Assembly (NCBI GenBank): GCA_903813345.2
Contig: CAIIXF020000001.1
Coordinates: 45,465,885 to 45,529,884, forward strand
Direction of reading: 5' to 3'
Source: Owenia fusiformis
Taxonomy: Eukaryota; Annelida; Polychaeta; Sabellida; Oweniidae
DNA: 64,000 bases
Part shown: in pieces, positions 1-64,000 of the stretch
Layout: every line of letters begins with the position of its first letter
Position numbering within the stretch: the first letter of the stretch is position 1
The notes under the pieces: generated by a model
What the model saw: the letters and a program-made list of their open reading frames with translations, nothing else
The model's database searches: none
What the model was told of the DNA's origin: nothing
Translations under genes and position numbers: made by a program

Positions 1-3000
1 TATCTTTTGCGAGTTATCGTACTGCGCGAAATCCATTTTGTTGATTCATGTATATTACGTAAAACTAAACTAATGTATTTATGTTTGTGTTCGATTGTGC
101 ATGCTTTCTAATTTATGGTTTTGCATTGCATTTGCATGAGTGGTTAGCTATATTCATAATTGTACGATATTTCACATTGCAAAAAGTGAATGTTTGAAAA
201 TATATCTTAATGCAGAATATAAATACATAATTTCAAAAATACTCATTGATTCAGCATTTATATAGTACGCACTCACCTTCGTCACAAAATCACAAATTGA
301 AGACCCGCATCTGTTAGGTAGATCGATGGCGTTTGCTTTTCAATTATTGTGTTGGTGACCTTGAGATATTTGTAATATGTCAAATCTTTTCAATTTGAAG
401 AGTTAATTCTGAAGAATTTGAAAAATCGACTTACCCCGTGGATGGACAGTTGTAGTTTTTACAGCTTTCTTTATTACTTCTCCACTTATGCGTCTTAAAT
501 TATAAAATAAGCTCTCAATAAAACGTGAAAAGGTTTGGTACCTTTGTAGTTCAAAGTTATGACTACTCGATGTTTAAGTTTGATGTTTAACATTCATAAA
601 ACTTATTCAAAGTGATATAGTTTGATGCAGTAATTAGTAGCTATGGCCCAAAGCCTAAAAACAACTGTGTAGTATGTTTTAATTCCGGTAAAATTAGGCT
701 TATATTAAATGATTGCATGCCCTTTGGCAGAAATGAATTCCTCAATGGTTTGGCAGTGATTCTGTCAGATGCGATGTGATGCAGCCAAAGTACAGTTTGT
801 AAATCAAATCAGTATATGGATTACTTAGCTACATACGCTAGACATTAAAAGGATGCTAATTTATTACAATAAGACATTTTTATTGTTTTAAGATATGTTA
901 AGGAACTTAAATGAGGACTTATAATCGTGGAAATGGGCCTGGAAGGTACAGTGTACGTTCAGATCCTCTACACATGCGCGCAAGACACCGTATTACGTGT
1001 AGTTTTGAACGTGTGTTCTGAGAACAAAAGGCGTTTACTGTCAAATTATGTCACAATTTACGAAAGTATTGAACTTATAATTTGAACAAATGACGATAAC
1101 ATTTCAGGGTCAACATTTTTTCATTTAACTTAATAAACACATACTGATTCATTGTCAGGTCCACAAACATTTCTTGATATCGTTAACGTCATATTTTTAA
1201 TTTTCTGCAATTTTATTGATAATTTATTATTTTAGAGCAACACACTTACGTTTGTGTGTTTCTAATCCTGCATATGGTTTATTGATGAGATAGTTATCTA
1301 AATTGTGTCCAAATCGCATACACCTGGGTACAACCATGGGCGTCCTTGGTACAACTGAATGTCGAGAGAGCCGAAATATGATCACCGTAACCCCTTTCGA
1401 TAAATCAAAACAATAGTCAGTATATATTTTTGTTCCAGGGCCCCATGACGAACTAATCCATACACCACAGAAGAGAAACACAAATCACAATAGGTAAGTT
1501 CTCGTTTATGAATTCTAAATATTGTGAACAGTTTTATTATCTGTAACAAACATGATACTGCTTTACCATTCTCAACTATTTCAATTAAGGACCATGTATA
1601 TGGTTTAACATGTCTATACAAAATGATTTCTCTTCTCGTTTATTGTCTGATCGTTGGTACTGTAGTGATTTGTTTAAACTTCGATGTTACATACATACAT
1701 TACAACTTGAAGCACGATTCTGAATTTTCAAAGCAATCAGAATCTGATCAAATGTTTGCACATATTTTTTGCTGAGAAAATTGTGGTGAGAGAAATGCTA
1801 CTAACTGTGTATGTTAATAGTTAACCTAATATGTGACAAAACTATTGATATGATGGTACATGATAAGGCCAAAGATAGAAAGCATAATGAGTTGCATGAA
1901 ACGTTTAACGTTACACGAATCTATGTTTATAAACGCCAAAGCGGTATCGAAACATTGATGACAAATTAGCGACGTATTTGAAAAGGTAAGTATTTTAAGA
2001 AATTTTAATTGTTGCGTCTTTGACTGAAGATCTACGAAGATCTAAAACATTAGTTGCAGCCCAGAAAGTACAGAGAGTTCATTGCGAAGAAACCATTGAT
2101 ATATTCTTTCATAGATATCTCCTTATCTTGGTGAAAGGAAACGTGAACTTATACTGTTATATAATTCACGTACAGTAATTAGATATGATCTAATTCTTAT
2201 TGTCGTATTCTCCACATCGGAGTGAATCCAAGGATGACATATGGTCGATAATGTTCGATAATGATAATCTAAAGCAACCTGAGACAACAATGAACCTCAA
2301 AACAAAAAACGTCATGCAAACTTAACTGACATAAGAAAATATACAAAAAGAATAGAATCGATACATGTGGATCGCTCTGATCATACTGAGCATACTGCAA
2401 CGGATGTGAATTGTAACATCCTGGAAATTTGCTTTCTAGTTTGAAAAAGGACATGCGCTTTAAGTTGATTGCCATCTTGTTAATGAGATATAATTACGAA
2501 ACCTTTGTTGATGTATTACCTTAGGATATAAGCTGTTTACAGTGGCATACATATTATACATGTACCATCGCATAATTACGAGCAATCCTTATTTCATCTA
2601 CTGGTTTGATTGTAACAAGTATTCGGTTTATTAATCGTTAATGGTCCTTTTTCCATAAAGCTTTGAAATCTTGTTAAGGTCTCGTTTTAATGTGATTTTA
2701 GTAGATCTGCTCTTTTGACCATGAAAGACTAAAATTTTCTTCCATTTGATGGCATATTTGAATTACCTGTGTAATTTCCTATCAAATCAACTTTGATTTG
2801 CACTGTTATTTGCCTTTATTCAAATTCTAATGATTTTCTAGTTGTCTGAAAAAGGTCGGGCTGAATCCCCATTGCCCCATTTTGGCCCCTTAGGCATTCA
2901 CAAAGTTTTTGCTTTAATCTGTTGGAATGACGTTCATTTTGATCACTTGTTTCTACTACCATCATTATGTTAGTCAGCATTGTCAGTATTATAGTATTTA

Positions 3001-5338
3001 CTATTGTACTTCTACTATTACAACTTACAAGTGTCAGAGCCTTGTACACTGTAGACCTCTTTAAAACGACAAAGGGTAGTTTGACTTCTCAGTATAGTGT
3101 ATCTATTCAAAGAGGTTCTGAAACATAAAAATGAAAATGAAAGACCACGATCTAATACGTGCATGTCAACTAGAATGAAAATACGTTTTCCAATGCTTGC
3201 AAGGTAAACGTACGCGTCATTATATGGTATTGTTAAATCGTTTACAACTCGTTTATTTAAATATCGTAGTACTAGCAGACTTTGCCTTTGTACCTAATAT
3301 CAGATATTGCTGCAATATCCACTATAGTAAATATTTTTTGAAATATTTTAGTTTTAATTCATTAAGTGATTGTCTATAGCTATGGGGTGAGAATTTTTGG
3401 CATGATAACATCCATTGACGGGATTGTTAACATTCTCATTGTCGGTCATGCATTTATTAAAATTTTGGCCAGATATTTTATTTTAGCTTGATGATATATA
3501 TTTACCTTAAAGATGAGCAAAGAACTCCCTTGAATAGCAATCAATGTGAGATGCCTACAAGCAACAAAACTGGATCAAGATCTCTCTGACTTATTTGTCA
3601 AGGTTTTTAAATTGATGTTGATGATGTGATTTTTCGAATGTAACGTTGATAGCCAAGGGCGTCTAATGATTTAATTAAATGCATCCAATTAATAAGAGTC
3701 ATTGACTATAAAACGTACAACAACGGGTATGGGTCATAAGTACTGGTAGTAACAATAAATTATATTTTACTCGTGACCTCGCGAAGTTTTATAGAGGTCA
3801 GTTAGACAATATGTAAGAACCTTGTATAATCAGTCAATTACCATTGCGTCATTGCAAATTAGTTAAACCATTGATGAGGATCTAGCGAAAGAGTCAGCCT
3901 ATTGTGCTCAAGTAAAGCTAACCGAATGAAAATATAAAACTATGAGCAAGTAGTAATACACAAGACATCCAAAACCTCTCTAAATGATTTTACAATAAAA
4001 TAATAATCAAGACACCTGCTTGGAATCTCCTCCTTTTAAGGTCACCTGAAATTTATGGCATACCATCGTGACATCCGTCAGTCATACTGAAGACCTTCCA
4101 GTTATTAAAGTTGCGGTTTGCTCATGTAAGTTTAATGGGGATAAGGTATTGTACAGAGGAAGTATGTCTAATGTACGATTATTCATTGTTTTGAGGCTAG
4201 GGGATAAAACCATCCATCACATGAAGATACTATCAGAGTTTTATTTCCAATTGTCCCTGACAGCATAAGTGTCCAATTAATAAATAAAACATATTGATAA
4301 AACATATCAATTTATCTTATTTCCTTTTCAAGTTGATTGTTTATATCTTTGGCATCAAGAAAAGACAACATATGCAGGAAGTTAAAGGTCAAAGGACAGC
4401 CCAAGAATGTGACGTTGGCCATCTTGATAGTACGAAGCTACATCTGTAATACATATTACCTTTAGCAATAAAGAAGAACCTGCGCTGTATTGATAGGAAA
4501 ACGTAATTATGGATCATGTAAAACTGCATGTTTGCAAAGAAATTAAACATATAAATATCCAGTCAAATATGTCATACTAATTATTCTAAAATGAGATGGA
4601 TTTGGTTAACTTTCCGGCTGGACAAACATAAATATAAAAGGTTAGACATTTGTACTATTTAAAGCGCAGCTTTACATAAATTCATCTATTTGATTATTCT
4701 CAATTTGCACTGCTTCGTGTAGTAGAATTACACAAAACGGATTTATCAATAAACATGGATCCCCAGAAAGGAGCTGTTTAAATAACTAAAGGGTCAATAT
4801 GGAGTGAACAAGAGTTTGGACAAATAACAACTGGAAGATTTGTCCGAGTTTCATAATTTATTATGGCATAATAACGGGATGGTTTCATAACTAAACTTAA
4901 ATGAACTACAGTTGCCGAAAGCGCAGCGTCATTTCTTAGTGTTTGCATTTAGCAAGACGAATTATAAAACTAAGTATTTAACAAACAAAACACACGGTCT
5001 ATTGTTGACGATATTTTACTTTTCAATTGTAGTTGTTTTTTATAGTTTGGATTTTATTAATCGAAAACAATTTAAACATATTTAAGATAACAAAGGATCG
5101 ATGAGTATTTAAAACATCGTATTGATGTCCAATATATATTGATAGCCAATATCTTAATTGGAGGGTTGAGGAGTCCTTTAAAACATTATTGTTGTTCCAT
5201 AATTGTATCGTAATAGATCGTTTGTATTAGCTTTGCATTATAGTAATGTTTTATAGAGGTATCTTGTGTTTTGTAGATAGTATTTCTTTTCATAATGCTC
5301 TAATGTTTTAGATATATGGTGGCATTTTATGTTTTTAG
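1..5338. other. Upstream non-coding region, no recognisable gene
   Basis: All open frames here are under about 85 codons and none resembles a known protein. I see no RNA gene and no clear repeat array. An AG at 5337-5338, right before the DUOXA start codon, suggests that a 5' untranslated exon of that gene lies somewhere in this stretch, but I could not place it. I also looked on both strands for dual oxidase (DUOX) exons, which often neighbour DUOXA, and found none. Confidence 0.6.
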
Positions 5339-5340
5339 GT

Positions 5341-8300
5341 ATGGGGAATGGCTGGTTTGACGCATGGCGAGATGAGGGGGAGCCTACATATTATTCTGAG
5401 CTTACAAGTCCTGTTACTACGGATGTTGCTATCATCAGCGTCGTTTTCGCCTGCGCCATCATTTCAGCGGCACTCTTAGTTGCCGTTATCGGTACTAGAG
5501 GCACTGGAGTAAGTATCCATTTGAGATTAGTGATTTATCTTACATTTGCCGCTGTCAGATGTTAATTTATTAACCATGTCGATTTCAAATATTATGTACA
5601 CTTTTATTAGTATTAGAATATTTATGATTTTAAGTGTTAGATTTTAAAATACGTTTGACTTATTTGTACAAGTTTACATTGTGCCATATTGAAGAAATTC
5701 GTGACTTGCTTTATATACTCAATAGTTAATTTAAATAATTCATCTTTTCACTCAGGATGTTTGGAGGTAATGTCATATATCTTATATACTTATACAGTGA
5801 CATCATGATTAAAATCTACTTTAGAAAATCTACTTAGTTCATATGACCTTTATATTTTATATTTGTTTCAAGCATTGTTCTTGTTGACATGACTTTTTAA
5901 TGAGTAATGACTTTGATTTCTACTTTTTAGAAATGGAAGACATTTATTAGAGTCATATACAGCTTATTTATAGGAATATCAATCTTATGTAAGTGTTATG
6001 TATTTATTTTGCGATTGTAGTTTGGATAATACGCCCAGAACGAAAGTCAATAAGACTCTTAGAACTTAAGATGGTGTTTTTCTCAAAATTAATTAATCAT
6101 ACCCGAAAGAACAATAAAATATTGATGAATTGTTTTTGAATTATCGGTTACTTCATTCGGCGCTTATAATTATTGACTTTGAGTCATTATGTTCTGCTGA
6201 ACTGATATTTTATTGTATGTAATGTATGCAATTTTGGTAAAAATCGCAAATCTGAACTAGTATAACCATTATATTTGAACATTGACAAACCAAATGAAAT
6301 AAGATTCGAACTTTAATATGATTAACTAATTCTTGAAAATGTTTTTTTTAATAAGTGACGACAACAGGACAAGGGTGGCTGAACTCTACTGTGCATACAC
6401 ATCACGAGTATATGATGATGACCGACTGGGAGATGATGTCCGATATATCTGTGAAACTTGGCCTGAACTGGGTCAACATAACGCTGTCAGGTATGTTGAG
6501 TTCTTATGTAAACATAAGCGCAGCTTTGGGGACTCGAACTGACCGCGACCCGCCGTATTTGTACATCTGGCAGGACAGGTCAATCAATCAATCAACTACA
6601 TAATACGCATCCTGTAAAAAAGATAATGTTCAGCTATTGCGAAGGACAATGGACTATAAAACTCAGAAGAATCCCTCCAACTATCAATGGTTTCAAAACT
6701 GCGTCATTTGATGAGCGTGTGGGTGGGGAAAACGTACTCCATATTACGTATATCGCGTTAACATATAGTATGATGATGGTTTTAGTATCGTACATGTACT
6801 TATTGTGTTTATGGCTTGCTTGTAAATTTAAGATGATAGCTTTTGTGCTGCTAGAGGCTTTTTCAAAAGCTTTGATCCGACCATTACTGTCTGAACAACT
6901 ATAATACACGTGACATTGAAATATTAGACAATTGTTGACCTTTTGAAATGAGAAAGCACAATTATATACAAATGAAAAACGCAAACATTTCAGCTGACTC
7001 ATTTATACATGAAAATCACATAGAATCAATAAATTAAATACTGAAGTATCACTAAATTAAATGCTGAAGACAGTGCTTTGTAAATGGTTGATTTGTTGTC
7101 ATTTTCAAATGTTGTGCAGTGGACTTCCTTGTCTTGTATCTGATGCAAATAAATTAAAATGTGCTATTTTTTTATTGTAGGCAGTATATCAAATAATCAA
7201 TCAACCCAACCTGTATACTACAATGAGAGATTCAAATGGATAGGAGGTATGTTTTAAATATTAGAGGTGACCGGAGCAAAACGGGTCACTTTTGGGTGGT
7301 TTACAAGACCGATTGGTCATTCATCAAGCCTGTGACGTGCAAAACGGATCTTTTTATTCATCGATTCATTTCTTTAATTTGATAGTATTTTGTGTTTAAA
7401 TACTGTCAATAATTTAATTGGCCATGTCTATTTCAAAATAATATTATTTTCTTTAAGTGCAGTTCCGAGGATTATAAGTTTACCAATCCTACTCTCCGAT
7501 AAAACATGAACTATTGTTGCAGTTCTTAAATTAATGTAGCACAAACGTATAAGAAATATATAGCTCACTGGTGACATGGTTCCATATCACATCACAAACA
7601 TGTTTCATTTCTGTAAATGTTGACTCTACCAATCTTACAGTGTCTCAACTCGATGAGGAGTACCACGATGGACTGAGACGTGGTCTTCCTGATGCACTGC
7701 TGTATATAGCGGAGTATTTCCATTCGGACCAGGGCGGTATTCGCTGGACAAGAAGCTTCCGAGAAGCTGGCTTTTATGTCTATATTTTATTATGGTAAAT
7801 GATCTATAAATGTACATATTTATTTATGTAATCAGACAAAGGAGAGTAAAGCTTTAAAAACAGTTAGTCTTTCACACCAATTCATCGTGTACCATCCATC
7901 CTCAACCCCAATACACATCTATCAAGAGATTCGATGCGAGAGCATGTAGGTTCAAAAGTGATGATTCTGCAAAATGTATGAATGAATGCATGTAAACAAG
8001 TCGTGGATTATATGAGTTATAAATGTTACGAGTTACGAGTTCTAACTTTTCTAGAGGCTAAGGTTCAAATAACAGTAAATGACATACAAATTGTTGAAGT
8101 CCGATAATAAATCAATTCTATTTATATAGATCATTTGGCTAGTTTTGTGAAAGGCCCCTGTCAAGAGTACTCTCGCTGTAGAGTCAGTTCCTTGATCTCC
8201 ATAAACATGACCAGGATCACGGCGAGGTGTTGCCCCCATATCTTGGACAATTGTCAACTCTTGGTTCATTTCCGATTACATGCACATTATCATTACATGT

Positions 8301-9938
8301 AATGGCCGGACGAAGGGCATCATAATTCATTTACTGATATTATAAACTAAAATATATTTTCGGTTAATCAAGGTCACTTACTTGCAAATCAAAATTATAT
8401 AACAATCGATTAAAAGGAACAGTTGGCAACATCTAAATAAGACACAAACGCACATTATAATCAAATTGATAAGCTTATCCATGTCTCATCAGAAGCAAAT
8501 ATTTTTTTAATTTTAGGGTTTCGTTTGCGTTCTGGGTAATCTGCAATATTCTGTTGTGTATGGCTGTCTTTTATGGCGCCATCATGCTTGCGTTAAGTGG
8601 TGTCGTACTTATCACTGCCAATATCCTCTACCATATAAGCCAACCGACGAATGTGATGGTCATACCGTTTGAGGACGATATGATGACGTTTGAGTATGGC
8701 TGGTGCTTCTGGCTAGAGGCCGCCGCAGGTTAGCACATTATACGTCAACTAAATATGGACGTAGTTAAAATCATTTTGTATTTAAAGGTCAAAGCTAATA
8801 AGTTAAATAATTGATCCAACTGGCCCAACCTATTTCAACCGTGCCCGACTTTGCCCAGTGATCCATATTGCTTTGCAATTTTCGCTGTTGAAGAAATTTG
8901 GACCTCATCGAGTGAAAATTGATTTTGCCAAAACTATTCATTTTTTCGTAGAGGGAGAGCTTATCAATGTTAGAGTTATAGGATGATAATCTTTCTGTTG
9001 TTAGGTGTACTTGCACTGTTGGGTGGAATAGGGATTATGTTGTTCGCCGAGGCTTTCCCTAGAACTGCTGCCAGGTTTTTCCTCATCGATACTTCGCATT
9101 TAGACGAAATGGTTACGTACTCAATGGATCATCTAGAAAAAGATAAGGTCGGTATCTCCCTGGTTTTGAACGTTAACTTGTTTCTCTGGCACATAATTAA
9201 CTAGTTCCGACGATTAACGGTTTTGCAGTAACCCTCAATGAGACTTTCTGTTGGTTTTTCTTCCAGTCCAAAACTGAATGGTATACAAACAAAGGATTTC
9301 TCCCCGAGCAATACTTAGAAGACATATCTCGTGTGAGAACACCGTCAATCTTCAAGGCGCCCAATTCTGGGTCATCTGATAACGATCCTCCATCGATGAC
9401 TCTAGTTAATGAGCGTAAATTAAGCTCTCATTCAAACTACTCTGAAATGTCCGGATTAAGTCAGGAAAGCCACATCGGGGAGCAATATGTCCCTCATGTA
9501 CAGAGTAGGGCAAATACGTCATCACTACCAGCGTCATCCATCGAGGCGGGGTATAAGGCATCAGCTAACAGACGAGCGTCTATGCACGTAGGGGAACTCG
9601 GTGCTCTCAACATCAAAAGCCTCTTGGACCCGGATACAACAGCGCCAAGAAGGATGTCTGTGCCTCATTACCTCCACCCACCTACACATCTACTTACACC
9701 GGACTCTAGGAGAAAGACACATAAACATTATGGATCACACAGATCCTTAAGCTCTGATATAGATAAGATTGAAGAAGGAAACTCCGAGGAAGAAGACCAG
9801 GTGAATTCCGAAGAAAGCGAGGCCATGAGCGCTCAAAATGACAACGAATCGAGGTCCGGTTCAGAATCAAGACGCGGCTCTAAATCAACCCTTGGGGCAC
9901 CATCCTATGTTGAAACCAACGCGGACACTCTGTTTTAA
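5341..9938 (+). CDS. DUOXA: Dual oxidase maturation factor (DUOXA family), 8 coding exons
   Basis: DUOXA proteins are ER and plasma membrane partners that mature dual oxidase and carry it to the cell surface for H2O2 production. Coding exons: 5341-5508, 5931-5988, 6356-6490, 7181-7246, 7641-7794, 8517-8728, 9005-9147, 9267-9938; total 1608 nt, 535 aa. Family landmarks in order: TM1 at about residues 27-50; the KWKTFIRVIYSLFIG stretch leading into TM2; an extracellular loop with sequons N-S-T and V-N-I-T-L; RRGLPDALLYIAEYF before TM3; then hydrophobic stretches up to about residue 300 that fit the five-TM family plan. The family is usually about 320-480 aa; the excess here is a Ser-rich tail (about 313-535) with RRxS/T motifs and an acidic cluster. 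The start is the ATG after a possible 5'UTR splice acceptor; an in-frame upstream ATG at 5329 is less likely. The exon 3 acceptor (AG 6354-6355) was chosen to keep the frame open. Two AATAAA hexamers follow at about 10069-10081. Confidence 0.93.
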
Positions 9939-11595
9939 AAAGATTCATTATACATAAATGATTGTTTTTGACTGATAGTATATTTTTATTACAAAATGAA
10001 GTGTGGTAAACCACAAGAAAAATATATCGAGAAATAACAGCATCTTATACCCATAAACAAGAGATAGGAATAAAGAATAAAGGACTATTTCAACTTTCAT
10101 TTTGATATCAGTTGCTTGGTGCCAACTTTACTCCAGATTTACCAGTGACATTAATTATATTTTATATATTAAATTATTGTTATATTTAACACACGTACAT
10201 GCAATCATTTTCATTTTGTAAATTCTCAGTTTTATCACATTGAGGTTGTGGTACCAAGACAAAAGCTTCGTCTAAGCTATCCTCCACACGAAAGAGGTCA
10301 TCAGCATCTAAAAGAATAGATCAATACTCCTTAGTAGCCATGCGTTTGCAATGGAGGATGGCTATATCCACGAAGATGCTTCTCATTGTGTAATTGTCAT
10401 CAATCTCATTTTAGAGATCAAGGTGTTTTAATCTTACATTGACCGCATATTTCATAAATCACAAAGGGCGGTAATTCAAATACGCTTATGCAATAGAAGT
10501 TGTATGAGATTGAGTAAACTTTCGTCTGACGCCTGATCTGCATAAATACCATTACTCAATTAGTAAATGAATATATATTTTACTATAATTCTGTAAGAAC
10601 ATATCGCAATTGTACATAGAAATTGGATTGTTGATTATCAACAAGATAATAGGATCACAGTATTTATAATTACTAAATAAAACGTTAACAAGCTTATATA
10701 TGATATGTGCTTCTTTTTTATTTGTTCATAATCTTTTTATTAATTCCTAAAAAGCCACGTTACTAAATGAACCAAATGTAATATTTTGTGAGGAAAGTAC
10801 AAACTAGAATCAGAATTAAGATATAACACAATATATAATTGAGACATTAGAGAGATTTTGCTTATACAGGCAGATTTCCACAGAGCACCCTTTCTTTGGT
10901 GATGAATCCGTTTACACCTATATTATAAATTGTCCAATGATGGTTCCAGATCTCTCTGACAGATATAACTAGGTGTCTTAATCTGCAGGTACTAGAAGAT
11001 GCGGCATTATTGTTAAATTGTTGATTTGAATATGCCTTAAATGATCCCACCTCATTTTGCATCGATTAAAAGAATTCTGGTGGGAAATACCTGCCTATTT
11101 TAGGTTGAGAGAACCAAACAAACCAAACGATTTTTTTAATCTGACTAATATCAATGAGCATAAGACAATTGCAACATTATTTCAAGTTATGCTACCTTAG
11201 CACCACATCTAGTGCTTCAATTAATGTAAATTCACTTTGAAACATCAACATGTCCAATAGGTTTAGAACAGATTTTGGTCCGTGATTGTGAAATGATTCC
11301 ACGTTAACCTAGTCTACATGTGATATATTTCCAGTAGACTCTCCAAACTAGTTAAAAAACGAGTTTTATGTCAAGCAAAATCTTTACGACCTTTTAAGTT
11401 CAAACATATATCAGTATACTTTTTACGAAAATCTAAGAATTCGCGAACGAATAGTTGATGCTGACACACGTTTTTCGCCAAAAAGGTCGTAGAGATGCTG
11501 CCTACATCTTGGGAAATCATGGGAAAAGTATCCCCGTAGCTGCGACATTTCGTAACATTTGAAAAGATACTCCACGGTGCATTTGGACTGTTCTA
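9939..11595. other. 3' flank of DUOXA, non-coding
   Basis: This stretch holds the probable DUOXA 3'UTR with AATAAA signals at about 10069-10081, then AT-rich DNA with no convincing ORF. An imperfect inverted repeat pairs about 10262-10293 with 10352-10384 (shared words GGAGGAT and CGAAG). It may be a decayed small transposon. Nothing else is recognised. Confidence 0.5.
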
Positions 11596-12524
11596 CAGAG
11601 TGTCTCAAAAAAATGTTACACTTACAAAAAGTTCAATATCTTTCATAATTTTGACTTGTCCCCTAAAATATACTTTGGATACCAAAAGACAAATCTTTCC
11701 CGAATAATTTGACACCATCAGATTCAAAATCTGTCCTTGATTGGCTCCACATGACAGCTTTTAGTGTCCCATAGTAAAATCTGACTTGCGCCAACTTCTA
11801 AACTTTCTTCTGAGCAGAAGCTTGACCATTAACTCATGTCATTCTGTAATTTTCCTATTTGTCTTACATATGGTCATTGGGTCTATTCGCATAAACATGT
11901 GGTCCCCTCGACATGTTGAATGTGAAAGCAAATCTGATCATGAGGTACCTTTGAGCATGCGAACATGCATTGTAATATCACACTGATTCCATCAATTATT
12001 TTTGTAGAAGTTCATTTAGGTCAGTTTGTGATGCTGTAAAGCGCTTTAAGAGGCCCTCCAAAAAATCAAGGGTGTAAAGTGGGATGGCCCTGGGGGCCAA
12101 TCAATTGGGTAATTCAATGCTATCTTTGATTTCCAAAGAGTTCTACCAAACGATCTGCCACAGGCCTTTGCACCATCCTGTTACCATCATACGTAACGAA
12201 ATTGAACCTTTGACAATGAAATGTTGTGTATCTATCCAGGAAAGAAACAACTGGATCATTGATCATATCAAGATATCACTGTCCACAGCATTCACACCAA
12301 AAAAAGAATTAACCATCACATGTCCAACCACTGCGAAGTTGGCGCAAATCAGATTTCACACGCCTCTATAAAATCTGTCCTGTGCAGCCAAATTTTGAAT
12401 CTGATGGTGTGGATTTATTTGAGAAAGGCTGGTCTTTTGGTATCTAAGTATATTTTAGGGGAAAGTCAAAATCATGAATGATATTGAACTTTTTGTAAGT
12501 GTAACATATTTTTGAGACACACTG
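11596..12524. mobile_element. MITE, 929 bp, long inverted repeats, TA target duplication
   Basis: The ends read CAGAGTGTCTCAAAAA and, on the opposite strand, CAGTGTGTCTCAAAAA. Each is flanked by TA (11594-11595 and 12525-12526), the target duplication of Tc1/mariner-type elements. The inverted similarity runs inward about 200 bp on each side, including GTTACACTTACAAAAAGTTC and CACCATCAGATTCAAAAT. No transposase remains, so it is non-autonomous. It lies 46 bp past the MOLO1 stop codon, probably within that gene's 3'UTR. Confidence 0.85.
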
Positions 12525-12570
12525 TAGTACGTTAACTGGATTTTTCTAGTCAAACTTTTAGAGGAAACAT

Positions 12571-15500
12571 CTAATACACATGCACTTTCTCTGGTTCTCC
12601 ACTTTCATGACGTATTCTCTGCCCAGACTCATCCCACCACCATCCCTCATCAGCGTCGACAACACTCTCCGCTTCTAGCAGATGATCCTCTTTGTGCAAG
12701 TTGGACATTTTAGAATCATTACCATTCATTTGATCTAACTTTCTTCTGTATCGAATTTTCTCATCTTTGCACCTCAATCTGTTCCTATACCACGGTAGGA
12801 TATATTTATCCGTAATTATAAGGAATAAGACAATCAAAATAAATGATGCAAAAATCAAGATCGGAGCAAGGACATATAAAGAGAATCCCTTTCTTTTAAC
12901 AGGTTCTGTGCTTGCAGCATATATCATCGCAGTTCGTGGACCGCCATCTTTATAGAAATAATGAGATTCGTAGTAAGATAGAATTTCATCAAGTTTTTGA
13001 TAAACACTCATATTCTGCATGGTTATGTTAGTTTTTGTCACATTGTTGTTATGAGTATTGTTGTTCATATGAGTGTTTCTATTGTTGCTGTTTGTTGGAA
13101 TGTAGTTTGTGATATTGTTACTTGTGCTGTTACGCATTGATAGATGGCAGTTGGAGCTGGTCAAGGTAGTTAATGTAGAACCATGCGTAAACACGCACTG
13201 AAAATAAAGAAATAGTATAGTTTCTTAAAGTTCTTGAATCTAACGGTAAGAGCTATGATACCATGGTGGACAATGATTTCTCTTTGATATGCATGGCCCA
13301 ATATAGCACCGGTAGAATACTAGAAAGACGCCACGGAGTAGCTATTGTCAATTGCAGTTTGATTTGGATCAGATCATATTAACAAAACAAGTAACGCAAC
13401 TTTGAAGTGTCCTGGTGAAATGGGTTTAGTACAAAATGCTACGATATGATTGGTTGAAATGATGAATATTCGATCATCCTGATTTGTGCAATAACGTACC
13501 GCAGATGGACAGCTTTGATAAATTAGGCCTACATGTATATATCCCTAGACGACTGTCGCAAGGGCAAGGGTTTGGACCATACCAGGTAGGTATGATACAA
13601 ACTAGGAGAATATTCCTCGAGGTACAATTTTCTCATTTACACCAGGGTACTTACGGTTTTACTATTTGTTGCATAGGTCAGTAGAGCATAGTCCCCGCAG
13701 TGTCCGAGTTTCCATTTCTCGCTAAGTACGGCATTTGCAAGTTCATCTGTGGGTATTTGTTTTGACTTGACTGGTTCCAGGGGAAATCGGCCATTCATTT
13801 TGAAATCATCGGGCAGTTCTTCATATGACTCCCTCGTATCGATATATTCCTCAACATCATTTCTAAAAGATATAATATACGAGTGTGTATACAAATAGTG
13901 GAAAGTCGTGTCGGATTGTTTAAACAATATTTAAGTTATGACAACATCAAAAGTTCAGCCTGAAAAGTATTATCGAAATGGTATGCAGTCACACGAAAGG
14001 TTTAAACATACTCTAAAAATATATGAAGAATATTATATTATATTGTATTGTTATTTCTTTGCAATAAACATTTCAAATCAGGAGAAAAAAACACTTTGAC
14101 CCATCGACGGGATCTATTCCACCTGCCTTTCGAGATTCGTGGAATATTCCTTGTCACTGAAAGATGCACCACGTCGGTCCCCATGCTAAGCAATAACGTT
14201 CAGCCGAAGCTAATGAACACAGATGAAGATGCATAGGAAATCCTAAACAGAAAAACTACTTCAGTATCATTACCTGTCTACTGATATTATATTGCTGACT
14301 AAGATGACCACGAACTCATAGCCAGAGTAGGGCGTATGGCTGTTGCATTCATCCGCAGCACAGGAACAGGTCGATGACATGTGGATTCTTTGGAGACGTC
14401 TCTGTATTGAAAGTGCTTGAAAAAACAATGTGGTATTTTATAACATGATGCATTGTTGGTTTCTACAACTATTTTATATCAGAGTATTGGTATTGGAATT
14501 CATTCTTGAAAATGGTGCATTAAAAGATGGGAAGGGAAATACTCGTTATGCGTATATTCATTAATTGCTTGGGATGTCGGAATAATGTTTTCTAGCAGTG
14601 TCATATTTTTCCGTTTTTCCTCTTTGGTCATTTTATACATTTACCGAAGATAATAAACAGAACTTCAAATGCCACCTTTTTGATGCTGTGGTTTTAATGT
14701 ATGATTTCAAGTCAATATTTTACAAACATTAGTTTTTATAAGTAAATATAACATCACAAACCTTGAAAGAATAAGTAGAGTATAATCAACATAGTGTCAA
14801 ATCAATAACCCTCCATTCAATCAAAAATAGACTGCTTAAAGCTTGTCATGACATTTACCAAATATTTAATGATGACAATCTGACAAAAACCGGTGAAAGT
14901 TAAACACCTACGTATACTTTTTGTTTATCACGCAACCCATGGGGATATCGTGGAGGATATACTCGTGGTATGATTATCTGCTCATCCACCTAAAAGGGCT
15001 TAACCAGCAGGCGTTGCCTATATCACGTGCACAAACGTGAGTCAGTATCATATATTTAAAAAAATCCAAAACGTTACGATCGTGGAAATTCTGCCTAGAA
15101 CTTGACAAATAAGGAAAAAAGAAAAATCGTAACTTCGAGGTTCCGACATTTTGTTCCATCTGATTTAGTAACTAGTTTGGAGAGTGCAGTACCAGTGTAT
15201 ATCAAGATTTTCAATCATTACCATAAAATGGCGCTTACACTATATGACTTACATGTTAAAATTACCGTATGTCCGCTGTGACGGGGTAGGTGATAACTAT
15301 TTGAATCTGTGGGTCATATCACGTATGAGTGATAACGGCATCCTCTATAAAAACTCACTTACCGCAATTCTGTTTGTCTGTAAGAATTTGTTGTATTTAC
15401 ACGAAAGAAATGAGACAGCAAAAAAGAACAACCTTCCATCTATATGAACCCCTTTTTTTAATTACCTTCATCGTGTTCAAGGATATGCTCTGGGTCACAA

Positions 15501-15703
15501 AAATATGAAGGAACACTTTTCACTCCTCGGCACAAGAACCTCGTCTTTGGATTTGGAAGATTCGAAGTACTCCAAAACGTTTGATTTGGTCGCATCATCG
15601 CAGATGCTACTGGCAATGTTGTTAGGTATGAAATTGCCCATGCTGTCATATAGGCAAATATGCATATGTTTTGTTTTGTTATAATTGGAGTCATTATTGT
15701 CAT
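12571..15703 (-). CDS. MOLO1/TPM-domain single-pass membrane protein, 4 coding exons
   Basis: In C. elegans, MOLO-1 is an auxiliary subunit of levamisole-sensitive acetylcholine receptors; related MOLO1-domain proteins occur in other invertebrates. Exons on the minus strand: 15703-15466, 14415-14274, 13862-13655, 13197-12571; total 1215 nt, 404 aa. The N-terminus has a hydrophobic signal segment ending LPVASA. The extracellular domain opens with NLPNPKTRFLCRG and the hallmark YFCDPEHIL, continues with STCSCAADEC and GYEFVVIL, then EKWKLGHCGDYALL and CVFTHG. An Asn-rich linker with many N-glycosylation sequons follows (about 215-260), then one TM (about 301-324) and an 80-residue charged tail. 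The order of parts predicts type I topology. A noncoding first exon ending at 15957 (donor GTAAGT) joined to an acceptor before 15745 is plausible. The ligand-gated channel it might modulate is unknown; the biochemical role is inferred from the family only. Confidence 0.87.
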
Positions 15704-17319
15704 CGCAGCATTTTATCTCAACGACCTCGGTCTTTTTCTTGTAATCTGTAAAGTATAGAGAAGTCACCTATTATAAGGAGAATGTAAATTATCTGGCCAA
15801 CAGGTCCACATCGTCTTCAAATAATAACCAAGAAAAGTTCCTGGTTTATACGACCAGACTTTGTCATTAACAGATTTCAATACAATTATTGTTTCTAAAA
15901 TTAAAATGAACTAAACATGAACCTCAGGCTAATATAGTAGTCTATTCACAACTTACCAGCTTTCAGGTACCTTGTGTCATTGAGTGCCCTCCATTAGATA
16001 CACGCTACACTACAAAAGACAATGCATGTAGTCTAAATATATATATAATATCATTATCAGAATGATTGTTCGGTTTAGCCAGGTATTTATCTGCCGCCAA
16101 AGTATGAAGTGGTCGTTATCTCGAATCAATAGAGATTAATTAATTACTAATGAGTCTGGCGTGATGAAGATTCTTCGATACATTCCTAGTCCATTATCTA
16201 TAAGCATGATCTATAAGTATATACTGTAGAATGACACTTGTATGTTACAAATTAAAGTAGTCCCGATGGATCTAGAAATCTGTGTAGTAGAACAGATCTC
16301 TAGTAGATATATTATACATAGCTTTACATTTACCACCACCCACCTACACATACGTACAAGCAGATAATTGTGGTTGATTATAACTGCATGTGTTAGTCAT
16401 ACTCATACAGATAACTAACACCTTGACAATTTGATACAATTTAGTGGTTGTCAATATGACTTCTCAGCAACTCAAACCATATGGTTTGTTATCAACTCAA
16501 ACTCAAGACTTAACATCTACTCAAACTCAAGACTTAACATCCACTCAAACTCAAAAGAAATGGAATGGCGTTAAAAGTCATGACTCCATCAAGATTGCTA
16601 CAGACACTCGAAGGTTGTCAATTTTGATTTGTATTTAATTCGCTTCTCTTTGAAAGCTAGATGTGTCATCACTAGAAAGAAAGTGAATGTTAATTATAAT
16701 ATCGCAAATTATTGTTATAGTAGTATTGCTAGTCTTATAACAAGCCTGTGTGGCACCATTGGTTGGGGAAATTGCTATTTATTCTCGTATATCCAATCTT
16801 CTTACAGTTGTTATCAACAAAACGACATTGGTGATCAAGGAGGATCAACCGACATGCAACACAGGACTCCGTAAAAGCAAACCCTCGTTTCGTTCTTAAG
16901 CTACATTATTGATCTGCTAAATGTGCTAATATAATCTTAAATCCATTTCGGTAATTGCTTCTATAGAATGAAGTAATGTTTTCATGTGCAACCCCTTATG
17001 TTGGACTTCTTCACGATCTGCCCTGAGTGTGTATATAGCTTTTCATGCAAGAGGGCTAGAAACATTACATTTTATAAATATTATTATTATTAACAAAAAT
17101 GACTTTACTGAAAATTAAAGAAACTTGACGAGAATAGGAAAATTCTGCAGAGAAGTTTTCAAAGTATTTTAATTTTGCCGCAATTTCTAGCAAAGTGAAC
17201 AGTTACACTCTTATATCTTTCAAGGAAATGTAATCGGTTTTTTCATTTGATTATATTAAGGTAGGGCTAGTGGGGTCCCCTGGTGACAAGGCTGCACTAC
17301 TACTGTATAGTGTGTTATA
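15704..17319. other. Intergenic and 5' region of the MOLO1 gene
   Basis: This covers the presumed 5'UTR of the minus-strand MOLO1 gene. A candidate UTR intron runs from the donor at 15956-15955 to the acceptor at 15747-15746. It also holds a short 24-bp tandem repeat (listed separately). No recognisable coding sequence or RNA gene was found. Confidence 0.5.
16494..16556. repeat. Short tandem repeat, 24-bp unit, about 2.6 copies
   Basis: The unit contains ACTCAAACTCAAGACTTAAC and is repeated nearly exactly. In one frame it encodes a TQTQDLTS repeat within a 64-codon ORF (16444-16638). The ORF has no other protein-like feature, so it is treated as a simple repeat. Confidence 0.8.
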
Positions 17320-17396
17320 CAGGGTGTTCATAGAATATCTTTTCAATTCCAATTGAAAGTCTATGTAAAGTGTAAGGGGACTTTATTTACACCCTG
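17320..17396. mobile_element. Very short MITE-like element, 77 bp, TA-flanked
   Basis: Ends CAGGGTGTTCATAGAAT and, on the other strand, CAGGGTGTAAATAAAGT sit between TA dinucleotides (17318-17319 and 17397-17398). The CAGGGTG start is shared with the larger element at 36392-37012, suggesting related Tc1/mariner-type families. Confidence 0.65.
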
Positions 17397-17398
17397 TA

Positions 17399-20300
17399 TT
17401 ATCATCAAAATTGATTTGTTATAGTAACTATTTGCGTGATGCAGAAACGAGGACACACTGAATGGGAATACTAATACCCCTAATATGACTGGTTTGTGTT
17501 GAATGACGTACCGTCTATAAAGAAGTCACGTTACAAACGACGTGACAAGACAAGACAAGACTTATTAATGATGTATTAATTATTTCTCTATCAATGAGGG
17601 TAATTTTGACCAAAATCATAAACAACATAGAACATAATTTCAATGATGCTAAATTGTAAAATAGCCTTTACATATCTAATTTCTAAGATGGCTAAAAGCA
17701 GATTCGTTTACCAACGTCAATACACAGAATGAAATATTACACCTGACATTTATGTACAACCTTCTCACCTACCTGAGAAGTCAACAGAATATGAAAAAGA
17801 AATTACTCCATTTTTCTTTTCATAGTGTTCAAATTCCGCATGGCCTGGCTTTGTGAGTGTCTATTTTACTGTACGATACTCTCCCTGTTGCACCTCGACC
17901 GACCCTTATTAAGATATAAATCAAAACCTCTAGCACATCAGCTCGTCGGTCTCAAAGCCTTCTCTCGCCGTTAGCATGTTCGTGTCGTCAGAAACCCGAG
18001 CCTTGCTCATCATGATTATTAGTCGTCCAAATTAATAATTGCACTTTCGTATAGTATCGCCAGACCCCGATATAGCAATAGAAATCACCAGGTGAGTTAT
18101 ATTGCTCTACGGTGTATTATATCCTTGACCCACGGGGTGTACTGTAGCTCTATAGTTCATTAATCGTGCATGTTCCACGGGTCTTGGATGAAGTATTTGT
18201 CCAAGGCTCTTGTGAACATATTTGTAAAGTAACTAGCACTGGAGTACTCTCTAAATATCTAATACAATTTATTAAGTTAGAATCACTTTTGTTAACTAGA
18301 TATATTTTGAACTTTGACCAGATTTCAAGTTTCTCCCTGCTGTTTTAGTCTGAGAAAAGAAGTTAAATATCATCTATGAATAAATATATAATCCAAATAC
18401 CCTCCACTTGATCGTAAAAACAATCGGCATAATTCCTCACATAACTGTATAGATTATATAACACTACAATAACAAACCCCGTGTAAACGATGTGTTAATC
18501 CACGATACATTACCCGGTGGAACAATTGCTATTTAAAAGTAGCTTAATCTTAATTCCATTGGAGACTACAATGTGGATTATATTATGAGGTAATGATAGA
18601 TTGAAGGAATGTCGTTCAAATTCTGAAACCAATGAAATCTTTGCGATCTTTAAGGAGTACAGCTGGTCAACACAACATAGTAATTAAACCTTCAGTACAC
18701 ACCTCCTTTAAATATAACAGTTATGTTGACAATACACCCCCTTTAAATATAACAGTTATGTTGACAATACACCTCCTTTAAATATAACAGTTATGTTGTT
18801 GACACTTCTTTGGATGTTGCTATATTAAGGTCAATAAATGATTAAAGTTCAAATATCAATTGTCGCACTAATAAAATCTATTTTATGTTAACATGATATG
18901 CTTAGATTAAATATATGTCGCCGCGCCACCACATATTGTCCTGGTCTCCAACTTTTTATGTGGACGGTGTTCGGCGTTCGGCGGTTTGTGTTCGGCGTCT
19001 GTGACAAATGGTGGTGACACTTTGCATGCTCATGCCCTGTTCTCACTTTGTTGCGTTCAGCTAATTACCAGGCATCTTGAAAGAACATGACATCTTCTTT
19101 CCTATTTGATGCTGAGATTATAGTACGATTGCAAAATGAAATATGATGGGTATCAGACTTGTTACCAGGTATTGCAGCCAATACACTGCCTGGTAAGCCA
19201 CACCCTATCCATCTCGGTCTGTGATACACAGTGAGAGAGATGCTTTTGACATCAGAACGACAATGCACTGGTACAAACCAGACCTGTGTTTGTTGATATC
19301 ATGTGTTTGCCCTGGGAAAGGTTTCTTTAGCAAACTGCTACTCTTAAAAACTGAGTTCTGTATTGGTTTGTATGCTGTCATTAATTTTAATGATGTATGA
19401 TTACATACAATTAAAGTAGAAGTTGTTCCATAATGGAAACAATCGTTGATTATTTTTAGCAACCTATTATTCTTATTGTTAGAAATAAAATAAAGTGCAC
19501 AATTTCAGCTAAAATGCTGAAGCCAATGATGTCATGATGCACCTTGATATCCCAAATAATACCGAATTATTGATTGGGTTTTCTTAACTGCTATGGAAAT
19601 AAAGTGCTGCAAAACGTTGTGATTATGTGACAAGAAGACAAAACAATTATAGTCTACCTCATTACAGCTGTTTCTGAAGATCCAATCGGGGTCCAAATTC
19701 CTCGTGTCAAAAGTTGAACAACCATATGCGTTTCTATGTATTTCAATGTACTATAGGTTTTGTCTCATTTTTAGTTGGGTCACCTAATTTATGTAAACAT
19801 GTATATATAAGTTCATATGTGTTTTCCCTCAACGATGTACTAGTCCTAGATGGCTCAGCTCTAGATGCGATACATTTCATGTCTGTAAATAAGTCTGCGT
19901 AGTTTTCGTTCACATTTTCATGTATTGGATTACATTCCCCAAATATAAATTTTTAAAGCGCTGAAATCACATCGTTATGCTATTCTTTGGATTCCAGTAC
20001 ATGCAGTTAATAGTAAATATCTTTATCATTAATGTTCACTTATTCATAATCACTCAGCTGTATAGAGTCAGCTAAAGAGTACTTTAAAATGGGTGAAAGG
20101 AAGAGTCAAATGTCACCAGCATTTGCTATAGAAATAATCAAATCACTGGCAATATACGAATGGGTTCTTTTCTTTACTGTGATACCAAAACACTGTATTA
20201 TTCAGATGTTTTTAGGAGAAAAGTTGGGCTCTTGGCCCCTGCAAGTTGTTCAAACCTTCCATGTAACCTTTTTGTAAAACATGCATATTGTTCTCCCTTC

Positions 20301-21435
20301 AGTTTTCGCGTGACATGATGATATGAGGAATGTGATGTGATACGAGGAATACATGTCTCGTTGTTGAGGGTACCATTTCTTATAAATTTGAATGAACATT
20401 AGGATGAGAGAAATATTTGAGATGGATGCTGGAGAATGTAATAGTGGTGTACTGCAAGGGTTTATCTTGGACACCAGTATGTTCTATCTACTATCTATCT
20501 ACATTCATGATTTTATGGATGGGTGTTCCAAAGGGTCAGTAAAGTTAGTCTTTATATTAGTACTGTATTGCATTTTTCTATAAATTCTCCTGGGGGAACG
20601 ACACTTATTACAGTACACAGTAAGCATATATTTCCACTGTAGTCTCAATCTTGGTTTTATGATATGTTGATGATAAAATCCTTACCTATAGACCTGACCA
20701 TTGAAACGATGGCCTCGAAAAACGCAAAGGGTATTAAGATGCACTGTGAAAAAGACACATTAAGAAGCTTATAGTAGGAAAGAAAACCTATAATAGTGAA
20801 GAAAAAAAGTTTCCTGAAAGGGAATATGCACAATGACAAGAAGCTGTCAAGGTGTGTTTGTATGATTTAAGTCATTCCTCAACTGACAACACCGACACAG
20901 CGGTTAATGATTGATGCCAACGAGATGAAAAGGGTCACGCTAAGGTAAGACATTAACTATCGAATATATCTACGGATTACGTTTATGAAGGAATAACATA
21001 GCGATTAGGGATGAATATCTCTGAATACTTTATACGAATAAAAGGAAATTATGATTGTGGATGATTATATAATTATATAACTGTTGTACTTTACGGTGTG
21101 TAGACGGTAATTGTATAAGATAACATAGACTAAGTGAAGACTTGACGATCAATGTACCATCGAGTCAAGGTATGAAACATGAAACGTATTGTTTTGGAAC
21201 TTGATCGCTATTTTCAGCAAAAATCAGGAGCCCAAAAACTAAATACCTGTACGTGGACTATTATTCGTGTAGGTTAGAAAATAACGAATGAATCCATTTC
21301 ATATGTGCACAAAACTTTATATAATGATGTTATATAATCATCTTGATATAACGCGTAGTGATACGAGTGATACGATAATATGAGACCGTTCATTAAATGT
21401 ATTTAATTCATATCTAGCAATTTACTCACTTTAAG
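17399..21435. other. Intergenic region before the secreted-protein cluster
   Basis: No ORF longer than about 85 codons resembles a protein, and no RNA gene was recognised. The 18901-19020 stretch is locally CpG-richer (GGCGTTCGGCGG). The 35-bp tandem repeat near 18.7 kb is listed separately. The promoter of the first secreted-protein gene should lie near the right end. Confidence 0.5.
18699..18800. repeat. Tandem repeat, 35-bp unit, 3 copies
   Basis: Three nearly identical 35-bp copies each contain CCTTTAAATATAACAGTTAT followed by GTTGACAATACAC. The third copy breaks down after GTTGTTGACA. Confidence 0.9.
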
Positions 21436-24400
21436 ATGGTGCCTCACATCATTCTGTTGTCCTTGACGTTAGTTGCTAGTCACGGACACGTGAAGCGGCA
21501 AACATCCCTTGAAGTCCAATATCATTCTTTGATAGAAGCAATGCCACTACACGCCTGTTTCAGTAAGTATCAGCGAAGCAAAGCTATGAAGGGCAACATT
21601 TGAGAAAACAGCACACATCATGTTCGTCTTTTTGTAAATTCTAGGTATTTGGAAAATTAAAATCATGAAAGCTATAAACTTTGGGAGTCCAAGATGTGAC
21701 CATGACCAGTGACTTCATGATAACGTAAGGTTCTTAGACCATGCCGTTTCAAACATTTACTTAAAAACTATTCTATACAATGGGTAGACTATTAAACATA
21801 TTTTGAGGAACAAGTATGAGGTTTCTAAGTGGAAACAAATGCAGATTAAATCCTTGTAGCAAGAAAACATATTGAAAAAACGCTAAATATAATAGAGCCT
21901 GTCTTAAATCATTAACACGTTTAACTACGCTAATTTGGTCGTTCACATCATCATGGAATTAATTTTACAGATTACTAGTTCTTTCATGTTCTATTATCGA
22001 TATTACATTCGCAAATGAAGTCACAGATACCATACTAAAATATAATCGAAAATGTAATCTCTGCCCAGCAAATATCTCATCCATGTGATTGACACATATG
22101 AGAGTCATAATATAAAATCCTATTCAATTCGAATGGAAAATGAACATAATATGTGATTGCTAGGAATTGAATTTAAAATATGCTTCATCAAATAGTTGAG
22201 GCCTCATTCACATCCATAACATTTCCAGAGTCTTTTCATTTGGTCTGATTTCGCTTTTTAAGAGAAAACTTCATAGTAGTACTACTAAGTCTATGGTCCT
22301 CACTGTTCGTTTATTCGTGTTCATACACGTTCATACAAAAGAGCACATGAATATCATCGACCTGAGATGTATGTCCAACGTTATACATTTAGGATGTCCA
22401 TGGGTTCAGGGAAGTGACTGTTGTAGATATATACCATACGGTAGTGAAGACCCGTCGAACGAAAAGGAACACTTCTGTCCTCCTGGACTTGGTTGGAACG
22501 TTGAAGTTTGTACCTGTGACTGGCCTGGGAATATAGAGACCGGCTGTGATACGAGTGCATGTATACCTAAGCCAGTAACTACTCCAGACCCAGGTGCACC
22601 AACAACTACAACGAAGAGGCCAAAATTGAAGGAATGTCCAGCATTGAAGGAAAGTACGCACGACACTTTTTGGCGTAAATAGGGAGTTTAAGCTTGCATA
22701 TAAAATGGAAACGCCAACCGTATGACCAATCACCCATGTATAAATGCATCGATTAAATATGTACCGTTCACCTTTAGGTTGTGAAAAACATTGCAAGCTT
22801 AAACTCCCTACTATCTTTGGAATGTGTATTTTGCATTTGACTTCGATTATAATGAGACAGCAACTGTACACCTACTGTATATATTTATGAGATTAATATA
22901 TGGTCAGACATCGGTTGTTAAATGTGTATTCTCCTCAGGTTATTCTCCACCTTTCTTTTGCTTATTCGTATGCGTTTTTACAATTAAACAATTGCATTTT
23001 CAGATGAATGCTGTCTCCCAGATGTTGGACAATGGTTTACTAAGCTTAACGACACACATTACAGACTGAATGACGGTTACCCCCAAGGTTGCCCGGAAGG
23101 GATGCTTTTCAGTCATATCAGCTGTTGCTGTGAAGGTCAAGCCATAGGTACGTCATACCATTAACTATATACAGAAATATAGCATAGTGTAATTACATGT
23201 ATATATTTGTGTACACATACAGAACTAGATAGTGTGTAGTATAAAATGTTTGTAATGGAACTACTGATTTTGCCTTACATTAGGATTATATTGGTATTGG
23301 GCGAATTGTAATTCATTTATGATAATGTTATATTCAAAAGTAAAGTATTACCATAAATACCTTTGCAGTTCCCAATCCTTGCAAACATTGGACATTTGAT
23401 CGAGTAGATGGAAATGAGTACATTGACTCATTACAGCAAACGTTTGGACAAAGTATCCAAGCGAGCATTGTAGAGGGACACACTACTTCGAATAAAGGTG
23501 TATTCTTGGAAGAAAAAGATCGAGTGTCTATCCCCTACTTTTCAGGAGCACATTTTGGAAAGAAGTTCAGTTTAGGTATATTTAGGCTATGTCTATTAAA
23601 ATATTTCAACCGATGGACCAGAGGTTTAATCTTGATTTCTCTCCTAAAGATGGCTACATAACGCAAAGATGGCTACATAGCGAAACTTCAAAATTAAGCA
23701 TGAGGTAGTCTCTTTATGTTTATATCCCTTATACACATATACCAGGGCTGTCAATGTCAGATATTTTTCACGATTGAAGGTCTCTGGGTGAAAAGCTCTT
23801 CTAGCAACATTGGCAGTGTTGTTGTAAGCAACGGAAACAAACTGACCAAAGAATCAGTTGCCTTGGTGATGGTTGGTAATACAATAGCTGGCGGAATAGC
23901 AACAGAGCTTGAAAACCCACCTAATACTTATGACATGGCATTTTATGTAAGTCACTCATAATACACTCATAGTACTACATTTGTATAAATATTTGTATAA
24001 ATAGAGAAAAATTCAAATGATATATCCACCATTGCCAGCACACAACATCTATTGTAGCTTCTGCCTTCTATATTCAGAATCTTCGTGGAGATGGCTGGCA
24101 TTTTGTTGCTCTAACATATAGTGACCCAGAGTTGCGTATATACGTCGACCAACAACTGGCCCATACGTCCAGTCAAGGAGGTAAGTTATGTATCATTGTT
24201 GGTATCAAAGAGAAAACTATAGATGATGATTAACAAACGATATCCATTAACCAGATTATCAATGTAATGTACTGATCTATTTTACTTTTCAGGCAACATA
24301 CAGTCTAACTTGTGCCAGTTGAATATTGGCGGAGTACAGTCACCAAGCATCAATGTCGACGAGGTAAAATAACCGTGTACACGGTTGTGTTTACATCATT

Positions 24401-24800
24401 CAGTATAAGTCGTTTTGATGACATTAACACAATACAGAATAAAACAGATTATTTTATGAAAAATGGTGACCTTGTCCTACGGATATTGAGATTATGTTTC
24501 ACAGCAAGTTCAGATGGCGATACTGCATAGCACATGCTCAAGAGGTCGTGTATTTCAAAATCGAATTACTATGATTTTTGAAATGATGCTTATTCCGTCA
24601 ATCATATGAACTCTACAGATCAATGTCAAGTATAATTCAATGAAGATTCGTCATATCAGATGTGATTTCAAAATCAATGACATTCTCATTTGATATGTTT
24701 TCAGTTGGCAATTTGTGAGTTTACCTGGGATGCGTCTGACGTAGTAAACTTCAGAGACAATTCAATAATTCCTCAACTTGTACAACCCATTGGAAAATAA
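21436..24800 (+). CDS. Secreted protein with two Cys modules and a LamG-like domain, paralogue A
   Basis: The protein has 391 aa from 8 exons: 21436-21562, 22393-22653, 23004-23147, 23369-23575, 23780-23946, 24078-24180, 24293-24363, 24705-24800 (1176 nt). Order: signal peptide (MVPHIILLSLTLVASHG); a KR-Q dibasic site; Cys module 1 (about 44-84, CPWVQGSDCC then CPPGLGWN and CTCDWP); a Thr/Pro-rich linker; Cys module 2 (about 131-174, ECCLP then GCPEGMLF and SCCC); and a LamG/concanavalin-like domain (about 178-375) with GLWVKS, GWHFVALTY, LRIYVD, LNIGG and the closing VDELAICEFTW. The Cys modules resemble peritrophin-A (CBM14) chitin-binding repeats, and chitin-binding plus LamG recalls Pif/BMSP shell-matrix proteins, but no VWA domain is present. 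A role in matrix, cuticle or mucosal barrier is inferred. The exon 5 acceptor (AG 23778-23779) is weak but matches the paralogues. It is the first of three tandem copies. Confidence 0.88.
22682..22808. mobile_element. MITE, 127 bp, in intron 2 of paralogue A
   Basis: Near-perfect terminal inverted repeats GGGAGTTTAAGCTTGCA and TGCAAGCTTAAACTCCC are flanked by TA on both sides (22680-22681 and 22809-22810). It has no coding capacity. It begins 28 bp after the exon 2 splice donor. Confidence 0.85.
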
Positions 24801-25524
24801 ACTAGCGACCAACATTGTGTAAACCTTTTGCCTTGAACAGTTCATATGGAGATCAAATACAAACAACGAATAATTGTAAATATTATTTAAGGACTAGCTG
24901 ATCCTAGTTATCTACTGCATACACATTGTAGTAATCTTCGCATCGACATCATTTGTGAAACTGGAGAAGGCAACTGAGTCATTAGAAACATAATCAATTT
25001 TACATTTGACAGTAATTGTTTGGAAAAGTTACAAAATATTTGTTACAAACAAAAATAATGGAACTTTTAATTCACTTGAATCAAATATAGAATGGGATAA
25101 AAATAATAGAAAATCACGGAAATTTACCTTTATTCATTTTTATTGCAATTTTTCAAACAATGTATTTAAGAGTTTATATAAGACATTTGAAGAAGAGTAT
25201 ACTCTCATATAACATTGTCATTAGCTGATTGATGACGATTGCTTACACGATGGTAATAAGATGAAGACATTATGGTAAGATTTGACACATTTAACTCAAA
25301 AATGGATCCATAAGAGTTGATTTTAAGAAAACTAAAAATTAAATATGGATATATATGGAAAAGGCAGCTCAAGACAAGATTAGTAGATTTTCTTATTGAT
25401 GAATACTCATAAATAATGTTTAGAAATCACGATGATGTTATGGTAGCATAAAACGAGAAACTTGTGGCACAAAATTACTGTAACTTTCCCATTACATATT
25501 ACTAACTGTACTATCATATTATAG
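24801..25524. other. Intergenic spacer between paralogues A and B
   Basis: The 724-bp AT-rich spacer must hold the 3' end of A and the promoter or 5'UTR of B. The sequence directly before the B start codon ends in AG, compatible with a 5'UTR splice acceptor. No other feature is seen. Confidence 0.6.
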
Positions 25525-28500
25525 ATGGTGATATTAATATCAATACTGGTGATGGTTTTGATTGGGTTGGGTGATGGGCTTGAGAAAAGACAAGCTCCCC
25601 AAAATCTGTTTGCACTCCAATATCGAGGACTCATTGAGAATATGGAGCCAAAAGCTTGTTTTGGTAAGTATCATAGATTCGCTGTTTTTGTCATTTAGTC
25701 AATTTCTCACTCTTGACAAGATGTATTAGGGAGCTGATACTCTGAGAAATGGAACAATACTATGCCTCTTGTGTAGCATTCATTCAGGACAACATAGTTG
25801 TTCGATTCCCAATGGCCAACCTATGCATTAAACATTCTTCATTTTTTGTAGAATGTCCATGGATTCCAGGAAAAGATTGTTGTCATTTTGTTCCCCTGGG
25901 AAGTGTGGACCCCGAGAAGGAAGAAAGACAGTGTCCCCCTGGTCTAGGATGGAACCAGGAAACATGTAACTGTGATTGGCCATCCCTCATAAAGCCAAAG
26001 GGGATATGCGAACCACTTTATACATGTAACATTAACGTGACGACAGTCAACCCAGGAACAACGGCTGTTGCACCGACATGTCCCCCACTCTTTGAAAGTA
26101 AGAAAAGGAAATATAAAGTGAAGTGACCGAAGAGTCTTTGGACAGATATTTTGTGTAAATGAAATGAGCATGCGTTAATTCTAACACTTTTTGGCTATAC
26201 CTTACAAATGATAATAATGCACCAAGCCTCTGCCCCCGTCCCCTTCTCTCTAATACAGGATAAAGAGAGGATGGATTGCATGGAGCTTGACCAAGATGAA
26301 AATGTATCACTGGTATTTCAGATGAGTGTTGTATACCAGAGACTGCAACGTGGTATTCAAAGATAAACGACACGCACTATAGAGTAAATGGTAGTTACCC
26401 ACAGGGCTGTCCTGAAGGGATGAATTTTGATGACATAAGTTGCTGTTGCTTAGGATATACAATTGGTATGTATAAAGTAAAGAACAAAGTCCCAGGCGTT
26501 AGTAAGTACTATGCTAAACTATTGTTGAAGTAAATATTTTAAAAGATATATCGGCCCTTTCCATAAGATAACAATGGCGTCGAAGATGCAACGTAAATAC
26601 ATGTACATGGAGACGATGAGAGTGATAGCAACAAAAATGATGAAAACAAGGGTGATGAAGAGAAAGAGTTGTTTTGTTTATTTTCAGTTCCCGATCCGTG
26701 TAAGCTTTGGTCGTTTGACAGGGAAGCAGGCAACGAATTCACTGACTCGATCCAACAGACATTTGGCCAAAATGTCCGCTCTACCATAAGTGATGGACAT
26801 CTTGGAACAGATAAAGGGGTCTTCTTTCAGAACCAAGAGCGGATCTCTATACCATATTTTGCTGGGGCATACTTTGGAAAATGGTTCAGTTTGGGTAGGA
26901 AACGTTCTCATGTTTCCAATCATTCCTTAAGTAGTCAACGATTGCATAACGATTGACCAAGATACTATTTTTGCCAGAAATATATCAGATATTTCATAGG
27001 ATATGACATCATTATATTAAATATTGTATATCATTTACTAAAGCAAGTGAGAATAACCCAGTGAAATTGTTGTTTATTAGGTCTTTGGGTTAAGAGCTCA
27101 TCCAATAACTTCGGGACAGTTGTGTTAAGTAATGGCAACAGAGAGGTCAAGGAAACAATCGCTCTAGTTATGGTTGGTAACAGTATAGCAGGAGGTGTAG
27201 CAACTGCGAAGGAAGACCCTCCTAATACATTGGATATGCCACTTACGGTAAATATAAATGATCAAATGAATATATCAATGTTCAATAAGTTTGGTTTCAT
27301 TGGTGATACGTTGAAGACGTTTTATTTTTTATCAAAACATAATGCTGGAATTAGAATATTTGGAAAAATATCCAAAAAGAAGAATACCTCAGTTTTGTCA
27401 GTCCTTATGAAATTGAATCATAGTATCATACTTCGAGTTTATTGCATTACTTTGTTTCTGGTCTAAAAGCACAACATTTATACTTTTGGTATTCGAATCA
27501 GATTTATAGCAAAACAAAATAACTTTAACCGGGAAAACAAGAACAACGACACTGCTAACTCTACGATACATTTATATTACTACTAGGCTATGGGAGATGA
27601 CGGGTGGCATTTTGTGGCAATGACATACGATGACCCCATACTCTCTGTATACATTGACAATAACCCACCACTTGTATTTGAGCAGGAAGGGGGTAAGCAT
27701 ATGAATTCTTGTTCACATTTCTTCAATATTCGAATGTACTCTGAAATCAATTATAATATATGAAACTTTTTCAGAAACAATAACGAATGGTTTGCAATAT
27801 ATTTAATATCTTATGGAGTAATCAGTCAGAATCTTCAATCCTTTGTTCAATTCTTGTTTTTCAACGTGAACGTGAAAATGGAATGGATTCTACTATACAC
27901 TGTATAAAGCAATATTGCATGAATCACACCGTACCTTTAATTGAAGAAGAAGATGATGATGATCAATTCGTTATACACATATATATGTTTGCTTGAGTGT
28001 TGAGCTATTTACACGTTCTGAGACATGTTCTGTTTGTTTTAAAATAGGGGGGATACTTTCCAACTTTTGCCAGTTGAATCTTGGTGGAGTTCAGTTTCCA
28101 AATTTCAGCATGGATGAGGTAAGTCTGTTTCACAATTATGAAAAAGTAAAAACTGATTACTTCTTTGAATAGATAAGACTACATGAAATCCATGAGAATG
28201 AAATGGCTTCTTTTTGGTCTGAATTTGGGCTATTTTGGATAGCTTTGAAGGAGGTCTTGACTTTTCGGAACTTTCTTTGGAAATGCTAGAGTATCGGGTT
28301 ACTGCATATATATTTAAAAAATACATAAAATCCATTGCATTTAAATTATATGGGAAATATTTGTAATCCTCAATACTGAGGGAATAATTGAAATACAATT
28401 CAATGCAATTCAATGCAATACCATGCAATGCAATTACAATAAAATAGATAAGCACACACTAATCAAGGGAAAGATCAATACCCGGTGATTTCAGCGGGAA

Positions 28501-29898
28501 GTGGCGTTTCGTTCATTGGATGAGCTGCGCGCGCACGCATAAATGTGATTATCCAATATAATTAGGGGAGGGCTATTTGAAGTAGTTTTTGGTCTCAGGC
28601 GCGACCCAGGGCTGTTGTCTTAAGGACATTTCGTTGAAAATGAGCCATTCGGCTGATAATTGGTAAGAGTTTGCGATCTTATAATGTATAACTGTTACTC
28701 AGACACATATTTTGACACGATTCTGTTGGAAATAAGCTTTGAACCGAGAGATATTCACGATTGATATGCACATTTTTGATTGTGCCATTGCTTTTCTATT
28801 GCACAACCCATGTATTGATAGAAGAAACATTAATAATACAGATTGGTTTACCTTCAATACATGGCAGACACTACATATCGGTCTATTAATACCAGTTTGT
28901 GCCTTAAATAGTTTTATATTTCCATCCACGGCCTGGAGCCTGGGTGTGTTTGTCTCTTATGTGTATGCTTGTGCATGGACTTCTAATCACTAGCAGAATT
29001 TAACATGATGCAAACTCGACATTATAACTCATGCTGTAACATTTTGACTTCGCTGGAAAACAATAGGAATTATTTTTCTTGCCAATCAATCATGAATCAC
29101 AATCAGAATTTCAGAATGATCAATCAGGCAATGATCCAAATCAAGTTATAACATTATATGATATTCAGCAAGAAGTCCGGTAGAAATACAGAATATTTAA
29201 ACATCAAAGCTGAAAGTTAAAAGCTAATCTGTCAATTTTCTGTCTGCAAAAGAGCGTCCCAAGAGCGTTTACATTTGACACAATAACAGACTGAGACCTT
29301 GAAATCTAGGATTCCCCAGGAAAATATGACGTCATACTAATTAGCATAAGGATTTCCCTATTGGGGTGGGTCGAGCCTTGTTCGAAAACACAATCCATAA
29401 ATACATGCTAATTTCTAAGGAGATAGGAAGTGTATAACGTGTTTATCGATTTTGTTTAAAGATTTAATCAATTATCAAATTGTTTAAGTGGATAAAGTGG
29501 TCACACTTGCTTCAATTCATAGCGAAATCGACGGATAGAAACTGACCGAATTCCCGATATCCTACCCCGTATTACTGTAGGCTATAAGCACAGTGACCTA
29601 CAGAGGGCGCTATCACAAACAAGTACTGGACGAACCGATAAATTCCCGGGTATTGTAACGCCCTTGCACTAATCGTATACTACTATAACTTTAATCTTTG
29701 TTGATGGGAATTTCATATTGTAGGTAGTGCCATCTATTTTATCGAATTTAGTTTATACTGATTTACTCGAAGCTTGTCATGAATGACTTTAAAACTTCAT
29801 TTTAGCTTTGTATCTGCGAGTTTACATGGAATGCAACGGACGTGGCAGAGTTCAGAGACAATAAAGCTGTACCCAAACTTTATCAACCATCTACATAA
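25525..29898 (+). CDS. Secreted protein with two Cys modules and a LamG-like domain, paralogue B
   Basis: The protein has 390 aa from 8 exons: 25525-25663, 25852-26097, 26322-26465, 26688-26894, 27081-27247, 27587-27692, 28048-28118, 29806-29898 (1173 nt). Exon phases match paralogue A. It has a signal peptide (ILVMVLIGLGDG) and a GLEKRQAP dibasic site. Cys module 1 shows CPWIPGKDCC, CPPGLGWN and CNCDWP. A short linker contains sequon N-V-T, and module 2 shows ECCIP, GCPEGMNF and SCCC. The LamG-like part carries VPDPCKLWSFDR, GLWVKSSSNNFG, GWHFVAMTY, VYIDN, LNLGG and CEFTWNATDVAEF. Sharing the domain order, phases and Cys spacing with A and C shows tandem duplication. The function is inferred as extracellular matrix or chitin-associated; no enzyme residues are seen. 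The last intron is the longest (1.69 kb) and holds a GC-rich island listed separately. Confidence 0.88.
28397..28436. repeat. Short AATGC-type microsatellite in intron 7 of paralogue B
   Basis: Words CAATTCAATGCAATTC and CATGCAATGCAATT repeat irregularly with a period of 5 to 10 bp. Confidence 0.7.
28485..28665 (+). promoter_or_regulatory. GC-rich, CCAAT-containing island, possible internal promoter
   Basis: A GC-rich patch sits inside an AT-rich intron. It contains two CCAAT-type words in opposite orientations (CATTGGATGAG and ATCCAATA), a GCGCGCGCACGC run and a GGTCTCAGGCGCGACCCAGG stretch. A candidate short first coding exon follows (ATG 28640, ending 28662 at a GTAAGA donor). This could be a promoter of a nested gene or an alternative start, or a piece of a dispersed repeat. 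I found no convincing next exon, so the call is tentative. Confidence 0.3.
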
Positions 29899-30609
29899 TA
29901 TTGTAAAATGTGTTATTTCTTGCACTTGATTGTACTTGACTCTCCCTTTGCTGGAACCTCTGAGAGAAGGACTATAAAAAAAGTTCAAATGAATAACCTA
30001 TGTTGCGAATGGACGTTGTTGTTGTTGCATATTGTTGTGGCACAAATCTTGTAATATTGATCTTGTAATGTTCGGGCCTATATTGAAAAATATTCAATTA
30101 TTGAAATATGTGCACTGTTGCATAATTATTTCTGTCTGGTCAATTGTATCTATAGGATTTAGAAAAAAAATGGTAATGAAACTAGAATCTACATTGCTGT
30201 TAATGTCATTTCACCACAAATATAAATGTTGCCTACGCTGCCCAGGGGGAAATTTTATCGACACTGTGACAAACAGAATTTTTAAATCGATTATTAACCG
30301 ATATTAGAGTAAGTAAAACTTAATTTTATATTCAATTTCGTTAATTTGTCGATTAATTATAAAATGTATGACTTGGTTGGGACTTATTATATCCACGTAA
30401 CCATTTGATTGAGTATTTGAAGTATATAGGTTTACCCATTACGGAGCCGCCATCTTGAAAATAAATCCATCAAATTTTAAATGTTCAGTTTTATAGCTGT
30501 TAACAAGTATAGTTTAAATTTTTGAGTTCATTTTGTATGTGAATGGAGAAGAATAAAATGAAATACATGAACAGTATGGTATTCAATGGACTATATCATT
30601 TAGGCAGAT
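29899..30609. other. Intergenic spacer between paralogues B and C
   Basis: The 711-bp AT-rich spacer is very close in length to the A-B spacer (724 bp), as expected for a duplicated block. An open frame at 30032-30307 has no recognisable features. The base pair AG lies two bases before the C start codon, again compatible with a 5'UTR acceptor. Confidence 0.6.
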
Positions 30610-33600
30610 ATGTTACGGGGTTGGATACTGTGCCTCTTGGTAGCATTCGCCTATACAGAGGATGAGCATAATATCAGAAAGCGACAAGCCCCTGGTAAGA
30701 GGCGTAATCTTTTAAATATAAAGTTCTATGAATAATATAAATGTAAAATGATATCAATATATATCAATCCATGCTGACCTAAAACATAGAGATAAACGTT
30801 TCTTAGATAATCTATTTGTTTATTTACAACATCTTAGATTTTGCCATAAGATTTGAATTGCTAAACAAGGTGTATTGTTTTAACCACATGAGGAAAAAGG
30901 TTATTTAAGCTTTGATTTACAAGTATTTTATTTTTATATTTTCAGACTTTATAGATTTTGTCTATAATATCTTAGATGGAATGCCACTTTCATCCTGTTT
31001 CCGTAAGTACATCTTGCTGAAATATTATCCTCTCTGTATTTTAATTGTAACTCAATCTTAAAGAGACATTTGTTGATTGCTGACGGTGCATTCATCGCGG
31101 AAATCTCGTTTGTAGAAGTTAACTATGAGTCACACAAATGCATTTAATAAATATGTAATAAACACAATTTGAAATTATATTTTATTTGAAATTTGTTCAT
31201 TTACTGTAAATATATTACATATACTGTGGTAACTACCTGTCACCTACGTGCATTCTCTCCTTAGTGAACACATGACAATTACTTGTATTAAGGTAAATGT
31301 TATTTGATATGGAATTGACACCATCGTTCATGCCATAAAGGTCAGAGACTTAGTGTGTGGATAGAGAGATATAGCATGTCAAGCGCTCACTCACTTTGAT
31401 TAGAGTCAAGTAATTTAGAATATGGCCATCTCAAATTATCGCTCTGCAAATAATTGAAAAAAGGTCATCAGGCGGACATCTACCATATTGTTTTGTAGAA
31501 TGCCCTTGGATTCAGTCAACAATAGACTGTTGCCACTTTCTTCCCCTTGGAGGACCTGAGTGGCAAACAACACGTTGTTCTCCCGGCCTCGCCTGGAATC
31601 CCGATGTCTGTAACTGCGACTACCCAGAGAACGTTCCATTATGCAACCCAGGAAGGGACTGCATCTCTCTTCAAGAACCAGGGGGTAGTGAGATAGTTCT
31701 ACATATGTGTCAATCAAAGAAAAGAAAAATCAACAGAACAGTATTGCCCATGTTATAATTGCTTTCCGTCTGTTCTAATAATACATGTAGAATACTATTA
31801 TACATGATAGGAATGTTAACACAAATTACTTTTAAAACACAAATCAGCTTTTCATTTCAAAGGTTACTGTTTTTAATTGTATACTTCCATTTTCACTGCA
31901 GTTTCAGTTAAGTTTTATAATTTTGAAATTTCGAATGCAATCGAGCATAATGATCTTTTATTTCTCTAGTACCCCTACAAACGCCCACACCTGCGCCGTC
32001 ATGCCCCTTAAATCTCGCAGAGGGTAAGTTCACATTATTTGACATTTTGAGATAAAATCGGTGGTCATTATAGAAGCATTTTATTTAATTTAAAAGTGGC
32101 CGTATAAAACCGAAAGGCAGCATGAGAAGACGCTCCTCAATAAAAAAAATTATAAATGTATTTGAGGTCCAACTTTTCTGGGCTACCAAAGTATTCTGAC
32201 TTATGCCCAATTATGGCGACCCAAGTACTCTGAGTCCACTTGAAAATTCACAAGGGAGAGTGACAAAACGTGTTTTAAGGAATGTTGGCCCCTTTTCTTT
32301 TTGAAAATATGGGCCCATTTTTCAAAATTTTAACCATTTTTTCTGAACGTATATCGGGTGGTGTCCCCATCAGTACTGATTCATTTTTATTGAAAGTTTC
32401 TATAAAAGTAGCCTAAGGGTATCATTGCCAAGTTGTACGAATATTAAAGAGATCGGTTACATAGTGGGCCCCCCATAGTTTGTAAGAAATGACTTATTCA
32501 AAAATGCATGTCAAAAAAACAATATCAATGGAATTAAAATTAAATTGCCTCTTATTTCAGTGTAAAAAAAGCTGTTTTAGCAAGCACAAATGCTTAGCAT
32601 ATCTTTCCATCGATATCAAGTCAAATCATCGTGAGACCTACACATCTACCTTCGGTCCCCAGTTAGATATGCATATCTCCCTCGGGGTAAGCCTGGTGTG
32701 AAAGAAATTATGGTCCCCCAGGGATTATGGTCCCCTTTCTAAACGGCCCTTACTGGCCCTGATTGTGTATACGATAATAAGGGAAAGAGGTCAACAGAAA
32801 AAATGAAGAGTAGGACCATCGTTTCATAGGACCCCCTACCATTTTACACCTGAATGCTTTGGTCAACTCAGAATACTTCGGCGAGAGTTGAAGAACTTGG
32901 GTAGCCCAGAACACTTGTAGCTTGACAGATGTATGCCTCCACAAACTTTATTTACTTCCCAATGAAATATCAATTTGTTCATTTAGATGAATGTTGTCTG
33001 CCGAGAGTTGGTCAGTTCTACAAAAAGATTAATCTTACTCACTACCGGATAAACAATGGTCTGATTCAGGGTTGCCCTCCTGGGCAGGAGTTTAGTGAAT
33101 TTGACTGTTGTTGTGAGGGACACGCAGTTCGTAAGTAAGCTTCATATACCATAAAGGAAAAACTGAAATCAAAAACAAAAGATCAGCATTCAAATTTATT
33201 CAAAGTTAAGATTCAATTAACCATTTGGTATGGTGCTTTGAAATCTCCCCGAAGTCTCATTACTTTCCACTAAGGATTCACATTTTTACTATTTGTGACA
33301 TATTTGAATTCTGTTTCTAGAAGAACTTTGATTCGCACATGCATTTCATTTTATTCAATGTCTATTTTAAAATATTCGATGAAGAATGGAAAATCCATGT
33401 ATGCAGATTCGAGTATGATACCTCTTTGACTACATTTTGAATATATCTAATGACGAAAATCAAGATCATTTCTTTTTTTAGCATCTAGTCTATTTGGATC
33501 CCGTTTCTCGGGTCTACATTACTCCTTATTTATGTGGCTATTTGGCTAATAATCTTAGATCATGGACGGAACGTAATTGGCACACAGGACCTGGTCTAGT

Positions 33601-36600
33601 ATGGCAAGTGATTTTAGACAGTCTTTACCATGAATACTTTCTCAATTTAAATAAAAATATTGGCAATCGAACAGGTCGAAAAATTATGAATAGGGACCCC
33701 ATGTCAACATTTGTTTTGAAATTGTTGGACCTAGTTACACAAAAGAGGATCTTCATTTTCTGATTTTATTCCATGAAAATATTATTCAACAAGGGGGTCT
33801 AAAATTTCTTCAAAAGTAGAATGGTATTGAAAGTCCAATTTCGAAGATAACGATTTTCGATGACCAAAATTATATTGAAAACAATGGAGAGCTTGAACGT
33901 TTCCTTTGGAAAAAATAACATTGGAGATGTGACTTTTAACTTCATCGCATTTCAATACCCATTTCCTTTTCAGAAGTAGTGTAGAAGAAACTTTTGGTAT
34001 ATTTGAATTGAGAAAAACAAGATCCACTTCTTAGAAAATAAGCATAACATTTTTTTTAAATGTAACAAGGTCGGGTTCTAATCTATAATGTTTAAGAGAT
34101 ATGGATTAGTATTTTTAATATCACGGAGATTTCACATGAATGAAAACATATTGTTTTATCAAAAACCATTGGATTTAAGGCCAGAAAGTACTCATGGTGA
34201 TATAAATGACTGTCCAAAATCAGTCGCCTTAGCATACCTGGTCCTTTTAAGATTTTCCCTGTTGTGGTGTCCATGTGATAAATAAAGTATACCTAATATC
34301 AAGTGCGACTTTATTTTAGTGCCAAACCCGTGTAAGTTTTGGACTTTTGATAGGAAGGTTGGAGAGGAATACATTGACATAAAGCAACAGACATATGGTC
34401 AGTCTATACGCGCTGAGATAGGCATAGGGGTAGACGATGAAGGCAAAGGCCTTCATATGAACCCTAATACTATGATGACAATACCGTTCTTTGCCGGGGC
34501 GCATTTGGGTAAAAAGTTCTCAATTGCAATATGGGTGAAGTCGGATTCGAATAACATTGGCAGTGCTGTGATAAGTAACGGCAACAGATTAAACGATCCA
34601 ACCGTTCTCTTGATTATGGTCGGGAATAGTATAGCAGGAGGTATTGCAACACAGGATGAAGAGTTCATGGATGCACTTGATTTACCACTCACAGTAAGTG
34701 CCGCCGTGTTCACACCACGATCATGTAATATATTCCCAATTGCTCGTTATTCTACGTTCATCGTTGAATTATAGTGTACGATATGAAAATCCAAAATTAA
34801 AAGCCAGCCGATATTTTCATAATGTTTGAAAGAATTGACAAAAATACTATAAAGTACACTCCCTCAATAATAGTAGCAACCGGATGTCATCTTCTTGACT
34901 GCACTGGCGGATCCAGGAGGGGGGCAGAAAAAAATGTTGAGCCCAAAAAGATTTAGGTCCAAAAGTTTTGTAGTGCCTTTATTAATGGGCAGAATGGGCC
35001 TCAAATTTTCAAAATGTGGGTCCAATTTCGGGGCCCAATTTTTTCTGATTTGAAATAAGCCTCTCCCTTGTTGGCTTCTGGATTTGCCAGTGGACTGCGT
35101 GTGATCGAAGGCACAGACACCGGAACATACCTGTTCTGTCTGATGCTTGTGTGAAAGTCTGTTCTATTGGCGATTTAAGAAATCCATCTTTGCCGAACAA
35201 TCGTAATAATGGAACGAAATAAAGATCCAAAGATTAACATATTAACTTATAGGTGGAGGCGTCAATTTATTGTCTTCTTGTTTTAGAGCATGGGAGGTGA
35301 TGGATGGCATTTTGTGGCAATGGTCTACAACGATCCAATTCTTTCCTTCTATATCGATGACCAACCAGCTATCCAATACCGCAATGGTGGTAAGGTGAAC
35401 TCCAATATTATTCTGGGTGGGCCAAAAAAGTTCATGTTTTGTAGTTTGCTATGACTATTTTGACAATACATTGATTTCGAAAATGATTTGTTATAAAGCA
35501 AGATCAAAAGTGCTCTAACCATTAATGAACATTAATGAATACCCTCGACATGGGTTGCCACGGTTACCATAGAACGCAGAATATTAAATGTAACGTGTTG
35601 AAATTTGTTTTGTGTTTATGTCTTAATTTTAAATTAACTTTCTGTGAGAAAATGAGCCAGGTTCATTAATGGTTACAACAGTTAGAATGCCTTTGGTCTT
35701 ACTTTATGACCACCCTGTAGATGCTGGAATGACTTCTGTAAGTAATTAAATAAATATATTTTCGAGGGTTTATTAGGGTTTTTTCAGTACAGTCAGACTA
35801 ATATGGAAGCGTACGTACTCAAAATATCCGAATGTATTTCTTGACAATTTGTTTTAATGGTCTATGGAACTCAGGTAAGTACGTATACTTAGCTAATCTT
35901 TCTGACCAAAAATAAACATTTCAGCCATTCATTTTCACTTAGAATTTCGGCCTGCCAGTTCTGTTTTTAATATAACCTTGAAAATGTATTTGTTTTATTT
36001 AGGGACCAAATACAGAAGTGATTCTTAAAGTTTGAATCCACGTGCTTACAATTATAACTTTCTCGTCCAAACACTACTGGAGACATTCTTTTGAAATGGA
36101 TTGGATAATTCTGATACTTGATATTTTGGCCCACATTGTTATTACATTGTATGATTGTTAATTTGCGCCAAAAGAACGCTCGTAATAAATATATTAACAC
36201 CTTTTAGATTGTCCAGAACATCAGAGGAGAATTGCACTGTGACATTTGTAATAACAAATAATGGTAGTGGTGCTGTAATATTAGCCATCTTGTTTGAACT
36301 TATTTTGATGCTCGATTGGTGTTCTCTTTCATGCCTTAAATGAAGACTCACACATCACGCTGTATGTTCTTCTAACCGGGGCCTACATATACAGGGTGGG
36401 CCAAAAAAAGCCACTTTTTTTCAAGACACTACAACTTTTTTATTTTCCAACCTACATACCCCAAATTTTGCAGTTATATAGTGCCAAGCGTTCTTAGTCA
36501 TAATATAATGTAACAAGTCATTCAACTTGAATTATATTTGATCTAAAAGGGGAGTTCAATTGGTCCGCCAGCCTAATTTATGATATATTTTAGTTTTAGT

Positions 36601-39600
36601 CGCCTTGCTGAAATTGCAGTGTCAATGAATTGTTAGCTAAGTTTTTTCGACCTGTCTTAATTGCCAGCTTTAGTTGATCAATTTTCTAGATTGGGTGACT
36701 TCATACAATCTCCTGGAGACCTTCCCATACCCTATACTCACTGGGGTTTGCATCAGGGCTATAAGCATTGCGATCATCAGGCCGTATCAGTTCGGGAACA
36801 TTTAGCAAATTATGCTTATTTCTCATGGCACACCACATGTTTAAGTGAGACGCTAGTGACATATTTTATTCAAGTAAAAGTGTATAATTTATGATCCATG
36901 GCTATATAACAACCCCAAGTTTCATTTGGTATGCAAATTATGATTTAATATCAAAAATTAAAAAAGTTATAGCATTTTGAAAAAAAAAGTGGCGTTTTTT
37001 TGGCCCACCCTGTATATATATAATAATTATGATGATAGAAAGGTCATATTCACTGACAATACGTTGTTTCTCCAGGACCAATCTTGTCCAACTACTGTCA
37101 ACTGAATATTGGAGGTGTTTTGTTCCCAGAGCTCAACGTGGATAACGTAAGTTTAATATTGATGAGCCATCATGTTTCATCCATTCACGGGAGACACTAG
37201 TATACAAGAAGAGTCTTTGTACAGTGTGTGCACCCTCAATCGGACAGAAAGGTACCCCTAGTTTAAATCAGTGCACCAACGTTCAACGAGCTTTTCTTCG
37301 TACTAAGAAACTGAATTTCTCAGTAGGGATGACAAAATGTTGCTTCATACCATGCTTTAAATGTCATCAATATTAGGTGAGTCATTACAAAAGGTAGGAA
37401 CGCGTATCTTTATCAAAATTATTTTCAAAATTTCTCAATAAGATGTTTGAAATGAGAAAATTTCCTAATTCCTGGAAACTAGGGAATATTATCCCATGCC
37501 ATAAAAAAGTGACAAAAACCTTGTTTCTAATTACCGTCCAATAACTTTATTAGCTGCCTTTCAAAGGTAGCTGAGAGAGTTATTTTTAAAGGGATGTTTG
37601 GCCATTTGCTAACAAACAATCTTCTATTTAATTTTCAAAGTGGATTTCTCCCAGGTCACAGTACACAACACCAACTACTAAGTATTCTTGATTTTTTAAC
37701 TTCTAATATGGATAATGGTAATGATGTTCGTGCAGTCTTTCTTGATATATCGGCCGCCTTCGATACTTTACCCCATAAGCTATTATTTAAGAAGCTACAT
37801 GCATACGGTTTTGGTCCAAATATAATGCTACTTATTGAATCTTATCTTACCAATCGAAAAGTAAGAGTGCTTATTGACGGACATGAATCTCCATGGTCAG
37901 CCAGCGACTATATCAATTCGGGGGTTCCCCAGGGGTCCATCTTAGGACCATTGCTATTTTTAGTTTACATAAACGATTTACCTGATGATATTTTAAGCAA
38001 GTGTTTTCTGTATGCAGATGACACTTTTCTTTATCAGCCCTTCAGCCATGATAATATGCCTGAATGTATAAACACCCTCCAATCTGATCTAAATTCTATA
38101 AACAATTGGTCTGATAAATGGCAATTAAAATTCAAACCCTCTAAAAGTGATGATTTGACATTAAGTAGCCCAAAAAAGAATGAAATAATAACCCCTGACC
38201 CAAAATTGGGAACTGAATCCATACCTAGGTGTGTTTCACATAAACACCTTGGCTTTATCTTTGACTCTAAATTATTTTTCAATTTCCACATTACCCATCT
38301 TGCAAAGAAAATTGATAAGCTTTTAAATCCACTTAAAGCATTAAGTAGAAAACTTAGTGGAAACCATTTAAATCTTATGTTCAAATCTTTTATCTTACCA
38401 CATTTTGATTTCTGCGACATCCTCTATGGATGTGCAGATATTTCCAAATTAAAACGTATTGACCAACTCTACTACAAGGCAGCTCTGATTTGTAGTGGAA
38501 CTATATATGGGTCATCTTCTGAAAAGGTGCTCAGTATTCTAAATTGGCCTAAACTAGAGACGGGGAGGCAGTTTCATCGACTAACCCTCATGTTCAATGT
38601 CCAAAATCAGAAAGTTCCTTCATATGTTCAAAACATATTTGATAAATATAAGAGACAACAACCTCCTCTCTATTTGAGAAATCCAACTGAATTTGTCTTG
38701 CCCGCTAAAAGATCTGTGATATTAAAGAAAACATGCATTTTTACAGCTATCTCAGAATGGAACAAACTACCCCAACAACTCCAAGTGATAGACAACTTAA
38801 GTACTTTCAAATCTAAATTTACACTTCTCATTTATCCAGAACTTATCATATCATCTACCTCATTGCATTTACCTAGACCAGAGAAAATCAGTCTTAATAG
38901 GACTAGAGTCGACTTGATTTTTCAATCTCATTTTCATGCCCACAACTTTACTCTAGCTGATACACCAAAATGTAAGTGTGGATTCAAAAGTGAAACATCC
39001 AAGCATGTCATCTTTAACTGCAGACTCCGTAGGACCCTCCTAACTGACTTCGAAATTAAACTAAATAACCTTGAAATCCAATATAAAAAGAATTTTAAGA
39101 CCCAACAAGAGAAATTGAATTTCTTTCTTTTTGGCAGCTCAAAATTTAACTACGCTACAAACATAACTGTTCTTGAAACTAGTGCCTCTTTTCTCCAGAA
39201 GTGTGTAAGTGTCTGAGTGTTAACAGCAATTATCAAACCTTCTATGCTTAATTTACTCACCAATTTGATTCACCAAATGGATTGTTTGTTTTTTTTAAAA
39301 TAAATTTTGTTAATTAACCCTGCGACTTATAATGATAAACAAAGTCGCCTTTTTGGAAATTTTCTTTTAACATATATTATTGTATTAAATAAAACATGAT
39401 AAATAAATAAAAAAAGTCGCGCAGTTAAGATATGATATCAACCTGATGCCCGTTCATTCTCTTATTTGACCATCCCTTCTATGTCGCCCAAAATTGGGGA
39501 AATTAGGAAATAAGACTCCACTCGAAGCAAAGGAGTACATCATGACCACGTTTATCTCTGCCTGGGATAAGAAACGCGATCGATGAACTTATGATTTCAA

Positions 39601-40466
39601 AGATTTTTGCAATTTAGACTTATGTTGAAACTGACAAAATAAGTGATGATCCTGATGTGATTGAACAGTCACAGCGACATAACGGAGATTGTCTGTATTG
39701 CAAATTGATCGTCTACTAGTATCTTCCCATCCTGGCTTTTAGTTAGTTCTAGAACGACAATTTCGTGATATCTTTTAAGTATCAATTGTGTGATACTTAT
39801 CATAGATTCAGAGCTAAAAAGTAAAAAGTAGTGATATCTATTAATAGCCTATTATGTTATATATACCATTGTTGTCATACTTTTTGCCGTATTTTAAAAA
39901 ATTTATTTACCTTTTAAGGGAGTAATTGTATATGTACAAGTATTGTATATTGTATATACAATTACTCCATCTCGATATCTCAATATCGTAGGTATTTACC
40001 TTTTAACGTGTTGTAAAGGTTGTGGTATCTTTTTTGTTATGGAATAATTGCATGTAATACCATCATTATTAGAGTTTTGACTTGTTATACTTTTTCTTAT
40101 TGTTTGAGAGAAGATCCAACTCCAAAATTAATGACTAACAAATGATAAGATATTAGAGACATTATTTAACACGTTTTTGTCCACGGGGACATCACAATTA
40201 TTTTCTACACACCTTCCTCCTCAATCGGATAAATAAAGACCATTGCGCTGAAACTAGTCCACAATTTTACACTTTTAACGTTCACGTTCTTCAAAACGAT
40301 GCTTACTTTAATCTATATAAGCTATATTTTACTTCTGACTTAATCAGATAACAATTTTATTTTACAGCTTGGGATATGTGACTTTGATTGGACAGAAGCG
40401 CAGGTTGCGGAGTTCCAGAGCACCAAGAATATCCCTACAGATCAACAGTTCACAGTCCGTGGTTAA
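30610..40466 (+). CDS. Secreted protein with two Cys modules and a LamG-like domain, paralogue C
   Basis: The protein has 390 aa from 9 exons: 30610-30694, 30946-31002, 31499-31684, 31970-32023, 32987-33130, 34320-34693, 35287-35389, 37076-37146, 40368-40466 (1173 nt). It has a signal peptide (ILCLLVAFAYT) and an IRKRQAP dibasic site. Cys module 1 shows CPWIQSTIDCC, CSPGLAWN and CNCDYP. A Pro/Thr linker sits on its own small exon, and module 2 shows ECCLP, GCPPGQEF and DCCC. The LamG-like part carries PNPCKFWTFDR, IAIWVKS, GWHFVAMVY, FYIDD, LNIGG and ICDFDW. It differs from A and B in exon structure. The N-terminal segment and the linker are split onto extra exons, and the two first LamG exons are one 374-nt exon. 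The introns are swollen by MITEs and a LINE, but the exons stay open, so the gene looks functional. Confidence 0.87.
32165..32925. mobile_element. Probable decayed inverted-repeat element in intron 4 of paralogue C
   Basis: The words TTCTGGGCTACC and AGTATTCTGA near 32176-32242 reappear in inverted orientation at 32857-32911. Between them lies AT-rich DNA with runs such as GGGCCCCCC. The ends are not sharp and no target duplication was found, so borders are approximate. Confidence 0.4.
34902..35092. mobile_element. Small MITE, 191 bp, in intron 6 of paralogue C
   Basis: Terminal inverted repeats CACTGGCGGATCCAG and CTGGATTTGCCAGTG match at 13 of 15 positions. They are flanked by the direct repeat GACTG (34897-34901 and 35093-35097), a likely 5-bp target duplication. 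There is no ORF. The transposon superfamily is uncertain. Confidence 0.7.
35415..35719. mobile_element. Possible degenerate MITE in intron 7 of paralogue C
   Basis: The left edge CTGGGTGGGCCAAAAAAG resembles the end of the element at 36392-37012, and the right edge reads (opposite strand) CAGGGTGGTCATAAAG followed by a TA. The inverted copy of TAACCATTAATGAAC inside supports a shared origin of the two halves. The ends are diverged and the left TA is not clear. Confidence 0.4.
36392..37012. mobile_element. MITE, 621 bp, TA-flanked, in intron 7 of paralogue C
   Basis: Ends CAGGGTGGGCCAAAAAAAG and, on the opposite strand, CAGGGTGGGCCAAAAAAAC give near-perfect inverted repeats continuing as CCAC/GCCAC plus a T run. 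They are flanked by TA (36390-36391 and 37013-37014). A short ORF inside (36661-36894) does not resemble a transposase, so it is non-autonomous, probably Tc1/mariner class. Its right end is only 63 bp before exon 8. Confidence 0.85.
37400..39430 (+). mobile_element. 5'-truncated LINE of the CR1/Jockey group in intron 8 of paralogue C
   Basis: A reverse transcriptase reading frame occupies most of it and is in the same orientation as the host gene. The 3' end after the stop codon is AT-rich and finishes in an ATAAATAAATAAAA tail just before about 39416, typical of CR1/L2-like LINEs. The 5' part (endonuclease region) is missing. At least two single-base gaps break the frame at about 37511 and 37553. 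The exact left border and a target duplication could not be seen. Confidence 0.85.
37594..39216 (+). pseudogene. LINE reverse transcriptase, 540-codon open remnant
   Basis: From the ATG at 37594 the frame is open for 540 codons. The motifs are in normal RT order: SGFLPGHST (16-24); FLDISAAFDTLPHKLL, with the motif A aspartates at about 51 and 57; GVPQGSILGPLLF (110-122); the catalytic YADD at 140-143; KHLGFIFDSKL; and a C-terminal zinc-knuckle-like CKCG...H...C (C460, C462, H471, C476). The thumb and C-terminal region fit Jockey/CR1-type elements. The N-terminal RT motifs lie upstream in other frames because of small deletions, so this copy is dead although this part is still open. The opposite-strand ORF at 38034-38420 is a shadow. 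Confidence 0.85.
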
Positions 40467-41459
40467 AACAGGCCATGGCACAACTATTGACACATTGCCT
40501 GTAGAGAGGAATAAATTCGAGGAAATTGATATTAAACTCATGAAATATTCAGTGTGCTGTGACGTTTGTATTTTGAAGTAATCAGCTTTGATTGGTATAT
40601 TGGTTTAAATTGGATCCTTAATCTAATATCAAATAATTCACGCGTCCAAGCAGAATCCTCTTCACCAACGAATAAATCTGGAATACAATATTTTGGTATC
40701 ACACGATCATTAATTAATACAAGTTGAGGAGCTACTGAAAACACTTCTTCGAACCGTTTTATTGCTTGGTTAAATCAAGCGAAGTATCGACATGGAGAAG
40801 TTAAACTCCGCAGTATTAATTGGTCAATAACAACCAGCAGTGAACATTTTCACCCGACAAACAATACTCTGGGTATAAAACATTTTATTTTGTTCATATT
40901 CCAAAACAATATCTTCTAACGTGTTAGTTAGTTTCGATATCCTAACAACATATTTGAGTTGAGTTTAATTAATGTGCCATTTATTGTTGAAACTATCAGT
41001 CAAATGTGTGGTTAATGATTTGGACGCATTATTTGATGACCTTCGATACGATGCTCAAAATGGTTGATTCAGATATGACCGTTCTCTAATGAAATCTCTC
41101 AACCAATCAGAACGCAGTATAGCCGTGCATTAATTCTTCAATCTCCTTACATAACACGAACGACCGTGATCTATGTATTGTGTTGTACTGCGTGTCACAG
41201 CAAGTTTGGTTATTTCATGGACCTCATTCATTTTTCAAAAAAGGTTGTTGGTATAAAAAAAAAGTTGAATTTCTCGCTATTATGACAGTGATGGTCTCAT
41301 TAGACAAATACAACAAAATACACTGTATGATATATCAAGTAAAAGTCATTTAATTTCATTTTATGCCTTTTTCAAGCTGATGGATATGTTTGCTCGTGAC
41401 TGAATCGCTTTTCAGATGTACGGGTTTCTATTTACAACATTATTTGATTAATAAGGTTA
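40467..41459. other. 3' flank of paralogue C, non-coding
   Basis: AT-rich DNA with no recognisable gene. It presumably includes the 3'UTR of paralogue C. Short open frames on both strands (such as 40538-40744) look random. Confidence 0.55.
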
Positions 41460-41463
41460 TTAA

Positions 41464-42114
41464 CCCTAGAAGCCCTAAGGGGGGGGGGTCAATATGACCC
41501 CCCCCCCACTGTTAAGTTTTTTCCCCATAACTTTTTATTGGCATCGGGTAGGATCTTCAAATTTTCAGTAGCTAGTGCTACAGATATAACACATGTTTTC
41601 TGAAAAATTCAGCAAAATTGCACATATGGTAATTGTTTAATTATGATGTAATCATCAGCTCCAATAGACAAAATCGGAAAAAGTTAGCACTATTTCTACA
41701 ATACTGTTGCCTTTAGAATAACATTACGCAATCTTACATCATCGAAGTTGTTAATGTTATAACACCAAGTTGTAGAGAATTCAATTAAGTATATTTTGGG
41801 AAAGTTTGAACATCCTAGCTCTACTAGTTTGTTATTAATTTATTATGATGTAATCATCAGCTCCAATTAACAAAATCGGAAAAAAGCTAGCACTAATTCT
41901 ACCATACGTGTTGTCTTTAGAATAAAATTACGCAATCTTACACCATCGTAGTTGTTAAAGTTATTATACCAAATTGTAGAGAATTGAATGAAGTATCTGT
42001 TGGGAAAGTTTGAACATCCTAGCTCTACTTATAAAAAATTTACAAGGGGTGCCCTTTTGACCCCCCCCCCCTTAGGTATTTGTGTAACTTTTTTTTACCT
42101 TAGGGCTTCTAGGG
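41464..42114. mobile_element. piggyBac-like MITE, 651 bp, TTAA target duplication
   Basis: The ends CCCTAGAAGCCCTAAGG and CCTTAGGGCTTCTAGGG form a perfect 17-bp terminal inverted repeat. TTAA flanks it on both sides (41460-41463 and 42115-42118). TTAA duplication and a CCCTAGAA start are hallmarks of piggyBac-type elements. It holds an internal direct duplication of about 190 bp and G/C runs near both ends, but no transposase. Confidence 0.9.
41640..42030. repeat. Two direct copies of about 190 bp inside the piggyBac-like MITE
   Basis: Both copies begin TTATGATGTAATCATCAGCT (41640 and 41842) and end CATCCTAGCTCTACT, with a period of about 202 bp and some substitutions between copies. Confidence 0.85.
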
Positions 42115-42118
42115 TTAA

Positions 42119-42962
42119 GAGTTCTTTAAGTCATTACCTTATTCCGCCACAATGACAATTGTGACCAAAACAAGGCAGTAATTGACAATTTGTATCGTAA
42201 TCTGATTTCAAGGATATGGCTCGAAGTATTTTTCCAGGAGATATTTAAGACAGTGGAATGCGGTTGATATAACTAATTAATTTAATGTGATATCACGCAT
42301 GTCCTCAACAATAAAAACAAATCGCAAAGGATCTTTTTAGCATCGGGTTAACCAATACAATATTTAAATAAAACCATAAAGATTTTCGTCTTAGATCAAC
42401 ACTACAATGGTGTCAATTCAATTAATGCATCTGTATAAGAGGAGGTCGACAACATGCTTGTACTTTCTCCAATCTCTTTTGATTATATCAACTGCAACAA
42501 CATCATCGCGATGACAAGTCCATTGCTGTGGGTGTACACTGTCGAAACTTGCAGTTATCTATTTCTTTAGAATTGTCTTATTTCAAATTCCAAACGGACG
42601 GTTTGTCTTTCAACAAAGTTTCAGGACGGAAAATCCAAAATGACCAACAATAAAAAGCAGATTTACTGATTTTTTACAAAATTATGTCTCAGTAAATTTA
42701 TTGTTAACAGTGGGTTTTTACAATGCAGAACTCCTGAACTTATTTTAGATGTTACTGATTAGCTTCCTTATAAAAACTCAAAAGTATAATGTTAATAAAG
42801 TGAACATGGCCGACAGGAAGTAGTTATCAAGTGCCTAAGAGTTGTCCATGAAAATTGAAGGTAAAGCAAGGCAGACAGGCAAGCAGTGAATATCAGAGCG
42901 GGAGATACACAACGGGACCGGAGATATACGAAATTTGGATACAGGGTTTATCCGAAGGGGGT
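42119..42962. other. Non-coding spacer
   Basis: No ORF of note and no recognised repeat structure until the hairpin at 42963. Confidence 0.5.
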
Positions 42963-42996
42963 GGGGGTGCGATGGGTGCGCACCCATCGCACCCCC
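42963..42996. repeat. Perfect 34-bp palindrome
   Basis: Two 17-bp arms, GGGGGTGCGATGGGTGC and its exact complement, meet without a spacer between 42979 and 42980. C runs and A runs follow (43003-43050). It is likely the end or centre of a fold-back repeat. Confidence 0.9.
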
Positions 42997-43522
42997 TTTG
43001 ACACCCCCCCCCCCCAAAAAAAAAATTGACCCCCTCCAAAAAAAAAATTGACTCATACACTTTGAAAGCCACTGCATATGTAGAATCAATGAATTCACCT
43101 GTGTTAATACATCGCTGGCCGAATCGCTGATTTTAAATGCCCATCATTCACGTTTTTCGTTTGACAGTGAGCTTACGGATTAATGGGGCTCCCAGGCCTG
43201 TTGGAAAAACTGTTTTCAGATTTAAATACGATAGCTCTCTTCAGTTATCGTGTTTCATTTACCTTTCTGACTCAAGCAGCAGACAATATTAATTGGTACT
43301 TGTTTATGAAAAATCAGCTTTGAAAGCAGGAAGAAAGTTCTTCTTTATTGTTGTGTCTTCGGCGGAAACGTTTAATCGATTTAAAAAATCATTCGGTAAG
43401 AATTTTGACGACTGAACATATTTCCTTCCGTCGATAATCCGACAATTCACTTGGAATTACAATTGCCATCAATATTGGAATTAATAATTGCATCGATAAT
43501 AGTACAATAACGTCATTTCGAA

Positions 43523-43589
43523 GGGCAATATAGTGAAATATTGGACCGAGGGCCAAATGCTCAAGGTCCAATAGTTCACTATATTGCCC
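43523..43589. repeat. Hairpin-forming inverted repeat
   Basis: GGGCAATATAGTGAA at the left pairs with TTCACTATATTGCCC at the right. Inside, ATTGGACC pairs with GGTCCAAT, leaving a GAGGG-containing loop of about 16 bases. Confidence 0.85.
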
Positions 43590-43707
43590 GCAGTTATTAG
43601 TTCATGACCAGGACTGAAACAGCAAGAAAATCTTACGCACTGAACGATAGATAATTTCCCGGGGAAAATTGCCGGTCGTTAAATGCATTTTCGACCGGTC
43701 TGGAATG

Positions 43708-43755
43708 CTATATTGACCGCCACTATGACGTCACATATTGCTCAGGTCGATATAG
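43708..43755. repeat. Hairpin-forming inverted repeat with a TGACGTCA core
   Basis: CTATATTGACC pairs with GGTCGATATAG at 10 of 11 positions. The loop contains the palindrome TGACGTCA, a CRE-like word. A smaller CCGGTCG/CGACCGG repeat lies just upstream. Confidence 0.65.
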
Positions 43756-44204
43756 TAAAATGAATGCCTTCTAAACCACGGTGTAAACTAGCACTAAAAC
43801 CCCTAGAACTCGCCCGGCAAGGTGGTAATAATTGAAACTTGACAAATGAGCATATTATACAAGATGAAGATATTACTCGTATATACCATGTTTCATCTGA
43901 AATTATACTTGTTAGTTAAGTAATATTACGTCGGATTCCCTTTTGTTTATAATTACCAAGTGTAATTGCCTCTTGTTGGCTCTTGTAATTGTTAACAGAG
44001 TAACAGGTACAATAAAGGTACAAGGTACGAGTACAGATATTATCACAAACTGACAACTCAAATCCCCGGGAAAATAATTACGTGTCCATCAATTTATTTT
44101 CGTTTAGTACCAAGCTTTGCCTTCACAAAATGAATATTTGAACTTATGGATGTTTAGGAAAGACTTTTATGATAGCCCGGCATTGTATACACCCTCAGAA
44201 ATAT
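43756..44204. other. Non-coding spacer
   Basis: AT-rich sequence with no recognised gene or array. Confidence 0.5.
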
Positions 44205-47080
44205 ATAAGGTGTATGTACTGGGTTGTTTTGGATATTGGGCTTATCCAGAGGAAGATGTGCATATCTACCCGAGGGACCGTAGGGAACAGAGATAGATAT
44301 AAAGTTTATGTACTGGGAAGTTTTGTATACAGGGTTTATCCCTAGGTAAATATGTGTATCTCCCGAGGGACCGCAGGGACACATATTTCCCGAGGGATAA
44401 ACCTGAATCCCAAACCGACCGTACAAAACAGATGTATTCCATACCTACTAATGTTCTAGGTACATTGTACCTCATAAAGTTCCAAAATTCAAAAACGTAC
44501 TTAAGGTACGCATTTTCCTTGTCTTAAAAAGTAATGTTTGGGTTTTTATGAGAGTTTCAGACTCAGATATTTTGGAGCAGATCAATGAATTGATATTGAA
44601 AAGTATACGACATTAGTTTGAAATATAATTTTTATTTCGTAGTTAAACGTTTTACTGAGTTCACTTTTCAGGAGCGGGACCGAGATGGATCCAGCATGTA
44701 CATATCCATCCCGGTCCCGGACCTTGGCGACAGCTCCCTAGAAACACTATACGTATACTCCCACTCGTTATGTACCTAAAACCTCAGTAGGTATAGAATA
44801 CATAGAGATTATCCTATATGAGGTTCAGGATATTGGGATTATCCCGAGGCCAATATAATATATTTGCCCGAGGGCCGCAGGTCCCGAGGGAAAATATATT
44901 ATATTGGCCAAGGGATTATCCCAATATCCTGAACCGACTATAGGATAATATGTTTATCCCATACCAATCTTGGTCATCTGGTTCACATTGTTCAATCGTG
45001 GAAATATTTTAGAATATTCATGCCCAGTTTTGTTTTCTTGGCCGTGGGCGGGTTTTCCTGTTCCCTCAAATATTCCCACATTTATTTTCTCGAATTTTTG
45101 ATTGATTAAGTGGATGCTCCTTCCCTTTTTTAAACCATCAAACAGATCCCGATTGTCTGTGTTTTCTCCATTGTCGTGTACAGTCATTACACGAACGTTA
45201 CAAATTATGAACAAACATGCGAGCGGCGATTATGACGTAGCGGGCAGATATACTATATCTGCCCGCTCGGAGCGGGACGTATAGCTATATCTGCCCGCTG
45301 ATGAAAATATAAGTTTTTACAAACCGGCTTTATGTACCTGTAACACGTCCAAGTATGGGATAAATAGAGATAATCCTATATGAGGTTCAGGATATTGGGA
45401 TTATCCCGAGGCCAATATAATATATTTGCCCGAGGGCCGCAGGTCCCGAGGGAAAATATATTATATTGGCCAAGGGATTATCCCAATATCCTGAACCGAC
45501 TATAGGATAATATGTTTATCCCATACCAATCTTGGTCATCTGGTTCACATTGTTCAATCGTGGAAATATTTTAGAATATTCATGCCCAGTTTTGTTTTCT
45601 TGGCCGAGGGCGGGTTTTCCTGTTCCCTCAAATATTCCCACATTTATTTTCTCGAATTTTTGATTGATTAAGTGGATGCTCCTTCCCTTTTTTAAACCAT
45701 CAAACAGATCCCGATTGTCTGTGTTTTCTCCATTGTCGTGTACAGTCATTACACGAACGTTACAAATTATGAACAAATATGCGAGCGGCGATTATGACGT
45801 AGCGGGCAGATTTACTATATCTGCCCGCTCGGAGCGGGACGTATAGCTATATCTGCCCGCTGATGAAAATATAAGTTTTTACAAACCGGCTTTATGTACT
45901 TGTAACACGTCCAAGTATGGGATAAATAGAGATTATCCTATATGAGGTTCAGGATATTGGGATTATCCCGAGGCCAATATAATATATTTGCCTGAGGGCC
46001 GCAGGTCCCGAGGGAAAATATATTATATTGGCCAAGGGATTATCCCAATATCCTGAACCGACTATAGGATAATATGTTTATCCCATACCAATCTTGGTCA
46101 TCTGGTTCACATTGTTCAATCGTGGAAATATTTTAGAATATCCATGCCCAGTTTTGTTTTCTTGGCCGTGGGCGGGTTTTCCTGTTCCCTCAAATATTCC
46201 CACATTTATTTTCTCGAATTTTTGATTGATTAAGTGGATGCTCCTTCCCTTTTTTAAACCATCAAACAGATCCCGATTGTCTGTGTTTTCTCCATTGTCG
46301 TGTACAGTCATTACACGAACGTTACAAATTATGAACAAACATGCGAGCGGCGATTATGACGTAGCGGGCAGATATACTATATCTGCCCGCTCGGAGCGGG
46401 ACGTATAGCTATATCTGCCCGCTGATGAAAATATAAGTTTTTACAAACCGGCTTTATGTACCTGCAACACGCCTTTATCCCATACTTGGACGTGTAATGT
46501 ACATAAAGCAGGTTTGTAGAAACTTATATTTTCATCAGCGGGCAGATATAGCTTTACGTCCCGCTCTGAGCGGGCAGATATACTACGTCATAATCGCCGT
46601 TCGCATATTGGTTCATTTTTGTAACGTTCGCAAAGAAGCCGAAGGAGCTATACGCATCCCTGTGACCAATTGAACAATGTGACCAATGTGACCAATGTTG
46701 ATATGGGATAAACAGATCATCCTGTAGTCGGTTCGGGATATTGAGATTATCCCGAGGCCAATATAATATATCTGCCCGATGGCCGTAGGTCTCTATATTT
46801 CCCGAGGGATAAACCCCATTTCCGAACCGACCGTACATAACTGCTAAATCCTAAAACAAGTGTGGAAATTTCACAAACTTAGAAACTACTTTTAAGACTA
46901 AGAAAATGCGTACCCTAAGTAAGTTTCTGAATTTTGGAACTTTATGAGGTATAATGTACCTAGAATCTGGGGAGGTATGGAACGTATCTGTTATGTACGG
47001 TCGCTTTGCGGTCCCTCGGGAGATACGCATATTTCCCTTGGGATAAACCCTGTGTTCAAAACCTACCAGTACATAACCCT
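44205..47080. mobile_element. Large fold-back-like element with long inverted repeats
   Basis: The left arm (about 44305-44540) and right arm (about 46875-47077) are inverted copies. Shared words include CATAAAGTTCCAAAATTC, GGTACGCATTTT, CAGGGTTTATCC and ATCTCCCGAGGGACCGCA. Between the arms lie three tandem 562-bp units and then partial inverted copies of the unit (46470-46620 and 46690-46830). No transposase is visible. The architecture (long inverted repeats, internal tandem repeats) recalls fold-back elements. Outer borders are approximate and I found no target duplication. Confidence 0.65.
44802..46470. repeat. Tandem array, 562-bp unit, three copies
   Basis: Copies start at 44802, 45364 and 45926 with only scattered substitutions, so the amplification is recent. 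Each unit contains a long hairpin centred on a CCGAGGGCCGCAGGTCCCG-type loop, with arms including GGCCAATATAATATA and GGTTCAGGATATTGGGAT. It also has a second hairpin built on AGCGGGCAGATATA. An 86-codon minus-strand frame recurs in each copy only because the unit is copied. Confidence 0.95.
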
Positions 47081-47970
47081 TCTATGTTAACTGAACCCAT
47101 AAAGAAAATATATTAGTCCCTCCATAAGGTCCGGGCCTCTTCGTAAATTAAAATAATTGGACTTTTAATCTAGGATAAAACTGCATCAGCTTTCGAAAAT
47201 AATGTATCACCTTATTGTCGGGTTAATGGTGGCAGGTATAAGCAGGTGCCTTGTGTGTATGTTGAAACGGACACGTTGATGAAGTCGAATAACATACGTT
47301 GTAATAATCAAGATATCAATTTCGTCATAAAATTGATATGGAACATTATATTGAAATCAAATACACTTACAGAGTGCAAAAGATAGAAGTTATCCCTTCA
47401 TACACTGTTTAGAGACTTTAGACGGCAATGCTTGAACACGCATCGGCGCTTTTCATTAATCCGTGTACGTAATCCTCGGGGTAATATACGGCCAACCTTT
47501 CGGGATGTTCAGTTAGATTATGAGCTGTTCGATTCTACTGAGAAATGAAGAATGACTTATCGTATATTGTAAATTTGCAAAACAAGATAAAAACATCTTA
47601 GAACAAAGGATAAGCGTATTAGGGGGAACATCGACAGCAGACCACTGCTCGAATGCCGCTGAAGATAGTGCCGGCTTTATTGCAACAGATGCAGGGATGC
47701 GCTAATAAACTGCATTCAGCTCCGTTCGTGAAGTTAATATACTAAAGACAGCACCCAGTCAAAGACGTCATTGTTAGAGTCGTCGGCATATGCATCACAC
47801 GGACAAGCATTCGACCGACGAAACATCAGCAATAAATAAGACGAACATAATGAATATAGAGAATTAAGCGAAAATCAAAAAAACGTGAGAAACTATACTG
47901 ACAATAAAGAAGTGATTTGTGGTAAACGGACGTGCAGCTGAGAAGAGCACTTGGATCACAAAAGGGAGAT
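47081..47970. other. Upstream region of the GPCR gene
   Basis: Non-coding by inspection. It should contain the promoter and 5'UTR of the receptor gene. The frame of the first exon stays open upstream to 47932 without another ATG. Confidence 0.5.
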
Positions 47971-48423
47971 ATGGATCCTGTCGAATCGCCAGACTATTTG
48001 GATCCTATCTCAGATCAAGATGAATATCCCGACTATAACCTTACGCAATCGTTTAACAAATCTATGATTTTCAATAAAGTCAACGACACGAAGACATTCG
48101 AAAAATATTATAATGAATATAACCTGACTGACGAGGAGTATATCGACGATATTTTACAGTTTATTTTTCCGACACCGCCCGAATGGTTCCTTATACTGTT
48201 GTATACTATCATATTCATAGTCGGAATAGTTGGAAACTTTCTCGTCTGTTTTGCAGTATGGCGAAATCATCATATGAGAACGGTCACAAATTATTTCATC
48301 GTGAATTTGGCGATAGGCGACTTTCTAGTAATTCTAGTATGCCTCCCGCCTACCGTTCTGACAGATGTCACAGAGACGTGGTATTTGGGAACGGTTATGT
48401 GCAAGATAATCAAATATATCCAG
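47971..48423 (+). CDS. Orexin/allatotropin-type neuropeptide GPCR, first coding exon only
   Basis: The exon encodes 151 residues of a rhodopsin-class receptor and ends at a GTGAGA donor in phase 0. It has an acidic N-terminal tail (1-70) with N-L-T sequons and DEEYIDDILQFIFP just before TM1, as in orexin receptors. TM1 (about 72-97) has the GN pair (N89). The diagnostic NHHMRTVTNYFIVNL leads into TM2, with D117 at position 2.50. ECL1 has TDVTETWYLG and the disulfide cysteine C144 at the start of TM3. The NHHMRTVTNYF and ETW signatures belong to orexin receptors of deuterostomes and allatotropin receptors of protostomes. The exon break right after KYIQ matches a family intron position. TM3-TM7 exons were not found downstream, so the intron exceeds 15 kb and leaves the window. 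Predicted ligand: orexin- or allatotropin-like peptide. Confidence 0.9.
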
Positions 48424-51400
48424 GTGAGAATAAAATTTTGTATAAAGAAGATTACAGGTAAGATATTTTTAGGAAAGACAAGTTCGTCTTAGACCCCCTT
48501 GCCAAAAAAGTACTTTTTTATATTCGAGGTTCTTTGGATATTGCATATTTCAATAAACGCATGCTTCATTTGAAAATATGCATGATTGTTAGATAATTGC
48601 TTCTGATCAGGTTCCTCTGTCGGGAAGTAACTTTTATTAAACTCAATTTGAGAATTCTGCAATTTTCCTTCGTTGGTACACATTATTAATATCGTTAATT
48701 CAGTTCGATGGACCTGTCAAATGCAAAATAAAAGCTTCCGGAGATAGCACGCTGGTGTATCGCCAGTAGAATCTCAAACCGTTCATTTTTAATTTGAGAA
48801 AGCCTGTGTGTCATCAAACGCTTCACAAAGCGGAACAAAACATTTAACAACTTCTTTTGTTCTGTTAACACCAGCTATATTCCGTAATTAATTTCCTAGA
48901 CGGGAAAGAAATCCACCTTATCCCAGGGATCACTGTGTCGATGGAGTCTTACTTTAAATATCATAGGAATATAATCTAAATGCCATTGCCATGTGTTTAA
49001 TATACTTGAATTTAAAGGTGTCTTATGTAATAATATCGTCCACATTCCTCGTTTAATTTGTCGCTATGTTATATTCAGTGTTATATAAGAACTTCGATCT
49101 GAAGTATTGCGATTTACGTATTGATACAAGGGCTCTTGATCAACTTTAATAATGGTTGCAATAATGATGTCATGTTACAATTGCTCTTGAAGGATAATCC
49201 TACCTCTGATAAAATATTGCTTGAATGGACATGGTCGAGTGTTTGTATAATCATAGACCAAGGTATAATGAGATACATTTAGTGGAATCACAGACCGTCA
49301 TTTCAAATTCCATCCCAATATTTATTTAGCAAAAACTACAGTGATGACGAATAATTTAGTTTGGGTGGCCTGTGGTCTGATTTCCGTTCTGGACGAGTTT
49401 ACCATCAGCAGACGTTAGTGCGAGAAAGGCCAATTTAGACGTTAAACTGAAAATAATTTCAATAATTAGCATTTCCTCTAACTCTTTGATTAATCATGAT
49501 CCGTATCGGGTGTGATTATAAGTAGCAATTCAGCATTTGTGGTTGTTCTCCTTACAAAATTAGTCTACGATATTTGCGTCAACGCTTCATTATAAGTATA
49601 AAGTTGGAATATAATACCTAATATTTCATTAAAAAATGATATGATCGCATTATTATCGTTATTATTACAAGTACTGTGTCATGGAATTAATTCGTCATTA
49701 GTGTTGATCATGATACGTCACTTTTGCCAAGTCAAGTAAAATATGATTTCTGGATTTTAATAACTTTTCTTGCGGCAATTAAATAGGTTCTTTTCAACTC
49801 AATATGAAAGGGAATCTAAAGTCGATATTCGTTTTCATACGGCGACGGATTCCAGAGAATTCGAAGTCGAAGTATGAGGTTTTGTCCTTTAATATATACT
49901 GTACCAACTGAATAAGCAAGGACGTCTCCGTGATTTGTCCAAGGGGGTTGCGTCTAAATCTAAAAAAAATAAAAATAAAATAATCATAGCTTGTACTTGA
50001 AGCATACGGTTCTTTCCTCCGAGTCTTCTTCTCATCCCCATAAGCGAAATCCAAATGGATTGGCTCATCAATTCTGTCCATATATGATATTCAATGCTTT
50101 TCGTTTTGTATCAAAGCTGTACTCGAAGTTTAGTTGTATGGCTGGTTTGGTGTAATTTCACTGACACGCTCTCGAATTTTTCGATAGTACTTTTTTACAA
50201 TTTTTTGTTGTGCCTACGTTCTATTTTTTACCTTGAGCCACAGATATATGACACTTTTGGCGTAAAATTAAGGTGATTTGGCCTAGAGTGGCAAAGTTAT
50301 CATGACAGTCGGAAGTTGAGGCCAATATAAATGAAATTATTCATTAAATATTTATAGTTACCTTGTTTCCTAAGCTGTAGAAAATGCAAATTCATCATTA
50401 TTGCTCTGTTTGATTTGACAATCATTTAGGACATTGAGTTCCCTTTAAAACATGCTTTATTTCATGAAAATCGAGCCTCTATTGACTATCTTATGAATTT
50501 TTAAAGGTAAAATATCGTTAACAGACAAATAGAACGCAAGTCGCGAGTTCTCTCAGAAAAATGTTTTTTCTTGAAAACTACTTAATGAATTCATGAACCT
50601 TTGAATTTTTTGCATGCTTTTGAATGTTTATGCAAACGGTGGTATCAGAATTATAACGAAACCCCTCTCCATGTGCTATGTGGCTACGATGCAAAATCAT
50701 GAACCAAAACTATGTTCAGTGGTCAGTATCAAGCGAAGGTAACGGTCATTACCATTGCATTTAAGATGGCGGGCGGTCAGTGTCGACTTCGATATTTGAA
50801 ATGAATCAGACTAATATGACATGGAAACGTGGGTGCAGCAGTGGAACAATATATTCCACCGTTTAAGGGAAGGCAACTGAAAACCTATGTTACGGAAACC
50901 AAAATTCCCCCTTGCGAATTGGTGTTATAAAAAAGTTTGTAGACTTGAGGGTTAGGCTTCTTGAGCCTTACCAGATTGATTAATTAGGAAGATTGTGAAA
51001 CCTAGATTGACGGATGTCGGATATAGATGGGTATCTCTCCATGTTTTAGAAACAATAATTTGAATATAAGGAAATTGGGTCAATTCGTGTATGTAGTATC
51101 TTGATAATTTTATCAGTACGCATTCCTTGATGAGTACTGCGGATTAGCTCGGCATGACAGTCAAAATATAAGCATACTTCACAAAAATAAATCACTAGAT
51201 TACCTACTTAACTGATGTCTGCATCCTCTACAACGGCACCATTCTACTGGTAAACCTCCACTGCGGCACTGAACACCGTTTACATGATTAGTTAAATAGT
51301 TTTGAGTAGTATAAATAGCGTTATGCTGACCCCTCGTGGATTTCAGATGGTGAAATAGGCAGATAGAGTTTGATTGCTATTCTCAACTGAAACTATTAAA

Positions 51401-51556
51401 CTGGCCTTATCTAAACTGCATGTAGCGTGGATTTACTAGTATTCAACTCAACCCAATAGACCGAAAAACCGAGACTTGATGGCGATAAAGAACATTCGAT
51501 CATATCCTACTTTTATCAATTCAGACTTCATTTAAAATCACCATTACTGAAGTCAC
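48424..51556. other. Intron 1 of the GPCR gene, proximal part
   Basis: No further receptor exon was found: I searched for a TM3 segment with a DRW/DRY-type motif in all plus-strand frames. Small ORFs on either strand have no protein-like features. Confidence 0.55.
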
Positions 51557-51989
51557 GAACACTGTGAAAAAAGCCAAATATAGTTTGTACTATAGCAAAC
51601 TATTTTTTAGAATAACCCCCATATAGTTTGAATTTCACCTAAAATATGGGCGAGAATAGTTTCTCCCATATTCCTAAAAACGGAACACTTTAATATAAGT
51701 CCTGATATACTCTCCGATACGCCCATATAAACTAAAATAAGTTGCATATATCATTGCAGAGTGTATATCTTTACTGAACTATTTTCCACTTATACGCCTC
51801 AAAGTCGGAATCAAACCTACTATATGCGTTGAAAAACAACTTATATTAAATAAAAACAGACTATATCAAACTATACTTGACTTATTCTTCTCTTATTCTA
51901 CCTCAAAACAAACTATACTCGTCTTATACTCGATATTACGTAATAGCTTCAGTTCCCGAGTTTGTTGTTTTAACAGATTAAAAGCAAAG

Positions 51990-54970
51990 TCCAGCATTGA
52001 ATGTATTTTGTTTTCAATGCTAATTAATTCGCTTGTTCAGATTAATCTGGTCATTTCTATAACTGAGGGTTCTAATTTCCATCAAAAAGTCATTTATAAA
52101 TTAAGCTTTTTACTTTTACTAAATTGGACTATGACAGTCGAATTATAATTAACACTGTGCTAAATTTTGGATTCATTTCATTAAGTCTGTGGAAAGTTAC
52201 ATTTTTCAATTCACTTGGTATTGAAGTAAAACTAATATAGAATAAAATGTTTAATATAGTTGCAATAAGAGGGAATCGTATATTTTTTCCTGTATGGTAG
52301 CCAGTTATTTCCTGTATTATAGCGGAATAAGATATAATAACTATTTTTAAAAATTAATTTTTCTTTAATAATATTATTTGTGTATAATTTGAAGGGAACA
52401 ACATATAATGCCTTATAATATAGAATAATATTCTAGTCAGGAGCAAATAATATGTTGGCATTTGCAATCAAAACCGAATTATATGCGTTTATTTTTGAGC
52501 CGTTAATCCCTAAGTATTCCATTCCTATGAAATGAGTTTCATTCACACTAATTAATCCGTTTGTTAGGATTAATTTCTACAACTGATGGTTCTTATTTCT
52601 CAAAAAATTATTTGCAAATTAAGTTTTTACATATTTATTTGATTGTATAATGTCCCTAGAGGTATGATTAAGATTGTGTTAAATTTGGGATTCAATCGAT
52701 AAATCCATTGGAAAGTTAATTTTTTTATTCTTAATTAATGAGTTTTCTTCACATTTTTACTCTATTGTTTCTTTGTCACATCAGGTTTACAACAAACAAC
52801 ATTTAAATCCCCCTCTTACACAGCTACAAACAACCACCTGTACTATTCACTTTGCCAACCAAAAACAGTCATGACACGGAACTGCTCAATATTCAATTAA
52901 TATATTACGCATTTTATACAAGCCCGTACCTAAGGACCCTCTTCCCCTGGCCAACAATTCTTTGAAGAAATGCAGTTTTTCACCATTCACATACATGTAT
53001 TGACATGTCAGAGCAATGTAATTAGTAAAACTTTAATCCCTAAGTATTCAATTTCTATGAATTGAGTTTTGTTCACCCTGATAAATAATCTGTTTGTTAG
53101 AGTTAATGGATTAATTTCTACAGCCTATGGCTCTAATTTCCACAAAAATACAAATTAGGTTTTTCATATTTATTTGATTGTATAGTGTACCTCGTGCTAT
53201 GATTAACATTGTGTTAAAATTTGGATTCAATCGATTAACTCATTGGGAAGAAATTTCTTGATTTTTAGTTATGGGGCTTCCTCACAATTTAACTCCATTG
53301 TTTCTCTCTAACATTAAGTTTAATACAACAAACAACATTTAAAACCCTCTCTTACACAGACACAAACAAACACCCCTATTCACTTCGCAAACCACACAAA
53401 ACGTTTATAACACAATATTGCAAAAATATTCAGCTCAATACATTACGCATTTGATACAGGTCTGTGGCCATGGGGGAGGGTCGTTGGGTTCATGTGAATC
53501 CCCCACCCCCTTGTCAAGATTCTTTTAAAATCATACAGTTTTCACCAATCTGAGCACTGTCAAGTGATTTTTGGCCAACATTATCAATTTTGACCCCCTT
53601 GGTACGTTTTGAAAATTGTCCCCCTGAGCTCAAACTTATTACGTGCCTGTAATATACCAGAAATATTGCTCAGATTTCGTCTGACAAATCACTTATAATA
53701 AATTAAGAAATAACATGCATTATGTAAATGATACAAGTAGTATTAAGCCATATTAAAACAAAGTTAAAACTTGTATTCTTTCACATTTCACAATTCATGT
53801 GTTTTCTGTTATCCATATGATAACTGAGATAAACACCCGTGATAAACAACAGAGATTAGCCCGTGCAATACAATTATTGTTTCTATTAGAATTGGACCAT
53901 TTCTGTTTATAACAGCTGGTTTTATTAATCATTCTTTGTTTTCCGTTTCAATATAGACATATACAAAAGGTACAAGATTTGGTATGTTTAGTTGATAATG
54001 TAATAATGCAAATGAAGAAACGGGCGCATTTTACATTTATTGCAAATGTTTCATCTGACAAATTGATGATTATGATTTGAGCAAATTGGTGCATGGAAGA
54101 ACAAACTGATGCAAATAACATACAGTATGGACATACAGCTATGTCAGAGCAATATGATAAGTAAGACTTTAATCCCTAATTATTCAATTTCTATAAAATG
54201 AGTTTCTTTAACACTGATAGCTAATCTGTTTGTTAGAGTCAATGGATTAATTTCCTACAGCCAACGATTCTAAGTTCCACATAAAATAATTTGCAAATTA
54301 AGTTTTTTATATTTATTTGATTGTATATTATCCCCAATGTTATGATTAACATTGTGTTAAAATTTGGATTCAATCGATCAATTCATTGGAAAAATATTTT
54401 TTTCAATTCTTAATTAATAAGTTTTCCTCACATGTTTACTCTATTGTATCTCTGTCACACCAAGGCCCGCACCAAGGTTACAATAAACGACATTTAAATC
54501 CCCCTTATATTACACAGGCACAACCACCTGTATTCACTTTGTCAGCCACAAAAAACAGTCTTGACACAGAAATGCTCAATATTCAGCTAAATACATTACG
54601 CATTTTATACAGGCCCGTACCTAGCGACCCCCTCCCCTTGACCAACAGTTCTTTCAAAATCATGCAGTTTTCACCATCTCGTACATGTATTGACATGTCA
54701 GAGCAATATAAATAAAACTTTAATCCCCAAGTATTTAATTTTGAGTTTTGTTCACTGATAACTAATCCGTTTGTTATGGGTTAAAGGATTAATATCTACA
54801 GCCGATGGTTCTGATTTCCACAGAAAAACAATTTGCAAATTAAGTTTTTCTAATTTATTGGATTCTTAGTGTCCCTCTTGCTATGATTAATATTGTGTTA
54901 AAATTTGGAATTAATCGATTAACTCATTCAAAAGTTTTTTTGATTTTTAATGAATGACTTTTCTTCACCT
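51990..54970. repeat. Degenerate long tandem repeats, about 530-560 bp unit, four to five copies
   Basis: The words TAATCCCTAAGTATTC and AATCTGTTTGTTAGAGT, and the block with ACAGTC and ATTACGCATTTTATACA, recur at about 52007 (partial), 52505, 53035, 54170 and 54720. About 600 bp of unrelated sequence separates the third and fourth copies. The divergence suggests age. Confidence 0.8.
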
Positions 54971-54989
54971 TTAATCCACAGTTATTACC

Positions 54990-57060
54990 CAAATATTGAA
55001 AGAAAAAGTGAAAGGTTAAACTAGGCTCATGAGTATGTTTCCATTTGAGACATAGTATGTGATGTACTCCAGGTACATCAGTATATTAAAAAGTTCAATT
55101 TGGCGCATTAGTATTGTTCAATTTGGCGCATTATTTATGATGTTCAAAGTACATCCTTAAAGTGAAAGATTAAACTTGGCTCATGAGTATGTTTCAATTT
55201 GGGGCATAGTATGTCATGTGCTCCAAGTACATCAGTATTTCAAAAAGTTCAATTTGGCGCGTTAGTATAGATCAATTTGGCGCAATATTTATTATGTTCA
55301 AAGTACATCCTTAGAGTGAAAGATTAAACTTGGCTCATGAGTATGTTTCAATTTTGGGCATAGTATTTCATGTGCTCCAAGTACATCGGTATTTTAAAAA
55401 GTTCAATTTGGCGCGTTAGTATATATCAATTTGACGCACTATTTATTATGTTCAAAGTTCATCCTTGTATTGAAAGGTTAAACTTGGCTTATGAGTATGT
55501 TTCAATTTGGATATAGTCTGTGACATGCTCTAAGTTCATCAGTATATTGAAAAGTTCAATTTGGCGCATTGGTATAGTTCAATTTGGCACGTTATTTATG
55601 ATGTTCAAAATACATCATTATATTGAAAGATTAAACTTGGCTCATGAGTATGTTTCAATTTGGAACATAGTATGTTATATGCTGTTCGTCAGTATATTAA
55701 AAAGTTCAATTTGACGCATTATTCATAATGTTCAAAGTACATCCTTACATTGAAAGGTTAAACTTGACTCATGAGTATGTTTCAAACGGATATAGTATGT
55801 GATGTGCTCCAAGTTCATCAGTATATTAAAAAGTTCAATTTGGCGCATAATCATATTTCAATTTGGCGCGTTATTCATGATGTTCAAAGTACATCCTTAC
55901 TTTAAAAGGTCAAACTTGGCTCATGAGTATGTTTCAATGGGACATAGTATGTGATGTGCTCCAAGTTCATCAGTATTTTAAAAAGTTCAATTTGGCGCAT
56001 TATCATAGTTCAATTTGGCGTGTTATTTATGATGTTCAAAGTACATCCTTACATTGAAAGGTTAAACTTGACTCATGAGTATGTTTCAAAGGGATATAGT
56101 ATGTGATGTGCTCCAAGTTCATCAGTATATTAAAAAGTTCAATTTGGCGCATAATCATATTTCAATTTGGCGCGTTATTCATGATGTTCAAAGTACATCC
56201 TTACTTTAAAAGGTCAAACTTGGCTCATGAGTATGTTTCAATGGGACATAGTATGTGATGTGCTCCAAGTTCATCAGTATTTTAAAGAGTTCAATTTGGC
56301 GCATTATCATAGTTCAATTTGGCGTGTTATTTATGATGTTCAAAGTACATCCTTACATTGAAAGGTTAAACTTGACTCATGAGTATGTTTCAATTTGGGA
56401 CATAGTATTTGATGTGCTGTAAGTTCATCAGTATATTAAAAAGTTCAATTTGGCGCATTAGTATAGTTCAATTTGGCGCATTATTTATGATGTTTCAAAG
56501 TACATCCTTACATTGAAAGGTTAAACTTGGCTCATGAGTATGTTTCAATTTGGGACATAGTATGTGATGTGCTTCAAGTACATCAGTATATTAAAAAGTT
56601 CAATTTGGCGCATTAGTATCATTCAATTTGGCGCATTATTTATGATGTTCAAAGTACATCCTTACATTGAAAGGTTAAACTTGACTCACGAGTATGTTTC
56701 AATTTGGGACATAGTATGTGATGTGCTCTTACTTCATCAATATATTAAAAAGCTCAATTTGGTGCATTAGTGTAGTTCAATTTGGCGCATTATTTATGAT
56801 GTTCAAAGTACATCCTCACAATGGAAGGTTGAACTTGGCTCATGAGAGTATGTTTCAATTTTGAACATAGTATGTGATGTGCTCCAAGTACATCAGTATT
56901 TTAAAAAGTTCAATTTGGCGCATTAGTATTTATCAATTTGGCGCGTTTTTTATGATGTTCAAAGTTCATCCTTACATTGAAAGGTTAAACTTGGCTCATG
57001 AGTATGTTTCAATTTGGGACTTAGTATGTGATGTGCTCTCAGTTCAATAGTATATTAAAA
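54990..57060. repeat. Tandem array, unit about 150 bp, about 14 copies
   Basis: Each unit carries AAGGTTAAACTTGGCTCATG, then AGTATGTTTCAATTTGG, GTGATGTGCTCCAAGT, two TTCAATTTGGCGC words and ATGATGTTCAAAGTACATCC. Unit starts are near 55010, 55160, 55316, 55474, 55626, 55757, 55903, 56057, 56208, 56358, 56514, 56668, 56822 and 56979. Confidence 0.95.
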
Positions 57061-57099
57061 AGTTCAATTTGGCGTTTTAGCATAGATAGTTTAATTTGG

Positions 57100-57250
57100 G
57101 GCATTATGAACATCATAAATAACGCGCCAAATTGAACTACACTAATGCGACAAATTGAACCTTTTAATATACTGATGAACCTACAGCACATCACATACTA
57201 TGTCTCAAATTGAGACATACTCATGAGCCAACCCAAGTTTAACCTTTTTA
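57100..57250. repeat. Inverted copy of the 150-bp unit closing the array
   Basis: Words GCGCCAAATTGAACT, GCACATCACATACTATGTC and CATACTCATGAGCCAA are the reverse complement of the unit in the preceding array. The array therefore ends in an inverted unit able to fold back on its last copy. Confidence 0.9.
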
Positions 57251-58392
57251 ACCATTTTATTCATGAAATTGTAAAATATAATGTACTCTGTAATTACTGA
57301 ATGCTATGTAATTGACAAATATATTGAAATATATGCATATTTTATACTTAAACTTTGTGTTTTGTTCTGTATCGTTTTGTGACACTTGTTGATAAGGTTG
57401 ATCCGTACTATTATATATGCTATAAATTGTACATGTAACCTAATGATTTGCATACAAAAATAAGTTTTCGTTCAGTGCAATCCCTCATCCTTCATAATAT
57501 TTAATCCCGGGGATTTTATACCGATTCCTTATTGTATTTCATACATTTGAATATTGCTTTCTTTTTAAAATTTAAAAATGCATCACCATCATCAACTTCT
57601 GCCACATAATTATACAACAATTAATTTTCCTCCAGATGGCTTCACTCTAAACCTCCGACTAGACTAGGGGACTAATTTGTCATAGAAAAGTCAGGATTGT
57701 CTCAATTTAAAACTGACAGAGAACAAAGATATCACGGTACGCTTTATCTCATTGTAATTTTAACTACACCGAAATTGCTGCTGAATTTTTGGACTAAAAA
57801 CAAACTTCAAATTAATATGCGCATATTTTACTCAAATCGGAGAATAAATGATTTACCGATTTATATTTGAAATATACCCAAATTTTTCATTCCACTTTTT
57901 GTATTGACTTACATTTTTAAAATTCATTTAAAGTTCATTTAAAATCATATACTTCAACATCATAAAATTTTTAATGACTGAGATCTCAGACATTAAGTTC
58001 TTAAGCGAAATGCATGATTTTATTTGTTTACATTAGCGCTTAATTGAAAAATAAAATAGGATTAACTCCAAGCAAATTAGGGCACATCAAAGAATATATA
58101 GCCTCGCGTATAAGAGGCGTATAGTTTGTTTTTGAATTACGTAATACATACTATACTCATCTTTTCCATGTACTTATATCCTACTATTCCTGGCTCTTAA
58201 GAATAATCGGAGAATAGTTCAAACGATATTTAGTATCGTAGAGTATATACCACCAATACTAAATGTTCCGCTTCTGAGGCAAGAATAGTTTGTTTCCCAT
58301 ACCGAATACGATATAGTGAGGACATACTGATCTATATTCACAAAGAGTTTGCCACTTATACGCTACTATATCTGGCTTTTTGCACAGTGGAA

Positions 58393-60187
58393 GAATATTT
58401 CAATTCTGTCAATTCAAATTATGAAATGGAAATAAATGACATATCTAACAGAATAAAGAAGAGAAATATGAGAATGAGAAAAACATTAAGCAAATATAAG
58501 ATATTGAGATAAATTAGAAAGAGTACCTAGCTAGATTACGCGTCATCTAAGAGATCACCTTGCCATGAGTTGGGTAATGGGGAATGCACTATTATTGTGC
58601 CGAATGTTATGTTCGATTCTTGCTCTTTGGTAGCTGCTTAGTTGATCATTGAAGAAATCGGTCTCACTTCCTCTGAGTTGATTTCACCAGAGGCTTTTAA
58701 TAAATCAAGCCTATTACTAACTTCACCTGCTGATCTGAAGTATGACATTTTATATCACACACCTTAAGAGATCTACATTCTTATGTCTTCCGAGCTACGT
58801 GATCCACGATTGAAGTCCCGGGATAACGAATGGGTTCATTTGAATGATAAATCTGTTATAAAATGGCAAAAACCTAAGCCTATTTGTTCATTTCTCATCA
58901 TTCATAAACAACTGATTCTACTACTCAGTTTACCATCACATATCACCATCTCAGCATATGTTGAAATACGTTTTGAATCATATTTCTGATAAATATACGT
59001 ACGATACGCTGTGAAGTCTATCACTAAAATTGGAAAAGTAATAAGAAACATTCGTGTTTTTGCAAACAGGTGGCTCCAAATAGGAATCTTTACTTGATAA
59101 CCACATAATAACAATTTTTTGATAAAAAATCTTTTTAATTTTTAAATTAAATTATTACTTCTTTGAAAACTGTTTCAAGTTAATGCCTTTATTCAAATTT
59201 TTATTAGCCTGGGAAGACATATTCCGACATTTCTAATTCCTTGGAGCATCCCAGAAAAACTTTAGTTAGTTCGCGCAGCATGACTCGATAGTAAAGACTT
59301 TCAAGAAACTCCGATCTCGCGAGTATTGATAAATTCTTATTAACATTACTTCTTTTGACCCGATAGAATATCAATTTCGACCTTTCATATCTAGCTAGTA
59401 ATAACCTGTAAGTGGTATGAGACATAGGAACAGACAAGTACCTAATTTTGTTTAGTCATGGTAACTGAAAACGGAATAATTAAGACAGTATCAGAGATCT
59501 ATGATATTAACAAACAGTTATTCTTAAAGACGGTGTGCTTTGCCACTTTCCTACTTCCATAATTGCTTTTAATATTGAAAGTGTCTTAAACAGGAACAGT
59601 AATTAACGTTACACACGGGAAAACAAATATATTTTCCTCCGATATTTTGCCATCGTTCGAGATTTTTATTCTGGCGAGTGATTTACCGCTAGCATCCTCT
59701 AGGACGAATGATACGTTAAGCGTCTTAAATTGTCTGAAATCCACTAAAACATAACATTTGCATGATATAGGAGGGTACAATGGGTTAGTATCTGTAATTC
59801 TCAAGCCCTAATGAAATGGCTGGATACCTGAGTGGAATAAGTTAGACGGGGGATCTTTGAACGGTTCGATAACTCAGATCTGATTAACCCCAGAGTCCTT
59901 TGTCTCAAGAGGCATCATCCAACACAATTTCAATCAGACACTTTGACAAAATAAAATTAACTTTGTCTTTCTAATTAAATTCGTGCAAATTGTTAGAAAG
60001 TATCTAGCATTCCGTTTTTTAACTCAGGATATTATGACCAGTTCAGCGCAAAGTGAATGTTGTTCCATCCGTTATCGTCATAAGTTACTTTGGAAAGCAG
60101 TCAAGTACTATTTTATGACTAAAATGTTATTTTGACCTAATAACCCCAATATGGTATCTAAGACTATCAGTAGGTCTTGTAATCGTG
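58393..60187. other. Intron sequence of the GPCR gene, nothing recognised
   Basis: AT-rich DNA. Open frames up to 77 codons on the minus strand (59204-59437, 59586-59804) show no recognisable domain and lack convincing splice partners. Confidence 0.5.
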
Positions 60188-60357
60188 TTTATCGTATGAT
60201 CTGTAAAATGAAGCAATCTGATTGGTCAGTCCTTGTGCTGTACCAATCTTTTTTGCTACTGAGATTGTCCCCATTGATCATCTCAGTTGCAATACAGAAA
60301 ATATTGGTACGGAGGGGACATTCTCAGTAGCAATACAGAGGATCACACTATAAAAAC

Positions 60358-60493
60358 GTTATAGAATGATTTGAAGTGCAATACAGGATGTATTCTGCTC
60401 TCGATATTCTGTATTGGCACTCGACTTCGTCTCGTTCCAATACGGAATTTCTCGAGCAGAATATATCCTGTATTGCACTTCAAATCATTCAAT
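60358..60493. repeat. Long hairpin nested in the fold-back element
   Basis: GAATGATTTGAAGTGCAATA at the left pairs with TATTGCACTTCAAATCATTC at the right. Further pairing of GTATTCTGCTC with GAGCAGAATAT leads to a loop near CTCGACTTCGTCTCG. Confidence 0.9.
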
Positions 60494-60953
60494 AACTTAT
60501 AGTTTATGCATTCAGCCTTGAATTGAATTGATGATACGAGCGCTCAAAGGACCTTATACACCCTCCATTATGATCTCCCCATGGGAAAAAAATAATTCAT
60601 CTGATTTTTCAAAATGAGTATTCTGCTTTAATTATTACATTTATATGCACACTAGTATCTTGTTGACCTAGATTCAGCACTGTAATGATGTATAGGTCAC
60701 TTATTAGGGTCATTATTCAATCATGAAGTGTAGAGGCATATATTCCAAACCAGGAAGTATTTTTGTGTCTGTCAAAATCCATTTGCATCCTAAGCATCCC
60801 TACATCTTATCCACATATGTTACTACATAATGAAATATAATAGTATATTCTTTAGTTTTACAAAGTTGTATGATTTTTGATAAGTGTAAAAGTTGTTTTT
60901 GGAGCATTTTTCTAAAGCCATTTTGTAGGGAAAAAAATGATGAAAAAATTTAA

Positions 60954-61058
60954 GTATGACCTGAATCGATTGCAAACTTCATATTTGCACATTTGATGAG
61001 TTAAACCATTTGTGTCATACTGTGAAATTATTAAGTTTGCAATCGATTCAGGTCATAG
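60954..61058. repeat. Inverted repeat with 25-bp arms
   Basis: TATGACCTGAATCGATTGCA followed by AACTT (60954-60978) is matched exactly in reverse complement at 61034-61058, with a 55-bp spacer. Confidence 0.9.
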
Positions 61059-62843
61059 TGTATTTTTGGTATTTTTGTGACAATCAATGGAAACCAATTG
61101 AAAATTTGGGATCTGCTGATATCCTCATGTTAAGTCAATGATGCACAGCCCCATGTAAGTCAATACAACCTTACTGAACTAAATGGCCACTATCTCAGCC
61201 TATGTGTGCCCGAGCACTTTAATATTTTCCAAAGAGTTATATAACATTCTATTCTTCATGTTACACCTAAGAATTATTTATTTTGACCATAGGGGTATTT
61301 GCCAATAAACGCACCTGGTCCTTTGAACTCAATTTGAAGCTACCAGTAGATATTGTCGTTGACCGTAATGACATTATTGTCTTGCTGAATATCACCGGAG
61401 ATTTCATGTCCATTCACAAATGTAAAAAACATTGGATATAATGAAAAAATCTAGATAAAACATTTCAAATTGATCATGAACCAATAATGTAACCATATAC
61501 TGTCGTCTATAACTGATGGTAATTATAGTTATCTGCAAAAACAGTTAATCTATTGTTTGTTGGTAATTATTAATTGCAGCAGGTTGCAACGTCCTGATCA
61601 TTCTACACAGCAGTTCGACATTCAGTCTTGTCATTTCCCTAGGTGACTAAATGACTAAATGATAACTTTGTTATCAGCCTCGGATTTCTATAAAAATTCA
61701 TAGAACGTAAAATGCCGATATTGTAAAAAAAAGTTCGAGCCATTCGTCATTTTTTAGACCTTCTTATTGCAGTCTGAATTCTTTGCCTCGATGCTCCCGT
61801 ATGCATGTCAAGCCTGCCATGTAAAATATAATTATTTTAGACTGGCAGTGAATTTATAACGTATATCGACAGCATATGACAGCAAGTGAAAAATGAAAAA
61901 TTGTCTCCCAGTATAGTCTTGTGATCAAATTATTAAATGATTTCGTTCCCGTTGAATTACAGTGAAAAGATATTGAGATTATAAATAAGGCACGATATGT
62001 ATATGTATTGCTACTGAGAATGTCCCCTCCGTACCAATATTTTCTGTATTGCGACGGAGATGATCAATGGGGACAATCTCAATAGCAATTACAGCTTGGT
62101 ACAGTACAAGCACTGACCAATCAAAAGGCTTCATTTTTCCGTTTTATCATACGATAAAAAGAAGTACAAGTGCTTGACCAATCTATCCCATGAGTTGAAG
62201 AGAGACGTTGAGGTTTCGAACTCAGTTCCAGGCCCAAATTTATACTGCGCATTTTGTTCACTGCCATAACCAACATTTTTGAAAATGCATTTTGAGTAAA
62301 AATGGTTATAAATAATGTTTCTACCTCCATCCCCCGGGCATCCCCTCCCCAAAATTATCTCTAGTAGTACCCGTCCACCTAAAGACACACCCCGTACCTT
62401 CCGGATCCAGCGATGTTACAAACATATACATTAACTTCCAACAATCCCACGTTGCCAATCATCACAAACGCTATATGATTATCGTGAGATATCTCAGCCT
62501 TCTCTCAGTTTCCTTCATTCTTGTGCATGGCAGAGATGGTGTGGGTATCAGAATACTACATGATAGGTGTCTCTGATTTTGCCAAAGGTACACTTGTAAG
62601 TTGCTATGATATCATATAATCAAAATACCATATGTATTGTGAATTCCGTAGAATACTTATAATGTTGTTCTTATCATAATTGCCTAAAGCTTGAGGCAAG
62701 TACTTGGCATCTGAAACATCTTGTATTCCAGGCACATGGATGTTTGATATGCTTACATAACTACAGGTGCAACTGAGATTGACTCAGCACATGTCAGTGT
62801 TTTTCAAAAGCTGGGTAACGTTGGATAAGCGGAATAAACCAGG

Positions 62844-63098
62844 AGTCCATTTCTCCAAAGTTAGTAAAGTTACGAATAAAAAAGTCTATTGTTGTTTCTG
62901 GGATTGATTTAACAATAATGACGTCATCTGCGATTTTTATCGTAACTTTTAAGATACTACAAAAGAATCTGGCCGTGATCTATGATAAAAAGTTACAAAC
63001 CTTCGAGAAATACAATTTGCTATTTCGTAACTTTTTGAAACTTACTAAATTAGTGAAGTTACGAATTAGAAACTTTACTAATTTTAGAAAAATAGACT
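62844..63098. mobile_element. Probable MITE, 255 bp
   Basis: The left end AGTCCATTTCTCCAAAGTTA and the inverted right end AGTCTATTTTTCTAAAATTA both continue as GTAAAGTT. No ORF of note lies between, and no clear target duplication was seen. Confidence 0.55.
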
Positions 63099-64000
63099 AA
63101 AAAATGAGCTCAAAAGGTATGCCACTCCCCTACCCCATCCATTTTCCAGGCCATTGAAACACGCAAAAATCTCAAATAATGCAGGCATCTTCAGGGGTCG
63201 TTTTTGGCCCCGTTTTGTTTTGAATACCATGTTTCTGCATACCATTTTCTCGGATGTGTCTCAATTACCTACAACAGTTACACTTGTGCTGAACAAAAAA
63301 ATATTTGGTCATTTTGGAGTTATTACACCAAAGTAGAGACTTTTATCAATTTCGTCAAAATGTTGCATATGTTGCACAAAATGGCAAATTTTGGTTTTAG
63401 ACCAATCAAAATCAAATGCTTCCCTATTTTTAACATATAAACTATAATTAAAACCAATAAAATTCTATGTTAGGATTTATCCAAGGAATATGCATGCAAA
63501 ATGTGGTGACTTAACTTGAAGAAATGAAGTGAAGAAATGAGTAAATATACAGACTTGGGACTTGTGTTGTCTCGGCTACTATGTACAGTAATGTGAAGTA
63601 CAACTACAAATTATGACAAAATTACATTGTAAGTTATGAATGACATATTTGCTGTATAGCGATGGATAAATAGATGGCAGCACTTGTGTCGGTAGGGCCA
63701 GAATGCTATTCATAATATCTAGACAAACCGGCAAAAAGTCAATTAATATCTTGATTTATCAAGTGTCCCTGAAGGCACACGTCTGAGTATAGTTTTTATT
63801 CTATCAATATTTTGATCGAATTTATTTTGCCTTTGTGCCATACTTCCATTCGTGTCTGTTCGTAATTTCAAAAGGCAATGAAACAACTGGATCCATAATG
63901 ATATCCTTGTAAGACGTGTATGTAACACGAATCACTCATTGAAGCATGGTTACACGTAACCAGGCCTGAGTTCCCTCATTAGTGGTAGAATAATTGGTGC
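63099..64000. other. Distal part of the window, nothing recognised
   Basis: No exon of the GPCR gene, RNA gene or array was recognised up to the end of the window. Short ORFs look random. Confidence 0.5.

What the first reader, a model, noticed from the sequence alone, without database searches (positions are those of the whole stretch)
21436..40466. Three tandem genes for a distinct secreted family: two Cys modules plus a LamG-like domain
Seen: three complete head-to-tail genes of 390-391 aa with the same order of parts, near-equal spacers (724 and 711 bp) and matched intron phases. Known: chitin-binding repeats joined to LamG occur in Pif/BMSP shell-matrix proteins, which also have a VWA domain; none is found here. 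Inference: this is a separate, locally expanded family of matrix or barrier proteins, possibly undescribed.
Basis: partly seen in the sequence, partly recalled or inferred. Interest (0 to 1): 0.75.

Follow-up and report, generated by a model that had tools for sequence, protein, structure and literature searches.

The report
Tandem genes resembling chitin-matrix proteins
Three neighbouring genes in an invertebrate animal genome probably encode small secreted proteins that grip chitin with one end and other matrix molecules with the other; the genes look real, but they belong to an already described, widely expanded kind of shell, tube or cuticle matrix protein.

Summary
Three head-to-tail genes of 391, 390 and 390 aa splice with GT-AG introns only, are 48-57% identical, and lie 724 and 711 bp apart. 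Intron match is partial: gene 3 lacks one LamG intron and has two extra introns. Module 1 is a divergent CBM_14 (peritrophin-A) domain; module 2 is probably a more diverged CBM_14-like module (not proven); the C-terminus is Laminin_G_3. No VWA was found. 'Separate, local, possibly undescribed' is not supported: 42 module-2 sites were counted on 9 chromosomes of this genome, a few weak, and chitin-binding plus LamG without VWA is published as 'LamG3', the VWA-less relative of Pif (PMC10543319). Tandemly expanded LamG proteins, one clade linked to ChtBD2, are published for tubeworms (PMC8476170). The LamG profile matches the published Pif/BMSP LamG N-terminal motif but not the C-terminal one. 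Best reading: secreted chitin-matrix cross-linkers, new members of a known kind. Function and tissue are untested. Loss of one canonical CBM_14 cysteine in all 8 full chromosome-C1 copies examined is the most unusual detail.

The parts
21436..21562 (+). Gene 1 exon 1: hydrophobic start (signal peptide by eye), KRQ site
   Evidence: KRQ invariant in the three proteins; no signal-peptide program was run
22393..22653 (+). Gene 1 exon 2: module 1 (CBM_14-like) and Pro/Thr linker
   Evidence: 12.7 bits, below cut-off 22.1; profile-profile, as part of 12 copies
23004..23147 (+). Gene 1 exon 3: module 2 (CC...CPxG..F...CCC)
23369..24800 (+). Gene 1 exons 4-8 (23369-23575, 23780-23946, 24078-24180, 24293-24363, 24705-24800): Laminin_G_3 domain and stop
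   Evidence: 30.8 bits, cut-off 27.6
25525..25663 (+). Gene 2 exon 1: hydrophobic start, KRQ site
25852..26097 (+). Gene 2 exon 2: module 1, CBM_14 over Pfam cut-off, and linker
   Evidence: 23.2 bits, cut-off 22.1
26322..26465 (+). Gene 2 exon 3: module 2
26688..29898 (+). Gene 2 exons 4-8 (26688-26894, 27081-27247, 27587-27692, 28048-28118, 29806-29898): LamG domain and stop
   Evidence: Laminin_G_3 19.3 bits, below cut-off 27.6
30610..31002 (+). Gene 3 exons 1-2 (30610-30694, 30946-31002): hydrophobic start, KRQ site, split by an intron absent from genes 1 and 2
31499..32023 (+). Gene 3 exons 3-4 (31499-31684, 31970-32023): module 1 and linker, split by a second extra intron
   Evidence: CBM_14 15.9 bits, below cut-off
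32987..33130 (+). Gene 3 exon 5: module 2 (the exon whose fold was predicted)
34320..40466 (+). Gene 3 exons 6-9 (34320-34693, 35287-35389, 37076-37146, 40368-40466): LamG domain; exon 6 covers what are two exons in genes 1 and 2; a reverse transcriptase ORF sits in the last intron
   Evidence: (Laminin_G_3 23.6 bits, below cut-off)

Best explanation
The three genes encode small secreted matrix proteins of the LamG3 kind (chitin-binding plus LamG, no VWA). After export and probable trimming at the shared KR|Q site (inferred), module 1, and perhaps module 2, would bind chitin, while the LamG jelly-roll would bind other matrix proteins or glycans. The protein would thus act as a two-ended cross-linker in an extracellular chitin-containing layer (tube, cuticle, chaetal or gut lining). 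Shown: gene models by homology, domain order, no detectable VWA, CBM_14 relationship of module 1, recurrence across the genome. Inferred: secretion, trimming, chitin binding, tissue, cross-linking.
For: Gene models with canonical splice sites. Pfam CBM_14 over cut-off in gene 2 and Laminin_G_3 over cut-off in gene 1. Alignment of 12 module-1 copies against 20 CBM_14 repeats of the same genome: hhalign probability 97.9%, score 58.1; highest of 30 column shuffles 20.6. PDB profile search with the trio: of 15 listed matches the three best are a chitinase, a CBM family 14 protein and chitin-binding beak protein 3, E 0.0057-0.048. Module 2 model (mean pLDDT 84.1): of the 10 best Foldseek hits 6 are chitotriosidase (two entries, one of them its CBM14 alone), Avr4 (two chains) and mite allergens Der p 23 and Der f 23 (CBM_14 nature of the allergens recalled); none significant, best E 0.89. 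LamG profile of 12 family sequences against the published Pif/BMSP LamG N-terminal motif: 11.9 bits, E 0.0062, above every scored shuffle (highest 3.1; 270 of 500 scored); with the trio-only profile 7.2 bits against 5.6 for the best of 305 scored. Order module 1, module 2, LamG found in 9 of 23 other family stretches, module 1, module 2, module 1, LamG in one more. Literature: LamG3 = CB + LG without VWA (PMC10543319); LamG proteins, and separately ChtBD2 proteins, in a chitinous tube proteome (PMC8476170).
Against: The published Pif/BMSP LamG C-terminal motif does not match (-1.9 bits; 317 of 426 scored shuffles score as high or higher). Module 1 of genes 1 and 3 is below the Pfam cut-off, and LamG of genes 2 and 3 is below it. 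At E 1e-5, the first threshold in PMC10543319, none of the three would be called with both domains; only the LamG of gene 1 passes. Module 1 of these genes lacks a canonical CBM_14 cysteine, so chitin binding is not assured. Module 2 versus CBM_14 by sequence is weak (15.4%, score 17.6 versus 14.5 for the best of 30 shuffles), and its five models differ in confidence (84.1 to 45.8). Eight of the 15 listed PDB profile matches are unrelated channel entries at E 1.3-1.8. The LamG structure prediction failed (mean pLDDT 35.2). No expression, proteome or binding data.
Confidence: 0.72

Rival explanations
1. They are soluble secreted lectins of immunity or of a mucous or gut barrier: the CBM_14-like modules would bind microbial chitin-like glycans and LamG would act as a pattern-recognition lectin.
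For: A duplicated, diverged, cysteine-rich, lectin-like layout; old duplicates.
Against: The substitution pattern shows constraint (third-position excess). The closest published relatives with proteomic data are shell and tube matrix proteins (passages). Pfam listed no other domain over its cut-off in the three proteins.
Confidence: 0.15
2. They are a distinct family unrelated to Pif/LamG3, in which CBM_14-like and LamG parts were joined independently.
For: The Pif LamG C-terminal motif does not match; module 2 has a signature without a Pfam match.
Against: The same order recurs on other chromosomes, so the fusion is not local. The Pif LamG N-terminal motif matches. Pif/BMSP proteins are themselves described as CB plus CB-like plus LG (PMC11291548, passages).
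Confidence: 0.08
3. They are pieces of larger VWA-bearing Pif-like genes whose VWA exons lie outside the modelled exons.
For: Ancestral Pif is described as VWA + CB + LG (PMC10543319, passages); the gene models rest on homology only.
Against: Each gene starts with its own hydrophobic exon and KRQ site and ends in its own stop. No VWA match better than E 0.88 in 1543 window ORFs (profile built from 8 VWA stretches of this genome). The Pfam VWA search of the genome lists none in the window, but scored only 150 of 685 candidates and did not list all 156 matches. In 23 family stretches of 6-9.5 kb the best VWA-profile match is E 0.68.
Confidence: 0.05

Closest known systems
LamG3 proteins (CB + LG, no VWA) sensu PMC10543319, lophotrochozoans and Branchiostoma floridae
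   Same: Chitin-binding module(s) with Laminin_G_3; no VWA; duplicated copies.
   Different: Here two Cys modules in fixed order, the second strongly diverged; about 390 aa; module 1 lacks one canonical cysteine; orthology across phyla not testable here.
LamG proteins linked with ChtBD2 in vestimentiferan tubeworms (LamGP in all: 65 copies in Paraescarpia, 140 in Lamellibrachia; PMC8476170)
   Same: LamG joined to a chitin-binding peritrophin-A domain; expansion by tandem duplication.
   Different: Their sequences could not be compared here; no tube proteome for this animal; the copy numbers include the VWA-linked clade.
Pif / BMSP shell matrix proteins (PMC11291548, PMC9635652)
   Same: CB, CB-like and LG parts in that order; Pif LamG N-terminal motif matches.
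   Different: No VWA found; no long insert in LamG; Pif LamG C-terminal motif does not match.
CBM_14 / peritrophin-A domain (PF01607)
   Same: CP.GL.WN....C.CD.P core of module 1; profile-profile 97.9%.
   Different: Extra cysteines (DCC, CxC); canonical third cysteine absent in the window copies.

Membership tests
LamG3 (PMC10543319) | chitin-binding (PF01607) domain | tested here: met
   Gene 2 over Pfam cut-off, genes 1 and 3 below it; module 1 as an alignment of 12 copies, profile-profile 97.9%.
LamG3 (PMC10543319) | concanavalin A-like/LamG (PF13385) domain | tested here: met
   Gene 1 30.8 bits over cut-off 27.6; genes 2 and 3 match below cut-off (19.3, 23.6 bits) and align to gene 1 throughout.
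LamG3 (PMC10543319) | both domains called at that paper's E 1e-5 (hmmsearch, followed there by InterProScan) | tested here: inconclusive
   By hmmscan E-values only the LamG of gene 1 (3.7e-7) passes; CBM_14 of gene 2 is 7.4e-5. InterProScan was not on hand.
LamG3 (PMC10543319) | no VWA domain | tested here: met
   Pfam scan of the three proteins; VWA profile against 1543 window ORFs.
LamG3 (PMC10543319) | placement with LamG3 of other phyla in a tree | not testable with these tools
   No animal protein collection on hand; only a within-genome tree was built.
Pif/BMSP | one or more VWA domains upstream | tested here: not met
Pif/BMSP | conserved LamG N-terminal sequence | tested here: met
   11.9 bits, above all 270 scored shuffles
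Pif/BMSP | conserved LamG C-terminal sequence | tested here: not met
   -1.9 bits, within shuffles
Tubeworm LamGP with ChtBD2 (PMC8476170) | presence in a chitinous tube proteome | not testable with these tools
   no proteome for this animal
CBM_14 | canonical third cysteine retained in module 1 | tested here: not met
   Read from peptides printed: absent in 8 of 8 full module-1 copies examined on C1 (window trio included; a further C1 match at 864,533 was not examined); present in 15 of 15 full copies examined elsewhere.
CBM_14 (module 2) | sequence or fold relationship to CBM_14 | tested here: inconclusive
   hhalign 15.4%; 6 of the 10 best Foldseek hits are CBM_14 chains or a protein carrying one, none better than E 0.89

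The most novel reading that the evidence does not exclude
The branch of this family on chromosome C1 (window trio, C1:40.04 cluster, C1:16.8 pair) carries a rewired chitin-binding module: it lacks the canonical third CBM_14 cysteine while carrying DCC and CxC cysteines, and so may have a new disulfide topology and a changed ligand. It is paired with a second, CCC-type module that has no Pfam match. This would be a new structural variant of CBM_14 used to build a VWA-free chitin matrix.
Probability: 0.2. Interest if true: 0.4.

Novelty: new member of a known kind. Interest (0 to 1): 0.25.

Why it matters
It adds a dispersed CB + LamG gene family without detected VWA (42 module-2 sites counted in one genome, a few weak) to the comparative record of how animals build chitinous matrices. 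That bears on the published proposal that Pif and LamG3 genes were co-opted for shell biomineralisation from an older role (PMC10543319, passages). As a single finding it is a clean but ordinary tandem cluster.

Tried and rejected
Tried without result: a COX1 search for a mitochondrial contig, no match. dS estimation failed by saturation. The LamG exon model was too poor to use. A crude scan for a KRQ start like that of the trio in L001-L007 gave one hit, in L002 just before a LamG exon and so unlikely to be a start; the site may be special to the trio.

Rejected: equal spacers as a sign of recent unit duplication; a VWA exon hidden in the window; weak module-2 matches at 55.7-56.0 kb, which lie in a tandem repeat. 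Six VWA loci (L040-L045), picked by me from the listed VWA matches, carry no module 1, module 2 or LamG match in the 6.5-9.5 kb fetched; one, L042, has a partial CBM_14 match (E 6e-4) between two VWA stretches, so VWA and CBM_14 may be joined there. This is a small, non-random sample.
Full report
What was checked. The window lies at C1:45,465,885-45,529,884 of a 498.3 Mb assembly in 525 contigs. Frame-by-frame comparison of the three gene regions and reading of the DNA gave gene models that splice with GT-AG introns only: gene 1 21436-24800 (8 exons, 391 aa), gene 2 25525-29898 (8 exons, 390 aa), gene 3 30610-40466 (9 exons, 390 aa). Genes 1 and 2 have identical intron phases; gene 3 shares six of their seven introns, lacks one within LamG and has two extra phase-1 introns. 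Pairwise identity is 57.2, 48.4 and 48.5%. Synonymous sites are saturated and third-position changes dominate: old duplicates under constraint. The equal spacers are best taken as chance.

Domains. Pfam at E up to 10 gives, for genes 1, 2 and 3, Laminin_G_3 at 30.8, 19.3 and 23.6 bits (cut-off 27.6) and CBM_14 at 12.7, 23.2 and 15.9 bits (cut-off 22.1); weaker matches below cut-off were Laminin_G_2 in gene 1 and DUF4177 in gene 2. Single sequences thus straddle the cut-offs. An alignment of 12 module-1 copies from this genome matches an alignment of 20 CBM_14 repeats fetched from the same genome with 97.9% probability and score 58.1; 30 column shuffles reach at most 20.6. A profile of the trio finds, as the three best of 15 listed PDB matches, a chitinase, a CBM family 14 protein and chitin-binding beak protein 3, E 0.0057-0.048; 8 of the 15 are channel entries at E 1.3-1.8, evidently chance. 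Module 2 (CC...CPxGxxF...CCC) has no Pfam match. Against CBM_14 it scores 17.6 versus 14.5 for the best of 30 shuffles, probability 15.4%. Its predicted fold (47 residues, 3 sequences, mean pLDDT 84.1; the five models range from 84.1 to 45.8) hits chitotriosidase twice, Avr4 twice, Der p 23 and Der f 23 among the 10 best of 25 listed, Der p 23 with TM-score 0.62 over 39 columns, but no E is better than 0.89. That the mite allergens are CBM_14 proteins is recalled; where the full-length chitotriosidase aligns was not shown. I read module 2 as a strongly diverged CBM_14-like module, probable, not proven. The LamG exon model is unusable (mean pLDDT 35.2).

No VWA found. The window's 1543 ORFs of 25 aa or more give no VWA match better than E 0.88 with a profile built from 8 VWA stretches in 6 loci of this genome. 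The genome-wide Pfam VWA search lists no match in the window, but it scored only 150 of 685 candidates and did not list all its 156 matches. In 23 fetched family stretches (L001-L019, L046-L049) the best VWA match is E 0.68.

Genome-wide family. A search with gene 2 gave 52 matches at E up to 10, 20 of them in the trio itself. Profiles on the 23 family stretches show the order module 1, module 2, LamG on one strand in 9 of them (L001, L002, L004, L005, L006, L010, L012, L013, L016; on C1, C3 and C9) and module 1, module 2, module 1, LamG in one on C6 (L015); the other 13 show only part of this in the stretch fetched. Module 1, module 2, module 1 is also seen in L017, L019 and L049. Three more protein searches bring the count to 42 distinct module-2 sites on 9 chromosomes, the window's three included (which merges coordinates that I copied by hand). 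Three of the 42 rest only on matches with E between 0.001 and 0.01 (C9:15,462,783, C5:7,674,777, C4:6,382,192), and one (C4:14,568,151) is partial. The count is of modules, not genes, and the searches are not exhaustive. In a tree of 15 sequences the window trio groups together (93/95) and falls with the C1:40.04-40.06 genes (86/92, drawn as an open fork); only 2 of 12 inner branches are strongly supported, and long branches are present. Local tandem expansion thus seems to have happened more than once within an old, dispersed family.

A clade character. Read from the printed peptides, all 8 full module-1 copies examined on C1 (window trio, L001 twice, L002, L003, L004) lack the canonical third CBM_14 cysteine, as does one truncated repeat in L001. 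All 15 full copies examined on other chromosomes (L005-L008, L010, L012-L014, L015 twice, L017, L019, L046, L047, L049) keep it, as do two truncated ones that reach that position (L047, L048). Seven fragments that begin after that position were left out, and a further C1 match at 864,533 was not examined. This may mean a changed disulfide pattern in that branch. It is the most unusual detail found; no function was tested.

Comparison with what is known. PMC10543319 (passages read) defines LamG3 proteins as chitin-binding plus LG without VWA, found in lophotrochozoans and Branchiostoma, and derives them with Pif from an ancestral VWA-CB-LG gene; it also says that no Pif was found in the Paraescarpia tube proteome. 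PMC8476170 (passages read) reports LamG proteins expanded by tandem duplication (65 copies in Paraescarpia, 140 in Lamellibrachia), in two clades linked with VWA or ChtBD2; five LamG rows stand in the part of the tube proteome table that I saw, without saying which clade they belong to. PMC11291548 (passages read) describes CB-like domains beside CB in Pif/BMSP and quotes conserved LamG end sequences. The LamG profile of this family (12 sequences) matches the N-terminal one (11.9 bits; best of 270 scored shuffles 3.1) and does not match the C-terminal one (-1.9 bits; 317 of 426 scored shuffles as high). [quoted passage not shown] I therefore file the trio as new members of the LamG3 kind in the sense of PMC10543319, with cross-phylum orthology untested and that paper's E 1e-5 not reached by both domains in any one gene, and not as Pif/BMSP, which needs VWA.

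Mechanism. A hydrophobic N-terminus (judged by eye) is followed by an invariant KRQ, which suggests export and dibasic trimming (inference). CBM_14-type modules bind chitin and LamG jelly-rolls bind proteins or glycans (general knowledge of the families, not tested here). A short two-ended cross-linker of a chitinous extracellular layer is the simplest reading. The main rival is a barrier or immune lectin.

Verdict. Observation confirmed; interpretation partly supported; a known kind of gene in a new place. Interest is low to moderate.

Noticed in passing
37531-39213: An uninterrupted 561-aa reverse-transcriptase ORF (RVT_1, 96.5 bits) lies in the last intron of gene 3 and makes up about half of that intron; it looks like a non-LTR element (type judged by eye).
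   Followed up: partly
21436, 25525 and 30610: The start codons of genes 1 and 2 follow directly on an AG with a T-rich stretch before it (ttaag|ATG, tatag|ATG), and gene 3 has cag two bases before its ATG; this could mark a 5' UTR intron or a trans-splicing acceptor just before the start codon.
   Followed up: no
47926-48489: Probable first coding exon of a rhodopsin-type GPCR (7tm_1, 68.1 bits) about 7.5 kb downstream of gene 3.
   Followed up: no
55005-57085: Large tandem array with a unit of about 152-154 bp; it gives spurious weak module-2 matches.
   Followed up: partly
C1:37,796,582-37,866,941 of the same genome: Dense array of VWA matches, many with equal scores and spaced about 1.9 kb, apparently a long repetitive VWA gene or cluster.
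   Followed up: no
C11:15,407,496-15,411,773 of the same genome: Five listed CBM_14 matches within one open frame of 3683 aa: a very long chitin-binding repeat protein.
   Followed up: no
L001 and L002 versus window genes: The intron inside LamG is present in genes 1, 2 and the first L001 gene but absent from gene 3 and both L002 genes, so it was gained or lost more than once, or the tree is not as it looks.
   Followed up: partly
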